Under the pieces are notes generated by a model, which was not told the DNA's origin, ran no database searches, and worked only from the letters and a program-made list of their open reading frames with translations. This document shows positions 1 through 64,000 of a DNA stretch of 64,000 nucleotides, in pieces; the first letter of the stretch is position 1, and each line of letters starts with the position of its first letter. A program made the translations under genes and the position numbers. The DNA comes from Salegentibacter echinorum (GTDB lineage: Bacteria > Bacteroidota > Bacteroidia > Flavobacteriales > Flavobacteriaceae), in NCBI RefSeq assembly GCF_900129445.1, contig NZ_FQVT01000003.1:186001-250000 (forward strand). Direction: 5' to 3'.

Positions 1-1
1 T

Positions 2-2029
2 TGGCTTGGCGCAGAGTTTTTTGGGGCACCAAATCACGATATACAAAGTACAGCGGGTATGTTCGATAGGTTAAGAAGAGACGAAAAATACAACCTGGAT
101 GAGCCGGCTTATGTAAAAGCCAGGATTTTTGATATGTTAATAGGAGACTGGGACCGTCACCAGGATCAATGGCGTTGGGCAGAGATTGAGGATGAAGAAG
201 GTAATCGTAGGTTTGAGCAGATTCCGCGCGATAGGGACCAGGTGTTTTCTAATTTTGACGGAGCTTTCTTTGGAACCTTAAGGGCGCTAACGGGATTTGC
301 TTCTCAATTTGCCGTGTATGGGGAAGATATTAATGATATTGAATGGTTTAATATTTCGGCTACCGGTTTAGACCGTTCCTTATTGCAAAATGTAGGAAAA
401 GAAACCTGGAAGGAACAAGCAGAATACGTTCAGGAAAACATTACCGATGAGATTATTGAAAAAGCTTTTGCAAAACTTCCGCAGGAAACTCAGGATGAAA
501 CGACAGAAGCTTTAATTGAGAACGTAAAAGCCAGGCGGGATAATATTGTGAAAATTGCCATGCGCTATTATGATTATATGGCCGATTTGGCGATTGTCAC
601 AGGTACCGATAAAGATGATTTTGTAGATGTTACCCGAATGAAAGACGGACAGACCCGGGTAAAAATTTCCAGGAATAAAAAGGGGAAACGAGCCGAGGTA
701 GTAAGTGATAAGATTTATAAGAAAGACGAAACCAAAGAGATTTGGATCTATGCTTTAGACGATGATGATGAAATCACGGTAGAAGGAGAAGGCGACACCT
801 ATATTTTTACAAGGATTATTGGTGGCCAGAACAATGACATTTATAAAATAAGAAATGGAAAACGTTTAAAAATTTACGATCACAAGTCTAAACCAAATAC
901 GGTAAAAGAAGCCAAAAATGCAAAATTGAGGTTTACTGATGATTATGAGATCAATACTTATGATAAGGACAAGAAAAACTTTAGGACCGGGGCTATAATT
1001 CCGGCATTTGGCTATAACCCAGATGATGGTTTTAAAATTGGGCTGGAAACAGTAGCAACAATCAATTTCTTTAAGCGAAATCCATTTTCTGCGCAGCACA
1101 CTTTTGGTGGCGGGTATTATTTTGCAACCCAGGGTTTCGATCTATATTATAAAGGAGAGTTTGCGCATATTCTTGGCGAATACAATCTTAAGGTAGGAGC
1201 TAATTATACCAGCCCAAATTTTGCAAGAAACTTTTTTGGCTTCGGAAATGAAACCCCAAACCTTGATGACGATCGCACTTTCGATTATAACAGGGTGAAA
1301 ATAAGTCGGTTTGGTGTAACAGCAGGTTTTGAAAATAAAACTCCCTTCGGAAGTCTGTTTAGATATATGGCAAGTTTTGAAGGTTATGAGGTAGAGGCTA
1401 CCGAAAATAGGTTTATTACGGAAGATTTTGAAACTGGAGATCCAGATTTCTTCGATAGAAAATATTTTGCAGGTCTTGATGCGCTTTATCGTTATGAAAG
1501 TTATGATGATGTGCTTAATCCAAGCAGGGGGATGAAGTTTGAACTAAACCTTGGTGGCCAGATGAATACTGCAGAAACCAGCCAAACTTACGCCTATTTT
1601 AAACCTTATCTCGGGTTTTACAATGCACTCACTACCAATAGAAAACTGGTATTAAAAACTAAAGTGGAGGCACATTTAAATATGGGAGACGACTATGAGT
1701 TTTATCAGGCAGCACAACTTGGCGGAAACACGGGCTTAAGAGGTTATCGTTTACAGCGGTTTACTGGAAAATCGGCTTTTGCCACCGGCGCCGACCTTAG
1801 ATATGGCTTCGATCAATTTACTACTCGTTTTTTACCACTTCAAATTGGGGTCTTCGCCGGTTACGATTTAGGTAGGGTTTGGAATGATTTTGAAGACAGC
1901 AATAAGTGGCACGATAGCTACGGAATTGGTTTTTGGATAAATAGTGCCCAGGCAGTTAATGGAACTTTTAATTTGTTTAAAGGCAGCGAAGGTTATAGGT
2001 TCTCTTTTGGTTTCGGATTTGAATTTTGA
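2..2029 (+). CDS. Outer-membrane barrel protein, C-terminal part of a metallophosphatase/surface-antigen protein (5' truncated)
   Basis: The reading frame is open from base 2, so the true start lies before the window; the ATG at 59 is internal. The visible part has two regions. The first (roughly 150 residues) is rich in the motifs IGDWDRHQDQWRW and PRDRDQVFSNFDG. In Bacteroidota these occur in long proteins with an N-terminal metallophosphoesterase domain, which would be off-window here. The last 350 residues are a beta-barrel of the D15/BamA-like surface antigen type, with many aromatic-rich strands, a GLRGYR motif and a terminal phenylalanine (GFGFEF), the usual outer-membrane insertion signal. 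The substrate is unknown. Family assignment is from recalled motif similarity; the barrel call is firm, the phosphatase part is inferred. Confidence 0.8.
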   Translation, partial: WLGAEFFGAPNHDIQSTAGMFDRLRRDEKYNLDEPAYVKARIFDMLIGDWDRHQDQWRWAEIEDEEGNRRFEQIPRDRDQVFSNFDGAFFGTLRALTGFASQFAVYGEDINDIEWFNISATGLDRSLLQNVGKETWKEQAEYVQENITDEIIEKAFAKLPQETQDETTEALIENVKARRDNIVKIAMRYYDYMADLAIVTGTDKDDFVDVTRMKDGQTRVKISRNKKGKRAEVVSDKIYKKDETKEIWIYALDDDDEITVEGEGDTYIFTRIIGGQNNDIYKIRNGKRLKIYDHKSKPNTVKEAKNAKLRFTDDYEINTYDKDKKNFRTGAIIPAFGYNPDDGFKIGLETVATINFFKRNPFSAQHTFGGGYYFATQGFDLYYKGEFAHILGEYNLKVGANYTSPNFARNFFGFGNETPNLDDDRTFDYNRVKISRFGVTAGFENKTPFGSLFRYMASFEGYEVEATENRFITEDFETGDPDFFDRKYFAGLDALYRYESYDDVLNPSRGMKFELNLGGQMNTAETSQTYAYFKPYLGFYNALTTNRKLVLKTKVEAHLNMGDDYEFYQAAQLGGNTGLRGYRLQRFTGKSAFATGADLRYGFDQFTTRFLPLQIGVFAGYDLGRVWNDFEDSNKWHDSYGIGFWINSAQAVNGTFNLFKGSEGYRFSFGFGFEF

Positions 2030-2036
2030 TAATTCG

Positions 2037-2148
2037 TTAATGTGTTAATGTGCTAATGTGCTAATGTGCTAATGTGGTGATTCGTTAATACGTGAATGGG
2101 ATAAATCGTTAATTTGTAAAAGGGTTAATTCGTTAGCTCGTGGTTCAA
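2037..2148. repeat. Degenerate 8-bp periodic array
   Basis: Fourteen consecutive 8-base blocks start just after the stop codon at 2029. The first five are TTAATGTG, TTAATGTG and three CTAATGTG. Later blocks drift (GTGATTCG, TTAATACG, TTAATTTG, TTAATTCG, TTAGCTCG) but keep the 8-base phase, so spacing is conserved more than sequence. No open reading frame or terminator is evident. It is one of several arrays of this kind in the window. Confidence 0.75.
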
Positions 2149-2820
2149 CAACAGACCAGAAACACCAAACTATAAACAAAACCAACAGTTACCAGGTATC
2201 GAAATGACGCATCGATTCAAACCGATAACCCACAACTGGCACCTCACCGCTTACAACCGGTAAACTAAAGCCTAATTGCTCCTCCCATTTTTTCAAGGGA
2301 TGGCTTTTTTGCTATTTTCGGCAGGATAGACGGAGGGGTCTTATGTTGATGTGGTAATTCGTTAGTTGGTGATTTATTCAACACCAAACACCAACAATAA
2401 ACAAATCCAACAGATACCAAATATCAAAATGGCGCATCGATTCAAGCCGATAACTGTCAACTAACACCTCACAGCTAACCACCGGTAAACTAAAGCCTAA
2501 ATGCTCTTTCCATTTTTCAAGGAGAGGTAGCTTTTTCGCTATTTTCGGCCGGAAAGAAGGGGGGTATGTTTATGTGATAATTCGTTAGTTCGTGCTTCGA
2601 CGATTCAAACCACAAACACCAAACTATAAACAAAACCAACAGTTTCAGTTACCAGATATTGAAATGACGCATCGAATCCAGCCGATAGCTGATAACCCAG
2701 AACAACAAACTCCAAAGACTAAACACCAACAATAAACAAATCCAACAGATACCAAATATCAAAATGGCGCATCGATTCAAACCGATAACTGATAACCCAG
2801 AACTGATAAACTGATAACCC
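2132..2820. repeat. About 225-bp degenerate direct repeats, three full copies and a partial
   Basis: Units begin near 2132, 2360 and 2583 (CGTTAG followed by TCGTG or TGGTG), with a partial copy from about 2723. Each unit contains an ACCAAAC...TAAACAAA tract, then ACCA(G/A)(G/A)TAT plus AAATGACGCATCGATTC or AAATGGCGCATCGATTC. The first two copies also carry GGTAAACTAAAGCCTAA and CTATTTTCGGC. The copies differ at many positions. No coding potential is seen in the 813 bases between the outer-membrane gene and mscS. Confidence 0.75.
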
Positions 2821-2842
2821 ACAACGGATATCAGACAACAGA

Positions 2843-3721
2843 CTATTCTTTCTCCGTTTTGAGTGTATTGGAGAAATCTATTGTGCGAATTGGGAAAGGA
2901 ATATTAATACCGTTTTTGTCGAAAGTCTTTTTAATTTCAATAATCGCAATATCTTTAGCGATTAAAATATCCCGATTTTTCTGTACATCGGTCCAAAAGC
3001 GGACTACAAAATTGATGGAACTTCCTCCAAATTCGGTAAACATAAATTCTACCTCTTCGTTCTCTTTTTGTTTAAAATGTGCACCAATCGTTTCTATGGT
3101 CATCTTCTTAACCTCTTCCAGGTTTGAAGAATAACCTACGCCACATTCTAACATAACCCGGGAACGGCTGGTGTGTGAGAAGTTTTTAAAAGGTTCTTCC
3201 AGTATTTTGGAGTTTGGGATTACTACATAATTATTATCAGATTGCTTAATAACTATATTCCTTAAATTAATTTCATAGACTGCACCCGCATAGGAGTTTG
3301 ATTCTATCCAATCTCCAATTTGAATTTCCGGAAGAAAGCTCAAAAGGATTCCAGAAAAGGTGTTGTTGAGCGTTCCTTGTACGGCAAAGCCAATGGCTAA
3401 TCCTAAAACGCCTGCTCCTGCAAGCACAGAGGTAAGGACTTTATTAAGATCTAAAATCCCCAGGGCAATAAAAAAACCGATAAGGATCACAATTGCTTTG
3501 ATCACCTTAACGGTTATCTGTCTAATAGAAGCTTGTTTTACTGAACGCTTTAAAAGTTTATTCGCTAACTTACCGGTATATTTTGCGATAAAGTAGAATA
3601 AAATAAAGACGATTACCGCCAGCAAAAAATTTGGCAGATTTAAAATTATGGAATCTAACCAACTAATTAATTTTGTGGTAATACCTTCAAGCGATTCTTT
3701 TAAATTAAAACTCTCTTCCAA
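2843..3721 (-). CDS. mscS: Small-conductance mechanosensitive channel, MscS family
   Basis: A 292-residue inner-membrane channel that would open under membrane tension and release solutes during osmotic downshock. Three hydrophobic helices lie near residues 30-50, 70-90 and 95-130. The third is the glycine/alanine-rich pore helix (VLAGAGVLGLAIGFAVQG) followed by the conserved start of the beta domain. The C-terminal alpha/beta domain ends with the family motif IPFPIRTIDF. Length matches the short MscS class. It lies 13 bases downstream of dps on the same strand, so the two may share a stress-responsive transcript. The call is firm; the symbol is generic because paralogues may exist elsewhere in the genome. 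Confidence 0.9.
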   Translation of the reverse strand: MEESFNLKESLEGITTKLISWLDSIILNLPNFLLAVIVFILFYFIAKYTGKLANKLLKRSVKQASIRQITVKVIKAIVILIGFFIALGILDLNKVLTSVLAGAGVLGLAIGFAVQGTLNNTFSGILLSFLPEIQIGDWIESNSYAGAVYEINLRNIVIKQSDNNYVVIPNSKILEEPFKNFSHTSRSRVMLECGVGYSSNLEEVKKMTIETIGAHFKQKENEEVEFMFTEFGGSSINFVVRFWTDVQKNRDILIAKDIAIIEIKKTFDKNGINIPFPIRTIDFSNTLKTEKE

Positions 3722-3734
3722 TAGTTCTTAGATT

Positions 3735-4226
3735 TTAAATTGATTTATGTGTATCTGTGGTTTTCATTTTCCAGGCATCTAGCATCCAGCTGGTTTTCTC
3801 CAGTTCTCTAATGTAAGCACCAATTAAATCTATAGTTCCTTCGTCATTAGCTTTATCTGCCACTTCAACTACACTGCGCATTTGCTTCAGTAAAAGTCCG
3901 TGGTCTTTTAATAAAGTCTCAATCATTTCATAATCACTAAGATCAGATTTTGACTCTTCGAGACTGGAAGCTTTTAAATATTCACTCAAATTACTGGTGG
4001 GCTCATATCTAAGGGTAAGAATCCGTTCAGCAATCTCATCTACCTTTACCTTAGCGTCGTTGTATAATTCTTCAAATTTTTCGTGTAAGTCGAAGAAATT
4101 CTTACCAATCACATTCCAGTGGAAATTTCTAAGTTTTTGGTAATAAAGATGATAATCTGCCAATAGCACATTTAGCTCATCTACTGTTTTACCCGTTTTT
4201 TCTTTATCAAGTCCTAAATAACTCAT
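3735..4226 (-). CDS. dps: Dps-family DNA-binding ferritin-like protein
   Basis: A 163-residue cytoplasmic protein expected to form a 12-subunit shell that oxidises Fe2+ with H2O2 and protects DNA. The inter-subunit ferroxidase ligands are visible with family spacing: H36 (in NFHWNV), H48 (DLHEKFEEL), E52, D63 and E67 (VDEIAERI). The E at 52 replaces the more usual D. The N-terminus is short and not strongly basic, so DNA binding may be weak or may use another surface. It starts at ATG 4226 and is preceded by a good Bacteroidota promoter (4259-4289). mscS follows 13 bases after the stop. Confidence 0.93.
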   Translation of the reverse strand: MSYLGLDKEKTGKTVDELNVLLADYHLYYQKLRNFHWNVIGKNFFDLHEKFEELYNDAKVKVDEIAERILTLRYEPTSNLSEYLKASSLEESKSDLSDYEMIETLLKDHGLLLKQMRSVVEVADKANDEGTIDLIGAYIRELEKTSWMLDAWKMKTTDTHKSI

Positions 4227-4258
4227 AGTTTAAATTTATAGTTTTTAAAATTTTCATT

Positions 4259-4289
4259 CAAAAATACAATAGTTTGTGTTTAAAACCAA
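4259..4289 (-). promoter_or_regulatory. Predicted Bacteroidota-type promoter of dps
   Basis: Read on the minus strand, TTG (4289-4287), a 20-base spacer and TATTTTTG (4266-4259) match the Bacteroidota primary-sigma consensus of a -33 TTG and -7 TAnnTTTG with 19-21 bases between. The expected start of transcription is near 4252, giving a leader of about 25 bases before the dps ATG. Confidence 0.65.
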
Positions 4290-4325
4290 TATTTCAAAAT
4301 GCTTTAATAGAAATTTAACGGAGAT

Positions 4326-4646
4326 TTAGTTTATGGGTCGGTTTTCCTTAAGATCTAGTTTTTTAATCATTTTTTTTGAAACCTGTCCGCTAGAAATACC
4401 ATAACCGTCAACCAAAACACCTTTTTGTCCTTTGCTGGTAGTTATGGCATATATTATAGCGTTATCATCTGGATTACTCATACCTTCAAAACGCAAAACT
4501 TTATCGACGTCGAAATCTTCCACGCCAAAAGTTTTATTTTCAGATTTAAGTTCTATTTCCTCATCAAGAAGGTTGAAATCATTTTCATAACCCTCTTCAA
4601 GTTTTAATTTATTAAGTGCCTGGGAGAGTGTTCCGTAATCTTTCAT
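4326..4646 (-). CDS. Conserved small hypothetical protein (106 aa)
   Basis: A 106-residue soluble, acidic protein starting MKDYGTLSQALNKLK, with no signal peptide or membrane segment. The first half is helical and charged; the second half (DNAIIYAITTSKGQKGVLVDGYG) looks like two beta strands around a glycine turn. Similar short proteins are common in Flavobacteriia, and I recall some automatic annotations as a phosphoribosylpyrophosphate synthetase. At this length and without a PRPP loop that activity is not credible. It is read alone on the minus strand upstream of dps, with about 100 bases between. Function unknown. Confidence 0.75.
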   Translation of the reverse strand: MKDYGTLSQALNKLKLEEGYENDFNLLDEEIELKSENKTFGVEDFDVDKVLRFEGMSNPDDNAIIYAITTSKGQKGVLVDGYGISSGQVSKKMIKKLDLKENRPIN

Positions 4647-4908
4647 CTTAAATTTATTTGATTGATTAATGATTTCAAATTACAGTTACCTGTACTCAAA
4701 TACAAATATCGAATCTTGTTTAGGATAAATTTAACGCCGAAGTGCTGTCATATCATAGTTTTCAGACATTTTAAAATCTTCACGAAGAAGAGTTAAGAGA
4801 AGAATTTCAAATATAAAAGATTGAGATCATTAAATAGCTACAATTTAGTCTTTTCTATTTTTTCTTATAAAAAAGGATATTGCTTCTTTTTCAGATAATA
4901 GTAGTGCT

Positions 4909-5061
4909 TTATGAATTGTCTTCATCATCTTTTTTCTTTCCGAAGTTGAAGCTGGTGAGCGGAAAGACTAATAGCAGGAAGAAATACCATCCCGTGACCA
5001 AACCTATAATAGTAATGATAGCGGCCAGAATGTACAACCAATAAGAATTGCTGAATTTCAT
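4909..5061 (-). CDS. Small membrane protein (50 aa)
   Basis: ATG at 5061 to TAA at 4909 encodes 50 residues. Residues 6-35 form one long or two short hydrophobic segments (YWLYILAAIITIIGL, then WYFFLLLVFPL), followed by a charged tail GKKKDDEDNS. That is the layout of a small inner-membrane protein with a cytoplasmic C-terminus. A TACCTTTG box on the minus strand (5092-5085) sits 23 bases upstream and supports expression. The function is unknown. Confidence 0.65.
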   Translation of the reverse strand: MKFSNSYWLYILAAIITIIGLVTGWYFFLLLVFPLTSFNFGKKKDDEDNS

Positions 5062-5084
5062 TACTGAAGTTTAATTGTTTTGTA

Positions 5085-5092
5085 CAAAGGTA
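5085..5092 (-). promoter_or_regulatory. Predicted -7 box of the 50-aa membrane protein gene
   Basis: TACCTTTG on the minus strand is an exact match to TAnnTTTG and lies 23 bases before the ATG at 5061. No TTG is seen at the expected -33 distance, so it is weaker than the dps promoter. Confidence 0.45.
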
Positions 5093-5560
5093 AAATAAGA
5101 TTTTTTCCTTCAGCAGAATACCGAAATCAGTATATCAGATATGAATCTAAAACCTGGAATGCTTTCAGGAAATAGTTTATAATAAATTTGCAAGTTTACA
5201 ACCTCGACCCAGGGAAGCGAGGTATATTATCAAAAAAAACTTTTATTTCGAGGTGAACCCCGGTGATTTAATCCCTTTGCTAGCGTCCGCAATTAAAATT
5301 AATATTTAGACTGTTTATACTATTTGATAACCGCTGTTTCTAATTTTTTAAATTTTAATCAGCTATTTATTCATTAACCTCTTAAGTAATTATTGAATAT
5401 TTATCTCAAGGTTTTAAGCTTCTATAAAAATTTTATGAATCTGAAATTTTTCAATTCGTAAAAATATTGGATATTTGCTACGTTTTAATTATAGGTAATT
5501 TAGATTAAATCATTTTGTTTAAAGAATTCTAAATTGTGCGGTATAAAATTTCGAAGAATC
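5093..5560. other. Gene-free AT-rich region
   Basis: Between the small membrane protein and the LacI-type gene I see no open frame, RNA gene or clear repeat. The stretch around 5205-5285 is richer in G and C than its surroundings, without an obvious hairpin. It probably carries divergent regulatory sequence for the two flanking genes. Confidence 0.5.
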
Positions 5561-5568
5561 TATCCTTG
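5561..5568 (+). promoter_or_regulatory. Possible -7 box of the LacI-type gene
   Basis: TATCCTTG matches TAnnTTTG at seven of eight positions and lies 17 bases before the ATG at 5586. A TTG at 5534-5536 is 24 bases upstream, slightly farther than the usual 19-21. Confidence 0.35.
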
Positions 5569-5585
5569 TAAGCAACTAGCGTATT

Positions 5586-6593
5586 ATGAAAAATAAAATC
5601 ACCTTAAAAGAGCTTGCGAAACTATTAAATGTTTCGGTATCTACCGTGTCCAAAGCACTTCATGATAGTTCAGAGATAAGTCCCAAAACTGCCGAACGCG
5701 TAAAAGAACTCGCCAAGCTGCATAATTATAGGCCTAACCCCATTGCGGTAAATTTAAAGAGTAGTAAGAGTGGTACTATTGGGGTGATAATCCCAAATAT
5801 TGCCAATTCTTTTTTTGCGAGTGTGCTTTGGGGGATAGAGGCAAAGGCTCAAAAAGCGGGATTACAGGTGATTACTTATATCTCTGATGAAAGCCTGGAG
5901 CGCGAGCAACAAATTACCGATATGTTAACTTCCGGTTTTGTAGATGGTGTGCTCATTGCAGTTTCTGAAGAGACGAATCACAAAAAACAATACGATCATC
6001 TTTTTGGCCTAATAGATTACAATATCCCGGTGGTTTTATATGACAGGGTGAGCTTCGATTTTCCGGCCGATAAGATAGGTATAGACGATGAGCAAACCTT
6101 TGAAGATGCTACCAATTTACTGCAGGCAAAAGGATTAAAAAAGATTGGTGTTGCTATTTCCATTCATCATCTTGGGGTAGGTAAATTAAGAATTAAGGGC
6201 TATAGAAATGCACTAGCCAGTATGGACGATTTTTATATTGCCAATTCTTCCAAGCCAGAGACTTTAAAAACCAAAATTAAAAAATTGCTTTTAGAAGATA
6301 AGGTTGAAGCCATACTTTGTGCCGATTTTGAGAGTACCATGCTCGTGTACAGACTCGCCTATGAAAACGGAATTAGAATCCCTGAAGATATTAAAGTAAT
6401 AGGGTTTATTCAGGGTGGGGTAGCTAAGCTATTAACTCCTTCTATAAGCTACGTGGAGCAATTCCCTGAACAAATTGGCGAAGAAGCAGTAGATCTATTG
6501 GTAGATAGAATAGAAAAGAAACTTACCGACGAAAAGCCGATAAATAAAACGGTTTTTACTAAATTAATGCATTTAGAATCTACGGTGTTTTAG
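5586..6593 (+). CDS. LacI/GalR-family transcriptional regulator
   Basis: A 335-residue DNA-binding repressor or activator. Residues 4-25 are a LacI helix-turn-helix (ITLKELAKLLNVSVSTVSKAL) and the hinge region (YRPNPIAVNLKSSKSGTIGV) follows. From residue 62 there is a periplasmic-binding-protein-like effector domain with GVIIPNIANSFFASVLWGIE and the usual LIDYNIPVVLYDR strand. Such regulators bind a sugar or sugar phosphate and control carbohydrate genes. It precedes the glycan locus on the same strand, but 256 bases and a palindromic repeat separate it from rmlB. Control of this locus is only a possibility; the target may be elsewhere. Confidence 0.92.
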   Translation: MKNKITLKELAKLLNVSVSTVSKALHDSSEISPKTAERVKELAKLHNYRPNPIAVNLKSSKSGTIGVIIPNIANSFFASVLWGIEAKAQKAGLQVITYISDESLEREQQITDMLTSGFVDGVLIAVSEETNHKKQYDHLFGLIDYNIPVVLYDRVSFDFPADKIGIDDEQTFEDATNLLQAKGLKKIGVAISIHHLGVGKLRIKGYRNALASMDDFYIANSSKPETLKTKIKKLLLEDKVEAILCADFESTMLVYRLAYENGIRIPEDIKVIGFIQGGVAKLLTPSISYVEQFPEQIGEEAVDLLVDRIEKKLTDEKPINKTVFTKLMHLESTVF

Positions 6594-6659
6594 AAAGCTT
6601 ATAATACGTTTTATTATTCATGTCTATAGTTTTTTCAAGCTATTACTGCTGGAATGAGC

Positions 6660-6734
6660 TGTCATTCCGACGTAGGAGGAATCTATTCTCTTTTCATTAT
6701 TACACAAGGCTAAAGACGAAGGATTCTGATGACA
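6660..6734. repeat. Palindromic intergenic repeat (TGTCATTC...GATGACA)
   Basis: The stretch begins TGTCATTCCGACGTAGGAGG followed by AATCT and ends AAGACGAAGGATTCTGATGA followed by CA, so the ends are imperfect inverted repeats around a loop of about 25 bases. The same TGTCATTCCGACGTAGGAGG sequence appears inverted at 15623-15648. It is a dispersed extragenic element rather than a clear terminator, because no T-run follows. Confidence 0.6.
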
Positions 6735-6820
6735 AACTAAGATTATCAACGCAATGCTAAACTTGAGCCTTATTCATTTAAACTTAAGCTGATCTAATTT
6801 TCCTATTTAGATAGATCAAT

Positions 6821-6828
6821 TATCTTTG
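6821..6828 (+). promoter_or_regulatory. Predicted -7 box at the head of the glycan locus
   Basis: TATCTTTG is an exact TAnnTTTG match and lies 21 bases before the ATG at 6850. The -33 region is T-rich but lacks a clear TTG. The box overlaps an upstream in-frame TTG codon, which argues that translation of rmlB starts at 6850. Confidence 0.5.
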
Positions 6829-6849
6829 ATTCTATTAATTGTAAAAAAA

Positions 6850-7929
6850 ATGGAAGATAAAATTACTAAAAAAAAGGTCTTAATCACCGGAGGCGCCGGG
6901 TTCATTGGCTCTCATGTTGTTAGATTATTCGTGACGAAATATCCAAACTATCAAATTTATAACCTGGATGCATTAACTTATGCCGGGAATCTTGAAAACC
7001 TTAAGGATATTGAGAATCATAATAATTATCATTTTATAAAAGCAGATATAAATGAAGAAGATGAACTTCATAGGCTTTTTTCAAAATACCAATTTGACAG
7101 TGTAATTCATCTTGCGGCCGAGTCACACGTAGATCGCTCTATAGAAGATCCTAAGATTTTTATTAAAACCAACGTTTCCGGTACCATAAATTTAATGGAC
7201 GCAGCCTTAAGTACCTGGAAAAGTGATTTTAATAATAAGCTCTTTTACCATATTAGTACAGATGAAGTTTATGGTAGTTTAGGTGAAGAAGGTTTCTTTA
7301 CCGAAACGACTTCTTACGCCCCAAATTCTCCTTATTCGGCTTCAAAAGCGGCATCAGATCATTTTGTGCGGGCTTATGGCGAAACTTATAATTTGCCTTA
7401 CGTTATTTCCAATTGCTCCAATAATTATGGCTTCAATCAATTTCCGGAGAAATTAATTCCACTTTTTATCAATAATATTATTGAAAATAAAAGCTTGCCG
7501 GTCTATGGCGACGGGAAATACACTCGCGATTGGCTGTATGTCCTGGATCACGCCAGGGCAATCGATAAGGTTTTTCACGAAGGCAGGAAAACTGAGACTT
7601 ATAATATTGGAGGCTTTAATGAATGGCAAAATATAGCGCTTATTCAGCTGCTTTGTAAGCTTATGGATAAGAAGTTAGATAGGGCAGAAGGGACTTCAGA
7701 AAAATTAATCAGTTTTGTAAAAGACCGGCCCGGGCACGATAAGCGATACGCCATTGATGCCTCTAAAATAAAAAGAGAGTTAGGTTGGGAACCCTCGGTT
7801 AATTTTGAAGAAGGCCTGGAAAAAACAATCACCTGGTATTTGGAAAACGCAGATTGGATTAAAGGAGTGACTTCGGGAGATTACCGGGAGTATTATAAAA
7901 AGCAGTATAATGTAGATGACGCGGATTAA
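6850..7929 (+). CDS. rfbB: dTDP-glucose 4,6-dehydratase (RmlB)
   Basis: Converts dTDP-D-glucose to dTDP-4-keto-6-deoxy-D-glucose using bound NAD+ in the cytoplasm. The 359-residue short-chain-dehydrogenase fold has GGAGFIG at 14-20, the active-site T137-D138-E139 (HISTDEVYG) and the catalytic Y162-x3-K166 (PYSASK). Length is typical. I chose ATG 6850 rather than the in-frame TTG at 6826 because the latter lies in the promoter box. The product is a branch point. rmlC and rmlD are absent from the window, so the keto sugar is more likely aminated by the VioA-like enzyme at 30565 than reduced to rhamnose. Confidence 0.95.
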   Translation: MEDKITKKKVLITGGAGFIGSHVVRLFVTKYPNYQIYNLDALTYAGNLENLKDIENHNNYHFIKADINEEDELHRLFSKYQFDSVIHLAAESHVDRSIEDPKIFIKTNVSGTINLMDAALSTWKSDFNNKLFYHISTDEVYGSLGEEGFFTETTSYAPNSPYSASKAASDHFVRAYGETYNLPYVISNCSNNYGFNQFPEKLIPLFINNIIENKSLPVYGDGKYTRDWLYVLDHARAIDKVFHEGRKTETYNIGGFNEWQNIALIQLLCKLMDKKLDRAEGTSEKLISFVKDRPGHDKRYAIDASKIKRELGWEPSVNFEEGLEKTITWYLENADWIKGVTSGDYREYYKKQYNVDDAD

Positions 7930-7966
7930 AACAGATTAAACGGATTAATACGAATTGAACGAATGG
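7922..7966. repeat. 9-bp degenerate array upstream of GxxExxY gene 1
   Basis: Five contiguous 9-base blocks: CGGATTAAA, ACAGATTAA, ACGGATTAA, TACGAATTG, AACGAATGG. The first overlaps the rmlB stop codon and the last contains the ATG of the GxxExxY gene. A related array in inverted orientation (AATTCG core) follows that gene at 8345-8371. Confidence 0.6.
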
Positions 7967-8364
7967 GGAAAGATGTTGAAATATTGTTTAAAGATGAGAG
8001 CTACAAGATTATTGGTGCTTGTATGAGAGTTCATCGCATTTTAGGCCCAGGATTTCTGGAAGCTGTATATCAGGAAGCTCTATCTAAAGAATTTAATAAA
8101 GAGAATATCCCTTTTCAAGAGCAAGTTAAACTTAATGTTTTTTATGGAGAAGAAAAATTGAAGTATTATAAGGCAGACTATATTTGCTACGATTCTATTG
8201 TGATTGAAATAAAAGCTTTAAATTTTATGCATTCTAATTTGTCTTATCAGCTTAAAAATTATCTTACGGCGACTAAAAAAGAACTAGGCATGCTCGTTAA
8301 TTTTGGCGAACCTTCATTAAGCTATAAACGAATAATTAACCCAAGTAATTCGAATAATTCGTAA
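7963..8364 (+). CDS. GxxExxY protein (PDDEXK-like nuclease fold), copy 1
   Basis: A 133-residue protein of the GxxExxY family. The name motif is seen as G30-F-L-E33-A-V-Y36, preceded by IIGACMRVHRILGPG. D72 (YKADYICYD) and E82-x-K84 (IVIEIKA) fit the D...ExK core of PD-(D/E)XK nucleases, so a nuclease-like activity is possible; no substrate is known. It sits between rmlB and rmlA, which are normally adjacent, and has no evident metabolic role there. A homologue with closely similar N-terminal sequence lies between cysD and cysN (26771-27169). Both genes are bracketed by short inverted arrays. Confidence 0.85.
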   Translation: MGKDVEILFKDESYKIIGACMRVHRILGPGFLEAVYQEALSKEFNKENIPFQEQVKLNVFYGEEKLKYYKADYICYDSIVIEIKALNFMHSNLSYQLKNYLTATKKELGMLVNFGEPSLSYKRIINPSNSNNS

Positions 8365-8371
8365 AATTAGT
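8345..8371. repeat. 9-bp degenerate array downstream of GxxExxY gene 1
   Basis: Three 9-base blocks: GTAATTCGA, ATAATTCGT, AAAATTAGT, which overlap the stop codon region of the GxxExxY gene. The AATTCG core is the reverse complement of the CGAATT core in the upstream array, so the gene is flanked by inverted arrays. Confidence 0.5.
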
Positions 8372-8376
8372 ATCGC

Positions 8377-9249
8377 ATGAAAGGAATTATCCTCGCCGGT
8401 GGCACCGGCTCTAGACTATACCCGCTTACGCATAGTGTTTCAAAACAGTTACTGGCGGTATATGATAAACCTATGATCTATTATCCGCTATCGGTCTTAA
8501 TGCTTGCCGGGATTAGAGATATTTTGATTATTTCTACGCCTAAAGATTTACCTAATTTTAAAAAATTGTTTGGGGATGGAAGTTCTTTGGGAATAAAACT
8601 GTCCTATGCAGCGCAACCAGAACCTAATGGTTTGGCAGAAGCTTTTATTATAGGAGAAGATTTTATGAATGATGATGATGTATGCCTGGTGTTGGGTGAT
8701 AATATTTTTTACGGGCAGGGATTTAGTGACCTTTTAAAAAATGCGGTAGATAATCTTAGCAATGAAAACCTTGCTACTGTTTTTGGATATTATGTAAAAG
8801 AGCCTGAGCGCTATGGCGTGGTTGAATTTGATGTAGAAGGAAAAGCATTGCGTATTGAAGAAAAGCCAGAGCAGCCAAAAAGTAACTTTGCCGTTACCGG
8901 ACTATACTTTTACCCGAACTCAGTAATAGAAATAGCAAAATCCTGCACCCCCAGTGCCCGTGGTGAATTGGAGATTACCAGTATTAATCAGGAGTATTTA
9001 CATAGAGAGCAACTTAAAGTAGAATTAATGGGGAGGGGCTACGCCTGGTTAGATACCGGTACCCCCGAGGCGATGTTAGAAGCTTCTAACTTTGTACATA
9101 CTATAGAGAAGCGGCAAGGGTTAAAAATTGCCTGCCCCGAAGAAATTGCCTTTCGTAAAAAGTACATCTCTGAAGAACAATTGAAAAAATTAGCGATGCC
9201 ATTAAGAAAAAGTGATTACGGTAATTATTTGCTCCAACTTTTAAAATAA
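8377..9249 (+). CDS. rfbA: Glucose-1-phosphate thymidylyltransferase (RmlA), copy 1
   Basis: Makes dTDP-glucose from dTTP and glucose-1-phosphate, the step before RmlB. The 290-residue nucleotidyltransferase has the signature [13 protein letters not shown] at 6-18, the second glycine-rich segment and the metal/substrate motif VLGDNIFYG. The C-terminal helices match the tetrameric RmlA form. It follows GxxExxY copy 1 by 12 bases and is probably co-transcribed with rmlB. A second rmlA copy lies at 29682-30551, with many substitutions, so the duplication is not recent. Confidence 0.95.
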
Positions 9250-9283
9250 TTAGGAAATTGTTTATATAATTTTTTCCTTTAAT

Positions 9284-9483
9284 ATCGCATCATCGCATCA
9301 TCGCATCATCGCATCATCGCATCATCGCATCATCGCATCATCGCATCATCGCATCATCGCATCATCGCATCATCGCATCATCGCATCATCGCATCATCGC
9401 ATCATCGCATCATCACATCATCACATCATCGCATCATCGCATCATCGCATCATCGCATCATCACATCATCACATCATCACATC
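9284..9483. repeat. 25-copy 8-bp tandem repeat (ATCGCATC / ATCACATC)
   Basis: Exactly 25 contiguous octamers, all in phase. Twenty are ATCGCATC and five are ATCACATC; the variants are units 17, 18, 23, 24 and 25, clustered toward the downstream end. It ends 41 bases before a predicted -7 box and 73 bases before the epimerase ATG. Near-perfect identity suggests recent slippage expansion, so copy number is likely to vary between strains. Confidence 0.97.
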
Positions 9484-9524
9484 ATCTTTAAGACTTCTTT
9501 AGTAATGGACTCAAAAAGAAATTA

Positions 9525-9532
9525 TATCTTTG
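9525..9532 (+). promoter_or_regulatory. Predicted -7 box of the epimerase operon
   Basis: TATCTTTG, identical to the box before rmlB, lies 24 bases before ATG 9557 and just after the octamer array. No TTG is present at the ideal -33 distance, so activity may depend on upstream sequence. Confidence 0.5.
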
Positions 9533-9556
9533 CCGCTTAATAATTATTACTCTTGA

Positions 9557-10552
9557 ATGACTGACTTTCAATCAAAACTACAAAACAAAAAAGTCCTGGT
9601 TACGGGAGGCGCTGGGTTCATCGGTTCCAATCTTTGTGAAACCTTAATCGATCTCAATGCACAAGTTGTTTGTTTGGACAACTTTGCTACCGGCCACAAA
9701 CATAACCTTGATAAAATTATTGAAAACAAAAACTTTCAACTTATTGAAGGCGATATTAGGGATTTAGAAACCTGTCATAAGGCTTGTAATGGAGTGGATT
9801 ATGTCTTGCACGAAGCAGCGCTGGGTTCTGTACCCAGGTCGCTTGCCGATCCTATTACCAGTAATGAAGTGAATATTTCTGGATTTCTGAATATGCTGGT
9901 CGCAGCTCGAGATGCTGAGGTGAAAAGGTTCGTTTACGCAGCAAGCTCTTCAACTTATGGGGATTCAGAAAAATTACCGAAAGTTGAAGATGAGATAGGA
10001 AAACCACTCTCACCTTATGCTATTACGAAATATGTAAATGAATTATATGCCGATATCTTTCAGGATGCTTATCAACTGGATACTATAGGACTAAGGTATT
10101 TTAATGTTTTTGGAAGAAAACAGGATCCTAACGGAGCCTATGCGGCGGTAATTCCAAAGTTTGTAATGCAGTTTATGGAACACGAGAGTCCGGTAATTAA
10201 TGGGGACGGTACCTATTCCCGGGATTTTACGTATATAGACAATGTGGTTCAAATGAATTTACGTGCTTTGACTTCAGAAAATAAGGAAGCAGTAAATGAA
10301 ATTTATAACACGGCTGTTGGGGATAGGACCAATTTGGTGGAGCTTACTCAATTACTGAAAAAACATCTTTCTAAATTTGATTCCAAAATAGCTGAGGTTG
10401 AAGTAAAACATGGGCCAAACCGGGCTGGTGATATTCCACATTCTCTAGCCTCGGTAGATAAAGCTAAAGATTTACTGGGTTATGACCCCTCGCATAAAAT
10501 AGATGCGGGCTTAAAGGAAGCAGTTGAATGGTATTGGGAAAACCTTAAATAG
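9557..10552 (+). CDS. UDP-N-acetylhexosamine 4-epimerase, WbpP/TviC type
   Basis: A 331-residue extended short-chain dehydrogenase expected to interconvert UDP-GlcNAc and UDP-GalNAc (or the corresponding uronic acids). The NAD motif is VTGGAGFIGSN at 15-25, the serine-rich AASSSTYGDS precedes the catalytic YAITK, and the C-terminal half has the NVFGRKQDPNGAYAAVIP substrate loop typical of the WbpP/TviC group. Together with the WbpO-like dehydrogenase at 11281 it would supply UDP-GalNAcA. A predicted promoter and the octamer array lie directly upstream. Confidence 0.9.
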   Translation: MTDFQSKLQNKKVLVTGGAGFIGSNLCETLIDLNAQVVCLDNFATGHKHNLDKIIENKNFQLIEGDIRDLETCHKACNGVDYVLHEAALGSVPRSLADPITSNEVNISGFLNMLVAARDAEVKRFVYAASSSTYGDSEKLPKVEDEIGKPLSPYAITKYVNELYADIFQDAYQLDTIGLRYFNVFGRKQDPNGAYAAVIPKFVMQFMEHESPVINGDGTYSRDFTYIDNVVQMNLRALTSENKEAVNEIYNTAVGDRTNLVELTQLLKKHLSKFDSKIAEVEVKHGPNRAGDIPHSLASVDKAKDLLGYDPSHKIDAGLKEAVEWYWENLK

Positions 10553-10556
10553 TATT

Positions 10557-11270
10557 ATGTTAGAGAATTTTCAAATCCAGGAATGGGATTCTGATTTCTT
10601 TGGTTTTAAAGTGGTAAAAGTTTTAGATGATTTTTTAGCTGAAGAAACTGAACTTAAATTGGAGTCTTTACACAAAAAGGAAGCAGCGCTTATTTACTAT
10701 ACTTCTAAAGAATCGAAATTTGCTGAGTTTGATAATTCTTTTTATGATGTAAAATTGGTTTCTACCCGGGTGCCTATCATTAAAAAAATGACCAATTTAA
10801 CCGAAATTCATCCTAATATTTCCTTGTACGATAAACTTCCGCCTGATGAGAAATTAATTTCTTTAGCTCGTTCAGCTGGTAAACATGGTCGTTTTGGTAC
10901 GGATTCACGTATCCCTAAAGAAGCCTTTAATGAGATATTTCATCATTGGATTATTAATTCAATAAAAAAGGTATTAGCGGAAGAGGTGCTCGTGTATAAA
11001 GAAGAGGGAGTTATAGTTGGTTTTGCCACATTAAAAACTAAGGGTAATAAAGGTTATGCTCCTTTATTAGCTGTCGATAGAGAATATGAAGGAAAAGGAG
11101 TGTCTTTTGCTTTGATGCGAGCTATCGAAACTCGTCTTGTACAGTATGGTTGTGATTATGTGATGAGTGGTACCCAGAACATAAATAAAAAAGCGATAGC
11201 AATATTCAAACGTTTCGGCACGGAAATTCAGCCGCCCGAATATATTTATCATCTCTGGAAAAAGAATTAA
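10557..11270 (+). CDS. WecD/RffC-like dTDP-amino-sugar N-acyltransferase (GNAT)
   Basis: A 237-residue protein starting MLENFQIQEWDSDFFGF. The N-terminal domain (WDSDFFGFKVVKV) and the segment LARSAGKHGRFGTDSRI followed by FNEIFHHWI resemble the TDP-fucosamine acetyltransferase WecD. A GNAT acetyl-CoA fold follows, with VDREYEGKGVSFALM and the NINKKAIAIFKRFG motif near the end. It would N-acylate a dTDP-4-amino-4,6-dideoxyhexose. That fits the rmlA/rmlB/VioA-like genes elsewhere in the locus, although its direct neighbours act on UDP-HexNAc. ATG 10557 was preferred over TTG 10524, which lies inside the epimerase gene. Confidence 0.8.
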   Translation: MLENFQIQEWDSDFFGFKVVKVLDDFLAEETELKLESLHKKEAALIYYTSKESKFAEFDNSFYDVKLVSTRVPIIKKMTNLTEIHPNISLYDKLPPDEKLISLARSAGKHGRFGTDSRIPKEAFNEIFHHWIINSIKKVLAEEVLVYKEEGVIVGFATLKTKGNKGYAPLLAVDREYEGKGVSFALMRAIETRLVQYGCDYVMSGTQNINKKAIAIFKRFGTEIQPPEYIYHLWKKN

Positions 11271-11280
11271 ATTTAAAAAA

Positions 11281-12564
11281 ATGGAAAAAAAAATAGCAAC
11301 TATTGGTCTCGGTTATGTGGGGCTTCCTTTGGCAAGACTCTTTGCTACAAGGTATCCGGTAGTAGGTTTCGATATAAATCGCTCGCGTGTACAGGAATTA
11401 ATGACAGGTCATGATTCTACTATGGAGGTGGAAGATGAGGTTTTGCAATCTGCCCTGGTAAAAAAAGACGAATTAAAAAATGGCAATGGCCTTTATTGTT
11501 CGGCCGATCTTGAAGATATTGCAGACTGTAATTATTACATTATTACGGTTCCCACGCCTATAGATAAAAACAACCGTCCAGATCTTACCCCCCTTTATAA
11601 AAGTAGCGAGACCGTGGCAAAGGTTCTTAAAAAAGGAGATATCGTTATTTATGAATCTACCGTTTATCCCGGGGTAACCGAAGATGAATGCGTGCCGGTA
11701 TTGGAAAAACACAGCGGACTTAAATTTAACGAAGATTTCTTTGTGGGCTATTCTCCAGAAAGGATTAATCCGGGAGATAAAGAACATACCGTTGATAAGA
11801 TTTTAAAAGTTACCGCTGGTTCCACTCCTGAAATTGGTAAAAAAGTAAATGAGCTTTATGCTGAAGTCATCACAGCCGGAACTCATTTGGCGCCCACTAT
11901 TAAAGTGGCTGAGGCCGCTAAGGTGATAGAAAATTCACAACGGGATATTAATATTGCTTTTGTAAACGAGCTGGCCAAGATTTTTAATATGATGAAAATC
12001 GACACCCAGGCAGTATTGGAAGCAGCCGGAACAAAATGGAATTTTTTACCATTTAAACCGGGGCTTGTTGGTGGTCATTGTATTGGTGTAGATCCTTATT
12101 ATTTAGCACAAAAAGCACAGGAAATTGGTTACCATCCAGAAATTATTCTAGCTGGAAGAAGAATGAACGATTCTATGGGGCAATATGTTGCCTCAGAAGT
12201 TGTGAAATTGATGCTGCAAAATGACCAAAAAGTAAAAGGCGCGAATATTTTGATTATGGGAATCACTTTTAAAGAAAATTGTCCCGATGTGCGCAATACT
12301 AAGGTAGTAGATGTCATTAAAAACTTAAAAGAATATGGCGTAAATCTAACAATTTACGATCCATTGGCGAATCCGGAAGAGGTGAAGCACGAATATGGCT
12401 TAGAAACAACCAGGGCCCTTCCGGAGACTAAGTTTGATGCAATTGTACTTTCGGTGGCGCATAAAGAATTTTTGGAAACAGATTTTGAAGCCCTTAAAAA
12501 TGAAAATGCTGTGGTGTATGATGTGAAAGGAGTGCTTGGAGATAGGTGTGATAAGAAACTTTAA
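11281..12564 (+). CDS. UDP-N-acetylhexosamine 6-dehydrogenase, WbpO/TviB type
   Basis: A 427-residue nucleotide-sugar dehydrogenase performing the two-step NAD+ oxidation of UDP-GalNAc or UDP-GlcNAc to the uronic acid. It has an N-terminal IGLGYVGLPLA Rossmann motif, the central dimer helix and the catalytic cysteine in GLVGGHCIGVDPYYL, the form typical of the WbpO/TviB/WecC group. The C-terminal UDP-binding domain contains ITFKENCPDVRNTKV. It starts 10 bases after the GNAT gene and is the last gene of this sub-operon; a 456-base gap with repeats follows. Choice between GalNAc and GlcNAc is not decidable by eye. Confidence 0.92.
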   Translation: MEKKIATIGLGYVGLPLARLFATRYPVVGFDINRSRVQELMTGHDSTMEVEDEVLQSALVKKDELKNGNGLYCSADLEDIADCNYYIITVPTPIDKNNRPDLTPLYKSSETVAKVLKKGDIVIYESTVYPGVTEDECVPVLEKHSGLKFNEDFFVGYSPERINPGDKEHTVDKILKVTAGSTPEIGKKVNELYAEVITAGTHLAPTIKVAEAAKVIENSQRDINIAFVNELAKIFNMMKIDTQAVLEAAGTKWNFLPFKPGLVGGHCIGVDPYYLAQKAQEIGYHPEIILAGRRMNDSMGQYVASEVVKLMLQNDQKVKGANILIMGITFKENCPDVRNTKVVDVIKNLKEYGVNLTIYDPLANPEEVKHEYGLETTRALPETKFDAIVLSVAHKEFLETDFEALKNENAVVYDVKGVLGDRCDKKL

Positions 12565-12613
12565 AAGCCCCCTAACCCCCGAAGGGGGAACTTGTGATGT
12601 TTGAATTAAAGTT

Positions 12614-12687
12614 GTGATGTTGTGAAAAAGTGATGGAGTGGAGTGACGCTGAAAAGGAGTGATGCTGTGACCATGTGATGAAGTAAA
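12614..12687. repeat. Degenerate 8-bp periodic array (GTGAT core)
   Basis: GTGAT-like pentamers (GTGAT, GTGAA, GTGAC, GTGGA, GTAAA) recur at 12614, 12622, 12630 and 12638, then at 12643, 12659, 12667, 12675 and 12683. All are in an 8-base phase apart from one 5-base step. It follows a G/C-rich hairpin-like segment (CCCCC...GGGGG, about 12569-12589). No coding potential is seen in the 456-base gap before ugd. Confidence 0.6.
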
Positions 12688-12706
12688 AATCAAAATATTA
12701 TTAAAT

Positions 12707-12788
12707 CGTCATGCTGAACTTGTTTCAGCATCTAACATAAATGGGACTTAATGTCGATCTTAGACCCTGAAAGCCGTTCAGGATGACG
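12707..12788. repeat. Palindromic intergenic repeat (CGTCATGCTGAA...)
   Basis: CGTCATGCTGAACTTGTTTC followed by AGCATCT at the left, and GACCCTGAAAGCCGTTCAGG followed by ATGACG at the right, form a large imperfect inverted repeat. This class of extragenic palindrome is widespread in many bacterial genomes. Its ends resemble those of the elements at 6660 and 15573. Confidence 0.55.
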
Positions 12789-12986
12789 TCTAAAACATGA
12801 AATATGGTTGATTATAGATACCTAATAAAATAATATATTTCAGAAGATTTGCTGAAAACACTTCGGAATAAGGTAGAATCTTGTCTCAGATTAATAAATG
12901 GCTATATCAAATATTTAAGAAATAGGAGTAAGGAATAAATGTAGGTTGATTGTAATTAGTTTGGGAGACGGATTCCAATTAACTAT

Positions 12987-13010
12987 TTAACCAATTAACC
13001 AATTAACCAA
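12987..13010. repeat. Short 8-bp tandem repeat (TTAACCAA x3)
   Basis: Three perfect TTAACCAA octamers plus a partial fourth (TTAACA) end 10 bases before the ugd ATG. They would fall in the leader of the ugd transcript and could affect promoter spacing or leader structure if copy number varies. Confidence 0.8.
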
Positions 13011-13020
13011 TTAACAAACA

Positions 13021-14415
13021 ATGAAGATTAAGAATATATGCTGCATCGGTGCCGGTTACGTAGGTGGACCCACCATGGCGGTTATCGCCCAAAAATGTCC
13101 CGAGATTAATGTAACCGTTGTCGATATTAATGCAGACCGAATAGCAGCCTGGAATGACGAGGATGTGGAAAATATTCCAATCTACGAACCTGGCTTATCT
13201 GAAGTTGTTAAAGAAGCACGGGGTAGGAATTTATTTTTCTCTACCAACGTAGATTCCGCTATAGATAAAGCCGATATGATTTTTATTTCGGTAAATACCC
13301 CTACCAAAACTTACGGAATTGGAAAAGGGATGGCTGCCGACTTAAAATTTATAGAGCTTTGTGCCCGTCAAATCGCGAGGGTTTCGAAAAACGATAAAAT
13401 TGTGGTAGAGAAATCTACTTTACCGGTGCGTACGGCAGAAGCTTTAAAAAACATTTTGGATAATACCGGAAATGGGGTGAATTATCAAATTCTCTCCAAT
13501 CCTGAATTTCTTGCCGAAGGAACAGCCGTAGATGATTTAATGAATCCCGACAGGGTCTTGATTGGTGGGGATATAGAAAATCCCGAAGGAAAGGAAGCGG
13601 TAGAAGCTTTAGTGGATATATATGCACATTGGATTCCCAGGGAACGTTTACTGACCACCAATGTTTGGTCTTCAGAATTATCTAAGCTTACCGCCAACGC
13701 TTTCCTGGCGCAACGGGTTTCCAGTATTAATGCGATGAGTGAACTTTGCGAAAAGTCTGGTGCTGACGTGAAAGAAGTTTCTAAAGCAATAGGCATGGAT
13801 TCTAGGATAGGACCTAAATTTTTACAAGCTTCGGTTGGATTTGGAGGCTCATGTTTTCAAAAAGATATCTTGAATTTAGTATATATTTCAAAATCATTGG
13901 GATTAAACGAAGTAGCCGATTATTGGGAGCAGGTAATTATAATGAACGATTATCAGAAAAAACGTTTCGCCTATAAAATTGTGCAAACCCTTTTCAATAC
14001 TGTTTCCGGAAAGAAAATTGCAGTACTTGGTTGGGCGTTTAAAAAAGATACTAACGATACCCGGGAATCTGCTGCGATTTATGTGGCAGACTATTTATTA
14101 AATGAACAGGCCGAAATCGTAGTGTACGATCCCAAAGTAAAGACCGAACAAATTTATGCCGACCTGGATTATTTAAATACCCGTTCTTCCGAAGAAAATA
14201 GGGCACAGGTAAGCGTGGTAGATACGCCTTATGAGGCAACTAAAGAAGCGCATGCCATAGCTGTTTTAACCGAATGGGATGAATTTAAAGAGCTGGATTG
14301 GGAAAAAATCTATAACGAAATGCTTAAACCTGCATTTCTGTTTGATGGCCGTAGGTTATTGGAAAGGGCTACTAAAGAAAAAATGGGATTTGAGTTTTAC
14401 GCAATTGGGAGTTAA
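13021..14415 (+). CDS. ugd: UDP-glucose 6-dehydrogenase, animal-type
   Basis: Oxidises UDP-glucose to UDP-glucuronate with 2 NAD+. The 464-residue length and motifs ([15 protein letters not shown] at the N-terminus, [11 protein letters not shown], and the catalytic cysteine in [16 protein letters not shown]) match the eukaryote-like UGDH group found in Bacteroidota rather than the shorter bacterial Ugd. The C-terminal UDP-binding domain has [16 protein letters not shown]. Its product can be used directly or epimerised to UDP-GalA by the enzyme at 28653. pseB follows after 19 bases. Confidence 0.95.
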
Positions 14416-14434
14416 ACCACAATAAATTAAGATA

Positions 14435-15445
14435 ATGTTAGACAATAAATCAATATTAATAACCGGTGGTACCGGTTCATTAGGGAAAGCTTTAACCGCT
14501 CATATTTTTAAAACCTACCCTAATATAAAGAAGCTGGTTATTTTTTCCCGCGATGAACAAAAGCAGTTTGAAATGGCGCAGGAGTACCCTAGGTCTGAAT
14601 TTCCACAACTTCGGTTTTTTATTGGGGATGTGAGAGATGAGGCCAGGGTAAAGAGAGCCTTAAAAGGAATAGACTATGTGATTCACGCGGCAGCAATGAA
14701 ACATGTACCCATTGCAGAATACAATCCCATGGAATGTGTAAAGACCAATATTATGGGAGCCGAAAATATAATAAACGCCTGTTTGGAGGCACAGGTGGAA
14801 AGAGTGGTAGCTCTCTCTACCGATAAGGCTGCTGCACCTATAAATCTTTATGGCGCTACTAAATTGGCTTCAGATAAATTATTTGTGGCCGCCAATAATA
14901 TTACGGGTTGGAACCCTATTAAATTTTCTGTAGTGCGTTATGGAAATGTTATGGGTTCTAATGGCTCTGTAATACCTTTTTTCTTAAAAAAGAGAAAAGA
15001 AGGGGTGCTACCCATTACAGACCCTACCATGACCAGATTTAATATTTCCCTGCAGGGAGGTGTAGATATGGTAATACACGCTTTGGAACACGCCTGGGGT
15101 GGGGAAATTTTTGTCCCTAAAATTCCTTCTTACAAAATCACCGATATAGCAGAAGCTATTGGTCCCAACTGCGAAAAACCAGTGGTAGGAATTCGTCCTG
15201 GCGAAAAAATTCACGAAGAAATGATCACCGATTCAGATTCGTATTATACTTATGACCTTGGTAAATATTACACTATTCTTCCGGCAACCCATAAATGGAA
15301 ATTAGAAGAGTTTGTGGAGAAATTTGATGCGAAAAAAGTAACTCCCGGTTTTGAGTATAATTCAGGAGAAAATGAAGAATGGGAAACAGTTGAAAATCTA
15401 AGGAATTTAATTAAAGAACATGTAGATTCAACCTTTGAAGCATAA
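14435..15445 (+). CDS. pseB: UDP-N-acetylglucosamine 4,6-dehydratase (inverting), PseB
   Basis: First enzyme of pseudaminic acid synthesis. It converts UDP-GlcNAc to UDP-2-acetamido-2,6-dideoxy-L-arabino-hexos-4-ulose. The 336-residue SDR shows ITGGTGSLGKAL near residue 9, HAAAMKHVP, STDKAAAPINLYGATK with the Y-x3-K pair, and the ending of the PseB/FlaA1 group (IRPGEKIHEEMI). The tyrosine in NLYGATK separates it from the retaining LegB-type enzyme at 39733, which has methionine there. It lies 19 bases after ugd. pseC follows after a 270-base gap with repeats. Confidence 0.96.
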   Translation: MLDNKSILITGGTGSLGKALTAHIFKTYPNIKKLVIFSRDEQKQFEMAQEYPRSEFPQLRFFIGDVRDEARVKRALKGIDYVIHAAAMKHVPIAEYNPMECVKTNIMGAENIINACLEAQVERVVALSTDKAAAPINLYGATKLASDKLFVAANNITGWNPIKFSVVRYGNVMGSNGSVIPFFLKKRKEGVLPITDPTMTRFNISLQGGVDMVIHALEHAWGGEIFVPKIPSYKITDIAEAIGPNCEKPVVGIRPGEKIHEEMITDSDSYYTYDLGKYYTILPATHKWKLEEFVEKFDAKKVTPGFEYNSGENEEWETVENLRNLIKEHVDSTFEA

Positions 15446-15458
15446 ATCGAAGGCAGAG

Positions 15459-15514
15459 GTTAGAAGTTGGAAATTAGAAGTTATGGTTAATAGCTAATAG
15501 TAAGCAGTATTCAG
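15459..15514. repeat. Degenerate 7-bp periodic array
   Basis: Eight contiguous heptamers: GTTAGAA, GTTGGAA, ATTAGAA, GTTATGG, TTAATAG, CTAATAG, TAAGCAG, TATTCAG. Phase is kept although sequence drifts. It begins 14 bases after the pseB stop codon. Confidence 0.6.
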
Positions 15515-15572
15515 GAAATCATAATCAATAAATAGGCTGTAGTCCAGAATAGTGTTGATAATATTTTTTATT

Positions 15573-15648
15573 TGTCATTCAGAGCGCAGGCACGGAGCGA
15601 AGAATCTTCAGTTTAAGAGAAAAGATTCCTCCTACGTCGGAATGACAG
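15573..15648. repeat. Palindromic intergenic repeat (TGTCATTC...GAATGACA)
   Basis: TGTCATTCAGAGCGCAGG at the left and CCTCCTACGTCGGAATGACA at the right form an imperfect inverted repeat, with an inner AGAATCTT...AAGATTCC stem. It is related to the element at 6660-6734. A hairpin could act as a processing or termination site within the pseB-pseC interval. Confidence 0.6.
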
Positions 15649-15715
15649 TTTTATAAAGCAATATTATCTATTTTAAACTAGAGCCAAGAAAATTTATAAA
15701 GATTTAAACAAAGTA

Positions 15716-16990
15716 ATGAGCCAAAAAAATAAAGATAAAATATCCGATTCCAGTTCTAGTTCATCATTGACGGGTAACCATGCTGCAATACCTTATGGAC
15801 GTCAAAATATTACGGAGGAAGATATAGCGGCAGTGGTAAGCACCTTAAAATCTGATTACCTTACACAGGGGCCGAAGATTGGAAGTTTTGAAAATGCTTT
15901 TGCTGAGTATGTGGGCAGTGAATATGCCGTGGCGGTTTCCAATGGTACTGCGGCCTTACATCTCTGTGCGCTTGCTTTAAATGTTAAGCCCGGGGATAAG
16001 GTAATAACCACACCAATTACTTTTGCGGCTTCGGCCAATTGTGTGCGCTATGCCGGCGGAGAAGTGGTTTTTGCCGATATTGATCCTGAAACTTATTTAC
16101 TAGATATTAATAAAGTTCAGGAATTATTGGAAGCTGCGCCAAAAGGAACTTATAAAGGAGTGATTCCCGTTGACTTTGCCGGAAGGGCCGTAGATATGGA
16201 AGCTTTTAGAAAACTTGCCGATGAGTATGGGCTGTGGATTATTGAAGATTCCTGCCATGCGCCCGGTGGTTCTTTTAAAGATCAATCTGGTGAAAAACAA
16301 ACCTGCGGAAATGGTAATTTTGCCGATCTGGCTATTTTCTCGTTCCATCCCGTTAAACACATCGCCAGCGGAGAAGGCGGAATGATCACCACAAATAATA
16401 AGGAACTTTACGAAAAACTCCTTCAATTAAGGACCCATGGAATCGTAAAAGATGATGAAAAATATAAGAATTCCATAGCTTTTGCAACAGGTAGTGACGA
16501 ATCCCGGATCCCGAATCCCGAATTAACGGGTTATCCAAACTGGTACATGGAAATGCAGGAACTCGGCTATAATTACAGGTTAACCGACTTCCAGGCTGCA
16601 CTGGGGGAAAGCCAGTTAAAAAGAGCTGATGATGGCTTGAATCGGCGAAGGGAAATTGCCAAAGTATATTTTGAAGCTTTTAAAGGGAACGATTTTGTAA
16701 AAGGCCAATCTGGAGTGATTGAAGGTCACGCTTATCATTTATATATCCTCGAAGTAGAAGACCGGTTAGAACTATATAATTATTTACGGGAACATAAAAT
16801 CTTTGCCCAAATCCATTATATTCCATGTCATCTAATGCCTTATTACCGGGATTTGGGTTGGAACGAAGGCGATATGCCAAATGCAGAAAAATATTACAGG
16901 CACTGTATAAGTTTGCCTATGTTTCCCACACTTTCCAATAAAGAACAGGAATTTGTGATAAATAGAATAAATGCTTTTTATAATGAGTAA
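15716..16990 (+). CDS. pseC: UDP-4-amino-4,6-dideoxy-N-acetyl-beta-L-altrosamine transaminase, PseC
   Basis: Second enzyme of the pseudaminic acid pathway, a PLP-dependent aminotransferase of the DegT/DnrJ/EryC1/StrS family using glutamate as donor. At 424 residues it has a serine-rich N-terminal extension (SDSSSSSSL) before IPYGRQNITEEDIAAV. The cofactor region is VSNGTAALHLCALAL, D and H in EDSCHAPGG, and the PLP lysine in FSFHPVKHIASGEGG. Its stop overlaps pseF by 8 bases, so the two are translationally coupled. Confidence 0.95.
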   Translation: MSQKNKDKISDSSSSSSLTGNHAAIPYGRQNITEEDIAAVVSTLKSDYLTQGPKIGSFENAFAEYVGSEYAVAVSNGTAALHLCALALNVKPGDKVITTPITFAASANCVRYAGGEVVFADIDPETYLLDINKVQELLEAAPKGTYKGVIPVDFAGRAVDMEAFRKLADEYGLWIIEDSCHAPGGSFKDQSGEKQTCGNGNFADLAIFSFHPVKHIASGEGGMITTNNKELYEKLLQLRTHGIVKDDEKYKNSIAFATGSDESRIPNPELTGYPNWYMEMQELGYNYRLTDFQAALGESQLKRADDGLNRRREIAKVYFEAFKGNDFVKGQSGVIEGHAYHLYILEVEDRLELYNYLREHKIFAQIHYIPCHLMPYYRDLGWNEGDMPNAEKYYRHCISLPMFPTLSNKEQEFVINRINAFYNE

Positions 16991-17678
16991 AAATTTATGT
17001 ATTATCCCGGCTCGTGGCGGAAGCAAACGTATTCCGAGAAAAAATATAAAGAATTTTCTAGGGAAACCTATTATTGCTTATTCTATAACGGCAGCCTTAG
17101 AAAGTAAGCTTTTTGATGAAGTAATGGTTTCTACTGATGATGAAGAAATTGCGGAAGTAGCTAAAAAATATGGAGCAAAAGTGCCCTTTATGCGTTCTCA
17201 AAAGAATGCAGATGATTTTGCAACAACTGTAGATGTCTTACTTGAGGTTACCCAAAAATATGAAGCCTCAGATCAAACTTTTGATAATATTTGCTGCATA
17301 TATCCAACAGCCCCTTTTACAACTTCAGTTAAATTAAAAGAGGCTTTTCATAAATTACAACAGGAAGATTTAGATTCTGTTTTTCCCATTATGGCTTATA
17401 GCTACCCTATTCAAAGATCTCTGAGATTAAAAGATGATAAAATAACATTTTTCTATCCTGAATTTGAAGAAGCCAGGTCTCAGGATTTAGAGGATGCTTT
17501 TCACGATGCGGGACAGTTTTATTTCTTTAAAACAAAGTCTTTATTAGAAAACAAAACTATTTTCTCAGTTAAAACCGGAGGAATTGTAATAAATGAATTG
17601 GAAGCCCAGGATATAGATAGTAAAACCGATTGGAAAATTGCAGAAATTAAATATGAATTCATACAAAGTTCTAAATAA
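16983..17678 (+). CDS. pseF: Pseudaminic acid cytidylyltransferase, PseF
   Basis: Activates pseudaminic acid with CTP to CMP-pseudaminate, the last step before transfer. About 231 residues; the N-terminal CMP-NeuAc-synthetase motif is IPARGGSKRIPRKNIK and the metal/CTP region is VSTDDEEIAEVAKKYGA. The C-terminal third (DAGQFYFFK) fits PseF. ATG 16983, overlapping the pseC stop, gives the family N-terminus MSKNLCIIPARGG; an upstream ATG at 16971 is less likely. It overlaps the next GNAT gene by 26 bases. Confidence 0.94.
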   Translation: MSKNLCIIPARGGSKRIPRKNIKNFLGKPIIAYSITAALESKLFDEVMVSTDDEEIAEVAKKYGAKVPFMRSQKNADDFATTVDVLLEVTQKYEASDQTFDNICCIYPTAPFTTSVKLKEAFHKLQQEDLDSVFPIMAYSYPIQRSLRLKDDKITFFYPEFEEARSQDLEDAFHDAGQFYFFKTKSLLENKTIFSVKTGGIVINELEAQDIDSKTDWKIAEIKYEFIQSSK

Positions 17679-18216
17679 ACAGTCTTTTTCTTCGGGCGAA
17701 TACAAAATCGTACCAATTCGTATGGAAGATCGCTATGCAATTATGCAATGGCGTAATGAGCAAATGTATCATTTGAGACAAAATGAAGTCCTTACGAAAG
17801 AAAAACAGGATTATTACTTCGATACGGTGGTTTCTAAATTATTCGAACAGGAAAAACCAGATCAAATTTTGTTTTCTTATTTAAAGGAGGAAGAATGTAT
17901 TGGTTATGGAGGTTTAGTGCATATAAACTGGATTGATAGAAATGCGGAAATTTCATTTATAATGAATACTGAATTAGAGGAAAGACATTTTGAATTTCAC
18001 TGGAATAATTTTTTTAAGCTACTGGAAGAAGTTGCCTGGAAAGCGTTAAATCTCCATAAAATCTTTACGTATGCATTTGATTTAAGACCAAAATTATATA
18101 CTATATTCGAAAAACAAGGCTTCCATAAAGAAGCGAGATTAAGAGAGCATATTCTCTCTCACGAAAAGGCTTATCTAGATGTTGTAATTCATTCAAAAAT
18201 AAATAAAAAATTATGA
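17653..18216 (+). CDS. GNAT-family N-acetyltransferase in the Pse operon
   Basis: A 187-residue GNAT with YKIVPIRMEDRYAIMQWRN at the N-terminus and a C-terminal half (LHKIFTYAFDLRPKLYTIFEKQGFHKEARLREHI) typical of RimJ/RimL-like acetyltransferases. It is one of three consecutive GNATs between pseF and pseI. One should acetylate the 4-amino group of UDP-4-amino-4,6-dideoxy-AltNAc (PseH role); the others may modify the nonulosonate further. It starts at ATG 17653 inside pseF and overlaps the next gene by four bases (ATGA). Confidence 0.82.
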   Translation: MNSYKVLNKQSFSSGEYKIVPIRMEDRYAIMQWRNEQMYHLRQNEVLTKEKQDYYFDTVVSKLFEQEKPDQILFSYLKEEECIGYGGLVHINWIDRNAEISFIMNTELEERHFEFHWNNFFKLLEEVAWKALNLHKIFTYAFDLRPKLYTIFEKQGFHKEARLREHILSHEKAYLDVVIHSKINKKL

Positions 18217-18800
18217 AAATTTTTAAAGGAGAGCGAATCTATTTACGGAAAATAGAACTTAGTGATATTACTGATTCAGTTATGGAATGGTTTAGGGATG
18301 AGGAACTTATGGAATTTTATACAACGTCGAAAAAAACCATAACCAAGGATTCTTTATTAAAATCGATAGAGGAAGGTGAAAGAAAAGGTAATCTAATAAC
18401 TTATGGCATATTTACAAGAGAATTAAATGCTTTGATAGGAACCATCAAATTAGGACCTATAAATTTCGCCCATAGAATATCAGATTTAGTAATTCTTATT
18501 GGGGATCGTAATTACCTGGGAAAAGGCTTAGCAGTAGAAGCGATTGAGGTAGGCAATCAATTAGCTTTCGAAGAATTTGATATTCGTAAATTGTATGGCG
18601 GAATGTATGAATCAAACATCGCTTCAATTAAAGCATATACTAGGGCTGGCTGGTTAATAGAAGGGAGACTTAAAGGTTTTTATCATAAGGATGGTGCAAA
18701 TGAAGATAGAATCCTGGTAAGTTACTTCAATCCCAAATACTTTTCGAAAGATGAAATTGATGAAACCGCTTCTTTACAAAGTAGGTATTTTCAATTGTGA
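18213..18800 (+). CDS. GNAT-family N-acetyltransferase (RimJ/RimL-like) in the Pse operon
   Basis: A 195-residue GNAT: GERIYLRKIELSDI at the N-terminus, the acetyl-CoA region DRNYLGKGLAVEAI, and the C-terminal NIASIKAYTRAGWLIEGRLK. It is the strongest match of the three to a complete RimJ/RimL fold. ATGA overlap with the previous gene and GTGA overlap with the next show tight coupling. Its substrate is probably a Pse pathway intermediate. Assignment as PseH is possible but cannot be separated from its two neighbours by eye. Confidence 0.82.
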   Translation: MKIFKGERIYLRKIELSDITDSVMEWFRDEELMEFYTTSKKTITKDSLLKSIEEGERKGNLITYGIFTRELNALIGTIKLGPINFAHRISDLVILIGDRNYLGKGLAVEAIEVGNQLAFEEFDIRKLYGGMYESNIASIKAYTRAGWLIEGRLKGFYHKDGANEDRILVSYFNPKYFSKDEIDETASLQSRYFQL

Positions 18801-19306
18801 TTAAAAATCACATAAATTTCTCAGCGTATATGAAACACGCTAAATTAAATAATTTAAAATTACGTTATGCAGAAAAGGCAGATATTGCATCAACACTTAC
18901 TTGGGCCAATAATCCTCAAGTAAGAGCTTTCGCATATAACCAAAATAAAATCTCTCATGAGGTACATACAGATTGGTTTTATTCAAAACTGGAATCCATA
19001 GATTGTGAATATTATATTCTTGAAGTTCAAGATAAACCAGCTGGTTCTATTAGGTTCGATATTGAAAAAAATGGAAGTGCAAAGATCAATTATTTAATAG
19101 ATCCCAATTATACTGGGAAAGGATTAGGTACCTATATACTAGATAATGGTATAAAGTTCCTTCATAAAAATAGACCTTCCATTAAAAAGGTTTATGGATA
19201 TGTCTTAAAGGAAAATATTGCGTCTATAAAAATTTTTAATAAATTATCATATAATAAAGTTTCTGACAACGGTTCAGAATTAAAGTACGAAAAACCAATA
19301 AAATGA
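18797..19306 (+). CDS. GNAT resembling the C-terminal acetyltransferase domain of PseG fusions
   Basis: A 169-residue GNAT whose segment LRYAEKADIASTLTWANN, followed by HTDWFYSKL and a C-terminal NIASIKIFNKLSY, recalls the acetyltransferase domain that in many bacteria is fused behind the UDP-sugar hydrolase PseG. Here the hydrolase domain is absent. The GTG at 18797 overlaps the previous stop (GTGA); an internal ATG at 18830 is an alternative start giving MKHAKLNNLKLRY. It is the best PseH candidate of the three by position, directly upstream of pseI (4-base overlap). Confidence 0.75.
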   Translation: MIKNHINFSAYMKHAKLNNLKLRYAEKADIASTLTWANNPQVRAFAYNQNKISHEVHTDWFYSKLESIDCEYYILEVQDKPAGSIRFDIEKNGSAKINYLIDPNYTGKGLGTYILDNGIKFLHKNRPSIKKVYGYVLKENIASIKIFNKLSYNKVSDNGSELKYEKPIK

Positions 19307-20346
19307 AGTTAGGAAATAATGAAATAGGAGGAAATTCTTCAGTTTTTATAATTGCAGAACTTTCAGCCAATCATAACGGTAGTCTGGAAACGGCTTTAGA
19401 AACCATTAGAGCTGCAAAAAGAGCAGGTGCCGATGCTATTAAATTACAAACCTATACCGCAGATACCATGACCTTAGATGTAAAATCTTCAGATTTTATG
19501 TTGAGTCAGGGAACTATTTGGGATGGTGCATATTTACATGACCTATACAAAAAAGCTTATACGCCCTGGGAGTGGCACGAACAACTTTTTAAAGTTGCAG
19601 AAGAAGAGGGCTTAATTTGTTTTTCTTCACCATTTGATGCTACCGCAGTTGAGTTTTTAGAAAAGCTTGGCGCTCCTGCTTATAAAATTGCTTCATTTGA
19701 AATCACCGATATTCCATTAATAGAACTTGTAGCTTCAAAAGGGAAACCGGTAATTATTTCTACCGGCATAGCAGGGAAGGAAGATATTGAACTGGCGTTG
19801 GAAGCTTGTAAAAGGAGTGGGAATAATGATATTGCACTATTAAAATGCACCTCTTCCTACCCCGCGCCAATTGAGGAGGCAAATATGATTATGGTTAAAG
19901 ATTTAGCCGAAAGATATAACGTGATAACTGGTTTATCAGACCATACTATGGGTAGTACCGTACCTGTGGTCGCAACCTGCTTTGGCGCCAGGATCATAGA
20001 AAAACACTTTATTTTAGATAAAAGTATTGGCGGGCCAGATGCTTCATTTTCTATGGATGAAAAAGAATTTACCGAAATGGTGAAAGCAGTACGGGAAGCA
20101 GAAAAGGCTATTGGAAAAGTAGATTATACGCTAACAGAAAAACAAAAGAAAGGAAGGGATTTTAGCCGTTCATTGTATGTCGCAGAAGACATTAAAGCGG
20201 GAGAAGAATTAACCAGTGAAAATATAAGAAGTGTTAGGCCTGGGTTTGGGATGCATCCTAAGTACTATAATAATGTGCTTGGCACCAAGGCTGTGAAAGA
20301 TCTAAAAAAAGGAGAAAGATTAGCAGAAGAAAAATATGCTAAGTAA
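19303..20346 (+). CDS. pseI: Pseudaminic acid synthase, PseI
   Basis: Condenses 2,4-diacetamido-2,4,6-trideoxy-L-altrose with phosphoenolpyruvate to give pseudaminic acid. The 347-residue protein has the NeuB-family TIM barrel (FIIAELSANHNGSLETAL at the start, IKLQTYTADTMTL, the EITDIPLI and GLSDHTMGS segments, EKHFILDKSIGGPDASFS) and a C-terminal antifreeze-like SAF domain (SLYVAEDIKAGEEL to FGMHPKY). The FSMDEKEF and TYTADTMTLD features separate PseI from the LegI/NeuB enzyme at 42672. It is the last gene of the tightly overlapping Pse operon; its substrate requires a PseG-type hydrolase not found here. Confidence 0.95.
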   Translation: MKLGNNEIGGNSSVFIIAELSANHNGSLETALETIRAAKRAGADAIKLQTYTADTMTLDVKSSDFMLSQGTIWDGAYLHDLYKKAYTPWEWHEQLFKVAEEEGLICFSSPFDATAVEFLEKLGAPAYKIASFEITDIPLIELVASKGKPVIISTGIAGKEDIELALEACKRSGNNDIALLKCTSSYPAPIEEANMIMVKDLAERYNVITGLSDHTMGSTVPVVATCFGARIIEKHFILDKSIGGPDASFSMDEKEFTEMVKAVREAEKAIGKVDYTLTEKQKKGRDFSRSLYVAEDIKAGEELTSENIRSVRPGFGMHPKYYNNVLGTKAVKDLKKGERLAEEKYAK

Positions 20347-20680
20347 TAAAAGTCGAAAATTTTTTATGGATCTGGAAAAGTTTAATGTGAAATTCTAATG
20401 TTTATTTTGAAGATTTATACGCTCTATTAATATAAAAGGAGCAGAAATTGAATTTGGAAGTAAATTTAATTGTATATATCTACGAAAAGTAATAATTGTT
20501 AGAGTATCCTTAGTTGAAAGATGTAGATTGCGAAGTCAAAGACCTTCCAGAATAATCGGAGACCGTGAATTAGAATGGTTTTAGTGGATTTTATTTTATG
20601 AGAACGGTCTGAATTTTACATATAAATTTATTAAGCCTCTAATCTTCTTCTTATAATGGTTTTGAATTAATTGTAACAGT
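20347..20680. other. Gene-free AT-rich region after pseI
   Basis: No intact frame. A stretch at about 20440-20620 reads for some 50 codons on the plus strand with one stop codon and might be decayed coding sequence, but I recognise no family in it. It runs directly into the MITE-like element at 20681. Confidence 0.4.
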
Positions 20681-20840
20681 GAACTCGTTTAAACTTTCTC
20701 CATCAGCCGAAAAATTTCTCTTATTACGCCCATTTTTTATCTTTTTATCCTTCCAAAGTGGTGCTTTGCAGGTTAGAAGAGTCTTCAAATGATCACAAAT
20801 CACTGATTTTGGCTTCAAAGTGAAAAGTCTAAATGAATTT
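20681..20840. mobile_element. MITE-like element, copy 1 (160 bp)
   Basis: Left end GAACTCGTTTAAACTTT (20681-20697) and right end AAAGTCTAAATGAATTT (20824-20840) are imperfect inverted repeats. The body shares CATTTTTTATCTTTTT and other blocks with the element at 32579-32747, which has the same left end. Too short to code for a transposase, so it resembles a non-autonomous element or remnant ends of an insertion sequence. Confidence 0.6.
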
Positions 20841-20879
20841 AGTAAAAGCTTTTTTTATTTGTTAAAAAATATTTAGTAT

Positions 20880-21899
20880 ATGAAAATTTTAAAGGAAAAA
20901 AGGTTATTTATACTATCTAATAATATTCATTACATAAATGCTAAAAATTATATTAGAACACATAAAGAAGGAGAAAATCATCTAATATTCCTTAATAAAT
21001 TTTCAAAGGGACATCAAGAATTTATCGATGAAATTAAAAAAGATAGAGATTTTAAGAGTATTAAAATTATAGCTAATAATCAAAATCAAAAATTCCCCAA
21101 AGGCTTCTTAAAGACAATTTCCTTTATTAAGAATGTAAGAGGTTTAAAAGGTCATTTTGGTAATAATATTGAAAAAATTTTTATTTCTAATTATTTATCA
21201 TGGCAGCAACATTATATTCTCAAACAATTTCATACGAATCAAATTATTTTAATTAACGACGGGACTGCAATTTTTAAAACAATTGAGCTTAGGGAAACTT
21301 CGAAGATTATTAATTTTTCTCATATTAATTTCCTGATAAAATCTTTTTTAGGTACTACGAAGATTAACAATTTACACTTTTACAGTCCTATAAAAGTTCC
21401 TGTAGCGCAATATGATTCTATCGAAATATTTAATTTTGAAGCATCAAAAAGTTCGCAGGTAAATTCAAAAAAAGTATATTTTATTGGGTCTCCACTTGTT
21501 GAGCTAAACTACTTAAAACTTAATCATCATTTATCATATTTAACGACTATAAAGAATATTTTTCCCGATGCCCAGATTACTTACTTTGCTCATAGAGGTG
21601 AAAAAGATAGGTTTTTAGAAAAATACGATTATTTTGGTAAAGTTGTTAAGGACACTATTTCGTTTGAAGAGAGATTGCGACAGGAAAAGGTATTACCGGG
21701 TTATATACTTTCTTATGCTTCTTCAATTTTAATAAATTTACCCCAGGTTTATCCACAAATTAATTTTTCTTATTTCCCTTTAGAAGAGGACGGTATACCT
21801 GATAATTCATCTTTTAAAAGTATTTATCCTCCTTTAATAGATAATTTTGAGCGTATGAAAAGCTCCAATTTTGATATTTTACAAGTAAAAAAAACTTAA
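20880..21899 (+). CDS. Putative nonulosonic-acid transferase (GT52/polysialyltransferase-like), Pse-associated
   Basis: A 339-residue protein I do not recognise with certainty. It is clearly paralogous to the gene at 50144: shared YI(N/K)-motifs near the start, an acid-glycine pair (N126-D127-G128 in LINDGTAIF), VYFIGSPLVEL at 199-209, H238-R239 (FAHRGEKDRF), SFEERLRQE at 261-269, and an S281-S282 dyad in LSYASS. An acid-acid-glycine, a His motif and a Ser-Ser dyad in this order recall GT52/GT38-type sialyltransferases, although HR replaces the usual HP. It follows the Pse operon and precedes a flippase, so CMP-Pse is the natural donor. Markedly AT-rich. Function inferred. Confidence 0.6.
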   Translation: MKILKEKRLFILSNNIHYINAKNYIRTHKEGENHLIFLNKFSKGHQEFIDEIKKDRDFKSIKIIANNQNQKFPKGFLKTISFIKNVRGLKGHFGNNIEKIFISNYLSWQQHYILKQFHTNQIILINDGTAIFKTIELRETSKIINFSHINFLIKSFLGTTKINNLHFYSPIKVPVAQYDSIEIFNFEASKSSQVNSKKVYFIGSPLVELNYLKLNHHLSYLTTIKNIFPDAQITYFAHRGEKDRFLEKYDYFGKVVKDTISFEERLRQEKVLPGYILSYASSILINLPQVYPQINFSYFPLEEDGIPDNSSFKSIYPPLIDNFERMKSSNFDILQVKKT

Positions 21900-22031
21900 T
21901 AAATTATCTAAAAAAAGAAGATTAGAGTTTTGTTCAGAAAAACCTTCTGGAAAAACTTTAAATAGAAAGTTTAGAATCTTAGCAATGTATTGGCATTGAA
22001 ATCTATAATTAGAATTTAACTATTTAGGTAT

Positions 22032-23291
22032 ATGAATTTTTTTGGTACAAAGATACCAGCGACCGCCCTTAGTTTTACTGGAGGTTCTTTATTCAAAACT
22101 TTTACTACAATGGCTGTAAGTATAATAGCCATAAAATTAATTGGTCCCGAAAAACTGGGTATGTGGCAGGCTGCATTATTAATAAAACCTTATGTGGCGT
22201 TTCTACAACTTGGGTTAACACAAGGTCTTGGAAGACAAATTCCATTTTTATTGGGCCAAAAGAATGACTACAGAGTAAGACAATATGCTTCTAATGCCCA
22301 GTTTGTTACAACACTCTACACCTTGACTTGTGCAATTATAGCTGTAGCACTAACCTTTTTTTTAGCGGAAGGCATTAATGAAAAATTAATTTATATAACG
22401 GCCGGCATTTTTATCGCCACTATGTTTGTAGATAATTACCTATCATCTACTTACAGGTCTTCCAAGAGTTTTGCTAATCTTGCGAAAGTTTATTTTGTAG
22501 CATCGATTTTCGAAATTCTATTACTTCCATTAATATACTATTATGGATTTAACGGGTATATGATTATTTTACTTTTACACAGTATATTTTCGACAAGTCT
22601 TTTAATTTATTTCCGACCTATTAAGGTTGCAAGTAAGTTTAATAAGGATATTTTCTTTGAAAATATAAAAATTGGATTTCCAATGGTTTCTCTAGATTTT
22701 TTAAGGAGCATTCCAGATACCTATCCTAAAATCTTTATTTTATATTTTTTATCTACAACGGCTTTAGGTTTGACTTCTCCAGCGAATGCTGCTTTGGCAG
22801 CCTTTGCCGTTTTACCAGCATCATTAGCTAAGTATGTATATCCCAATATGACGTTTAATTTTGGTAAAACAGCTAATAAATTAAAATTGTGGCAAACAAG
22901 TAAAAAATTAAGTGGTTTGCTTACGGGAATTGGTTTAGTTGGCCTATTTTCCATATTTATAATTCCCTATGCAGTAGAAAATTTTTTCCCGAAATACGTA
23001 GAAGCTATTAGCATCACTAAAATTGCTTTATTCATAGCATTTTTTAGAATGTTCACTATCCTGTTCACTGTATTCAATACCTTAAAAGCTTATAAAATAC
23101 AGTTTATTGTATCTTTAATAAGAAATATCTGTTATCTTATATTTCCTCTTTTATTTTATTATTTTGCCTCAACCTCACAGCAATTGGAATTTATTTTTTT
23201 GGGAGTATTGGTTGCTGAATTTCTGTATGTCGTAGCTTTATTTTATTTTATTTTTAGAGTAACACATAATAAGCTTTCATATGATGATTAA
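22032..23291 (+). CDS. Wzx-type polysaccharide flippase (MOP superfamily)
   Basis: A 419-residue inner-membrane protein with about 12 hydrophobic segments distributed along its length, starting MNFFGTKIPATALSFTGGSL. The N-terminal SLFKTFTTMAVSIIAIKLIGPEKLG pattern is that of the polysaccharide-biosynthesis/MATE-like exporter family, which flips undecaprenyl-linked oligosaccharides. It is slightly short for Wzx but within range. It lies 132 bases after the putative Pse transferase in an AT-rich segment. With the ABC exporter at 48338 the locus has two different lipid-glycan flippases, possibly for two products. Confidence 0.85.
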   Translation: MNFFGTKIPATALSFTGGSLFKTFTTMAVSIIAIKLIGPEKLGMWQAALLIKPYVAFLQLGLTQGLGRQIPFLLGQKNDYRVRQYASNAQFVTTLYTLTCAIIAVALTFFLAEGINEKLIYITAGIFIATMFVDNYLSSTYRSSKSFANLAKVYFVASIFEILLLPLIYYYGFNGYMIILLLHSIFSTSLLIYFRPIKVASKFNKDIFFENIKIGFPMVSLDFLRSIPDTYPKIFILYFLSTTALGLTSPANAALAAFAVLPASLAKYVYPNMTFNFGKTANKLKLWQTSKKLSGLLTGIGLVGLFSIFIIPYAVENFFPKYVEAISITKIALFIAFFRMFTILFTVFNTLKAYKIQFIVSLIRNICYLIFPLLFYYFASTSQQLEFIFLGVLVAEFLYVVALFYFIFRVTHNKLSYDD

Positions 23292-23854
23292 TATTTAAGC
23301 CCTTAATTGTATTAATTATTTGCTGTTGTTTTTTTCCATCGAAAATTTTAAAATTAGCGATAAAAACCTTAGGGAGTAGCTATGTATGGTTAAACTTCAA
23401 TTTAATCTGCTGGGAGAAATAAGTCCGGGGTCTTCTTTAGCCGCAATTATTCGTGAATCAATATAAAGAACAATGTTTCGGCGGGTAAGTCCGGCTTAGT
23501 TGCACCCATTCTTGGATATCTAAAATGTTGGTAACTTAGTCGTTGTGTAGCATTGAGATTAATCCCGTGAATATAGCGGTTTAGAATGGAGTTTTGTTTA
23601 TCGTCGTATTCTTTTCGTTCCTTTCTCTATAGTATTACAGACATAGTTGAGGGCAAGGCAAAAAAATAAACCAATCTTCATTTTCTTCTAAAAACCGCAA
23701 AGTGTATGTTCTTTTTTGCTATTGTCCAAACGATTTAGAGCAGCAAATAAGTTAAGTGTATGAGATATACCTGCGACTTCTTTATTTTTTAACATTTGTA
23801 TATTATGAAAAGTTATAAAAGGAACATGTCGTTTTTTAACTATCATAAAAAATG
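23292..23854. other. Gene-free region with possible decayed coding sequence
   Basis: 642 bases separate wzx from cysQ. No intact frame is present. On the minus strand roughly 23620-23790 reads for about 55 codons with one stop and a plausible residue composition, but no family is recognisable, so I treat it as degenerate DNA. A predicted promoter for cysQ lies at its downstream end. Confidence 0.4.
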
Positions 23855-23862
23855 TAAATTTG
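23855..23862 (+). promoter_or_regulatory. Predicted -7 box of the cysQ-cysN operon
   Basis: TAAATTTG is an exact TAnnTTTG match 72 bases before the GTG start of cysQ. The -33 region is T-rich (GTTTTTTAAC) without a clear TTG. Confidence 0.45.
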
Positions 23863-23933
23863 CTGTTTAGATGGTTCCAATCTTATTTATAAGCTAGTGG
23901 TATGTTCAAATCTGCATATTACTAATTGGAAGA

Positions 23934-24797
23934 GTGCTTAATGGAAAAACCAAAGTTTTGAATTTAAGCGATAGAAATTTATTTAAAAGATTTATATTGA
24001 GAAAAGAACTTGAAATTGCGATTAAGGCGGCAATTGCCGGGGGAGAAGAAATTTTACAGGTTTATAATTCTGAAGAATTTCACGTAGAAATTAAAAATGA
24101 CTCTTCTCCTTTAACGATTGCAGATACAAAGGCGAATAGTAAAATAATGGAATTTTTAGCTCCAACAGCTATTAAAATAATTAGCGAAGAGAACAGGCAA
24201 ATTGCATACACACATCGAAAGAATTGGGATGCCTGCTGGATAGTAGATCCTTTAGATGGCACCAAAGAATTTATTAAAAAAAATGGGGAATTTACGGTTA
24301 ATATCGCGTTAATTAAAAATGGCGCACCGTTTTTGGGGGTGATTTATGTACCTGCTACGGGCGTGTTGTACTATGCCGATGTAGAGAAAGCTAAAGCATA
24401 TAAAACCAGTATTACAAATATTGAAAATTTCAATTCAGCCATAAATAATAGTGAAGTGATTAGACCGGGGGCGGGAGGTAAGAACTTAAGAGTAGTTGGC
24501 AGTAAGTCTCATATGAATGATGATACTTTAAATTATATAAAATCTTTAAAAGAATTTCATAGTAAAACTGTTGAAATTGTTCCTGTGGGAAGCTCGCTGA
24601 AGTTTTGTCTGGTTGCAGAAGGTTTAGCAGATGTTTATCCAAGATTTGCCCCTACTATGGAGTGGGACACCGCAGCGGGTCACGCAATTTGTAATGCAGT
24701 TGGTCTAAATGTTGTAGATAAAGAAACAGGGAAGGAAATGCGGTACAATCGGGAAAACTTATTAAATAATAGTTTTTTAGTTTCAGCAATTGGCTAA
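23934..24797 (+). CDS. cysQ: 3'(2'),5'-bisphosphate nucleotidase, CysQ
   Basis: Hydrolyses 3'-phosphoadenosine 5'-phosphate, the inhibitory by-product of sulfotransferases, to AMP. About 287 residues with the Mg-binding inositol-monophosphatase-fold motifs: SSPLTIADTKAN, E-E in IISEENRQ, WIVDPLDGTKEF and EWDTAAGHAI. The start is uncertain. The outermost is GTG 23934, but TTG 23997 gives MRKELEIAIKAAIAGG, closer to family N-termini. It heads a coupled operon with a DUF2061 gene, cysC, cysD and cysN, which indicates PAPS supply and recycling for polysaccharide sulfation. Confidence 0.92.
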   Translation: MLNGKTKVLNLSDRNLFKRFILRKELEIAIKAAIAGGEEILQVYNSEEFHVEIKNDSSPLTIADTKANSKIMEFLAPTAIKIISEENRQIAYTHRKNWDACWIVDPLDGTKEFIKKNGEFTVNIALIKNGAPFLGVIYVPATGVLYYADVEKAKAYKTSITNIENFNSAINNSEVIRPGAGGKNLRVVGSKSHMNDDTLNYIKSLKEFHSKTVEIVPVGSSLKFCLVAEGLADVYPRFAPTMEWDTAAGHAICNAVGLNVVDKETGKEMRYNRENLLNNSFLVSAIG

Positions 24798-25230
24798 AAC
24801 TTATAAGAGACATATCGCTAAAACCATAACCTGGCGTTGTATTGGGACTATAGATACTATTCTATTGTCCTGGTTTATCACAGGGAACTCCTTTACCGGT
24901 TTAAAACTTGGTTTGGCAGAGGTTCTTACCAAAATGTTGTTATATTACCTACATGAAAGAGCCTGGTTTAAAGTAAAAGCGGGTATTACTAAAAATGGGG
25001 ATAGCAAAAAAAGGCATTTGGCAAAAACTATCACCTGGCGTATTGTAGGAACATTGGATACTATGATGCTGGCCTGGTGGATATCGGGAAACCCATTAAC
25101 GGGTTTAAAAATTGGAATGGTAGAAGTAGTGACCAAAATGATTTTATATTATCTCCACGAACGGGCCTGGTACAAATTTGATTACGGCTTGCAACAAAGA
25201 AGAATCAAAAAAATAAAATACAGAAAGTGA
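24790..25230 (+). CDS. Duplicated DUF2061 membrane protein
   Basis: A 146-residue protein made of two tandem DUF2061 units, residues 5-61 and 74-130. Each has KRH(I/L)AKTITWR, G(T)(I/L)DT, a hydrophobic segment, F/LTGLK, and KM(L/I)LYYLHERAW. It probably has two hydrophobic hairpins in the inner membrane. DUF2061 proteins commonly accompany cysC/cysD/cysN in Bacteroidota and Proteobacteria, but no activity is established. The TTG start at 24790 overlaps the end of cysQ and its stop overlaps cysC (GTGA), so it is translated as part of the operon. Confidence 0.88.
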   Translation: MAKTYKRHIAKTITWRCIGTIDTILLSWFITGNSFTGLKLGLAEVLTKMLLYYLHERAWFKVKAGITKNGDSKKRHLAKTITWRIVGTLDTMMLAWWISGNPLTGLKIGMVEVVTKMILYYLHERAWYKFDYGLQQRRIKKIKYRK

Positions 25231-25829
25231 GTACGAATATCATTCAACATAATTTTAAAATTAGCCGGGAAGACCATAACCGGCTAAATGGACATAAATC
25301 TTTTGTGGTGTGGTTTACCGGGCTTTCCGGGTCTGGAAAATCTACGATTGCCAATAATGTAGAGCAGAAATTATTTGCAAAACGTATCCATACTTTTTCC
25401 TTAGATGGTGATAATATTCGCAGAGGGCTTAATGCAGACTTAGGCTTTTCCAGAAAAAATCGAGAAGAAAACCTTAGGAGAATTGCCGAGGTCGCTAAAT
25501 TAAGTATTGAATCTGGTAAGCTGGTGATAGCTTCTTTTATCTCCCCGTTGAGAAAAGACAGGGAGTTTCTAAAGAAAATTATAGGAGAAGACGATTTTGT
25601 AGAAATTTTTATTAATACGCCCCTTCGGGTGTGTGAGGAAAGGGATGTAAAAGGCCTTTATAAAAAAGCACGTGCAGGAGAGATAAAAAATTTTACCGGT
25701 ATTTCAGCGCCTTACGAAAACCCGGTGAACCCGAATATTGAAATTAAAACAGAAGAGGAGAGTATTAAGGCAGCAACTGATAGAATAATTATATATTTGA
25801 CGAATAAATTGGAAACCAAAAATCAATGA
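25227..25829 (+). CDS. cysC: Adenylylsulfate kinase, CysC
   Basis: Phosphorylates adenosine 5'-phosphosulfate to PAPS using ATP. The 200-residue length is standard. The P-loop GLSGSGKST lies near residue 32-40, followed by LDGDNIRRGLNADLGFS, the APS-binding region, and ISPLRKDREF. A GTG start overlaps the DUF2061 stop and the cysC stop overlaps cysD by four bases. No cysH, cysI or cysJ is nearby, so PAPS here is more likely used for sulfation than for reductive assimilation. Confidence 0.96.
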   Translation: MSTNIIQHNFKISREDHNRLNGHKSFVVWFTGLSGSGKSTIANNVEQKLFAKRIHTFSLDGDNIRRGLNADLGFSRKNREENLRRIAEVAKLSIESGKLVIASFISPLRKDREFLKKIIGEDDFVEIFINTPLRVCEERDVKGLYKKARAGEIKNFTGISAPYENPVNPNIEIKTEEESIKAATDRIIIYLTNKLETKNQ

Positions 25830-26731
25830 GTAAATACTACCTAAATTATCTGGACGAGCTCGAATCTGAAGCAATTTATATTTTACGCGAAGTATGGGCC
25901 CAATTTGAAAATCCCGTAATCCTTTTTTCGGGAGGTAAAGATTCTATTTTAGTGACTCATTTGGCAAAAAAAGCTTTTTATCCCAATAAAATTCCTTTTC
26001 CCTTACTTCATGTAGATACCGGTCACAATTTCCCTGAAACTATTGAATTCAGAAATAATTTAATTGAAGATCTTAAGCTGCAATTAATAGTAGGCTCGGT
26101 GCAGGAAGCCATAGACAAAGGTAGGGTAGCTGAGGAAAAAGGGAAAAATGCAACCAGAAATTCACTTCAAATAACAACTTTATTGGATGCTATAGAAGAC
26201 CATAAAATAGATTGTGCCATAGGTGGCGGGAGAAGGGATGAGGAAAAGGCCAGGGCTAAAGAACGCTTTTTCTCACATAGGGACGATTTTGGCCAATGGG
26301 ATCCAAAAAATCAACGTGCAGAATTATGGAACCTTTTAAATGGTAAACATTTTGAGGGCGAACATTTTAGGGCTTTCCCAATTAGTAACTGGACAGAAAT
26401 GGATGTTTGGAATTATATAAAAAGAGAAAATATTGCAATTCCTTCTTTATATTTTGCCCACGAGCGGGAAGTGGTTTTCAGAAATAAATCCTGGATTCCG
26501 AATTCTAAATATTTAAAGCTGGAAGAAGAGGAAGAAGTGGTTTTAAAGAAAATTAGGTTTAGAACCCTGGGTGATATCACCATTACCGGCGGGATTGAAT
26601 CTGAAGCAGATACGCTGGAAAAAATCGCAATCGAAGTTTCCGGGATGAGAAAGACCGAAAGGGGAGATCGCTCAGACGATAAACGCTCTGAAAGTGCAAT
26701 GGAAGACCGGAAGAAGCAGGGGTATTTTTAG
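25826..26731 (+). CDS. cysD: Sulfate adenylyltransferase subunit 2, CysD
   Basis: Catalytic ATP-sulfurylase subunit; forms adenylylsulfate from ATP and sulfate, driven by the GTPase CysN. 301 residues, with the PP-loop ILFSGGKDSILVTHLA near residue 34, the conserved GGGRRDEEKARAKER and FRAFPISNWTEMDVW, and the terminal KKQGYF. Its usual partner cysN does not follow immediately: a GxxExxY gene and its flanking arrays (about 470 bases) separate them. Confidence 0.97.
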   Translation: MSKYYLNYLDELESEAIYILREVWAQFENPVILFSGGKDSILVTHLAKKAFYPNKIPFPLLHVDTGHNFPETIEFRNNLIEDLKLQLIVGSVQEAIDKGRVAEEKGKNATRNSLQITTLLDAIEDHKIDCAIGGGRRDEEKARAKERFFSHRDDFGQWDPKNQRAELWNLLNGKHFEGEHFRAFPISNWTEMDVWNYIKRENIAIPSLYFAHEREVVFRNKSWIPNSKYLKLEEEEEVVLKKIRFRTLGDITITGGIESEADTLEKIAIEVSGMRKTERGDRSDDKRSESAMEDRKKQGYF

Positions 26732-26776
26732 AATGCGAATTTCTACGAATTGGGTGCGAATTTAACGCGAATGGGG
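26731..26776. repeat. CGAAT array upstream of GxxExxY gene 2
   Basis: CGAAT occurs at 26736, 26746, 26757 and 26768, at 10-11 base spacing, starting right after the cysD stop. The last copy contains the ATG of the GxxExxY gene (CGCGAATGGGG), the same context as the last unit before GxxExxY gene 1 (AACGAATGGGG). Confidence 0.65.
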
Positions 26777-27169
26777 GTTGAGAATAAAATACTGTTTAAA
26801 GAAGAAAGTTACCAAATTATTGGAGCTTGTATGAAAGTACATTCTAATCTTGGGCCTGGTTTTATTGAAACGGTTTACGAAGAGGCTTTGGAAAAAGAGT
26901 TCATGAAATTGTCTATTCCGTTTGAGCGTCAGAAAAAGTTAGAGATATATTACGACAATGAAAAAATGAACAAATATTTTCGTGCCGATTTTATTTGTTA
27001 CGATAAAATTATTGTTGAAATTAAAACAGTAAGCCATATGCCTGCGCAATATTTTGCTCAATTAAAGAATTATTTAACGGCAACTAAAATAGAGCTGGGA
27101 ATACTTATTAATTTTGGAAAAGGTTCCTTAGAATATAAAAGAATTATAAATACAAAACATTCGCGATAA
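26771..27169 (+). CDS. GxxExxY protein (PDDEXK-like nuclease fold), copy 2
   Basis: 132 residues from ATG 26771. The name motif is G30-F-I-E33-T-V-Y36, with the nuclease-like residues D73 (RADFICYD) and E83-x-K85 (IVEIKTV). Alignment by eye with copy 1 at 7963 is collinear from the first residue (MGxxxxILFKxESY), which supports this start over TTG 26750. It splits cysD from cysN and has no role in sulfation that I can name. Two copies in different operons, with the same kind of flanking array, suggest an inserted module. Nuclease activity is only inferred from the motif. Confidence 0.85.
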   Translation: MGVENKILFKEESYQIIGACMKVHSNLGPGFIETVYEEALEKEFMKLSIPFERQKKLEIYYDNEKMNKYFRADFICYDKIIVEIKTVSHMPAQYFAQLKNYLTATKIELGILINFGKGSLEYKRIINTKHSR

Positions 27170-27186
27170 TTCGGTTTCGAAATTCG
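27159..27186. repeat. ATTCG array downstream of GxxExxY gene 2
   Basis: ATTCG or TTTCG occurs at 27159, 27169, 27175 and 27182, overlapping the end of the gene. This is the reverse complement of the CGAAT core upstream, so the gene is bracketed by inverted arrays as in copy 1. Confidence 0.55.
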
Positions 27187-27203
27187 CGACAATTAGGGAG
27201 AAG

Positions 27204-28460
27204 ATGGAGATAAACAACAACCAACTACTAAGATTTACAACGGCGGGAAGCGTAGATGATGGGAAGAGTACCTTAATTGGAAGACTGCTCTACGATTCTA
27301 AATCTATTTTTGAAGATCAATTGCAGTCTGTTAGTGATACCAGTGCTAAAAAAGGACATGATAACTTAGATTTAGCATTGTTTACAGATGGCTTAAGAGA
27401 CGAGAGGGAGCAAGGTATTACAATAGATGTAGCTTATCGTTATTTTACTACCCCAAAGCGTAAATTTATTATCGCAGATACCCCAGGACATATTCAATAT
27501 ACCCGTAATATGGTGACTGGTGCATCTACTGCCAATGCGGCGGTTATTCTAATTGATGCACGTCATGGAGTTATTGAACAAACTAAACGGCACTCTTTTA
27601 TTGCTTCTTTATTGAATATTCCGCATTTAATTGTTTGTATCAATAAAATGGATCTGGTAGATTTTGCAGAGGAACGTTTCAATCAGATTATTACCGAATT
27701 TGAAAGTTTTTCTTCTAAATTATTAATAAAAGATGTACGTTATATTCCTATAAGTGCGCTTTTGGGCGATAATGTTGTAAACCGTTCTTCTAATTTAGAT
27801 TGGTATCAAGGTGGCACCTTGTTGAACATTCTGGAAACACTTCATATAAGTAGTGACATCAATAAAATAGATGCCCGTTTTCCCGTTCAAACCGTATTAA
27901 GACCTCAAAACGGTAAACATCTTGACTTTAGGGGGTATGCAGGCAGGATAGCTAGTGGTATTTACAGGGTAGGTGATGAAGTTGCAGTATTACCATCTGG
28001 GTTTACTTCTAAGATTAAAACCATAGTAAAAGGAGAGGAAGAAATAATGGAGGCATACGCTCCCATGTCTATAGCGATAACCCTTGAGAACGATATTGAT
28101 ATTGGAAGAGGGGATATGATTGTAAAGAAAAACAACCAACCTGAAACCGAACAGGAGTTTGATGTTATGTTGTGTTGGCTAAGCAATGAGCCGGCCAAAC
28201 CCAGGGCTAAATACACTATTATGCAAGCCACCAACGAGCAACGGGCCATGATAAAGGAAGTGATATATAAAATAGATATCGATTCTTACAATAGAAATAT
28301 GGAGGACAAAACTCTTAATATGAACGACATTGCGAGAATTAAAATTAGAGCTACTCATAGATTGATGTTAGATTCCTACCGCGATAACAGAAATACCGGT
28401 AGCATTATTCTAATTGATGAAAATACTAATGAAACCGTGGCGGCAGGAATGATTGTTTGA
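27204..28460 (+). CDS. cysN: Sulfate adenylyltransferase subunit 1, CysN
   Basis: GTPase subunit of ATP sulfurylase. 418 residues with the EF-Tu-like G domain: G1 SVDDGKSTLIG at about 14-24, G3 DTPGHIQYTRNM, G4 NKMD, followed by beta-barrel domains. It lacks a C-terminal APS kinase domain, in keeping with the separate cysC. It starts 34 bases after the GxxExxY gene. A 33-base palindrome follows downstream. Confidence 0.97.
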   Translation: MEINNNQLLRFTTAGSVDDGKSTLIGRLLYDSKSIFEDQLQSVSDTSAKKGHDNLDLALFTDGLRDEREQGITIDVAYRYFTTPKRKFIIADTPGHIQYTRNMVTGASTANAAVILIDARHGVIEQTKRHSFIASLLNIPHLIVCINKMDLVDFAEERFNQIITEFESFSSKLLIKDVRYIPISALLGDNVVNRSSNLDWYQGGTLLNILETLHISSDINKIDARFPVQTVLRPQNGKHLDFRGYAGRIASGIYRVGDEVAVLPSGFTSKIKTIVKGEEEIMEAYAPMSIAITLENDIDIGRGDMIVKKNNQPETEQEFDVMLCWLSNEPAKPRAKYTIMQATNEQRAMIKEVIYKIDIDSYNRNMEDKTLNMNDIARIKIRATHRLMLDSYRDNRNTGSIILIDENTNETVAAGMIV

Positions 28461-28544
28461 AGTTTCAGGGTTTGATTAATTGATATAAATTCTCACCATC
28501 TAACTAATACCTACGCTTAAAGATTAAAATAGATGGAAACTCTA

Positions 28545-28577
28545 AGACCTCACAGGTTTTAAAAACCTGTGAGGTCT
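28545..28577. repeat. 33-bp perfect palindrome
   Basis: Two perfectly complementary 16-base arms, AGACCTCACAGGTTTT and AAAACCTGTGAGGTCT, are separated by one A. On the plus strand no T-run follows the hairpin, so a simple intrinsic terminator is doubtful, although the hairpin could still stop or stabilise the cysN transcript. It looks like a dispersed extragenic palindrome. Confidence 0.9.
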
Positions 28578-28652
28578 GAGTTAATAGGGCTTACTTAATA
28601 TTATGAATGAAAACGGATATACTAAAAAAATTAAAATTAAAATAAATATAAT

Positions 28653-29663
28653 ATGAAAATTCTGGTTACAGGGGCAGCAGGATTTATAGGATTTCATTTA
28701 TGTATTAAATTATTGAATAAAGGCTTTGAAGTAGTTGGGCTGGACAATATTAATAAGTATTATGATATCGATTTGAAATATGACAGACTTGCAGAGCTGG
28801 GTATAAAAAGGGGGGCTGCACAAAAGTTTCAGGAATTTGTACAAAGTAAAAAATATAAAAATTTCAAATTTATAAGAATGAATCTGGAAGACCGGGAAAG
28901 CTTACCCGGTTTATTTGAGGAAGAGAAATTTGAGAAGGTTTATAATTTGGCTGCCCAGGTTGGGGTTCGTTATAGTTTAGAAAATCCTACAGCTTATATT
29001 GATAGTAATATTGTTGGTTTTTCCAACCTTTTAGAGTGTTGTAGAAACTATGATATTCAACATTTGATATTTGCAAGTAGTTCGAGTGTATATGGTCAAA
29101 ATAAAAAAGTTCCGTTTGCAGAGAATGATGTGGTAGATCATCCTATAAGTTTGTATGCCGCTACAAAAAAGAGCAATGAGCTTATGGCCTATACGTATAG
29201 TCACTTATATGGGTTCAAAACTACAGGTTTACGGTTTTTCACCGTCTATGGACCCTGGGGCAGGCCAGATATGGCGATGTTCTTGTTTGTGAAAGCCATT
29301 ATGGAAGGGAAGGAAATCAAAACTTTTAATAGGGGGAAATTATCCAGGGATTTCACTTATATAGATGATATTGTTGAAGGGGTTTATAAAGCCGGCGAAA
29401 AAGATTCGGTAAACGATGAAAAGTATAAAATTTATAATATTGGTAACGGCAACCCGGTTAAGCTATTGGATTTTATTTCAGAAATTGAAAAACAATTGAA
29501 CATTCCCGCAAAGAAAAAAATGATGCCGATGCAGCCGGGAGATGTATTTGAAACCTGGGCCGATTGCACTAATTTGAAAAATGATTTAGATTATAACCCT
29601 AATACTTCGATTAGTGAGGGGATTAGTAAATTCTTAACCTGGTTTAAATCCTATTATTATTAA
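28653..29663 (+). CDS. UDP-glucuronate 4-epimerase
   Basis: Converts UDP-GlcA (from ugd) to UDP-GalA. A 336-residue extended SDR with VTGAAGFIGFHLCIKLL at the N-terminus, the LDNINKYYDIDLKYDRL segment, AAQVGVRYSLENP, SSSSVYG, the catalytic tyrosine and lysine in SLYAATKKSNE, and FFTVYGPWGRPDMA. The NxYYD and GVRYSLENP segments are diagnostic for this uronate-epimerase group as against GalE. It is followed after 18 bases by the second rmlA. Confidence 0.93.
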   Translation: MKILVTGAAGFIGFHLCIKLLNKGFEVVGLDNINKYYDIDLKYDRLAELGIKRGAAQKFQEFVQSKKYKNFKFIRMNLEDRESLPGLFEEEKFEKVYNLAAQVGVRYSLENPTAYIDSNIVGFSNLLECCRNYDIQHLIFASSSSVYGQNKKVPFAENDVVDHPISLYAATKKSNELMAYTYSHLYGFKTTGLRFFTVYGPWGRPDMAMFLFVKAIMEGKEIKTFNRGKLSRDFTYIDDIVEGVYKAGEKDSVNDEKYKIYNIGNGNPVKLLDFISEIEKQLNIPAKKKMMPMQPGDVFETWADCTNLKNDLDYNPNTSISEGISKFLTWFKSYYY

Positions 29664-29681
29664 AATTAAAGCAATAAACTT

Positions 29682-30551
29682 ATGAAAGGAATAGTTTTGG
29701 CGGGAGGCTCTGGAACAAGATTACACCCTTTAACAATTGCTGTGAGTAAACAAATGTTGCCCGTTTATGATAAACCGATGATTTATTACCCGTTATCGGT
29801 GCTATTACTGGCAGATATTCGGGAAATTCTCATTATTACCACTCCGCACGATCAACTTGCGTTTAAAAAATTATTAGGTGATGGTTCTCAAATTGGGTGT
29901 AATTTCACTTATAAAGTACAGGATAAACCTAACGGATTGGCCGAAGCATTTATAATTGGGGAAAAATTTATAGGAAAGGATAAAGTAGCCTTGGTACTTG
30001 GTGACAATATTTTTTATGGGAATGGCCTTGGAAATTTACTAAGAAGTAAAACACAGGTAGATGGAGCTACTGTTTTCGCCTATCCCGTAAAAGACCCCGA
30101 AAGGTATGGTGTGGTTGCCTTTAACGAAAATAAAAAAGCAATAAATATTGAAGAAAAACCAAAGCAACCAAAATCTAAATATGCGGTACCGGGTCTCTAT
30201 TTCTATGACAATGATGTAGTAGAGTACGCTAAAAAAGTAGAGCCTTCAAAAAGGGGCGAGAAAGAAATTTCGAGTATAAATAATATGTATTTGGAGCGGG
30301 GCAAATTGGAAGTTGGAGTTATGACAAGAGGAATGAGTTGGTTTGATACAGGTACCGTAGAATCCTTAGATGATGCGACAGAATTTATTAGGGTATTACA
30401 AAATAGACAGAGTACTATGATAGGTTGTATTGAAGAAGTTGCTTATCAAAGAAAATTTATTGGAAAAGAAGACTTGGAAAGGCTGGCCAATAAATATGGA
30501 AAATCTAAGTATGGTGTTTATTTAAAAGAGATAGTTAATGCAATCGTTTGA
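29682..30551 (+). CDS. rfbA: Glucose-1-phosphate thymidylyltransferase (RmlA), copy 2
   Basis: 289 residues, same activity as the gene at 8377. [13 protein letters not shown] at 6-18, LGDNIFYG and the C-terminal KSKYGVYL are conserved, while many surface positions differ from copy 1. It overlaps or nearly touches the VioA-like aminotransferase gene, so here dTDP-glucose production is coupled to making a dTDP-4-amino sugar. rmlB is not duplicated; the copy at 6850 must serve both. Confidence 0.95.
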
Positions 30552-30564
30552 TGCAAAGAAAAGT

Positions 30565-31635
30565 ATGGTTCCAGTTACAAAAGCTTTTTTTCCTCCTATA
30601 GACGAATATCAAAAGCACTTACAAAGAATATGGGATAACCAGTGGCTTACTAATCGTGGAGAACTTGTGGAGGAGCTGGAACACCGGCTTAAGGATTATT
30701 TACATATTTCTAATATAACCTTAACCACAAACGGGACGTTACCAATTCAAATGGCATTGAATATTATGGCCAACCAGGGAGAAGTAATTACTACTCCCTT
30801 TAGTTATGTTGCAACTGCATCTGCCATTGTATGGGAACATTGTAAACCTGTTTTTGTTGATATTCATCCTGAATATCTTACTATTGATGAAAATTTAATC
30901 GAGGCTGCCATTACTTCAAAAACCACAGCCATATTGGCCACCCATGTATTTGGTAACCCGTGTAACGTAGAGATAATTGAAAATATAGCCAATAAGCATA
31001 ATTTAAAAGTTATTTACGATGCCGCTCATTGCTTTGGCGTTAAGTATAAAAACGAATCCATTTTTAACCATGGGGACGTTAGCACTTGTAGTTTTCACGC
31101 CACAAAGCTATTTCATACAGCAGAAGGGGGGGCATTTATTTGTAATGACAAAGATTTAAACCATAGGCTTTTTTACAGCCATAAATTTGGACACAACGGC
31201 CCTATAGATTTCCATGGGGTTGGCATTAATGCAAAAATGAGCGAGCTTCAGGCTGCGATGGGGCTTTCGGTTTTTCCTTATATAGATGAAATAATAAAGA
31301 AGAGAAAAAAAATTGTTGACTGGTACAATAAGTATTTGGATCCCGCCCAGTTTCAGAAATTAAAAATAAGAGAACATACCGAGTGGAACTATAGCTATTA
31401 TCCCATTATTTTAGAGCATGAAAATGCGCTACTTGAAAAGGTGGAAATCCTAAACAAGGAGCAAATTTATCCACGTAGGTATTTTTACCCGTCGCTAAAT
31501 AAATTAAATTATGTAGCATCTAAAAAGAAAGAAATTTCTGAATCTATCGCTTCAAGAATTCTATGCCTGCCATTATTTGCAGAAATTGAAGAAAAAACAG
31601 TAATGAGAATTGCAAAATTAATGAATAACTTATGA
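30565..31635 (+). CDS. VioA-like dTDP-4-amino-4,6-dideoxyglucose transaminase
   Basis: PLP-dependent aminotransferase of the DegT/DnrJ/EryC1/StrS family. The N-terminus VPVTKAFFPPIDEYQKHL and WLTNRGELVEELE resemble VioA, which aminates dTDP-4-keto-6-deoxyglucose. PLP-site features are TTNGTLPIQMALN, DAAHCFGV and the lysine in SFHATKLFHTAEGG. I chose ATG 30565 because it gives the usual MxPVTK start; ATG 30538, inside rmlA, would add nine residues. Its product would be the substrate for the WecD-like acyltransferase at 10557. It overlaps the sulfotransferase gene (ATGA). Confidence 0.88.
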   Translation: MVPVTKAFFPPIDEYQKHLQRIWDNQWLTNRGELVEELEHRLKDYLHISNITLTTNGTLPIQMALNIMANQGEVITTPFSYVATASAIVWEHCKPVFVDIHPEYLTIDENLIEAAITSKTTAILATHVFGNPCNVEIIENIANKHNLKVIYDAAHCFGVKYKNESIFNHGDVSTCSFHATKLFHTAEGGAFICNDKDLNHRLFYSHKFGHNGPIDFHGVGINAKMSELQAAMGLSVFPYIDEIIKKRKKIVDWYNKYLDPAQFQKLKIREHTEWNYSYYPIILEHENALLEKVEILNKEQIYPRRYFYPSLNKLNYVASKKKEISESIASRILCLPLFAEIEEKTVMRIAKLMNNL

Positions 31636-32528
31636 CAGCTGCCCAACCTTTATTTATTCTTGGTAATCCCCGTTCTGGAACATCATTATTTAGAATTATG
31701 CTTACCAGTCATGAACTCATCTCGATTCCCCCCGAGTGTGGTTTTATTCAGTGGTGGCATGAGAAATATAAAAATTGGTCTTTAGCAGATGCTCAATCTA
31801 CAACCAGTATTAAATCTTATTTAAACGACCTTGCAACTTCAAAAAAAATAGAGACCTGGAATTTGGATTACCAATCCTTGGAGGAGTTAATTTTTACAGA
31901 AAAACCAGCCACCTATTCAGATTTATGTTTGGTGGTTATGAAACAATTTTCTTTACAAACAAGAAATAGTACTCCGCGGTATTTTGGTGATAAGAATAAT
32001 TACTATTTAAAACATTTAGATTTGTTGGAAACGCTTTTTCCAGATGCCAAATATGTGCTGATTATTCGGGATGGAAGAGATGTTGCCTGCTCCTATTTAA
32101 AGATAGATGAAATAAAAACCACCTCTCTCTATAAGCCCCAATTATCAAATGATATTCAGGAAATTGCTGAAGAATGGACAAGAAATAATACCAGGGTTTT
32201 AGAGTTTTTTGAGAATAAGAAAGAAAATTCCATTAGTCTTCGTTTTGAAGATTTGTTAATTGATCCCGAAAAGGAGCTGCTGAAGATTTGTGACTTTTTA
32301 TCTCTTCCTTTTGATGCAGGAATGCTGAATTATGCTGAATTAAACCGAAATAAGAGGTTGGAACCCTCCCAGTTAATGGATTGGAAAAAGAAAACACTGG
32401 AAAAGCCTGATGTTTCCAACATTTCCAAGTATAAAGATCAACTAAACAGCAATCAAATTAAAAGTTTTGAAGAATATGCAGGCAAAAAGCTTTTAAAATT
32501 TGGCTACGAATTGGAAAATAAGCTTTGA
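31632..32528 (+). CDS. PAPS-dependent sulfotransferase
   Basis: A 298-residue cytoplasmic sulfotransferase. The 5'-phosphosulfate loop GNPRSGTSLFRIML lies at residues 11-24 and the 3'-phosphate motif VLIIRDGRDVACSYL near 141-155. RFEDLLIDPEKELLKICDFL is a typical C-terminal helix region of carbohydrate sulfotransferases. With cysQ-cysC-cysD-cysN upstream it supports O- or N-sulfation of the glycan or of a precursor. It is the only sulfotransferase I see in the window, so further ones, if needed, lie elsewhere. Confidence 0.92.
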   Translation: MTAAQPLFILGNPRSGTSLFRIMLTSHELISIPPECGFIQWWHEKYKNWSLADAQSTTSIKSYLNDLATSKKIETWNLDYQSLEELIFTEKPATYSDLCLVVMKQFSLQTRNSTPRYFGDKNNYYLKHLDLLETLFPDAKYVLIIRDGRDVACSYLKIDEIKTTSLYKPQLSNDIQEIAEEWTRNNTRVLEFFENKKENSISLRFEDLLIDPEKELLKICDFLSLPFDAGMLNYAELNRNKRLEPSQLMDWKKKTLEKPDVSNISKYKDQLNSNQIKSFEEYAGKKLLKFGYELENKL

Positions 32529-32578
32529 ACAAAATTTCCTTAAATACGCCTTTTCAAATTAATCCACGCTTACTTAAA

Positions 32579-32747
32579 GAACTCGTTTAAACTTTCTCAG
32601 TGGGCTGAAAAACTGCGTTTTTTATTCATTTTTTATCTTTTTTTCGTTCAGTAGCCCCGCAGTTTGGGACTATGCAACTGAAGAAAATCTTGAATTGGGC
32701 AAAATATGTCTAATTTTCGCTACAATTCAAAAAGTTTAAATGAGTTC
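32579..32747. mobile_element. MITE-like element, copy 2 (169 bp)
   Basis: Left end GAACTCGTTTAAACTTT (32579-32595) and right end AAAGTTTAAATGAGTTC (32731-32747) are 17-base inverted repeats with one mismatch. The left end is identical to that of copy 1 (20681). It lies between the sulfotransferase stop and the stop of the convergent asparagine-synthase-like gene. No transposase is encoded. Confidence 0.7.
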
Positions 32748-32786
32748 AGTAAAAAACATGGAGCCATTTATAGAAGAAACCGTTTT

Positions 32787-34511
32787 TCAGCTCTTAAAAA
32801 CGGAAGCATCATTTTCTAATATTTTATTCATATTAATAATTATATAAATTCTAAAAGCCAGTAAATTATCATCCATGATTAAAGAATCATTTCTCTGAGC
32901 TATTCTTTTTTTAATGGAACTTGGGATTAAGTTCTTAAATTTAGAAAGCGGGGAGGTAGTTTTAAGTGCTTTGTTATTTGATGACTTCATATTCCCTAAG
33001 ATTTCATCCAGGAAATTTTTAGGGAAAATCAATTCTGCATTTTTCGAATTTAATCCTCTTTTTATCTCTGCAACTATATCTTCTCTGCGCAAAAGCTGTA
33101 CAAACGGTGTTTGCGAAGCAGTAGGATTAGAATATGGTATGCGAGGTCCCAGGGGTTCAACAATTTCCCGGAATAATTTTTTGTCCCTTCTTAGATTATC
33201 CGGTAAATCCCTAACCTGATACACGATTTCCCTGGAAAGAAACGGATTGATTTGTTCGACAAAACCATATTTTAAATCGGCTAAAGAAGCTTGTACTGTA
33301 GGAATCCTGTGGAGATGGAATAACCTATCCTTCCAGGTATTTAAACTCTCAGACTCTAACCTCAAATATTCCCTGGGAAGCTTTTGTTTTAACTTAGTGA
33401 TATATCTATATTTGGATAAGTTAGAAAAATCTGAACATAAGGTTATCCCAATAAAATCTTTTACCGTAATGGCTGAATAAATTTTATTATACCCAAAAAC
33501 TTCATCTCCCCTCACCACACCCTGTACCTCATTTTCATAAAGTGTTTTCCAGATTTTAAAGCCATCCATATATGCTGGGATATGATCATTTCTGCCTTCC
33601 CCGTTTAAGAGAAATAATTCAATTATATTTTTAAAATTTTTAGAAGAAGTATTAGTACTTGTATCATAAAAAGAATGGTTTAAAGCAAGAGTTTTCGCTA
33701 TTCTTTTTGCAATACTTGCATCGCTGTCTTTTTCCTTCAGGTATTCTGAAGCGCCCCAGGTTACCGTTTTTAAATTTTGGGTTTTAGGTCTATTTAAGGT
33801 TAAAAGGTTTATTATAGCCCGGCTGTCATAACCTCCGGAAAGGCTAATAGCCCAGTTAGAAAAATCTAAGGAAAGAGATTGAAATGTTTCCGTAAGGCTT
33901 TTTTGAAGTTTCTTTTTTAAACGCTGTTTTGAGCTCTTAGTGGCATTGAAAATAACTGGTTTCCTATTTATGTTTAGCTCCCAGGATTTCCTGTCTAAAC
34001 GTAAAATGCCATCTGCCGGCAACTTGCGAATTCTTTTGTCCCATGCCTCTTCCGGACCTAGGGAGCCTGAAGAAATCATCCAGGGAATTGCTGCTTCATT
34101 AAATTCAAAATCACCAAGATATTGCACAATCGCACGTTGGGAAGTAGCTGCAATAAAAATCTTATCATTTTTATAGTACCAAACTGTTCTTGTGCCCAAA
34201 ACATCGGTTAAGATTTGCAATTCTTTAGTGTTTATCCTAAAAATAGAATAATTCCCATCGTAGTTGGTGGCATCAAAATCTTCCCAATCTTTCTCTTTAA
34301 ACAAACCACCCAATAGGACGTTGCCCCGGTTGCTTATAATTGTTTTTGTGGGATTTATTATGGAATAAATAAGTTGCTTCTCGCTATATATTACCGGTTT
34401 TTTGGAGCTTATATTGTTAGGGGAAATCCTTTTGGAAATATTCTGTAATTTTTTTTTCGAAACTTCAACATTAATTTCCTCTCGTGTTAATACATATAAA
34501 ATTTTAGACAT
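32787..34511 (-). CDS. Asparagine-synthase-like protein lacking the N-terminal cysteine
   Basis: The only minus-strand gene in the locus, 574 residues. Residues 1-185 resemble a class II glutamine amidotransferase fold (GNYSIFRIN, LTDVLGTRTVWYY), but the sequence begins MSKILYVLT. The catalytic Cys2 that releases ammonia from glutamine is therefore missing. Residues 224-230 give the PP-loop SGGYDS of the asparagine synthetase domain, so ATP-driven activation of a carboxylate is likely. By analogy with amidotransferases of O-antigen clusters it could amidate a uronic acid or nonulosonate; by analogy with lactam or lasso-peptide cyclases it could use an internal amine. Substrate unknown. Confidence 0.82.
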   Translation of the reverse strand: MSKILYVLTREEINVEVSKKKLQNISKRISPNNISSKKPVIYSEKQLIYSIINPTKTIISNRGNVLLGGLFKEKDWEDFDATNYDGNYSIFRINTKELQILTDVLGTRTVWYYKNDKIFIAATSQRAIVQYLGDFEFNEAAIPWMISSGSLGPEEAWDKRIRKLPADGILRLDRKSWELNINRKPVIFNATKSSKQRLKKKLQKSLTETFQSLSLDFSNWAISLSGGYDSRAIINLLTLNRPKTQNLKTVTWGASEYLKEKDSDASIAKRIAKTLALNHSFYDTSTNTSSKNFKNIIELFLLNGEGRNDHIPAYMDGFKIWKTLYENEVQGVVRGDEVFGYNKIYSAITVKDFIGITLCSDFSNLSKYRYITKLKQKLPREYLRLESESLNTWKDRLFHLHRIPTVQASLADLKYGFVEQINPFLSREIVYQVRDLPDNLRRDKKLFREIVEPLGPRIPYSNPTASQTPFVQLLRREDIVAEIKRGLNSKNAELIFPKNFLDEILGNMKSSNNKALKTTSPLSKFKNLIPSSIKKRIAQRNDSLIMDDNLLAFRIYIIINMNKILENDASVFKS

Positions 34512-34681
34512 TGTAATTTATTATCTTTTTAACCCCTTCAAAGGATTCAATTCCTTGAGACCTGCCTCGAATTTTATTTTTTTTGTTTCCGGCTTCGTGG
34601 GCTTTCCCCAGGGGTTCTAATTTATTGTTGTTCAGTAATTTTTATGCTATGGCTTCTCTACTTTTTCCGTTTACTCGATAA

Positions 34682-34771
34682 TCGAGATTTATCTCGATAA
34701 CTATCGGGAGCTCCGAGGCTTGCCTCGAAATTAAATTATTACTCCTTTATAATACCTCGTGGGCTTGCCCA
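34682..34771. repeat. Three short palindromes with TT loops
   Basis: TCGAGAT-TT-ATCTCGA at 34682-34697, CGAGGC-TT-GCCTCG at 34714-34727 and TGGGC-TT-GCCCA at 34760-34771. Related imperfect copies (CCTGCCTCGAATTTT, TGGGCTTTCCCCA) lie at about 34560-34612. The similar architecture with different stems is unusual; the role is unknown. Confidence 0.7.
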
Positions 34772-34997
34772 GATGTAGTTTATTTTGAGAAGAGTGGCTA
34801 CATATTTTCGTAATTTAAAATCTTTATCAGAAAAAATAATACTTAACAGATCGAATTTAGGCTTTTTCTTGCAGCTTTTTTATATTTCCTAAAGCCCTGA
34901 GAGAATAGGGTTTGGGTGTACTAATTTTTAACTGATTGATTTTAGTTTTATTTCTATATTCTTGCGCTATCGAAGATGTAAAGTTGCAATAAAAATT

Positions 34998-35005
34998 TAT
35001 ATTTG
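34998..35005 (+). promoter_or_regulatory. Predicted -7 box before the pyruvyltransferase operon
   Basis: TATATTTG is an exact TAnnTTTG match, but it lies 267 bases before the ATG at 35272, so it would give a long leader. No TTG at -33. Confidence 0.3.
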
Positions 35006-35271
35006 CGCCCTCTTAAATCTAATGATCTTTTACATTGCAGCAGAAGAGTTGTTATAAAGTGGCGGAACAACGAAGCTTTTTTTAGCTAAAGAAATACCTC
35101 AAAGGTCTCGAATCCTGCATAGCTATCGGGATGGTGAGGTCTGGTTAACTTAACGAATTCAACTTTATGATTAAAAGCAAACATACAGTAAAAAAGTTGA
35201 TAGGATTATTATATGATCCCATTTTCCAGAAATAAAAAACTGAAGAGGACTAAGATAAATCACATTCGTAA

Positions 35272-36093
35272 ATGGTAAAAATAATTAATAATCTTAAAAT
35301 ACTTTTAAACGGGAATAAATGTGCCTTAAAATATTCGGCGGGTGAATTTACCCACAAAAATATAGGAGATGCATTGAATGTTTACCTGTTTGAAAAAGTT
35401 TTTGGGAAAGAAGTTGAGAGTTATAAAAATTTACTCAATGTAGGAGTTCCTCAAGTTTATTCATTTATTGGGAGTGTTTTAGATAATACTGCCGTTAGAA
35501 ATCTGGTAGTAATGGGGTCTGGCTTTAAAAGCGCAACCTCTAAAGTGCCGGTTGTGCCTAAAAAAGTAATTGCCTGTAGAGGACCTTTAACCAGAAAAAA
35601 ACTGATGGATCACCAATTGGAAGTGCCAGAGGTTTATGGTGATCCCGCAATATTACTTCCCTTTTTTTATAATCCTGAAGTAACAAAAAAATACCGCATT
35701 GGTTTTATTCCGCATTATTCAGAAATGGATCTGGAGATTGTGAAATACTGGAAGGAGAAACCAGACGTAAAATATATTGACGTTTTTTCAAAAATGGAAG
35801 ATTTTATTCAGGATATAAAATCCTGTGACTTTACGATTTCCAGTTCGCTTCACGGGGTTATTTTAAGTCATGCTTATGGAGTCCCTTCGGGCTGGATTAA
35901 ATTGAGCGATACTCTTGTGGGGGGCAGTTTTAAATTTGATGATTACTTTAATTCCTTAAATACCTCCTTTAAACCTATGAGTTTAGAAAGATCTTCAAAA
36001 ATAGTAGATTTGCAGCCACAAACAACCCTGCCCGAAACCAATAGTTTAGCCGAAAATTTACTGGAGACTTTTAATAGTGCAAAAGTTTTTTGA
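35272..36093 (+). CDS. Polysaccharide pyruvyltransferase family protein
   Basis: A 273-residue member of the polysaccharide pyruvyl transferase family (CsaB/WcaK type), which transfers pyruvate from phosphoenolpyruvate to form a ketal on a sugar. Visible motifs are FTHKNIGDALNVYLFE, RGPLTRKKL, VYGDPAILLP and the conserved SSSLHGVILSHAYGVP. Shorter than average but complete. It opens a plus-strand run with the GT2, UPF0104 and GT-C genes that follow. Pyruvylation would add a further negative charge to the glycan. Confidence 0.88.
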   Translation: MVKIINNLKILLNGNKCALKYSAGEFTHKNIGDALNVYLFEKVFGKEVESYKNLLNVGVPQVYSFIGSVLDNTAVRNLVVMGSGFKSATSKVPVVPKKVIACRGPLTRKKLMDHQLEVPEVYGDPAILLPFFYNPEVTKKYRIGFIPHYSEMDLEIVKYWKEKPDVKYIDVFSKMEDFIQDIKSCDFTISSSLHGVILSHAYGVPSGWIKLSDTLVGGSFKFDDYFNSLNTSFKPMSLERSSKIVDLQPQTTLPETNSLAENLLETFNSAKVF

Positions 36094-36129
36094 GCAAATT
36101 ATAAATTACAACCAACTTAAATTGAATTG

Positions 36130-37056
36130 ATGCCACTTTATTCTGTTATTATTCCTGTATATAAAAGTACTCAAAGCTTAGAGACCATAGCGGTCCAAAT
36201 TAATGAGCTTCAAAAACAAAAAGATTATAAATTCGAAATTATCTTTGTAAACGATAGTCCTTTTTTTCTGGATACCGTGAGGACCATGGAGCAGTTGGAG
36301 AAGAAATATGAGAATGTGCGCACCTTCACCTTAAGGAGGAATTTAGGACAACAATTTGCAGTTTTATGTGGCATACAGCAAGCATCTGGAGATTACATCA
36401 TGACGATGGATGACGATTTGCAGCATCCCGTAAAGGAAATTCCAAAATTAATTAATGCGTTTCATAAAAAAGATAAGTTGGAGGCTATTTTTGCTATTCC
36501 AAATTTTAAAGATAGAAGACACGATCGCTGGAGGAATGTTGGGAGTTATGTAATGAACAAAATTGATACCGTTTTTTTAAAAAAACCAAAAGGACTTTAC
36601 AAATCTTCATTTAGAATCATGACCCTTAGTCTGGCTAAAGCCATTGTAAACAATTATAATGCTACCCCCGCTGTCTCCAGTCTTATTATTTATACTACCG
36701 ATAAAATTGAAAATATTGAAATTGAGCATAATAGCAGGCAATTTGGGAAAAGTAATTTTACTTTACGCAAATTAATTAACCATTCCCTAAATAATCTTCT
36801 ACATTATAGCTCGGCGCCCCTTAAGGCTTTGGGTTTAATTGGGGTTATCGTTTTTCTGGCATCGGTACTTTTTATTATTTATATTGTCCTTAAAAAACTT
36901 TTTTTTGGTAGCGATTTTCCAGGTTATGCATCTACAGTCTCTTTAATAAGCTTTTTTGGTGGCTTAAACCTATTTGGGATTGGCCTACTTGGGGAATATT
37001 TGATAAGAATTCTTAGAGAGCAACAAAAACCTAAATTAGAAGATTTATTAAAATAA
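36130..37056 (+). CDS. GtrB/ArnC-like polyprenyl-phosphate glycosyltransferase (GT2)
   Basis: 308 residues. The GT-A domain has YSVIIPVYKSTQSLE, IIFVNDSP, NLGQQFAVLCGIQQASGDYI and the DxD-type TMDDDLQHP. Two transmembrane helices follow near residues 230-255 and 268-292. This is the DPM1/GtrB/ArnC layout, which loads one sugar onto undecaprenyl phosphate. ATG 36130 is used; a TTG codon immediately precedes it. With the UPF0104 protein and the GT-C protein downstream it forms a plausible side-branch glycosylation module. Confidence 0.88.
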   Translation: MPLYSVIIPVYKSTQSLETIAVQINELQKQKDYKFEIIFVNDSPFFLDTVRTMEQLEKKYENVRTFTLRRNLGQQFAVLCGIQQASGDYIMTMDDDLQHPVKEIPKLINAFHKKDKLEAIFAIPNFKDRRHDRWRNVGSYVMNKIDTVFLKKPKGLYKSSFRIMTLSLAKAIVNNYNATPAVSSLIIYTTDKIENIEIEHNSRQFGKSNFTLRKLINHSLNNLLHYSSAPLKALGLIGVIVFLASVLFIIYIVLKKLFFGSDFPGYASTVSLISFFGGLNLFGIGLLGEYLIRILREQQKPKLEDLLK

Positions 37057-37102
37057 GTTATTTGGATACTTTTAACTATGAGGAACTCGTAATGCTTTTT
37101 CT

Positions 37103-37975
37103 ATGAAGAGGATAGGGTATAAAACTGTTTTAAAGATAGTTTTGTCTATAGGACTGGTTGCATATCTAATTTTTAATATAGACCTTAGTAAGGTTTACCT
37201 TATAGAAATAGATGTTCTTCCTCCTTTTTTGGTCGCCATTTTAATTACCCTTTTATCTTTAGGCTTAATGAGTCTTAGATGGAAAATTTTAATTGCAAAT
37301 TTCCTGACTCCTGCTTTTTCAATTAAAAAATTATTCAATTTCTATATGATTGGGGCGTTCTTTAATATATTTCTTCCCGGCTCTATTGGTGGGGATGTGG
37401 TGCGTACCCAGAGAATATCTAAAAATAAAAGTATATCTATAAAAGCTGCTACGGGTGTCACCCTTTTAGAAAGAATATGTGGAATTTATGGTTTGCTTAT
37501 TCTTATTTCTTTTAGTTTGTTTTTTATGACCTATCCAAAAGGTTTAAACTTTCATGAATTTTTACCTATTTGGATTTTTAAGTCTTCTCCGGTAATAATT
37601 TTAAGTTGTATCCCCTTATTTAAATGGTTGTTAGTAAAGTTTAATTTTCATACCACCTATCCATTTATTATAAAAGTAATTGGGATTTCATTAATGGCGC
37701 AAATGGGCGATATTAGTATAGCCTATATCCTGAATCAATACTTTAATTTAGGCATTCCTTTTTCAGCGTTTATTTTTATTATGCCATTGGTTTATATAGC
37801 CACGGTTTTGCCAATTTCTTTTGGAGGTTTAGGGGTTAGAGAAGGGGTGTTTTCTGGGATATTGATGTTATATGGTGTAGATGTTTCCATAGCTATTTTA
37901 ATTTCATTGCTTATGTATTTAATAAAAGTAGTAGTAGGTATTATTGGATACATCATTTATCTGGGAGAGCGATAA
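37103..37975 (+). CDS. UPF0104/LPG-synthase-TM family membrane protein
   Basis: A 290-residue protein with about seven or eight membrane helices and the family segments SLRWKILIANF, FNIFLPGSIGGDVVRTQR and PISFGGLGVREGVFSGI. The family includes the membrane part of lysylphosphatidylglycerol synthase and AglD-like proteins found beside dolichol- or undecaprenyl-phosphate glycosyltransferases, where a flippase-like role is suspected. Here it sits between a GtrB-like and a GT-C-like gene, the position of GtrA in Gtr clusters. Role inferred. Confidence 0.85.
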   Translation: MKRIGYKTVLKIVLSIGLVAYLIFNIDLSKVYLIEIDVLPPFLVAILITLLSLGLMSLRWKILIANFLTPAFSIKKLFNFYMIGAFFNIFLPGSIGGDVVRTQRISKNKSISIKAATGVTLLERICGIYGLLILISFSLFFMTYPKGLNFHEFLPIWIFKSSPVIILSCIPLFKWLLVKFNFHTTYPFIIKVIGISLMAQMGDISIAYILNQYFNLGIPFSAFIFIMPLVYIATVLPISFGGLGVREGVFSGILMLYGVDVSIAILISLLMYLIKVVVGIIGYIIYLGER

Positions 37976-37984
37976 TTTAAAATT

Positions 37985-39601
37985 ATGATAAAAAATAATA
38001 TTTCAGCTAAAGATAAGCATAGTCAATTGGAACTATGGGCTTATGTCATTTTTGGCATCAGTAATTTTTTAATGTTGTTTAATCCGGGAGTGTTTTGGGA
38101 CGATTGGACAATTTATAACATGGATCCAGTAGGTTTGATGAACCAATACTATGGCAATGGTAATTTAATGTTTGGCTATATCCACCTATTTTTAAAACAT
38201 TTATCGGGTTCTCCCTTGCTTTATCACGCACTTACCTTTATTTGCCAATTGCTCAATATTTTTATACTGTTTAGAATTGTTAAAGAGGTTTCTCTTAAAG
38301 CGAATGAAAAATCATACTTTGCATTTGCAGTGCTCATTTTTGCTGCTTTCCCCATACACGATGCAAAGGCAACCATTATTATATTCCCTCATATTCTATG
38401 TCTAACTTCTTTTATTGCAGGTTCATATTTTTTATTGAGTTATACTAACAAAAAGAAGCTTTTACATCGTGTTCTCGGTCTTTTTTTCTTTTTGTTCTCT
38501 TTTCTAATTAATTCATTTTTAGTTTTTTACTTGTTCCCTGTTTTTTTCTTTTTGTTTCATGAGTATTGGATTTTATTTTTCGGTAAAAATTATGGAAAAT
38601 TACAGGATTTGGTTAAATCTTTAGGACATCGCATACTCTCTTACATAGATTTCCTGGTTTTACCTTTTGTTTTTTGGATAATTAAACTTAGTTTTTTTCA
38701 GCCTTCCATGCAATACAAAAGCATAGGTTATAATACTGTAAAATTAGAATCCCTCCTGGAGATTCCTTACAGAGTAATAGTATTTCTCTATCTCTTTGTC
38801 GTAGATTTAGTTCCTATAGTTATTGAGGCAATCCAACATTATGAAATGTGGATTTTTTTCATTCTCGCAAATGCAATTCTTTACCGCCAGCTTCAGAAAT
38901 TAAAACTTGGCTTTACCGTACCTTGGAAATTTATTATTTGGGGTTTACTTGTGCTTATTATAGGTGCATTCCCTTATCTAATGGTAAACAAATACCCATC
39001 TTATTTAGATTATTTGTCGAGGCATCAGCTATTATTAGGTTTGGGCGCATCGCTAAGTTTTTGTGCAGCGGTGTTTCTTCTAAAATCTGAATTAATTAAA
39101 CGCATTATCCTCACAATTAGCGTCTCAGCTTTTATGGCTATTACCATTTTTCTGCACTTTAATTATTTTAAAGGCTACGTTAAACAAGAGGTTTTTAAGC
39201 AGTATTTTTTTTCTAACCCCCATTTTCCGGCTGCTTCTCCACAAACTATAGTGTTAGAGGATGATACAGAAAATTTTACCCGAAAAGGAAATCCTACTAA
39301 ATTTTACGCTTTTGCCGGAATGATGAAAATGTACTATCCCAATGAAAATACCTTATTGGTTAGGCCGGAAGATTTAAAAGGGTACCAAAACTTAAACATT
39401 TTTCCCAAGCTCGCACCCTATTATTTTCAATACAACCTGACTAATTATAAATACGTAGCCCCAAAAATTAGCTTAGAAGTAAAATATGGGGAAAAACGCC
39501 CTTTGTTCCCTATTTGGACCTACTATTCAGATTTGGCTTTGGGAAATCAAAAGGATTGGTCAAAGTATTTTAAATTTACCTTACAGCCTCTTGGCAATTA
39601 A
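37985..39601 (+). CDS. GT-C-like polytopic membrane protein
   Basis: 538 residues with about 11 membrane helices and a C-terminal periplasmic domain of roughly 130 residues. A D-D pair in FWDDWTIYNMD follows the first helix, the place of the catalytic acids in GT-C glycosyltransferases that use lipid-linked donors. Next to GtrB-like and UPF0104 genes it would be the enzyme that transfers the lipid-linked sugar outside the cytoplasmic membrane. It could alternatively be the Wzy-type polymerase that the locus otherwise lacks. I do not recognise the specific family. Confidence 0.7.
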   Translation: MIKNNISAKDKHSQLELWAYVIFGISNFLMLFNPGVFWDDWTIYNMDPVGLMNQYYGNGNLMFGYIHLFLKHLSGSPLLYHALTFICQLLNIFILFRIVKEVSLKANEKSYFAFAVLIFAAFPIHDAKATIIIFPHILCLTSFIAGSYFLLSYTNKKKLLHRVLGLFFFLFSFLINSFLVFYLFPVFFFLFHEYWILFFGKNYGKLQDLVKSLGHRILSYIDFLVLPFVFWIIKLSFFQPSMQYKSIGYNTVKLESLLEIPYRVIVFLYLFVVDLVPIVIEAIQHYEMWIFFILANAILYRQLQKLKLGFTVPWKFIIWGLLVLIIGAFPYLMVNKYPSYLDYLSRHQLLLGLGASLSFCAAVFLLKSELIKRIILTISVSAFMAITIFLHFNYFKGYVKQEVFKQYFFSNPHFPAASPQTIVLEDDTENFTRKGNPTKFYAFAGMMKMYYPNENTLLVRPEDLKGYQNLNIFPKLAPYYFQYNLTNYKYVAPKISLEVKYGEKRPLFPIWTYYSDLALGNQKDWSKYFKFTLQPLGN

Positions 39602-39683
39602 AAGAGACTGGGGAAGCAGGCTAAGCTTGCTTCTTTTAGCTAACATTTAGTAAATTGAAGTAAGGTGAAGTGTGCAGAATACT

Positions 39684-39691
39684 TAGCTTTG
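39684..39691 (+). promoter_or_regulatory. Predicted -7 box of the legionaminic acid operon
   Basis: TAGCTTTG is an exact TAnnTTTG match 42 bases before the legB ATG. A TTG at 39655-39657 is 26 bases upstream, longer than ideal. Confidence 0.45.
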
Positions 39692-39732
39692 CACTATATT
39701 TAAAATAAAGATTTTTAATTCTGAAAATATCC

Positions 39733-40920
39733 ATGGATATATTAAAACTTATTGGAAGGGACAGAAATTTATTTTTCGAAGATATTCAAAATCGGGAAAA
39801 AGAGCTGGAAGAAATTATCTCGAGTTCTTCTTTCCTGGTTTTGGGCGGAGCTGGCTCAATAGGGCAGGCGGTAACCAAAGAAATCTTTAAAAGAAACCCC
39901 AAAAAGCTCCATGTAGTAGATATTAGTGAAAATAATATGGTGGAATTGGTTCGGGATCTTCGCAGTTCTTTTGGTTATATAGCGGGAGATTTTAAAACCT
40001 TTGCTTTAGATATAGGCTCTTTGGAATATGATGCTTTTATAAATCATGACGGGGAGTATGAATACGTTTTAAATCTCTCTGCTTTAAAACATGTGCGAAG
40101 TGAAAAAGACCCATTTACATTAATGAGGATGATTGATGTAAATATTTTTAATACCGATAAAACTATTCATCAGGCTATAGACAAGAATACCAAAAAATAT
40201 TTTTGTGTCTCTACAGATAAGGCGGCGAACCCGGTAAATATGATGGGAGCTTCCAAAAAAATTATGGAAATGTTTTTAATGCAAAGGAGTAGGAACATTA
40301 CTATTTCTACAGCTCGTTTTGCAAATGTTGCTTTTTCCGATGGCTCACTACTTCATGGTTTTAATCAAAGAATCCAGAAAAGACAGCCACTTGTAGCGCC
40401 AAATGATGTAAAACGCTATTTTGTGACCCCACAGGAAAGCGGTGAACTTTGTCTTATGTCCTGTATTTTTGGAGAAAACAGGGATGTGTTTTTTCCTAAG
40501 CTAAGCGAAAAACTACATCTTATCTCTTTTGCCGATGTAGCGGTGAAATACTTAAAAGAGCTTGGTTACACCCCCTATCTTTGTGAAACAGAAAACGAAG
40601 CCCGGGATTTGGTACATAGTTTACCAGAACAAGGAAAATGGCCCTGTTTGTTTACCGGGAGCGATACTACAGGAGAGAAAGATTTCGAAGAATTCTTTAC
40701 CGAAGATGAGGTTTTGGATTTAGAACAATTTAATAATCTGGGGATTATTAAAAATGAACTCGATATAGAAGAAGATAAATTAACATTTTTTAAAAAGGAA
40801 ATTGCAGAAATGCGAAAAAATAAAGTCTGGAACAAGCAGGAAATTGTAGCTTTATTCTTCAAAATGATTCCGGACTTTGGGCATAAAGAAACCGGTAAAT
40901 ATTTAGATTCTAAAATGTAA
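39733..40920 (+). CDS. legB: NDP-N-acetylglucosamine 4,6-dehydratase (retaining), LegB
   Basis: First dedicated step of the legionaminic acid branch; forms the 4-keto-6-deoxy-GlcNAc nucleotide with retained C5 configuration. 395 residues with LVLGGAGSIGQAV near 36, LSALKHVRSEKDP and STDKAANPVNMMGASKKIME. The methionine in MMGASK replaces the SDR tyrosine, as in the PglF/LegB group and unlike the pseB product. The C-terminal half (HLISFADVAVKYLKELGY, then an acidic segment) is as in soluble LegB proteins. It starts a run of nine closely spaced genes; the stop and next start share a base (TAATG). Confidence 0.92.
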   Translation: MDILKLIGRDRNLFFEDIQNREKELEEIISSSSFLVLGGAGSIGQAVTKEIFKRNPKKLHVVDISENNMVELVRDLRSSFGYIAGDFKTFALDIGSLEYDAFINHDGEYEYVLNLSALKHVRSEKDPFTLMRMIDVNIFNTDKTIHQAIDKNTKKYFCVSTDKAANPVNMMGASKKIMEMFLMQRSRNITISTARFANVAFSDGSLLHGFNQRIQKRQPLVAPNDVKRYFVTPQESGELCLMSCIFGENRDVFFPKLSEKLHLISFADVAVKYLKELGYTPYLCETENEARDLVHSLPEQGKWPCLFTGSDTTGEKDFEEFFTEDEVLDLEQFNNLGIIKNELDIEEDKLTFFKKEIAEMRKNKVWNKQEIVALFFKMIPDFGHKETGKYLDSKM

Positions 40921-42062
40921 TGAGAGAATTTAATGAGACCATATCATTTATTCGGGACTATTATAATACTAAAGAATTTATACCCTTACATGAACCAAAG
41001 TTTGGGGGAAATGAAAAAAAGTATGTATTAGACACCATAGCATCTACTTTTGTTTCTTCTGTTGGTGCTTATGTTGATAAATTTGAGGAAAGGATGCAGC
41101 GAATTAGCCAAACAAAAAATGCGGTAGCGGTGGTTAATGGAACTGCTGCAATTCAGGTTGCTCTGCGTTTGGTGGGGGTGCAGAAAGGAGATGAAGTTTT
41201 AACCCAGGCTCTTACATTTGTGGCGACGGCAAATGCTATTGCTTATAATAATGCAAAACCGGTTTTTCTGGATGTAGATTTAGACACGATGGGGTTATCT
41301 CCAATTGCGGTTCAAAATTTTCTGGAAGAATATGCAGAACTAAGAGAAGAAGGCTGCTATAATAAAAAAACCGGAAATAAAATAGCAGCGTGTTTGCCAA
41401 TGCACACATTCGGTTTTCCGGTACATCTTCACAAATTACTAAAAATTTGCAATGAGTGGAAAATCCCGGTTGTGGAAGACGCCGCAGAATCTCTGGGAAG
41501 TGAATATAATGGGAAACCTACCGGCGGTTATGGAGAGGTGGGCGCTTTCTCCTTTAACGGGAATAAAATAGTGACCAGTGGGGGCGGGGGAGCCCTGGTT
41601 ACAAATAATAACGCCTTGGGAAAAAAGGCTAAATTTTTAACTACCACGGCTAAAAAGCCCCACACGTATGAATATGTTCACGAGGAGTTGGGGTACAATT
41701 ATAGAATGCCAAACCTCAACGCCGCTTTAGCATGTGCACAATTAGAAAATCTAAATAATTTTATAGAAAATAAAAGGAATTTAGCTGAAAAGTATGCTCA
41801 TTTTTTTGAAAAACAACAATTGAAATTCCGTACGGAAACGCCTAATACAAAAGCTAATTACTGGTTGATGTGTGTGGAACTGAAAGACAGGCAGCAGCGG
41901 GATCTTTTTTTGGAGAAAACCAATGCTGTGAATGTAATGACACGACCTATATGGCAATTAATGTACAAATTACCCATGTATAAAGAATGTCTTCGCGATA
42001 AACAGGTAAATGCAGAGTTTCTGGAAGACCGAATTGTAAATATTCCCAGTAGTGTTAAATAA
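40920..42062 (+). CDS. legC: LegC-type PLP aminotransferase
   Basis: Aminates the 4-keto group made by LegB to the bacillosamine-type amino sugar. 380 residues, DegT/DnrJ/EryC1/StrS fold: PLHEPKFGGNEKKYVLD at the start, VVNGTAAIQVALR, EDAAESLGSEYNGK and the PLP lysine in SFNGNKIVTSGGGG. The start overlaps the legB stop by one base. The NGNKIVTSGGGG form is typical of LegC as against PseC (HPVKH) and VioA (HATKL) in the same locus. Confidence 0.92.
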   Translation: MREFNETISFIRDYYNTKEFIPLHEPKFGGNEKKYVLDTIASTFVSSVGAYVDKFEERMQRISQTKNAVAVVNGTAAIQVALRLVGVQKGDEVLTQALTFVATANAIAYNNAKPVFLDVDLDTMGLSPIAVQNFLEEYAELREEGCYNKKTGNKIAACLPMHTFGFPVHLHKLLKICNEWKIPVVEDAAESLGSEYNGKPTGGYGEVGAFSFNGNKIVTSGGGGALVTNNNALGKKAKFLTTTAKKPHTYEYVHEELGYNYRMPNLNAALACAQLENLNNFIENKRNLAEKYAHFFEKQQLKFRTETPNTKANYWLMCVELKDRQQRDLFLEKTNAVNVMTRPIWQLMYKLPMYKECLRDKQVNAEFLEDRIVNIPSSVK

Positions 42063-42675
42063 AGAAGCTATATTAATAGGATATTCAGGGCACGGTGCGG
42101 TAGTAGCAGAAGCGGCAGAATTGGCTCGTATAAAAATCTATGGATATACGGAAACCGGGAAAGTCACCTCCAATCCTTTTAATCTTGAGTATTTGGGCTT
42201 TGAAAAGGACCCGCAGTTTAAGGGCTGGGCTACAGATAAAAGTTATATTTTAGGAATAGGGGACAATCATCTTCGGGAAAAGGCCGGGAATTTAATTATT
42301 TCAAAAGAAAGAGAACTTTTAAATGTTATTCACCCCTGCGCCTCGGTGACTAAAGAGCTTAGCCTGGGAACAGGAAATTTTATAGCCAGAAATGCTGCTG
42401 TAAATCCCCGGGTTAGCATAGGAGATTTTTGCATTATTAATACCGGTGCCATCGTAGAACACGACTGTGCTGTTGATGATGCAGTACATATAGCCCCCGG
42501 TGCTGTACTAACCGGAAATGTGCGGGTGGGACACTGTACATTTATTGGTGCCAATGCGGTAATAAAACAGGGCGTTAAAATTGGAAAAAACGTTATAATT
42601 GGAGCTGGTTCGGTGGTGATAAAAGATGTGGGTGATAATCAAAAAGTAATAGGAAATCCAGGTAGGCTAATATGA
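42052..42675 (+). CDS. NeuD/PglD/LegH-type sugar N-acetyltransferase
   Basis: A 207-residue protein with an N-terminal Rossmann-like sugar-nucleotide domain (AILIGYSGHGAVVAEAAEL) and a C-terminal left-handed beta helix of hexapeptide repeats (VSIGDFCIINTGAIVEHDC, VRVGHCTFIGANAVIKQG). The catalytic-type histidine lies in EHDC. It would use acetyl-CoA to N-acetylate the LegC product. A GTG start at 42052 overlaps the legC end by 11 bases, and its stop overlaps the synthase gene (ATGA). Confidence 0.9.
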   Translation: MLNKEAILIGYSGHGAVVAEAAELARIKIYGYTETGKVTSNPFNLEYLGFEKDPQFKGWATDKSYILGIGDNHLREKAGNLIISKERELLNVIHPCASVTKELSLGTGNFIARNAAVNPRVSIGDFCIINTGAIVEHDCAVDDAVHIAPGAVLTGNVRVGHCTFIGANAVIKQGVKIGKNVIIGAGSVVIKDVGDNQKVIGNPGRLI

Positions 42676-43685
42676 AAAATAAGGTAATTATAATAGCAGA
42701 AGCTGGGGTAAACCATAATGGGGAGGTCCAGCAGGCTAAAAAACTAATAGCGGCGGCGGCAAATGCCGGGGTAGATTATGTGAAATTCCAAACATTTAAA
42801 GCTTCTAAATTGGTAACTAAATCTGCAGAACGTGCAAATTATCAAAATGATAACACGGGAGATGGAGATTCTCAGTACGAAATGCTTAAGAAATTAGAAC
42901 TTTCAGAAGATGTTCACAAAGAATTAATGGAATATTGCGCTGCAAGGGGCGTAAAGTTTTTATCTACCGGGTTCGATTTAGATAGCCTGGAATTTCTGAA
43001 TAATATAGGAATCAATCTTTTTAAAATTCCATCGGGAGAAATTACAAACCTACCCTATCTTCGTAAAATAGCTGGTTTTGGAAAGCAGGTAGTAATGTCC
43101 ACGGGAATGGCCAACATGCAGGAAGTTAAAGATGCCTTTAATGTACTAATTACAGAGGGACTTTCACGCCAGGATATTAGTATTGTACACTGCAATACTG
43201 AATATCCAACCCCTATGAAAGACGTTAATTTAAAAGCCATGCTTCATATTGGGGACGAGCTAAACACAAAAATTGGCTATTCAGACCATACTTTGGGAAT
43301 AGAGGTTCCCATAGCGGCAGTAGCTTTGGGGGCAAAAGTGATAGAAAAACATTTTACTTTAGACAGGGATTTGCCGGGCCCAGATCACAGGGCGTCGTTA
43401 GTACCCGAAGAATTAAAGGCAATGGTCACTTCTATTCGTAATATAGAAATGGCGATTTCGGGCTCTGGGGTAAAAGAACCTTCGCCTTCAGAATTAAAAA
43501 ATAAACCTATAGCGCGAAAAAGTATAATTGCTTCTCAAAATATTAAAAAAGGTGATGTATTTTCAGAAATAAATCTCACTATAAAACGCCCGGGAACGGG
43601 AATTAATCCAATGAGATGGAACGATATTCTGGGACAGCGAGCGATAAAAGATTTTAAGGAAGACGATTTAATAGAATTAATTTGA
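42672..43685 (+). CDS. legI: N,N'-diacetyllegionaminate (NeuB-family) synthase, LegI
   Basis: Condenses 2,4-diacetamido-2,4,6-trideoxymannose with phosphoenolpyruvate to legionaminic acid. 337 residues: IIIAEAGVNHNGEVQQAKK, VKFQTFKASKLVT, FLSTGFDLDSL, KIPSGEITNLPYL, GYSDHTLGIEVP, EKHFTLDRDLPGPDH and a C-terminal SAF domain (KSIIASQNIKKGDVF, RPGTGINPMRW). The sequence belongs to the NeuB/LegI branch, distinct from PseI at 19303. Sialic rather than legionaminic acid is excluded mainly by the dedicated legB/legC genes alongside. Confidence 0.92.
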   Translation: MKNKVIIIAEAGVNHNGEVQQAKKLIAAAANAGVDYVKFQTFKASKLVTKSAERANYQNDNTGDGDSQYEMLKKLELSEDVHKELMEYCAARGVKFLSTGFDLDSLEFLNNIGINLFKIPSGEITNLPYLRKIAGFGKQVVMSTGMANMQEVKDAFNVLITEGLSRQDISIVHCNTEYPTPMKDVNLKAMLHIGDELNTKIGYSDHTLGIEVPIAAVALGAKVIEKHFTLDRDLPGPDHRASLVPEELKAMVTSIRNIEMAISGSGVKEPSPSELKNKPIARKSIIASQNIKKGDVFSEINLTIKRPGTGINPMRWNDILGQRAIKDFKEDDLIELI

Positions 43686-44839
43686 AAAAAATAGCGATTG
43701 TAACAGGAACCCGGGCAGAGTTTGGGTTATTGAGTCCATTAATGGATAAAATTCAAGAAGATAAGGAAATGCAATTGCAACTTATTGTAACTGCGATGCA
43801 TCTGTCTCCTGAATTTGGATATACCGTTGATGAAATTGAAGAGAAAGGTTATAAAATAGATAGTAAAGTAGAATGTTTGCTTTCTTCAGATACAGCAGTA
43901 GGAGTAACAAAATCTGTTGGCTTGGCGACAATTGGATTTGCTGATGCTTTCACTAATTTATCTCCAGATGTAGTTGTTATATTAGGAGATCGTACAGAAA
44001 TGCTGGCTGCGGCGACTTCAGCCCTGTTGGCCAATATTCCAATAGCCCATATTCATGGCGGTGAAACTACTGAAGGGGCTTATGATGAAAATATAAGGCA
44101 CGCAATTACAAAAATGAGTTATTTGCATTTTGCTTCTGCCAAAATATATAGGCAAAGAATAATCCAGCTGGGAGAACATCCCGACCGTGTTTTTAATGTA
44201 GGGGCTATTGGTCTGGATTCGATTAAAAATATGGATATTTTAAATAAAGAAGAGTTTGAACAATCCATTAACTTTAAACTTGGCAGGAAGAACATTCTAA
44301 TTACTTTTCATCCTGTTACTTTAGAAGATGACTCTGCCAAAGATCAGTTTAATGCTATTTTAGAAGCCTTAGATGCCCTGGAAGAAACACATTTTATTTT
44401 TACCCACGCCAATTCTGATAAGAGTGGACGGGTAATAAACCAGATGATAGAACAATTTGTAAACAAAAATCGAGAACGGGCGGTTGCTTTTAAATCTTTA
44501 GGTCACCTACGTTATCTCTCTGCTTTAGAGCATATTGATATGGTGTTGGGAAACTCATCGAGCGGAATTATAGAAGTACCCTATTTTAATATCCCGACGG
44601 TTAACATAGGGGACAGGCAAAAAGGACGTATCTTATCGGAAAGTATTATTCAGTCTGAAACAACAGTAGATGCTATCACTTTAGCTCTTCAAAAGGCGCT
44701 TGATATTGCTTTTAGAAAACGTATAGAAAATCAGGTACAACTCTATGGTTCTGGAAATACTGCAGAAAAAATAATGGATATCTTGAGAAATCAAAATATT
44801 AATAGCCTAAAGAAATCCTTTTACGATATTCAATTTTAA
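43682..44839 (+). CDS. legG: UDP/GDP-N,N'-diacetylbacillosamine 2-epimerase (hydrolysing), LegG/NeuC
   Basis: Hydrolyses the nucleotide and inverts C2 to give 2,4-diacetamido-2,4,6-trideoxymannose for LegI. 385 residues with the NeuC/WecB-like fold: IAIVTGTRAEFGLLSPLMD, VVILGDRTEMLAAA, IAHIHGGETTEGAYDE, ILITFHPVTLED and GNSSSGIIEVP. The TTG start at 43682 overlaps the legI stop by four bases. It cannot be assumed to replace PseG in the Pse pathway because PseG uses a different fold and does not epimerise C2. Confidence 0.93.
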   Translation: MKKIAIVTGTRAEFGLLSPLMDKIQEDKEMQLQLIVTAMHLSPEFGYTVDEIEEKGYKIDSKVECLLSSDTAVGVTKSVGLATIGFADAFTNLSPDVVVILGDRTEMLAAATSALLANIPIAHIHGGETTEGAYDENIRHAITKMSYLHFASAKIYRQRIIQLGEHPDRVFNVGAIGLDSIKNMDILNKEEFEQSINFKLGRKNILITFHPVTLEDDSAKDQFNAILEALDALEETHFIFTHANSDKSGRVINQMIEQFVNKNRERAVAFKSLGHLRYLSALEHIDMVLGNSSSGIIEVPYFNIPTVNIGDRQKGRILSESIIQSETTVDAITLALQKALDIAFRKRIENQVQLYGSGNTAEKIMDILRNQNINSLKKSFYDIQF

Positions 44840-44842
44840 ATT

Positions 44843-45883
44843 ATGGATATACAACTTATAACAATTCACCAGGATAAGACCATTATAGAGGCTCTGGAAA
44901 AACTAAATGATTTAAGGAATCTTAGTCGGTTAATACTTTTTGTGGTAGATAATAATAATGTGGTGGTAGGTTCGATTACCGATGGCGATGTTAGGCGCTC
45001 TCTAATTCAGCATGCCGATGTAGAAAAAAAAGTAGGAGAGGTATGCAATAGGAATTTTACTTTTGAATATGTGCAGGATAGTTTTCTTAATCTGGATGCT
45101 TATCGCAAAAAAGACATCAAGGTTTTACCGCTATTGGATAAAGGTAAAAAATTAAAAAAAATTATTGACCTAAAAAAGATAAATGCCGTCTTACCTGTAG
45201 AATGCATGATTATGGCTGGGGGGCGTGGTAAAAGGTTGAGCCCGCTTACCGATGAAATTCCAAAACCCTTATTGCCCTTGGGAAATAAGCCTATTATAGA
45301 ACACAATATAGACCGTTTGATATCTTTTGGTATTAAGAAAATTTATATCTCTCTTAAATATCTTGGAGAACAAATTCGGGATTACTTTGGTGATGGCAGT
45401 ACCAAGGGGGTGCAAATTGAATATATATGGGAAGATAAGCCCCTGGGTACCGCTGGGGCGCTATCTTTAGTAGAAAACTTTAAAAGCGAAAACATTTTAC
45501 TAATGAACGGGGATTTGTTTACCAATATTAATTTTGAGGATTTATATAAGTCCCTCATAGCTTCAAATGCAGATATGGCGGTGGCCTCTACCGAGTATAA
45601 AATTGACATTCCCTATGCCGTTTTTGAAACTGAGGGTGAACGGGTGAAAAATTTTAAAGAGAAACCTTCTTACAGGTACCATTCTAATGCCGGTATATAT
45701 ATATTAAAAAAAGAACTAATTGATAAAATACCAAAGAATAGGTTCTATGATATCACAGATTTAATGAAAGATCTGGTGGACAATAAGGGAAAATTGGTTC
45801 ACGAACCAATTATTGGCTATTGGATAGATATAGGTAAACCCGAAGATTATAAACAAGCACAGGAATTTATTAAGCATTCTTAA
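44843..45883 (+). CDS. ptmE: PtmE-like CBS/nucleotidyltransferase (sugar-1-phosphate guanylyltransferase)
   Basis: 346 residues in two parts. Residues 1-115 form a CBS-domain pair (LILFVVDNNNVVVGSITDGDVRR, VLPLLDKGKKLKKI). From about 118 there is a nucleotidyltransferase with MAGGRGKRLSPLTDEIPKP, LLMNGDLFTN and IGYWIDIGKPEDY. This fusion is PtmE of the Campylobacter legionaminic pathway, which makes GDP-glucosamine, so the pathway here may start from GDP- rather than UDP-linked sugar. It lies 3 bases after legG. The CBS part may sense a nucleotide. Confidence 0.88.
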   Translation: MDIQLITIHQDKTIIEALEKLNDLRNLSRLILFVVDNNNVVVGSITDGDVRRSLIQHADVEKKVGEVCNRNFTFEYVQDSFLNLDAYRKKDIKVLPLLDKGKKLKKIIDLKKINAVLPVECMIMAGGRGKRLSPLTDEIPKPLLPLGNKPIIEHNIDRLISFGIKKIYISLKYLGEQIRDYFGDGSTKGVQIEYIWEDKPLGTAGALSLVENFKSENILLMNGDLFTNINFEDLYKSLIASNADMAVASTEYKIDIPYAVFETEGERVKNFKEKPSYRYHSNAGIYILKKELIDKIPKNRFYDITDLMKDLVDNKGKLVHEPIIGYWIDIGKPEDYKQAQEFIKHS

Positions 45884-45895
45884 AAGTAGTGACTC

Positions 45896-46630
45896 ATGGA
45901 TAATATTTTAATAACTGTTTGCGCAAGAGGTGGGTCTAAAGGAATTCCCGATAAGAACATTAAAGAAATTGGGGGGGAACCATTAATATATTACACCTTG
46001 AGATTGGCTAAGGAATTTAAGAAAAAGCATCCCGGTACCTTGATTTATTTATCTACAGATTCCAATAAAATAAAGGAAGTTGTAGAAACCCTGAATATTA
46101 GCGGGGTAAATACCAACTATACACGGCCTCAAAAGCTTGCCGACGATTCTTCTGGAAAATTAGAGGTAATTAATGACCTTAAAAATTATGTAGAAGCTGA
46201 AAAAAAAATACAGTTTGATTACATAATGGATATGGATGTTACTTCTCCTTTACGTACACTCCGGGATTTGGAAATAGCCTTTGAAAAATTGATCAAAAGT
46301 AATGAGGCTTTAAACATCTTTTCGGTTAGTCCTGCGGCGAGAAATCCTTATTTTAATATGGTAGAAGTCAATGACCAGGGTTTTGCTGTATTGTGTAAAC
46401 AAGGAGATTTTTTAACCCGGCAATCTGCTCCTGCCGTGTACGATATGAATGCTTCCTTTTATATTTTTAAAGAAAAATATTTCGAGAATGGAACTATAGC
46501 GGGCTTAATGGAAAAAGCTTTAATTTATGAAGTACCGCATGTTTGTTTTGATTTGGATCATCCAATCGATTTCGATTTTATGACCTTTATGATAGAAAAT
46601 AATAAACTTAACTTCGAATTCCTAAAATGA
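45896..46630 (+). CDS. legF: CMP-legionaminate synthetase, LegF (NeuA family)
   Basis: Activates legionaminic acid with CTP. 244 residues, CMP-NeuAc synthetase fold: ITVCARGGSKGIPDKNIKEIGGE at the N-terminus, STDSNKIKEVV, the metal aspartates in MDMDVTSPLRTL, and the C-terminal DLDHPIDFDFMTFMIE. Longer than the PseF at 16983 and on a separate branch. The stop overlaps the next gene (ATGA), 12 bases after ptmE. Confidence 0.93.
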   Translation: MDNILITVCARGGSKGIPDKNIKEIGGEPLIYYTLRLAKEFKKKHPGTLIYLSTDSNKIKEVVETLNISGVNTNYTRPQKLADDSSGKLEVINDLKNYVEAEKKIQFDYIMDMDVTSPLRTLRDLEIAFEKLIKSNEALNIFSVSPAARNPYFNMVEVNDQGFAVLCKQGDFLTRQSAPAVYDMNASFYIFKEKYFENGTIAGLMEKALIYEVPHVCFDLDHPIDFDFMTFMIENNKLNFEFLK

Positions 46631-47544
46631 AAGTTTTAATAATTGGTTTAGGTTCTATAGCCAAAAAGCACATAGCAGCCTTAAGAAAAAATTGGGAAGT
46701 TAGTGTTTATGCACTGCGTTCTTCAGCTAAATCTAATAGTTTAGACGGGGTAACAGACTTGTATTCTACAAATGAATTAGACGAGCTACAATTCGATTTT
46801 TTTATAATATCAAACCCCACTTCCAAACATGCTGAAGCAATAGAAAAAATTTTGAAGTATAAAAAACCTTTGTTTATTGAGAAACCTTTGTTTGATAAAA
46901 TTGGCACTTCAAACCAAGCCTTAATAAGTAGAATTAATAATGACAAAATACCCAATTATGTGGCCTGTAATTTAAGGTTTTTAGATTGTCTCCAAGAGGC
47001 CAAAAAAATGATTGCAGGTTTACGAATTAATGAAATTAACAGTTACTGCGGTTCTTATTTACCAAATTGGCGACCAGATGTAGATTTTAGAAAAAGTTAT
47101 AGCGCCAATAAGGAAATGGGCGGTGGCGTCCATATAGATTTAATTCATGAACTGGATTATTTATACTGGTTTTTGGGGATGCCAAAAAAATCAAATACCA
47201 AATTTACCAGCCAATCTCATCTGGACATAAGTGCTGTAGATTATGCTAATTATTTATTGGAATATGACGGATTTTGCGCTTCGGTAATTTTAAACTATTA
47301 TCGAAAAGAGCCTAAAAGGACATTAGAAATAGTAACTTCGCAAGCTACTTTTGTGGTAAATTTATTGGAAAATAAAATTTTTGAAAATGGAAAGGAAGTA
47401 TATGCATCCAGTCAAAAAATCCTGGATACTTATGAGGTTCAAATGAATTTTTTTCTGAAGAATATTCTTGTGAAGGACGATTTTAATGAATTTAATACGG
47501 TGAATGAAGCTTATAAAATTTTGGCCTTATGTATGGAAAATTAG
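46627..47544 (+). CDS. Gfo/Idh/MocA-family oxidoreductase (PtmF-position)
   Basis: 305 residues with an N-terminal Rossmann motif (VLIIGLGSIAKKHIAAL), the family EKP motif (LFIEKPLF) and a C-terminal alpha/beta domain with GGGVHIDLIHELDYLYW. It occupies the position of ptmF in the Campylobacter legionaminic cluster, where it is thought to act with ptmA on an early precursor; the reaction is not firmly known to me. It overlaps legF (ATGA) and the next gene by 16 bases. Confidence 0.85.
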   Translation: MKVLIIGLGSIAKKHIAALRKNWEVSVYALRSSAKSNSLDGVTDLYSTNELDELQFDFFIISNPTSKHAEAIEKILKYKKPLFIEKPLFDKIGTSNQALISRINNDKIPNYVACNLRFLDCLQEAKKMIAGLRINEINSYCGSYLPNWRPDVDFRKSYSANKEMGGGVHIDLIHELDYLYWFLGMPKKSNTKFTSQSHLDISAVDYANYLLEYDGFCASVILNYYRKEPKRTLEIVTSQATFVVNLLENKIFENGKEVYASSQKILDTYEVQMNFFLKNILVKDDFNEFNTVNEAYKILALCMEN

Positions 47545-48275
47545 AAGATAAAGTAGTTATAGTAACTGGTTCGAATGGCTTAATAGGAAAGGAAGTAGTA
47601 GTTAAGCTGCAAAACGCCGGCGCAGTAGTAATTGCCTTAGACCTTACCCAAAATGGGAAGGAAAATAATTTTATTACTTGTGATATAACCAAAGAAAAGG
47701 AAATAGATGAAGTAGTGGCAAGAGTTTTGAATAAATATAACCGCATAGATGGTCTGGTTAATTTAGCTTACCCCCGTACTGCCGATTGGGGTGCAAAATT
47801 TGAAGAAATTCCCTTATCTTCCTGGAAAAGGAATATAGACATGCAATTAAATAGTAGTTTTTATTTATGTCAAAGTGTCCTAAAGGTAATGAAAGAGCAG
47901 GAATGGGGGGCTATTGTAAATATTGGATCCATCTATGGTGTTGTAGGGAATGATTTTAGTTTATATGAGGAATATAATGGTACGTCTCCAGCGGCCTATG
48001 CGGCCGTAAAGGGCGGGCTTATAAATTTCACTAAATATCTGGCTTCCTATTATGGGAAATATGGAATACGAGTAAACTGTGTTTCCCCGGGCGGTATTTT
48101 AGACGAGTCAAAACAACATCCCTCTTTCATTAAACGTTATTCAGAGAAGTCTCCTATGGGGCGTTTGGCAAAACCCGAAGAAATGGTGGCTCCAATTGCT
48201 TTTCTTTTATCTGATGGTGCCTCCTTTATCACCGGTCACAATTTAATGGTTGATGGCGGATGGACCGCTGTATAA
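47529..48275 (+). CDS. ptmA: Short-chain dehydrogenase/reductase (PtmA-like)
   Basis: A 248-residue classical SDR: VVIVTGSNGLIGKEVV, the NIGSIYG active-site serine segment, the catalytic Y-x3-K in YAAVKGG, and the C-terminal FLLSDGASFITGHNLMVDGGWT. The sequence context LVNLAYPRTADWG and SIYGVVGNDFSLYE resembles PtmA of the Campylobacter nonulosonate cluster. It starts inside the preceding oxidoreductase gene and closes the run of tightly packed Leg genes. Confidence 0.85.
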   Translation: MYGKLEDKVVIVTGSNGLIGKEVVVKLQNAGAVVIALDLTQNGKENNFITCDITKEKEIDEVVARVLNKYNRIDGLVNLAYPRTADWGAKFEEIPLSSWKRNIDMQLNSSFYLCQSVLKVMKEQEWGAIVNIGSIYGVVGNDFSLYEEYNGTSPAAYAAVKGGLINFTKYLASYYGKYGIRVNCVSPGGILDESKQHPSFIKRYSEKSPMGRLAKPEEMVAPIAFLLSDGASFITGHNLMVDGGWTAV

Positions 48276-48337
48276 AGAAGTAATCCAAAAATACTACCCC
48301 ATACTTAATTAACGCAGTCTTATAGAAAATTCTGGTT

Positions 48338-50125
48338 TTGGTAAAAAGAATTATAAAAAAATATTTTGATAGTCTTGCTTTCTATTATTCATATTTAGGA
48401 TATAGGGTTTTTGTTATTTTATTATTTAGCCTCCTCGTAGGTGCCTTAGATGCATTTGGTCTGGCCATGTTTCTCCCTCTTTTAAAGATGATAAATGATG
48501 CGGGAACGGTAGAGCCAGAGAGTTTAGGAAGGCTTCGGTTTTTGCTCGATTTTCTCCAGGATTTGGGAATAAAATTAAATTTATTGACTATCCTGGTTTT
48601 TATGGCCGTGTTATTCTTCTTTAAAGGTGCCATGCAATATCTTGCCGGTGTTTATAGGGTAAATATGTTGCAATGGTTTGTTAGGAAACTTAGGCTTCAA
48701 AACATTAAAGGTCTTAATAATTTGGCTTATAAGCACTTTGTATCTGCAGATATAGGCCGTATTCAAAACACTTTAACGGGGGAAGTGGATAGGGTGGCAA
48801 TTTCTTTTAGTAATTATTTTATCGCTATGCAATTTGGAGTAATGGTGATTGTTTATATGGCTATTGCCTTTAGGCTCGATCCTCAATTCGCCCTATTGGT
48901 AACTGCCGGGGGTGTTCTCACAAATTTTCTTTATAAGAATTTATATACTAATACTAAAGGTGCATCTCGTAGGCTCACCGGGGAGAATAATATTTTTCAA
49001 AGTTTAATTATTCAGAATGTTGCAAATTATAAATACCTAAAAGCAACAGGTTCCCTAAAGAAATATGCCGAAAAACTGCAAGGGTCTGTGCTGAAAATAG
49101 AGAAAAGCAACAAAAAAATAGGAAAATTAGATGCTTTATTAGTTGCCGGGCGGGAACCAATTTTAGTGAGTGTGGTTGTAGTGGTGATCTATGTCCAGAC
49201 TGCCTATTTAGGATCAGATTTGGGTCCCATCATTATGAGTTTGCTGTTATTTTACCGGGCACTTAATTATTTAATGCAAATGCAGGCCAGGTGGAATAAA
49301 TTTCTATCGGTTTCCGGCTCTTTGGAAAACATGAAGGCTTTTGGAAAAGAATTGAGAGCCAATAAGGAGAAAAAGAGTTCAATTATCCTGAAGGAATCTA
49401 TAGGTTCGTTAAAATTATCCCGGGTTTCCTTCCATTATGGGAAAGCTACGGTGTTAAAAAATATAAACCTGAATATTTCAAAAAATGAAACTTTAGCCTT
49501 TGTTGGCGAGAGTGGTAGTGGTAAAACGACTTTAGTAAATATTATAGCTGGATTGTTACCGGTAGATGACGGTGAGTATTATATCAATTCTAAAGAGAGT
49601 AAAGACATTTTCTTAGATTCTTTTCAAAAGAAAATTGGCTACATCACTCAAGACCCGGTTATTTTTAATGATACCTTATTTAACAATGTTACTTTTTGGG
49701 AAGAGGATGAAGAGAAAAAAGAACGCTTCTGGAATGCGGTGAATCAAGCCGCCTTAGGGGATTTTATAGAAGGTTTAGCTTTAAAAGAACAGACAATTTT
49801 AGGCAATAACGGCGTAAATTTAAGCGGTGGCCAAAAGCAGCGTATTTCTATTGCCAGAGAACTTTATAAAAATGTAGAAATATTGATATTAGACGAAGCT
49901 ACATCGGCTTTAGATTCTGAAACTGAAAAAGCAATTCAAAAAAATATCGATCAATTAAAAGGTAATTTCACTATCCTTATTGTGGCTCATAGAATTTCAA
50001 CTATTAAGAATGCAGATAGAATTGTGGTGATGAAAAATGGGGAAATTCAATTTGTTGATAATTTTCAAAACCTTTTAGCCAAATCTGAATATTTTAAGCG
50101 TTTGGTAGAATTACAGGAGGTATAA
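48338..50125 (+). CDS. ABC exporter (PglK/MsbA-like), permease and ATPase fused
   Basis: 595 residues. Residues 1-330 carry six membrane helices of an ABC exporter; the rest is the ATPase, with Walker A GESGSGKTT, signature LSGGQKQR, Walker B ILILDEATSALD and the H-loop VAHRIS. Half-transporters of this form flip lipid-linked oligosaccharides (PglK) or lipid A (MsbA). Its place right after the Leg genes favours a glycolipid flippase. A TTG at 48338 is the best start. The locus thus has an ABC and a Wzx-type flippase, in the Leg and Pse halves respectively. Confidence 0.9.
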   Translation: MVKRIIKKYFDSLAFYYSYLGYRVFVILLFSLLVGALDAFGLAMFLPLLKMINDAGTVEPESLGRLRFLLDFLQDLGIKLNLLTILVFMAVLFFFKGAMQYLAGVYRVNMLQWFVRKLRLQNIKGLNNLAYKHFVSADIGRIQNTLTGEVDRVAISFSNYFIAMQFGVMVIVYMAIAFRLDPQFALLVTAGGVLTNFLYKNLYTNTKGASRRLTGENNIFQSLIIQNVANYKYLKATGSLKKYAEKLQGSVLKIEKSNKKIGKLDALLVAGREPILVSVVVVVIYVQTAYLGSDLGPIIMSLLLFYRALNYLMQMQARWNKFLSVSGSLENMKAFGKELRANKEKKSSIILKESIGSLKLSRVSFHYGKATVLKNINLNISKNETLAFVGESGSGKTTLVNIIAGLLPVDDGEYYINSKESKDIFLDSFQKKIGYITQDPVIFNDTLFNNVTFWEEDEEKKERFWNAVNQAALGDFIEGLALKEQTILGNNGVNLSGGQKQRISIARELYKNVEILILDEATSALDSETEKAIQKNIDQLKGNFTILIVAHRISTIKNADRIVVMKNGEIQFVDNFQNLLAKSEYFKRLVELQEV

Positions 50126-50143
50126 ATTAAACGATAAACTTTA

Positions 50144-51157
50144 ATGCTACAACGACTTTTTATAATTAAAAATAATACTCACTATCTAAATGTCAAGAAT
50201 TATATCAAGACAAAGGAAAAGGCGCATAATCATATTTTTCTTACCGTGGGAAAATTTGAGGGCTACCTTGATTTTATCAACACAATAAAAGAAGATAAGG
50301 AACTTGAGTTATTGGGAATTATTTATACTCATAAATCGAGTCGTATTGTAGATTACTGGAATTTAATAACTAATATTATCTATATTAAAAAACAAGCTGT
50401 GAAGCAAAAGCATTTTGATGAGATAATATTTTCTAATTATAAGTACTTTCTTCAGCATTCAATAATTAATCATTATAGTACAGATAAAATTATATTATTA
50501 AGTGATGGTGCGGGTATTATAGTTATGGCAAATTATAGAAAGAAACACAAGTCTTTGCCATTTAAATCAATACCGTTTGGCAATAATACCTTTTTTAGAG
50601 AGCAGATTTTAAAAATTAAGCCTATAAAACATTTACATTTCTACACCCAGATTAATTTAGATATTGCTGAAGAAGATTCTCAGGAAATTTTTAAGTTTGA
50701 AGGTTCAAAGCATGATAAAGTAAATACTAAGAAAGTTTACTTTGTAGGCAGTCCCCTGGTAGAGTTGGGTTTTATTAGTTTAAATAAAAAGATTTCCTAT
50801 CTAAAGGAATTGATGGCCTATTATGAGAATTATGAGTTTTTTTATTTTCCGCATAGAAGAGAATCGGGTGAGAATTTAGAAAAATATAACTTTATGCAGG
50901 TAATTGCACAAAGTAACATCCCATTTGAAGAACGGATGAAGCAGGAGTCTGAATTACCCGGAACAATTATCTCTTTTGTATCTTCTATAGCAATAAATTT
51001 AGCTCCAATTTATTCTAAAATTAAATTTCAGTATTTTCCCCTTTCAAATTCAGATTTAAGCAGTAATAAGGAATTTCAGAAAAAATATAAGGTGATGTTG
51101 GCTGGTTATAAAAATTTAGAAACTCCAAATTTTTCTGAATTTCCCAGAAAAGATTAA
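50144..51157 (+). CDS. Putative nonulosonic-acid transferase (GT52/polysialyltransferase-like), Leg-associated
   Basis: 337 residues, paralogue of the gene at 20880. Shared blocks: LFIIKNNTHYLNVKNYI at the N-terminus, FSNY(K) before residue 100, D121-G122 in LLSDGAGII, HLHFYTQI, VYFVGSPLVEL at 198-208, H237-R238 (FPHRRES), PFEERMKQE and the S280-S281 dyad (SFVSS). The order of acid-glycine, His and Ser-Ser motifs suggests a GT-B sialyltransferase-like enzyme using CMP-legionaminate, made by the genes immediately upstream. I cannot place it in a named family with certainty; the pairing of each paralogue with a different nonulosonate operon is the main argument. Confidence 0.62.
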   Translation: MLQRLFIIKNNTHYLNVKNYIKTKEKAHNHIFLTVGKFEGYLDFINTIKEDKELELLGIIYTHKSSRIVDYWNLITNIIYIKKQAVKQKHFDEIIFSNYKYFLQHSIINHYSTDKIILLSDGAGIIVMANYRKKHKSLPFKSIPFGNNTFFREQILKIKPIKHLHFYTQINLDIAEEDSQEIFKFEGSKHDKVNTKKVYFVGSPLVELGFISLNKKISYLKELMAYYENYEFFYFPHRRESGENLEKYNFMQVIAQSNIPFEERMKQESELPGTIISFVSSIAINLAPIYSKIKFQYFPLSNSDLSSNKEFQKKYKVMLAGYKNLETPNFSEFPRKD

Positions 51158-51167
51158 TATTTCGACT

Positions 51168-52031
51168 ATGGCATTTTTTTCTATCATTACACCCGTTTAT
51201 AATAATTCTAAAAGTATTGGGAATACTATTTCCTCTATTCTGGCTCAAAATTTTGAAGACTGGGAGCTTATATTGGTAGATGACGGTTCTAAGGATAATC
51301 TCCTGGCAGCATTGGAACCTTTCTTAGGTGATGTGCGCATTAAACTTCTTGAACAGGAAAATAAGGGAGTGGCTCGTGCGCGTAATAATGGCGTAGCTAA
51401 AGCAACGGGTAATTTTATTACATTTTTAGATAGCGATGATGAGGTGGAAACTAATTGGTTAAAAGATTTTAAAGAGCTTATTGAACAAGCTGCAAATATT
51501 GGGTATGTGAGTTGTGGTTTTTTTAGAAACGGAAAAAAAACCCTTCCAAAACTAAATAAAGCGATTTCACCTGCAAAGTATGCTTCGTTGGCCGGCACCT
51601 TTGCGTTAAGAAAGGATATTTTCCTGGAAATAGGTGGGTATGATGATGTTTTAAAGCAAAGTGAAAATTGGGAAATGACAGCAAGAGCTTTAGAATATTG
51701 CAAAAATAATAATCTGGCTATTGCCCATACCGATAACCTTAATTTTAATTATGAAAATTATCCCACAGCCGCCCAAACCCGGTTAAGAGACGAATATAGA
51801 GGCGATGCAACCTATCATTTATATAAAAAATATCTGAACGGCGGTGTGCTTCACTTTAGAAAAGACGATTTGCTGCTTTCTTCGGCAGTAAATTATACAA
51901 GAGCTGGAAAGTTCAAAAAAAGTCGAAAGGTTTTTTATGAAAATTTTAAAAAGAATCCTTCCCCCGGGAGCTTCCTTAAGCTTATATTATTTAAAATTCC
52001 TTTTTTAAGAAGGAAAAAATGGATGAGGTAA
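51168..52031 (+). CDS. Glycosyltransferase family 2
   Basis: 287 residues, inverting GT-A enzyme: FFSIITPVYNNSKSI at the start, ILVDDGSKDN, ARNNGVAKATGNFITFLDSDDE with the metal-binding DSDD, and FALRKDIFLEIGGYDDVLKQSENWEM with the catalytic-base region. No membrane helices, so it acts at the cytoplasmic face on the lipid-linked glycan. It starts 10 bases after the putative Leg transferase. Donor and acceptor unknown. Confidence 0.88.
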   Translation: MAFFSIITPVYNNSKSIGNTISSILAQNFEDWELILVDDGSKDNLLAALEPFLGDVRIKLLEQENKGVARARNNGVAKATGNFITFLDSDDEVETNWLKDFKELIEQAANIGYVSCGFFRNGKKTLPKLNKAISPAKYASLAGTFALRKDIFLEIGGYDDVLKQSENWEMTARALEYCKNNNLAIAHTDNLNFNYENYPTAAQTRLRDEYRGDATYHLYKKYLNGGVLHFRKDDLLLSSAVNYTRAGKFKKSRKVFYENFKKNPSPGSFLKLILFKIPFLRRKKWMR

Positions 52032-52041
52032 ATAAATTATT

Positions 52042-53184
52042 ATGCAGAAAAAGAAAATACTGTTTGTACTGGATACCCTTCAGGGATCGGGAGCTGAAAG
52101 GAGTCTGGTAGAAATAGCTATTCGTTTTAAAAAACATATTCCGGTATTTGTAAACATTTATGAAGGTGATTTGCTCACACCAATATTAGAAAAACATGGG
52201 GTTAAATACTACTCATTAGATGTACCAATGGAACGAAATTTTAAAATTGCAAGAGCAAGACTGGAAGAGGTTTATAAAATTGAACAACCGGATATTATTC
52301 ATTCTACCTTGTTCAAATCTGATGCTGTCACTAGGTTATTAAAGAAAAAATATGATGTATTTCTAATAAACAGTTATGTAAATAATAATTATAATCCATT
52401 AAGGTTTAAAAAATTAGATTTTGTGCAGGGTGTAAAAATGCGAATGGTACAATTATATGATGCGATAACTGCCCGTAAGGTCGATTTTTTTATTTCAAAT
52501 TCAGAAACTATAAAAGAGGCTAAGTCTAAAGCTACCATGACTTCTACAGAAAAAATAAAAGTAATTTACAGGGGGAGGGATACTAGCAGGTTTGTAAGTG
52601 AGGATCATACAAATGAGGATTTGAAAAAAGAGATGGGACTCGATAATAAATTGGTGCTTTTAAATGTAAGCCGTTTAATAGAGCGGAAAGGACAAATGGA
52701 TCTTATTAATGCTATGCCTAATATTGTTAAAGAGCATCCAAATGTAAAATTATTAATTGCCGGCCATGGCAACTTCAAGGATAAACTGGAAGAACGAATA
52801 AATGAACTTCAATTAAATGATTATGTAAGTCTTTTGGGAAGGAGACGAGATGTGCCAAATCTATTGGAACTTTCAGATGTTTTTGTGTTTTCTTCCTATT
52901 TTGAAGGTTTACCGGGTGCTTTAATTGAGGCTATGTTAGCAGAAAAGTTAATCGTATGTTCTAATATTCCTGAAAATATGGAATGTGTAGATAGTGATTC
53001 TGCCATTATTTTTAAAAGGGGCGATGTGAAAGATATGGGAGATAAAGTAAACTTTGCGATTAAAAATAGCCACGATTTAAACCAGCTTCCAAAAACGGCT
53101 AGAAAGGTTGCCAAAGAAAAATTCGATATAGAAAAGATAGCAGAAACCTATGAGAGGTGCTATGATGAAATTTTAGGCGTTTAA
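52042..53184 (+). CDS. Glycosyltransferase family 4
   Basis: 380 residues, retaining GT-B enzyme. N-terminal LFVLDTLQGSGAERSLVEIA binds the acceptor side. The C-terminal donor domain has LLNVSRLIERKGQMDLINAM, LLIAGHGN, DVFVFSSYFEGLPGALIEAM (the E-x7-E motif) and KFDIEKIAETYERCYDEIL. It shares the segment KVIYRGRD and overall layout with the GT4 at 57968, so the two look like paralogues. Follows the GT2 gene by 10 bases and ends the operon before an IS remnant. Confidence 0.9.
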   Translation: MQKKKILFVLDTLQGSGAERSLVEIAIRFKKHIPVFVNIYEGDLLTPILEKHGVKYYSLDVPMERNFKIARARLEEVYKIEQPDIIHSTLFKSDAVTRLLKKKYDVFLINSYVNNNYNPLRFKKLDFVQGVKMRMVQLYDAITARKVDFFISNSETIKEAKSKATMTSTEKIKVIYRGRDTSRFVSEDHTNEDLKKEMGLDNKLVLLNVSRLIERKGQMDLINAMPNIVKEHPNVKLLIAGHGNFKDKLEERINELQLNDYVSLLGRRRDVPNLLELSDVFVFSSYFEGLPGALIEAMLAEKLIVCSNIPENMECVDSDSAIIFKRGDVKDMGDKVNFAIKNSHDLNQLPKTARKVAKEKFDIEKIAETYERCYDEILGV

Positions 53185-53285
53185 ATATGAGTGTTTTTTA
53201 AGGTATTCAAGTTACGCACCTAATTTTAGTTGCATACCTATTGGTATTTTTAGGATGCGGATTGATTAGGATTAGTAAATTAGTA

Positions 53286-53369
53286 ATTATCATCCTCACA
53301 CCCGTTTGCTTCCTTAAAGAAGATCTCTATCGTCCACCTAATGCTGTAGGTTTCCACAAGCTCTAAATT
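53286..53369 (-). pseudogene. Remnant of an IS4-type DDE transposase
   Basis: On the minus strand 28 codons read with the sequence LVETYSIRWTIEIFFKEANG in the middle. Y-x2-R-x3-E and the FFKE segment are the C-terminal catalytic signature of IS4-superfamily transposases. Stops and frame loss occur on both sides, so only a fossil remains. The surrounding 328-base gap between the GT4 and MBOAT genes has no other coding sequence. Confidence 0.7.
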
Positions 53370-53478
53370 TCATTCATTTTAAAATAATTTATTCTTATTC
53401 TCGTGACCTCAAAAATTTCGAAAGAAATAACAAGAAGAATTATGCCTAAAAAAATGTTATAATTTTTAAATAAAATTT

Positions 53479-53486
53479 TAATTTTG
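53479..53486 (+). promoter_or_regulatory. Predicted -7 box of the MBOAT operon
   Basis: TAATTTTG is an exact TAnnTTTG match 27 bases before the TTG start at 53513. No TTG at the ideal -33 position. Confidence 0.45.
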
Positions 53487-53512
53487 TCAATTCAATCTTA
53501 AAATAGTCCCAA

Positions 53513-54961
53513 TTGCTTTTTAATTCGTTAGATTTTGCTGTATTTCTTCCAGTAGTATTTGTCTTGTACTGGCTCTTAAAGAAAAATCTTAAATATCAAA
53601 ATATTCTTGTTCTTTTAGCAAGTTATTTTTTCTACGGCTGGTGGGATTGGCGATTTTTAAGTTTAATTGTTTTTAGTACTATAGTGGACTTTACTATAGG
53701 TTTGGCTTTGGACAAAACCGAAAATTTTAGAAAAAGGAAGTATTTATTATGGGGTAGTCTTTTTGCAAATCTTGGCATATTGGGCGTATTTAAATATTTT
53801 AACTTCTTTATAGATAATGTATCTAGTGCTTTCAGTTTTTTTGGTACCGATTGGAGCATGAGTTCATTAAATATTATATTACCGGTTGGGATAAGTTTTT
53901 ATACGTTTCAAACGCTTAGCTATACTATAGATGTTTACAAGAGGAAATTAGAGCCTACCAAAAATATTATCACCTTTGCCGCCTTTGTTAGTTTCTTTCC
54001 CCAACTGGTAGCGGGACCTATAGAAAGAGCCACTAATTTACTTCCCCAATTTAAAAAGAATAGACATTTTAATTATGAGGAGGCTACAGATGGTATTCGC
54101 CAAATTTTATGGGGCTTATTTAAAAAAATGGTAATCGCAGATAATTGTGCGTTATATGCAAATTATATTTTTGAAAACTCCGCCTCTCTTTCAGGCAGCA
54201 CTCAACTTTTGGGTGCGCTTTTTTTTACTTTTCAAATTTATGGCGATTTTTCGGGTTATTCAGATATAGCCATTGGTACAGCTAGACTTTTTGGCTTCAA
54301 TCTAATGCAAAATTTTGCTTTTCCTTATTTCTCGAGAGATATTGCCGAATTCTGGAGGCGTTGGCACATTTCTCTTTCTACCTGGTTTCGGGATTATCTT
54401 TATATTCCACTTGGAGGGAGCAGGGGCGGCACCAGTATGAAAATAAGAAATACCTTTTTTATCTTTGTAGTAAGTGGTTTTTGGCACGGGGCTAGTTGGA
54501 CATTTATAATATGGGGGGCGCTCAATGCTGCCTATTTTCTACCTCTGTTACTTAGCGGCAAAAACAGACAAAACATGGATATTGTGGCTAAGGGAAAGTT
54601 ATTCCCGGCTGCAAAGGAAGTTTTAAAGATTGTGGTGACCTTTTCACTAACAGTCTTAGCCTGGATATTTTTTAGAGTAGAAGACACCCCTCATGCAATT
54701 GCTATTATAGGCGATATCTTTTCCAAATCAATATTTACCATCCCTTATTACCCGGGTCTGGGTTTAGCAAAAAGTACTTTTATTCTACTTTTTTTATTTA
54801 TTGTTATAGAATGGTTTGGAAGGGAACATCAATTCGCTATACAGAACTTATCTAAGGTTCGCTCGCTAACTTTAAGGTGGGTTTCATATAGTTTTCTTGC
54901 TTTTCTTATAGGAATGTATATGTTTACCGACAAATCTCAATTTATATATTTTGACTTCTAA
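53513..54961 (+). CDS. MBOAT-family O-acyltransferase (AlgI-like)
   Basis: 482 residues with about 10-11 membrane helices. It would move acyl groups, usually acetyl, from the cytoplasm to a surface glycan. Diagnostic segments are FFPQLVAGPIERATNLLPQF, FWRRWHISLSTWFRDYLY with IPLGGSRGG, and the active-site histidine in VVSGFWHGASWTF. The start is TTG at 53513 (LLFNSLDFAVFLP). Its stop lies one base before the start codon of the SGNH gene, as in AlgI/AlgJ-type pairs. Confidence 0.93.
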   Translation: MLFNSLDFAVFLPVVFVLYWLLKKNLKYQNILVLLASYFFYGWWDWRFLSLIVFSTIVDFTIGLALDKTENFRKRKYLLWGSLFANLGILGVFKYFNFFIDNVSSAFSFFGTDWSMSSLNIILPVGISFYTFQTLSYTIDVYKRKLEPTKNIITFAAFVSFFPQLVAGPIERATNLLPQFKKNRHFNYEEATDGIRQILWGLFKKMVIADNCALYANYIFENSASLSGSTQLLGALFFTFQIYGDFSGYSDIAIGTARLFGFNLMQNFAFPYFSRDIAEFWRRWHISLSTWFRDYLYIPLGGSRGGTSMKIRNTFFIFVVSGFWHGASWTFIIWGALNAAYFLPLLLSGKNRQNMDIVAKGKLFPAAKEVLKIVVTFSLTVLAWIFFRVEDTPHAIAIIGDIFSKSIFTIPYYPGLGLAKSTFILLFLFIVIEWFGREHQFAIQNLSKVRSLTLRWVSYSFLAFLIGMYMFTDKSQFIYFDF

Positions 54962-54962
54962 T

Positions 54963-55874
54963 ATGAAAAAATTTCTAAAAAAACTCTTACTTTTTTTAGT
55001 GATCACTTCCTGTTTTTATACTTTATTAATAGGTTTTTGGGGATATTACGTCCCGGCTCCTTTAAGAAGAAATTTAATTTATAATCCTCAAGAAGGTTAT
55101 TTGGATAAAAAGCTTTCCGAAATTGAAAAATTTAAGAATGTGGATGTTGTTTTTCTGGGTTCTTCCCATGCGTATAGAGGTTTCGATACCAGAATCTTTA
55201 AAAATCATGATATAAGCAGTTTTAATTTAGGCTCTAGCGCACAAACACACATCCAAACTAAGTACTTACTTAACACCTACTTGAAAAACCTTAGGCCGAA
55301 GTTAGTTATCTATGAAGTGTACCCAGAGATGTTTACTATAGACGGGGTCGAATCTACCATTAATATTGTTTCGGCAACAGATAATATTAATAGTGGAATC
55401 CTAAAGCTACTTTTTCAAACTAAGGATATTAGGAGTTTGAACACCGCTTTATTCTCCCTCTTTGAACCGTCTGACAGTATAGTGATTAACCCCGTATTTT
55501 CGGAAGAGGACTTGTATGTTTCTGGTGGTTTTGTAGAAAAAAAACTAAACTATAATTCGGAAGCCGCAGTTAGAAAGGAATGGAAACCTTTAAAAAAACA
55601 ATTAGCTGCTTTTAAGGAAAATATTAATTTTTTGAAATCGCATAATATTCCTTATTTGTTGGTACAAGCTCCTTACACCTTTGAATATAGTAACTATAAT
55701 AGAATTGAAAAGTTTCTTTCTGAAGATGGAATTTATTATAATTTTAATGATATTGTAGATTTATCTGCTAATAGGGATTTCTACGATGATAGTCATTTGA
55801 ATCAAATTGGTGTTGAGAAATTCAATCGTGAACTTATTAGAATAATTGATAGTCTTGAACTGTTAAAAGAATAA
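54963..55874 (+). CDS. SGNH-fold O-acetyltransferase partner protein
   Basis: About 303 residues. A signal anchor (FLKKLLLFLVITSCFYTLLIG) places the rest in the periplasm. SGNH-type residues are the serine in VFLGSSHAYRGFD, an N in FNLGSSAQTH, and the Asp-x-x-His in YDDSHLNQIG near the C-terminus. Proteins of this kind act with an MBOAT protein to O-acetylate polysaccharides (AlgJ/AlgX, DltD roles). ATG 54963 is preferred over TTG 54951. A 290-base AT-rich gap without genes follows. Confidence 0.8.
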   Translation: MKKFLKKLLLFLVITSCFYTLLIGFWGYYVPAPLRRNLIYNPQEGYLDKKLSEIEKFKNVDVVFLGSSHAYRGFDTRIFKNHDISSFNLGSSAQTHIQTKYLLNTYLKNLRPKLVIYEVYPEMFTIDGVESTINIVSATDNINSGILKLLFQTKDIRSLNTALFSLFEPSDSIVINPVFSEEDLYVSGGFVEKKLNYNSEAAVRKEWKPLKKQLAAFKENINFLKSHNIPYLLVQAPYTFEYSNYNRIEKFLSEDGIYYNFNDIVDLSANRDFYDDSHLNQIGVEKFNRELIRIIDSLELLKE

Positions 55875-56164
55875 TGTTGAATCAGAATAGGTAATTTATA
55901 ATATTTCAAGTATAATTGTTTCTTGTAAGAAAATATAAACTTTAATTAAAGAGCGATGTACTTAGAAAACGTAGTATTATTTTGAAAGTAGCTGACTTTT
56001 AGCGCTTTTGAAGAATAAAAAAAGGATTTTATTAAGATGCTTATACAATTTCGAACTAATAGCAAGTGTAAAACGTTTATTTTAAGGAGCATAAATAGAG
56101 TGTTTATACGTATAACTCATTTTAATTATATTAATTCATTCATTTCTTTTAACTGTAACTATTT

Positions 56165-57046
56165 ATGAGATCTTTTATTTATAAATTTCTAAGTAAAATT
56201 GATAAGTTCACGGGATCTTCGGCAGATAATCGGCTTCGGGTATTAGCTTATCATACGGTACCAGATCAAACAGCCTTTGAAAAACAATTGGAATTTATTT
56301 CTTATAATTATAATGTTATTGGAATTTCAGAATTGAAAGATCATTTTATTAATTCCACTCCTCTTCCTACAAAACCTTTATTAATAACATTCGATGATGG
56401 GGATATTAGTGTCTATGAAAATGGTTTGCCTGCTTTGCAAGCCTACAACTTTCCTGCTGTACTTTTTATCATTACAGGTTTAATTAATACCTCTAAATTA
56501 TTTTGGTGCAGACACGTTGAAGTCGTTTATAAGAAGAATGGAGCTTCTTATGCCGAGGCCAGGGCGAAAGTTGGAGAATTAAAATCAATTTCCAATTATG
56601 AGCGAACGGCATATCTGGATAGCCTGGAAGAAATCCAGGCCAGACAACTTTCTGTAAAAGAACTTCATAGCCTGGAGAAAGGTAATGTAATAGCGGCTAA
56701 CCACACTCACACGCATCCCATGGTAGATAAATGCACTAAAAAAGAAATAGAGCAAGAATTGAAGCATAGCCGTATAAAGTTTAAAGAGTGGGAGTTGGAA
56801 GGATATAGTGTTTTTGCATACCCCAATGGTAATTGGGATGTACAAACCGAAAATATTCTGGAAGATGAGGGGGTGGAAATGGCTTTTTTATTCGATCATA
56901 AAATCAATAAAAAAAATATGAACCCAATGCGTATTTCACGTATTAGGGTGGACACAGATTTGGAATTAAATGAATTCAAAGTGAAAGTTTCAGGTTTACA
57001 TATTAATTTAATGTTATTAAGACAAAAAATTGGACAAAAACAATAG
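56165..57046 (+). CDS. NodB-like polysaccharide deacetylase
   Basis: 293 residues with the carbohydrate esterase 4 motifs LLITFDDGD (catalytic and metal Asp), HTHTHP (metal histidines) and VFAYPNGNWD. RVLAYHTVPDQTAFEKQLEFI precedes the domain, as in Bacteroidota glycan-locus members. No signal peptide is evident, so it may act on a cytoplasmic lipid-linked intermediate, removing an N-acetyl group. It overlaps the following GNAT gene by 17 bases, hinting that the freed amine is then acylated. Confidence 0.87.
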   Translation: MRSFIYKFLSKIDKFTGSSADNRLRVLAYHTVPDQTAFEKQLEFISYNYNVIGISELKDHFINSTPLPTKPLLITFDDGDISVYENGLPALQAYNFPAVLFIITGLINTSKLFWCRHVEVVYKKNGASYAEARAKVGELKSISNYERTAYLDSLEEIQARQLSVKELHSLEKGNVIAANHTHTHPMVDKCTKKEIEQELKHSRIKFKEWELEGYSVFAYPNGNWDVQTENILEDEGVEMAFLFDHKINKKNMNPMRISRIRVDTDLELNEFKVKVSGLHINLMLLRQKIGQKQ

Positions 57047-57929
57047 TACTATAAAATTTAGAGAAATTGATTATTCTAAAGATATTTCTGAGATAAATGA
57101 ACTTTTTAGTATTGGTTTGGGAAGCCACCACAACAAAAAAACATTTGTTTGGAAACATATTGAAAATCCTTTTGGGCGATCATTCGGTTTACTCGCTTGC
57201 GATGCCGATAAAATTGTAGGGGTACGCATGTTTATGAAATGGGAATTAACAGGCGAAGGAAAGACTATAAAAGCAATTAGACCCGTGGATACACTTACCC
57301 ATCCAGAATATCGAGGCAGAGGTATTTTTAAGGAATTAACCCTATGCGGTCTGGAAAAATATAAAACACATTATGATCTGGTTTTTAATACCCCAAATGC
57401 AAATAGTTTGCCCGGTAATTTAAAGATGGGGTGGAGTATATGTACTCAAAAATTGGATTATAAAATGGCTCTGGTAACACCCTATTTTGGAAAAACGAAC
57501 TTCAATTTGATAAAAATCGATGATTTTGTGCAACTGGAGAAAAATGATGTGAATAATACTGTAATAACTACCTTTCCATCAGAGTCCTTTATTAAATGGA
57601 GGTATAAGGATGATTTATACGAAATAGCAAAAATAATTGTTGAAGAAAGAATTATTTATATAATCTATAAGACCCAAAATCACAGAGGGATTAAATTTAA
57701 TTTGATTGAAAAAATTATCGGCGACTCCCTCTATTTTAAACAGGCTCTTAAAATTTTAGCTGCCAAAACCCATATTTTCTTCATTTACTATTTAGAAAAT
57801 AAATTCACAAAATTTCGCTTTTTACTCAGTAGTAAAAGAAATGAGGCGGTGATCGTTTACAATAAAGATCGCTATCGTGTTAATGATAAAATATGTTTTA
57901 CTTTGGGAGATTTGGAGGCCAGCTTATAA
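57030..57929 (+). CDS. GNAT-family acyltransferase, copy 1
   Basis: 299 residues. The N-terminal GNAT domain shows IKFREIDYSKDISEINELF, FVWKHIENPFGRS, IVGVRMFMKW, the acetyl-CoA segment IRPVDTLTHPEYRGRGIFKEL and FNTPNANSLPGNLKMGW. The last 150 residues form a second, less clear domain. It is paralogous to the truncated gene at 63679. The TTG start lies within the deacetylase gene. A role acylating the amine exposed by the deacetylase is an inference from gene order. Confidence 0.82.
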   Translation: MDKNNSTIKFREIDYSKDISEINELFSIGLGSHHNKKTFVWKHIENPFGRSFGLLACDADKIVGVRMFMKWELTGEGKTIKAIRPVDTLTHPEYRGRGIFKELTLCGLEKYKTHYDLVFNTPNANSLPGNLKMGWSICTQKLDYKMALVTPYFGKTNFNLIKIDDFVQLEKNDVNNTVITTFPSESFIKWRYKDDLYEIAKIIVEERIIYIIYKTQNHRGIKFNLIEKIIGDSLYFKQALKILAAKTHIFFIYYLENKFTKFRFLLSSKRNEAVIVYNKDRYRVNDKICFTLGDLEASL

Positions 57930-57967
57930 TTTTTAAATGAAGGCTAATTGAAAAAAAGAATATTTTT

Positions 57968-59098
57968 ATGAAGGTAATAATTGTGATAAATACTTTAGGA
58001 TCGGGAGGTGCTGAACGATCTATGGTGGAATTGGCTAAATTTCTTCATGCTAAAAATAATATTTCTATAAAATTTGTATGTCTGGAACATAGAAAAATTG
58101 GAATTGAAAAGGAAGTAACATCTTTTGGTATTCCGGTTATATTTTTTGAAAAATCTGGCGGTTATTTTGCTAAAACAAAATATTTGGTGGAAGTACTAAA
58201 ACAAGAAGCCCCCGATATTATCCATTCCTTATTGACAGAATCGAATATTATTACAAGATTATCGCGAAAATTTTATTCAAAAGGGAAACTGGTGCAGAGC
58301 CTGGTTAACACCGCTTATTCCGAAGAGCGTAAAAAGGACAATAAACTTTCCTGGCAAAAATTTCAATTAGCAAAACAATTTGATATCTGGACGGCAAGGT
58401 GTACCCCTAATGTGTTTTATCATTCTATTACCAAAGAAGTATTAAAACATTATAAACCCCTTTTTAAAATTCGCGAAAATTATAAAGTTATCTATAGAGG
58501 ACGGGACGAAAATCCTTTCCTGAACATTGGAGACCAGGAAGAAGAACATACTAGATTTACCCTAATAAATTCTGGCAGACAGGAATTTGCTAAAGGTCAA
58601 ATAACTATTTTGAAAGCTCTGTCTTATCTTAGGGAAAAATATGGCTATACAAATATAAAATTTCAGTTATTGGGTCGTCAAGGTGCTTATTCAGATGTTA
58701 TCCAGCAGTATATTGTAGAAAATAAACTTGAAGAGCAAGTTGAAGTACACGGCTTTGTAAACGATGTTCAAAGACGTTTGGTGAAAGCAGATGCGTTTAT
58801 ATTTCCTTCCTATTATGAAGGACTAGGCGGAGCTTTGCTGGAAGCATTCTCAGCTCATTTACCTTGTTTATGTTCAGATTTGCCAGTTTTAAAAGAGGTT
58901 GTGGGAAGTGAGAAAGGAGCCATGTTCTCTCCTCCAGGAGATTTTAAAGCACTAGCCGAAAACATTAAGTTATTGATGGAAAATAAAAAGCTACAGCTTG
59001 AATTGGCAGATTATTCTTTAAATAGATTCCAAAGTAAGTTTAAAATAGATAAAATAAACAATGAAATGCTTAAGATGTATGTGGAACTTCTCGATTAA
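57968..59098 (+). CDS. Glycosyltransferase family 4
   Basis: 376 residues. VINTLGSGGAERSMVELAKFL at the N-terminus, KVIYRGRDENPF linking the two Rossmann domains, FTLINSGRQEFAKGQITILKAL, and the donor-site DAFIFPSYYEGLGGALLEAFSAH with E-x7-E. Likely paralogue of the GT4 at 52042. It is followed 9 bases later by another GT4 gene, giving two consecutive sugar additions. Substrates unknown. Confidence 0.9.
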   Translation: MKVIIVINTLGSGGAERSMVELAKFLHAKNNISIKFVCLEHRKIGIEKEVTSFGIPVIFFEKSGGYFAKTKYLVEVLKQEAPDIIHSLLTESNIITRLSRKFYSKGKLVQSLVNTAYSEERKKDNKLSWQKFQLAKQFDIWTARCTPNVFYHSITKEVLKHYKPLFKIRENYKVIYRGRDENPFLNIGDQEEEHTRFTLINSGRQEFAKGQITILKALSYLREKYGYTNIKFQLLGRQGAYSDVIQQYIVENKLEEQVEVHGFVNDVQRRLVKADAFIFPSYYEGLGGALLEAFSAHLPCLCSDLPVLKEVVGSEKGAMFSPPGDFKALAENIKLLMENKKLQLELADYSLNRFQSKFKIDKINNEMLKMYVELLD

Positions 59099-59107
59099 TG
59101 GTAGGTT

Positions 59108-60220
59108 ATGAAAATACTTCAACTCGTTACCAAACGTCAATATCGGGGAGCAGAAGTTTTTGCGGCCAATTTAAGTGAAGAACTTATTAAGTTGGGTCAC
59201 GAAATAGTTTTTGCGGGATTATATAAAAATAATGACAATATTTTGGAAGTCGAAGACGCCGAAAATCTTGATATTTCTGAAGAAAAAAACACACCCTTAT
59301 CATTATCGCTAATAAGAAGCTTAATTTCCATTGTCAAAAAAACAAAACCCGATATTGTGCAGTGCAATGGCAGTGACACTTTAAAATATATGGTAGCTGC
59401 GAGCTATTTTTTACCAAAGATACCTATCACTTATCGCAATATAAGCACAATAAGTGAATGGATGGGATCTAAAGTAAAACTGCAACTTTATAAAGCGCTC
59501 TTTAACAGGGTAGCTCATGTAAGCTCGGTAGGTTCAGGACCTAGAGAAGATTTAATTTTAACCCTTAATTATCCAAAAAGCAAAACATCTGTACTAAGAA
59601 GGGGGATTCCCGGGGAACAAAAGGAGATAAAGCTTTGTGCTCAAAATCTTAGAAATGAATTAGAGTTTACTCAGGATACAAAAATTGTAATGCATGTAGG
59701 GAATTTTAGTCCCGAAAAAAATCATCGGTTCCTTTTAGACGTATTCCAAAAAATCGCTAAAGATCATGAAAAAATTAAATTGGTTTGTGTTGGCGATGGA
59801 ATAACTTATGATAAAATACAAACGGAGATCCAGGAAAGAAAGCTGGGGGGTATTATACATCTTCTTGGTTTTAAAAAAAATATTCCAGAATTATTGGCCG
59901 GAGCCGATTGTGTGGTATTATCAAGTTTAATAGAAGGGGTTCCGGGAATAATACTTGAAGCTGCGGTGCAAGGAAAACCTTGTGTAGCTTCTAATGTAGG
60001 AGGAGTGAAAGAGGTTTTAATCGATAAAAAAACGGGCTATATAATCGATGATTTTGATGCTGATGTCTTTGCTGATAAAATTAAACAACTTTGTCTAAAC
60101 GATCAGTTGCGTTTTAAATTGGGAGAAAATGCCCAGAAACTGGTGTTTAAAGAATTTAATCCGCTTAAAAATGCTAAGAAATTCGAAGCTTTATATTTAA
60201 AATTAATCAAAGAATCGTAG
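59108..60220 (+). CDS. Glycosyltransferase family 4
   Basis: 370 residues. ILQLVTKRQYRGAEVFAANLSEEL, VMHVGNFSPEKNHRFLLDVF, LVCVGDG and CVVLSSLIEGVPGIILEAAVQGKPCVASNVGG carry the GT-B and E-x7-E donor features. It is not a close relative of its upstream neighbour. A 254-base gap without genes follows. Confidence 0.9.
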   Translation: MKILQLVTKRQYRGAEVFAANLSEELIKLGHEIVFAGLYKNNDNILEVEDAENLDISEEKNTPLSLSLIRSLISIVKKTKPDIVQCNGSDTLKYMVAASYFLPKIPITYRNISTISEWMGSKVKLQLYKALFNRVAHVSSVGSGPREDLILTLNYPKSKTSVLRRGIPGEQKEIKLCAQNLRNELEFTQDTKIVMHVGNFSPEKNHRFLLDVFQKIAKDHEKIKLVCVGDGITYDKIQTEIQERKLGGIIHLLGFKKNIPELLAGADCVVLSSLIEGVPGIILEAAVQGKPCVASNVGGVKEVLIDKKTGYIIDDFDADVFADKIKQLCLNDQLRFKLGENAQKLVFKEFNPLKNAKKFEALYLKLIKES

Positions 60221-60474
60221 TTTTATTATACGCTATCATAGAATGTAGTTCTAAATCTAAAATTTCGACAAATTAGTAGTTAAATCGCGTCAATACAATG
60301 AAATTTTTAAGCCAAAAAGTGTAGAAACAGTGTGGCGAATTAAAAAATCGATGGCTTTACTTAGGTAAATGCTATTCCGGGTAAAGTTGAAGAGACTGGT
60401 TTCAAATTATTAAAACCTCATTATTATACTTTATAACCCCACAATAATTAGTTGTAAAACAAAGCTTAAAATAG

Positions 60475-61020
60475 ATGCAACATAAAAGCCTTTTTTATTT
60501 TTTAAAAAGATTTCCCCAGGTTTCTTATTTAAAACTAAAAGTAATTATTAAATGGTATCTTTTTAAAATTGCAAAAAACTGGGTGATTTTAAATAGAATT
60601 AGTAGAGGAGTAAGACCTGCGATTTGGAAAATGACAGGATGTACTATAGGTAAAAATGTCTCTATTGGATATGATGTTTACTATGATGTTTCAAACGCTT
60701 CCTATATAAAAGTAGAAGATGGAGTATGGATAGCGAGCAGATGCCTAATTCTATGTCATAAAAGAGACTTAACCCAGTATTACTTAGGAGAAGATTATAA
60801 TGGTTTAAGTTATCAAAAAAGTGAGGTAGTTTTAAAAAAAGGCTGTGTAATTGGAATGAATTCTGTTATTATGCCTGGAGTTACCATTGGGGAAGGCGCT
60901 ATTGTAGGAGTTAATTCCCTAGTGGTAAAGGATGTGCCGGCATGGACAATTGCTGTAGGTAACCCGGCAAAAGTGGTAAAAAAAATTGAAAAACGATCTT
61001 TAAATAGAAAAAGCATTTAA
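60475..61020 (+). CDS. Hexapeptide-repeat acyltransferase (WbbJ/LacA-like)
   Basis: 181 residues; left-handed beta helix built from hexapeptides (CTIGKNVSIGYDVYYDV, YIKVEDGVWIASRC, VVLKKGCVIGMNSVIMPGVTIGEGAIVGVNS) ending VPAWTIAVGNPAKVVKKI. The catalytic histidine is probably the one in LCHKRD. A basic, hydrophobic N-terminus (YFLKRFPQVSYLKLKVIIKWYLF) suggests membrane association. It probably O-acetylates a sugar in the cytoplasm, a second acetylation route besides the MBOAT pair. Confidence 0.88.
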   Translation: MQHKSLFYFLKRFPQVSYLKLKVIIKWYLFKIAKNWVILNRISRGVRPAIWKMTGCTIGKNVSIGYDVYYDVSNASYIKVEDGVWIASRCLILCHKRDLTQYYLGEDYNGLSYQKSEVVLKKGCVIGMNSVIMPGVTIGEGAIVGVNSLVVKDVPAWTIAVGNPAKVVKKIEKRSLNRKSI

Positions 61021-61021
61021 G

Positions 61022-61105
61022 ATGGTTCAAGAACAATATATGAACGATACAATAGCCAGGCAATTTTTAAGTCTCAATCAGGAAAAATTGCAACATTTTA
61101 ATTAA
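61022..61105 (+). CDS. Possible 27-residue peptide
   Basis: ATG one base after the acyltransferase stop, ending 25 bases before the next gene. It reads MVQEQYMNDTIARQFLSLNQ followed by seven more residues. Close packing suggests either a translated leader or a fragment of a lost gene. Length gives no family evidence. Confidence 0.25.
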   Translation: MVQEQYMNDTIARQFLSLNQEKLQHFN

Positions 61106-61130
61106 ATATTACATCTAAAAAAATCTTCTT

Positions 61131-62267
61131 TTGCTTAGTATAGAAAAACCAAAGCTTGAAACGTTTGGCAGACAAACAAAAATTTCAGCTAAATTCACAA
61201 TCAACGATAAGGAAAATGAATTATACTTTGAAGTTCCTTCTGATTATAAAGATTTTCTGGTAACCGAAAATTTAGACGCTTTTCTTGTAGGTTTGCTATT
61301 CTTGGCTCTAAAAACGGGAAACGATATAAAATTGAATGGCCCTGTTTCCGCCAGGTTGTATTATTCAATTCGCCATTATGTGATTCCTGCTCTCTGCATG
61401 GCAAACCCAAAATTAAAACCAGTTGATATAAACCCGCAAGGATTAAATGAGAAAGATTTAAATGTAGCCGCTACTTCGGGAACGGGTTTATCTTGTGGGG
61501 TAGATTCTTTTGCTACTTATTTTGATCATATTGATGAAAGCGGTTCTTTTAAGATTGAATATTTTGCCTTTTTTAATGTGGGGTCTCATGGAGCCGGAGG
61601 AGAAGAAACCAAGAAATTGTTCGAGAGTAGATTTGAAAAAGCTAAGAAATTTGCCAATACGGTAAATAAAAATATTATTCAGGTAGATTCCAATTTGCAT
61701 GAAATTTTGGATATGAAGTTTCAATCTACCAATACCTTAAGAAATGTATCTTGCATACTTTTGTTTCAAAAACTTTTTAAACATTATTATATAGCTTCAA
61801 AAAATAGGTTTGATTATTTTGAATTAAATGATTATGATACCCAAGATTATGATGCCCTGGTGCTTAATTTACTATCTACTGAATCTACCAATCTCTACTC
61901 TGCCGTAGCCCAATTGAGCAGGGTAGAGCGTACCAATTTAATTTCGAATTTTCCCGAGACCTATGATTTTTTAGATGTTTGTACCAGTTCAAAGAAATAT
62001 AAGGCTGGTGTTAATTGTTCCCAATGCAATAAATGTCTAAGAACCGCACTTACTTTAGATCTTTTGGGGAAATTACCTTTATATAAGGATGTTTTTCATA
62101 TTGAAAAATATGAGCGGTTAAAACATAATTATATATGGCATGTTATTACAAACAAAAATAAGGATCAAATCCATAGGAATCTTTATAGATTAATAAAAAA
62201 TAAAAAAGCAATGGATTATACTAAAATTGCCATTTCCAGAGCTAAGGTTAAATTGAAGGGGAGATAA
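61131..62267 (+). CDS. PP-loop ATP-pyrophosphatase-like protein of unknown function
   Basis: 378 residues, cytoplasmic. Residues 115-128 (TSGTGLSCGVDSFA) contain a variant PP-loop, S121-C-G-V-D-S126, in place of SGGxDS, followed by FNVGSHGAGGEETKKLF. Near residues 296-306 the segment NCSQCNKCLRT holds three cysteines that may bind zinc or iron-sulfur, a combination seen in some tRNA or nucleobase-modifying PP-loop enzymes. In a glycan locus it may instead adenylate a carboxylate on a sugar. TTG 61131 is the only reasonable start. I do not recognise the family. Confidence 0.7.
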   Translation: MLSIEKPKLETFGRQTKISAKFTINDKENELYFEVPSDYKDFLVTENLDAFLVGLLFLALKTGNDIKLNGPVSARLYYSIRHYVIPALCMANPKLKPVDINPQGLNEKDLNVAATSGTGLSCGVDSFATYFDHIDESGSFKIEYFAFFNVGSHGAGGEETKKLFESRFEKAKKFANTVNKNIIQVDSNLHEILDMKFQSTNTLRNVSCILLFQKLFKHYYIASKNRFDYFELNDYDTQDYDALVLNLLSTESTNLYSAVAQLSRVERTNLISNFPETYDFLDVCTSSKKYKAGVNCSQCNKCLRTALTLDLLGKLPLYKDVFHIEKYERLKHNYIWHVITNKNKDQIHRNLYRLIKNKKAMDYTKIAISRAKVKLKGR

Positions 62268-62341
62268 AATAGTGGATTTAAATGAGAATGCGCTAAATAC
62301 CTAAATGCATTATGTAATGACCTTAAAATTGTCCCAAAAAA

Positions 62342-62371
62342 TTGGTCTCCCTAATATTTAAAGTAAATTTG
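62342..62371 (+). promoter_or_regulatory. Predicted promoter of the last GT4 gene
   Basis: TTG at 62342-62344, a 19-base spacer and TAAATTTG at 62364-62371 match the Bacteroidota TTG / TAnnTTTG promoter closely. Transcription would begin near 62378, nine bases before ATG 62387, which argues against the upstream in-frame TTG as start codon. Confidence 0.65.
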
Positions 62372-62386
62372 CCTCTAACTATTGGT

Positions 62387-63511
62387 ATGCAAAAGATAAA
62401 AGTACTTCACATTATAAAATCCCTGGGCCGCGGTGGTGCAGAAATGCTTTTACCGGAAACTCTTAGGCTCCACGATAAAGAAAAATTTGAATTTCATACC
62501 ATTTATTTCCTACCGTGGAAAGACCAAATGGTGCCCGAGATTGAACAGGCGGGAGGAAAGGTGCTCTGTATGGAGGCTACTAATAACTTTAAATTACTAG
62601 CCAAATATAAACAGGTTGCCAATTATTGCAAAAATCATAAAATAGATATTATTCATGCTCACCTACCGTGGTCGGGTTTTCTATCGCGGCTGGTTTTTAA
62701 AAAAACCGGAATCCCGGTACTTTATACCGAGCATAATATCCAGGAGCGTTATCATTTCGTCACCAAAAAGTTAAACGCATCTACATTTAACTGGCAAAAT
62801 AAAGTACTGGGAGTATCTGCCGATGTAAGTAAATCTATTAAGAAAAATATTGATCCTAAAATACCCGTGCAAACACTTTTAAACGGAGTAAATACTGAAA
62901 AGTATAATAGGAATGAAGCTGCCGCAAAGGAGATAAAAGAAGAATTGCTAATTCCCGAAGAGGCCATGGTTATAGGGAATCTCGCTGTATTTAGAGAACA
63001 GAAAGACCTGGTCTCCTGGGTAAAGGCATTTGCAATCATTAATAAATCCAATCCTGAAGTTTACGGTTTACTGGTAGGCGCAGGACCTAAAGAGCAAGAA
63101 ATAAAAGCTTTGATTAAGGATAAAGGTCTGGAAAAACGAATTATGCTACCAGGTTTGCAAACCGACACCGTAGCGTATTTTTCAGCAATGGATATTTTTA
63201 TGATGAGCTCACAGTTTGAAGGTTTGCCCATTGCGTTATTAGAGGCAATGAGTACTGGTTGTGCCATTGTTTCTACAAAGGCCGGGGGCGTGGTAGAGGC
63301 CGTTAGGGAAGATGAAGATGGTTTGTTGAGTGAAGTAGGGGATTTCAAAAAATTGGCTAAAAATTCCTGTAAACTTTTGGATGATAAAACCTTTAAAAAG
63401 AAAATGCAGGGAGCAGCTAGAAATAGAGTGGTAAATGCTTTTGGTTTGGAAAATATGGTAGAGGAATTGGAAAAATGTTATTTGGATTTGAGGAAGGGAG
63501 TGAAGGAGTAA
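62387..63511 (+). CDS. Glycosyltransferase family 4
   Basis: 374 residues from ATG 62387. VLHIIKSLGRGGAEMLLPETL, IDIIHAHLPWSGFLSRL, YTEHNIQERYHFV and VQTLLNGVNTEKY are the acceptor-side and linker features; LLVGAGPKEQEI and DIFMMSSQFEGLPIALLEAMSTGCAIV form the donor site with E-x7-E. It resembles the GT4 group common at the ends of exopolysaccharide loci. It has its own predicted promoter, so it may be expressed apart from the upstream genes. An octamer array begins within its last codons. Confidence 0.91.
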   Translation: MQKIKVLHIIKSLGRGGAEMLLPETLRLHDKEKFEFHTIYFLPWKDQMVPEIEQAGGKVLCMEATNNFKLLAKYKQVANYCKNHKIDIIHAHLPWSGFLSRLVFKKTGIPVLYTEHNIQERYHFVTKKLNASTFNWQNKVLGVSADVSKSIKKNIDPKIPVQTLLNGVNTEKYNRNEAAAKEIKEELLIPEEAMVIGNLAVFREQKDLVSWVKAFAIINKSNPEVYGLLVGAGPKEQEIKALIKDKGLEKRIMLPGLQTDTVAYFSAMDIFMMSSQFEGLPIALLEAMSTGCAIVSTKAGGVVEAVREDEDGLLSEVGDFKKLAKNSCKLLDDKTFKKKMQGAARNRVVNAFGLENMVEELEKCYLDLRKGVKE

Positions 63512-63546
63512 TGAAGTAACGCAGTAATGCAGTGAAGAAGTGACAA
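63499..63546. repeat. Degenerate 8-bp periodic array (AGTNANNN)
   Basis: Six octamers: AGTGAAGG, AGTAATGA, AGTAACGC, AGTAATGC, AGTGAAGA, AGTGACAA. The first two overlap the end of the GT4 coding sequence. Confidence 0.65.
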
Positions 63547-63604
63547 AGCTAAGAGTTACCGAACTAACAAATCCAGACTCAACGAATTGACAGTTCACGA
63601 TTCC

Positions 63605-63668
63605 CACATCACAATTTTACAGCATCACATCGTCACAACCTCACAGGGTTACAACTTTACAACGTAAT
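63605..63668. repeat. Degenerate 8-bp periodic array (NNNNTNAC)
   Basis: Eight octamers: CACATCAC, AATTTTAC, AGCATCAC, ATCGTCAC, AACCTCAC, AGGGTTAC, AACTTTAC, AACGTAAT. The core is the reverse complement of the GTGA/GTAA cores in the array 60 bases upstream, so the two arrays face each other. It ends 10 bases before the next ATG. Confidence 0.6.
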
Positions 63669-63678
63669 AAATAAAAAA

Positions 63679-64000
63679 ATGAAAATTCGCAAAGCTACAG
63701 AAAATGATATCCCTGCTATTGTTCAGGTTTTAAAAGCCAGTCTTGGCGAGGATCAACTGGAACTTTCAGAGAAAGTTTGGCGCTATAAGCATGTAGATAA
63801 CCCTTATGGAAAATCTATTGTGTTAATAGCCGAAGAAAATAGCCAAATTATAGGGGTTCGCGCTTTAATGAGGTGGCAATGGCAACAAGGCGAAATGAAA
63901 TATGAAGCCTTAAGGGCAGTGGATACCGCTACCCACCCTAAACATCAAGGTAAAGGAATTTTTAAAAAACTAACGCTCCAGGCGATTGAAATTGCTAAAA
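63679..64000 (+). CDS. GNAT-family acyltransferase, copy 2 (3' truncated by window end)
   Basis: ATG 63679 opens a frame that continues past the window edge (107 codons seen). MKIRKATENDIPAIVQVLKA, VWRYKHVDNPYGKS, IIGVRALMRWQW and LRAVDTATHPKHQGKGIFKKL align with copy 1 at 57030 (VWKHIENPFGRS, IVGVRMFMKW, IRPVDTLTHPEYRGRGIFKEL). The locus therefore continues to the right. Function as for copy 1, unknown in detail. Confidence 0.85.
   Translation, partial: MKIRKATENDIPAIVQVLKASLGEDQLELSEKVWRYKHVDNPYGKSIVLIAEENSQIIGVRALMRWQWQQGEMKYEALRAVDTATHPKHQGKGIFKKLTLQAIEIAK

Follow-up and report, generated by a model that had tools for sequence, protein, structure and literature searches.

The window analysed here is a stretch of 64,000 nucleotides from Salegentibacter echinorum, and it carries two gene cassettes for nonulosonic acids (NulO), one for pseudaminic acid (Pse) and one for legionaminic acid (Leg), each with an unlabelled protein, which we call P0001 and P0002, respectively (Table 1). 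The Pse cassette reads pseB, pseC, pseF, three acetyltransferase-like genes, pseI, P0001 and a flippase-like gene, with 533 bases separating pseI from P0001 and 132 bases separating P0001 from the flippase-like gene. A preliminary description of this DNA had placed a 339-residue protein between pseI and a flippase; the forward reading frame does translate to that length without stops, pseI is identified by the PseI equivalog model, and the flippase is recognised from its position and sequence, being named by no NCBIfam model. The third acetyltransferase-like gene is nearest to PseH, at 56.8 bits under a cut-off of 93.1. A pseG gene for the UDP-sugar hydrolase could not be recognised in the Pse cluster (window 16971-19306), and in the whole genome no protein exceeded the PseG cut-off, the best match, on a different contig, reaching 20.7 against 153.55 bits; it is in this cluster that the three acetyltransferase-like genes lie between pseF and pseI. 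After the Pse cassette come genes resembling cysQ, cysC, cysD and cysN (window 23934-28460, by eye) and a sulfotransferase-like reading frame at 31632-32528, and this downstream region may point to sulfated glycans. A 24-residue match in the gap at 23292-23933 (E 0.002), one among all neighbourhood proteins tried, was taken as chance.

Table 1. Genes of the two nonulosonic acid cassettes and motif positions within P0001 and P0002, in window coordinates
Feature	Position	Strand	Basis or remark
pseB	14435..15445	+	NCBIfam PseB, 513.7 bits, cut-off 407.75
pseC	15716..16990	+	NCBIfam PseC, 463 bits, cut-off 423.5
pseF, CMP-Pse synthetase	16971..17678	+	NCBIfam PseF, 315.2 bits, cut-off 205.7
Three GNAT (acetyltransferase-like) genes in tandem	17638..19306 (17638-18216, 18213-18800, 18797-19306)	+	
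pseI	19303..20346	+	NCBIfam PseI equivalog, 515.3 bits, cut-off 340.25
P0001, Pse-side member, predicted GT-B NulO transferase, 339 aa	20880..21899	+	no stops in reading frame
P0001 N126-D127-G128	21255..21263	+	counterpart of D/E-D/E-G motif; D127 at place of catalytic base
P0001 H238-R239	21591..21596	+	counterpart of HP motif, Pro replaced by Arg
P0001 E263	21666..21668	+	place of ribose-binding Glu (MhPST E323)
P0001 S281-S282	21720..21725	+	place of phosphate-binding S339-T340 of MhPST
Flippase-like membrane protein, 419 aa, adjoins P0001	22032..23291	+	position and sequence by eye
SDR dehydratase in legB position	39733..40920	+	Pfam Polysacc_synt_2; no NCBIfam match at E 1e-30
legC	40920..42062	+	NCBIfam LegC family, 535.9 bits, cut-off 420
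legI, NeuB family synthase	42672..43685	+	over its cut-off
legG, NeuC-type epimerase	43682..44839	+	over its cut-off
legF, presumed CMP-Leg synthetase (cytidylyltransferase)	45896..46630	+	Pfam CTP_transf_3; no NCBIfam match at E 1e-30
ABC exporter, directly upstream of P0002	48338..50125	+	Pfam ABC_tran and ABC_membrane
P0002, Leg-side paralogue, 337 aa	50144..51157	+	
P0002 S120-D121-G122	50501..50509	+	
P0002 H237-R238	50852..50857	+	

The Leg cassette begins with the SDR dehydratase, legC, a NeuD-type acetyltransferase, legI, the NeuC-type epimerase, a nucleotidyltransferase and the cytidylyltransferase, and continues with an oxidoreductase-like gene, a ptmA-like SDR gene, the ABC exporter, P0002, a GT2 gene and a GT4-like gene assigned by eye. 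We label this cassette Leg because its LegC-family aminotransferase, NeuB-type synthase and NeuC-type epimerase exceed their cut-offs; the names ptmE, ptmF, ptmA, legF, GT4 and 'flippase' are our own assumption from resemblance where no model named the gene. The ABC exporter would be the flippase for a lipid-linked glycan. The preliminary description had put a paralogue of P0001 right after the Leg genes; the paralogue does lie there, but the exporter gene intervenes between it and the ptmA-like gene.

P0001 and P0002 share 37% identity over 332 alignment columns (E 7e-73), a likeness which is therefore beyond chance, and they are the sole family matches in the whole source genome. Both genes are AT-rich, with a G+C content of 25.9% for P0001 and 28.2% for P0002 against 34.8% for the window. 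Neither protein carries a Pfam or NCBIfam label. For P0001, the only Pfam match was to DUF3953, below the cut-off (E 0.065; 13.4 against 22 bits), while NCBIfam returned nothing up to E 1 and a sequence search of the PDB nothing up to E 10, which bears out the earlier remark that this protein has no clear family label.

An AlphaFold2 model of P0001 built with seven input sequences reached a pLDDT of 80.0 and a pTM of 0.79; an earlier model from two sequences (pLDDT 45.7) was set aside. When the model was compared with the PDB using Foldseek, ranks 1 and 2 were the GT38 polysialyltransferase of Mannheimia haemolytica (MhPST; 5wcn and 5wc6; E 1e-11 and 3.2e-11), with moderate TM scores by query of 0.59 and 0.62. 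Ranks 3 to 6 were the Neisseria GT52 LOS sialyltransferase NST (2yk4-2yk7; E 3.6e-9 to 2e-8), with low TM scores of 0.39-0.42 and an rmsd of 17-18 Å, possibly because the two domains meet at a different angle. Plant UDP-glycosyltransferases, MurG and UDP-sugar 2-epimerases followed below rank 6, and judged by name the best 50 matches are nearly all nucleotide-sugar glycosyltransferases, MurG or UDP-sugar 2-epimerases, proteins which we take to have the GT-B fold in common. The modelled fold of P0001 is thus GT-B, with two Rossmann-like domains and with sialyltransferases as the nearest solved folds. The comparison with GT52 and GT38 enzymes proposed at the outset accordingly came out as GT-B, the six best PDB matches being two GT38 and four GT52 chains. 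Searching the PDB by sequence with one family profile (A3) gave NST at a non-significant E of 1.1, with its DDG motif in register, and a second profile (A11) retrieved no sialyltransferase.

Relatives of the pair are sparse. Profile searches found a member in 4/395 genomes of the phylum, 6/397 of the family and 6/395 of the class, where each count includes the source genome and some genomes recur between searches, giving a total of 12 genomes and 13 members; among same-genus genomes there was no family match (0/14). A scan of named genomes added five loci, in Maribacter vaceletii, Maribacter sp. MMG018, Aquimarina algicola, Phaeobacter sp. B1627 and a metagenome-assembled genome (MAG) listed as 'bacterium'. 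The Maribacter vaceletii protein (L035) is identical to that of G759, which is one of the 12 genomes and belongs, like the window, to the Flavobacteriaceae, and was counted once, so that the set of 17 distinct members consists of the two of the window, those of 11 other genomes (G759 as L035) and those of four named contigs. The Phaeobacter member (L036 9212-11458) is the N-terminal part of a 748-residue reading frame with an extra C-terminal region, near a long NeuB-like reading frame, and only its first 420 residues were used. Plasmids and phages searched by tblastn gave no family match, and neither the viral contigs nor a first scan of genome contigs yielded a confirmed member; one match (L003, E 2e-4 over 120 residues) was dropped as chance, its reading frame being an aldehyde dehydrogenase by eye.

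In a tree of the 17 members, P0001 and P0002 are sisters (support 100/99), and the protein of G669 (L029), flagged as a long branch, stands beside them (86/89); the deeper order is unsure, because 6 of the 14 inner branches are open. The Pfam model PF07388 (alpha-2,8-polysialyltransferase, POLYST), which we take to correspond to CAZy GT38, is passed at its cut-off of 23.3 bits by 6/17 members (L024, L025, L029, L030, L034 and L037), with L032 (17.8 bits) and P0002 (17.6 bits) as near-misses; P0001 gave no match and none is listed for the remaining members. Run across the source genome, this model touches P0002 only. For PF07922 (GT52, cut-off 26.1 bits), P0001 and P0002 gave no match up to E 10, and 2 of the 7 members scanned matched at E up to 1, the best at 21.3 bits. 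As the two proteins fall below the PF07388 cut-off, we place them in the superfamily by fold and transitive homology, outside PF07388, GT38 and GT52. In open-licence papers, searched by their titles and the first lines of their abstracts, we found no description of this subfamily and no activity for any member.

We then compared the residues expected at the active site. According to the sections of the report cited, the D/E-D/E-G and HP motifs of bacterial sialyltransferases were defined by Freiberger and colleagues, who showed their importance by mutation, with one HA exception to HP among the enzymes known (PMC2169525). In the part of the MhPST structure report used here, the base is E153 and the acid H291; E323 binds the ribose, S339 and T340 bind the phosphate, and the residues found at the cytosine are K289 and P292 (PMC5517516). 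With the residue register to MhPST set by motif order, spacing and profile alignment, D127, H238, E263 and S281/S282 of P0001 correspond to E153, H291, E323 and S339/T340. The ND-G, HR and SS motifs noticed earlier could thus be located at N126-D127-G128, H238-R239 and S281-S282. Among the 17 members, a carboxylate is kept at position 127 in 16, while G128, H238 and E263 are invariant (17/17 each), and Ser or Thr occupies position 281 in 17/17 and position 282 in 16/17. The full D/E-D/E-G motif is present in 13/17; P0001 (NDG) and P0002 (SDG) keep the base and have lost the first residue. The exception at the base position (DNG) is the MAG member, L037, which is also the named locus without a NeuB-like gene in 20 kb.

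The second motif differs more. Only 2/17 members have Pro at position 239, where Arg is found in 14/17, including P0001 and P0002, and Lys in one, and no member (0/17) has the Lys or Arg of a (K/R)xHP motif at position 236, which is occupied by Phe (10), Val (4), Ile (2) or Leu (1). Two PF07388 proteins found with the Pfam model in 149 class genomes (E 1e-6) read KPHP and KLHP, and in a profile alignment with a canonical PF07388 protein of the class, K-P-H-P faces F-A-H-R, although this alignment is weak (E 0.001 in a single comparison, probability 22%). Since the base, Gly, His, Glu and Ser/Thr positions are kept, while the Lys is gone and so, in most members, is the Pro, the machinery for catalysis and phosphate binding seems preserved and the recognition of the nucleobase seems to have been rebuilt. 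Judged from the alignment, this rebuilding looks like the most unusual feature of the family. R239, which stands beside the His, could take over the base contacts. A Ser replaces the Lys in the Kdo transferase of E. coli K13, an enzyme that nonetheless binds CMP according to the cited part of PMC12887879.

Members of the family keep company with NulO synthesis genes. The preliminary description had asked whether homologues are frequent in genomes without nonulosonate synthesis; NeuB (PF03102) is present in 12/12 genomes with a member as against 85/149 class genomes, a set that includes the source genome and two others with members. The chance that all 11 other genomes would carry NeuB at the class rate is about 0.002 if they are independent draws, a rough figure, given some relatedness among the genomes and the assignment of two of them to the phylum only. 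Within 20 kb of a NeuB gene lie 11/13 members (at 0.8 to 18.2 kb) compared with 7/48 PF01943 flippases of the same genomes (Fisher p 4.5e-6). Since flippases mark polysaccharide clusters, this comparison corrects, though imperfectly, for simply being located in a cluster of this kind: the count of flippases near NeuB is too low, as PF01943 at E 1e-6 does not pick up the flippase-like neighbour of P0001, and some NeuB distances are lost to contig breaks. The members of G030 and G491 lie on contigs without NeuB in genomes that have it. A NeuB-like gene lies no more than 8 kb away at three of the four further named loci, L036, L038 and L039 (from Phaeobacter, Maribacter MMG018 and Aquimarina). 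The 20 kb MAG locus lacks a NeuB-like gene, and BLAST found no NulO gene there; its member (L037 9332-10423), with DNG for D/E-D/E-G, possibly has another function or is a relic. A PseF/LegF-like cytidylyltransferase was found by BLAST within 10 kb of 11/17 members, and a canonical PF07388 protein of the class (G892) likewise adjoins a LegF-like gene (by eye), about 4.4 kb from a NeuB. With NeuB in 85/149 class genomes and members in 6/395, most NulO makers must rely on other transferases. Because both the predicted fold (GT-B, GT38/GT52-like) and the co-occurrence with NeuB in 12/12 genomes agree with it, the earlier proposal of a family of nonulosonic acid transferases is well supported.

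Taken together, P0001 and P0002 are probably CMP-NulO transferases. Fold, motifs, homology and clustering with NulO synthesis genes were computed; the CMP donor nucleotide, inversion, a lipid-linked acceptor and the split between Pse and Leg we infer. As GT-B enzymes of the bacterial sialyltransferase superfamily, the two would move a nonulosonic acid from CMP onto a growing surface glycan. If they work as the GT38 enzyme does, D127 would take the proton off the acceptor hydroxyl, H238 and S281/S282 would steady the CMP phosphate, E263 would hold the ribose, and the anomeric centre would presumably be inverted. The most likely sugars are pseudaminic acid for P0001 and legionaminic acid for P0002; the acceptor would in each case be a lipid-linked glycan, which the exporter encoded beside the transferase would then carry across the membrane.

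How firmly the donors can be divided is a separate matter. The assignment of Pse to P0001 and of Leg to P0002 is taken from gene position, and we consider the reading of the two as CMP-NulO transferases with this split evenly balanced. The preliminary description had expected one member per CMP-nonulosonate pathway and hence a donor-specific pair. The positions of P0001 and P0002 fit this expectation, but a third NeuB locus of the source genome, on contig C21, includes a CMP-synthetase-like gene but lacks a family member, and G669 carries Pse and Leg sets with a single member, located between pseB and a ptmA-like gene, from which one unknown gene separates it. Members overall stand beside several kinds of NulO set. 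The rule of one member per pathway is thus broken at C21 and in G669, and we put donor choice forward as a hypothesis. At the C21 locus (L040 13628-17047), the CMP-synthetase-like protein (387 residues) is accompanied by a short NeuB-like protein and a 464-residue protein with a weak Pfam match to MGDG_synth (E 0.0015, below cut-off), possibly a transferase of another family. In G669, a 385-residue protein adjoining the member (L029 10562-11719) has no Pfam match, and its AEHPES and YSTS stretches recall sialyltransferase motifs; it showed no profile similarity to the P0001/P0002 family. The fullest version of our proposal is a natural sister pair in one genome, one enzyme for CMP-pseudaminic and the other for CMP-legionaminic acid, with the nucleotide pocket rebuilt as hydrophobic-x-His-Arg and not (K/R)xHP, and with each cassette bringing a sugar pathway and an exporter of its own; we advance it tentatively, at somewhat less than an even chance.

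The two enzymes may instead be the same CMP-NulO transferases differing in acceptor and not in donor, either of them taking CMP-Pse or CMP-Leg while the separate cassettes build different glycans. The single member between the Pse and Leg sets of G669 would fit such relaxed donor use, as would the members elsewhere, whose neighbouring NulO sets are Leg-like, have a fused CMP-synthetase or are of other kinds, so that no single sugar goes with the family, and four sialyltransferases, three of them bacterial, accept CMP-Leg5Ac7Ac according to the cited part of PMC6388019. The same source calls the Pse and Leg transferases of Tannerella forsythia stringent, however, and two diverged copies with one CMP-NulO synthetase beside each fit donor choice at least equally; we regard a difference in acceptor as rather unlikely, though the most serious of the alternatives. 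It is less probable that P0001 and P0002 are polymerases, making poly-Pse or poly-Leg in the way that GT38 polysialyltransferases make chains of sialic acid. A GT38 polysialyltransferase is the nearest fold, and 6/17 members match a Pfam model named for polysialyltransferase, but the next best folds are GT52 monosialyltransferases, and the GT2 and GT4-like (by eye) genes after P0002 suggest a mixed glycan, which makes a polymerase improbable.

A donor other than a CMP-sugar could be imagined, since the cytosine-reading Lys and Pro are missing (K/R at 236 in 0/17, Pro at 239 in 2/17), residues whose counterparts K289 and P292 line the pocket in MhPST by the published account cited (PMC5517516) and which both PF07388 proteins from the 149 class genomes retain as K-x-H-P. 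Against this stand the clustering with NeuB (11/13 versus 7/48) and with cytidylyltransferases, the retention of the His, Glu and Ser/Thr that hold phosphate and ribose, the Arg at 239 (14/17), which could supply base contacts, and the E. coli K13 Kdo transferase, reported in the cited part of PMC12887879 to bind CMP with Ser in place of Lys. We consider a non-CMP donor quite improbable, slightly more so than a polymerase. Finally, P0001 might stand in for the missing UDP-sugar hydrolase. PseG is a GT-B-like protein too, and the genome has no PseG over the cut-off (best 20.7 bits), with none seen in the Pse cluster. The sister P0002, however, sits in a Leg set with its own NeuC-type enzyme, G669 carries a PseG-like gene (a reading frame in L029, identified by reading) in addition to a member, the family profile does not resemble this PseG-like protein (probability 0.6%), and the best folds among the best 50 matches are sialyltransferases; a hydrolase role for P0001 is accordingly very improbable indeed.

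Among characterised systems, MhPST is the best PDB fold match and presents the same order of carboxylate-Gly, His, Glu and Ser/Thr. P0001 nevertheless has only 16-18% identity to it, lacks the Lys and Pro of KxHP, is shorter (339 residues versus 381-382 in the PDB entries) and, like P0002, has a Pse/Leg context, whereas MhPST uses CMP-Neu5Ac. NST, at fold ranks 3-6, is more distant, with 13-14% identity and a poor superposition with the P0001 model. The PF07388 proteins are linked to the family by the 6/17 members that pass the cut-off, including L029, next to the pair in the tree, yet they read KPHP or KLHP where 14/17 members have hydrophobic-x-H-R. GtfS (Pse) and TFUB4_00887 (Leg) of Tannerella forsythia are, in the cited parts of the literature, NulO transferases in Pse or Leg clusters of a Bacteroidota species with D/E-D/E-G and HP motifs, GtfS being described as of GT-B type (PMC6120980, PMC6388019). 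By description they stand apart: GtfS has 445 residues and both are said to bear a TagB domain (PMC7439481), and they are strain-specific in these accounts, whereas P0001 and P0002 are two paralogues in one genome. KpsS1 (GT118) of Acinetobacter baumannii is also a Pse transferase, and its description likewise sets it apart as a retaining enzyme related to WbbB and KpsC (PMC12887879, as far as cited), while the fold of P0001 is nearest to inverting GT38. We conclude that P0001 and P0002 represent a real, unlabelled and divergent GT38/GT52-like subfamily of NulO transferases, a well-supported assignment in which the kind of enzyme is known and the variant is new.

Much less is known of the transferases for Pse and Leg than of the genes making those sugars; those named in the literature surveyed are GtfS and TFUB4_00887 of T. 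forsythia (PMC6120980, PMC6388019), KpsS1 (PMC12887879) and Maf-type candidates. The interest of P0001 and P0002 lies in the natural pair and in the altered cytosine motif. Without the cytosine Lys and Pro, the two differ concretely from the mode of CMP recognition that the cited part of PMC5517516 gives for sialyltransferases, and a pair at 37% identity that combines one modelled fold with opposite donors, as expected from position, would allow the choice between Pse and Leg donors to be mapped by comparison.
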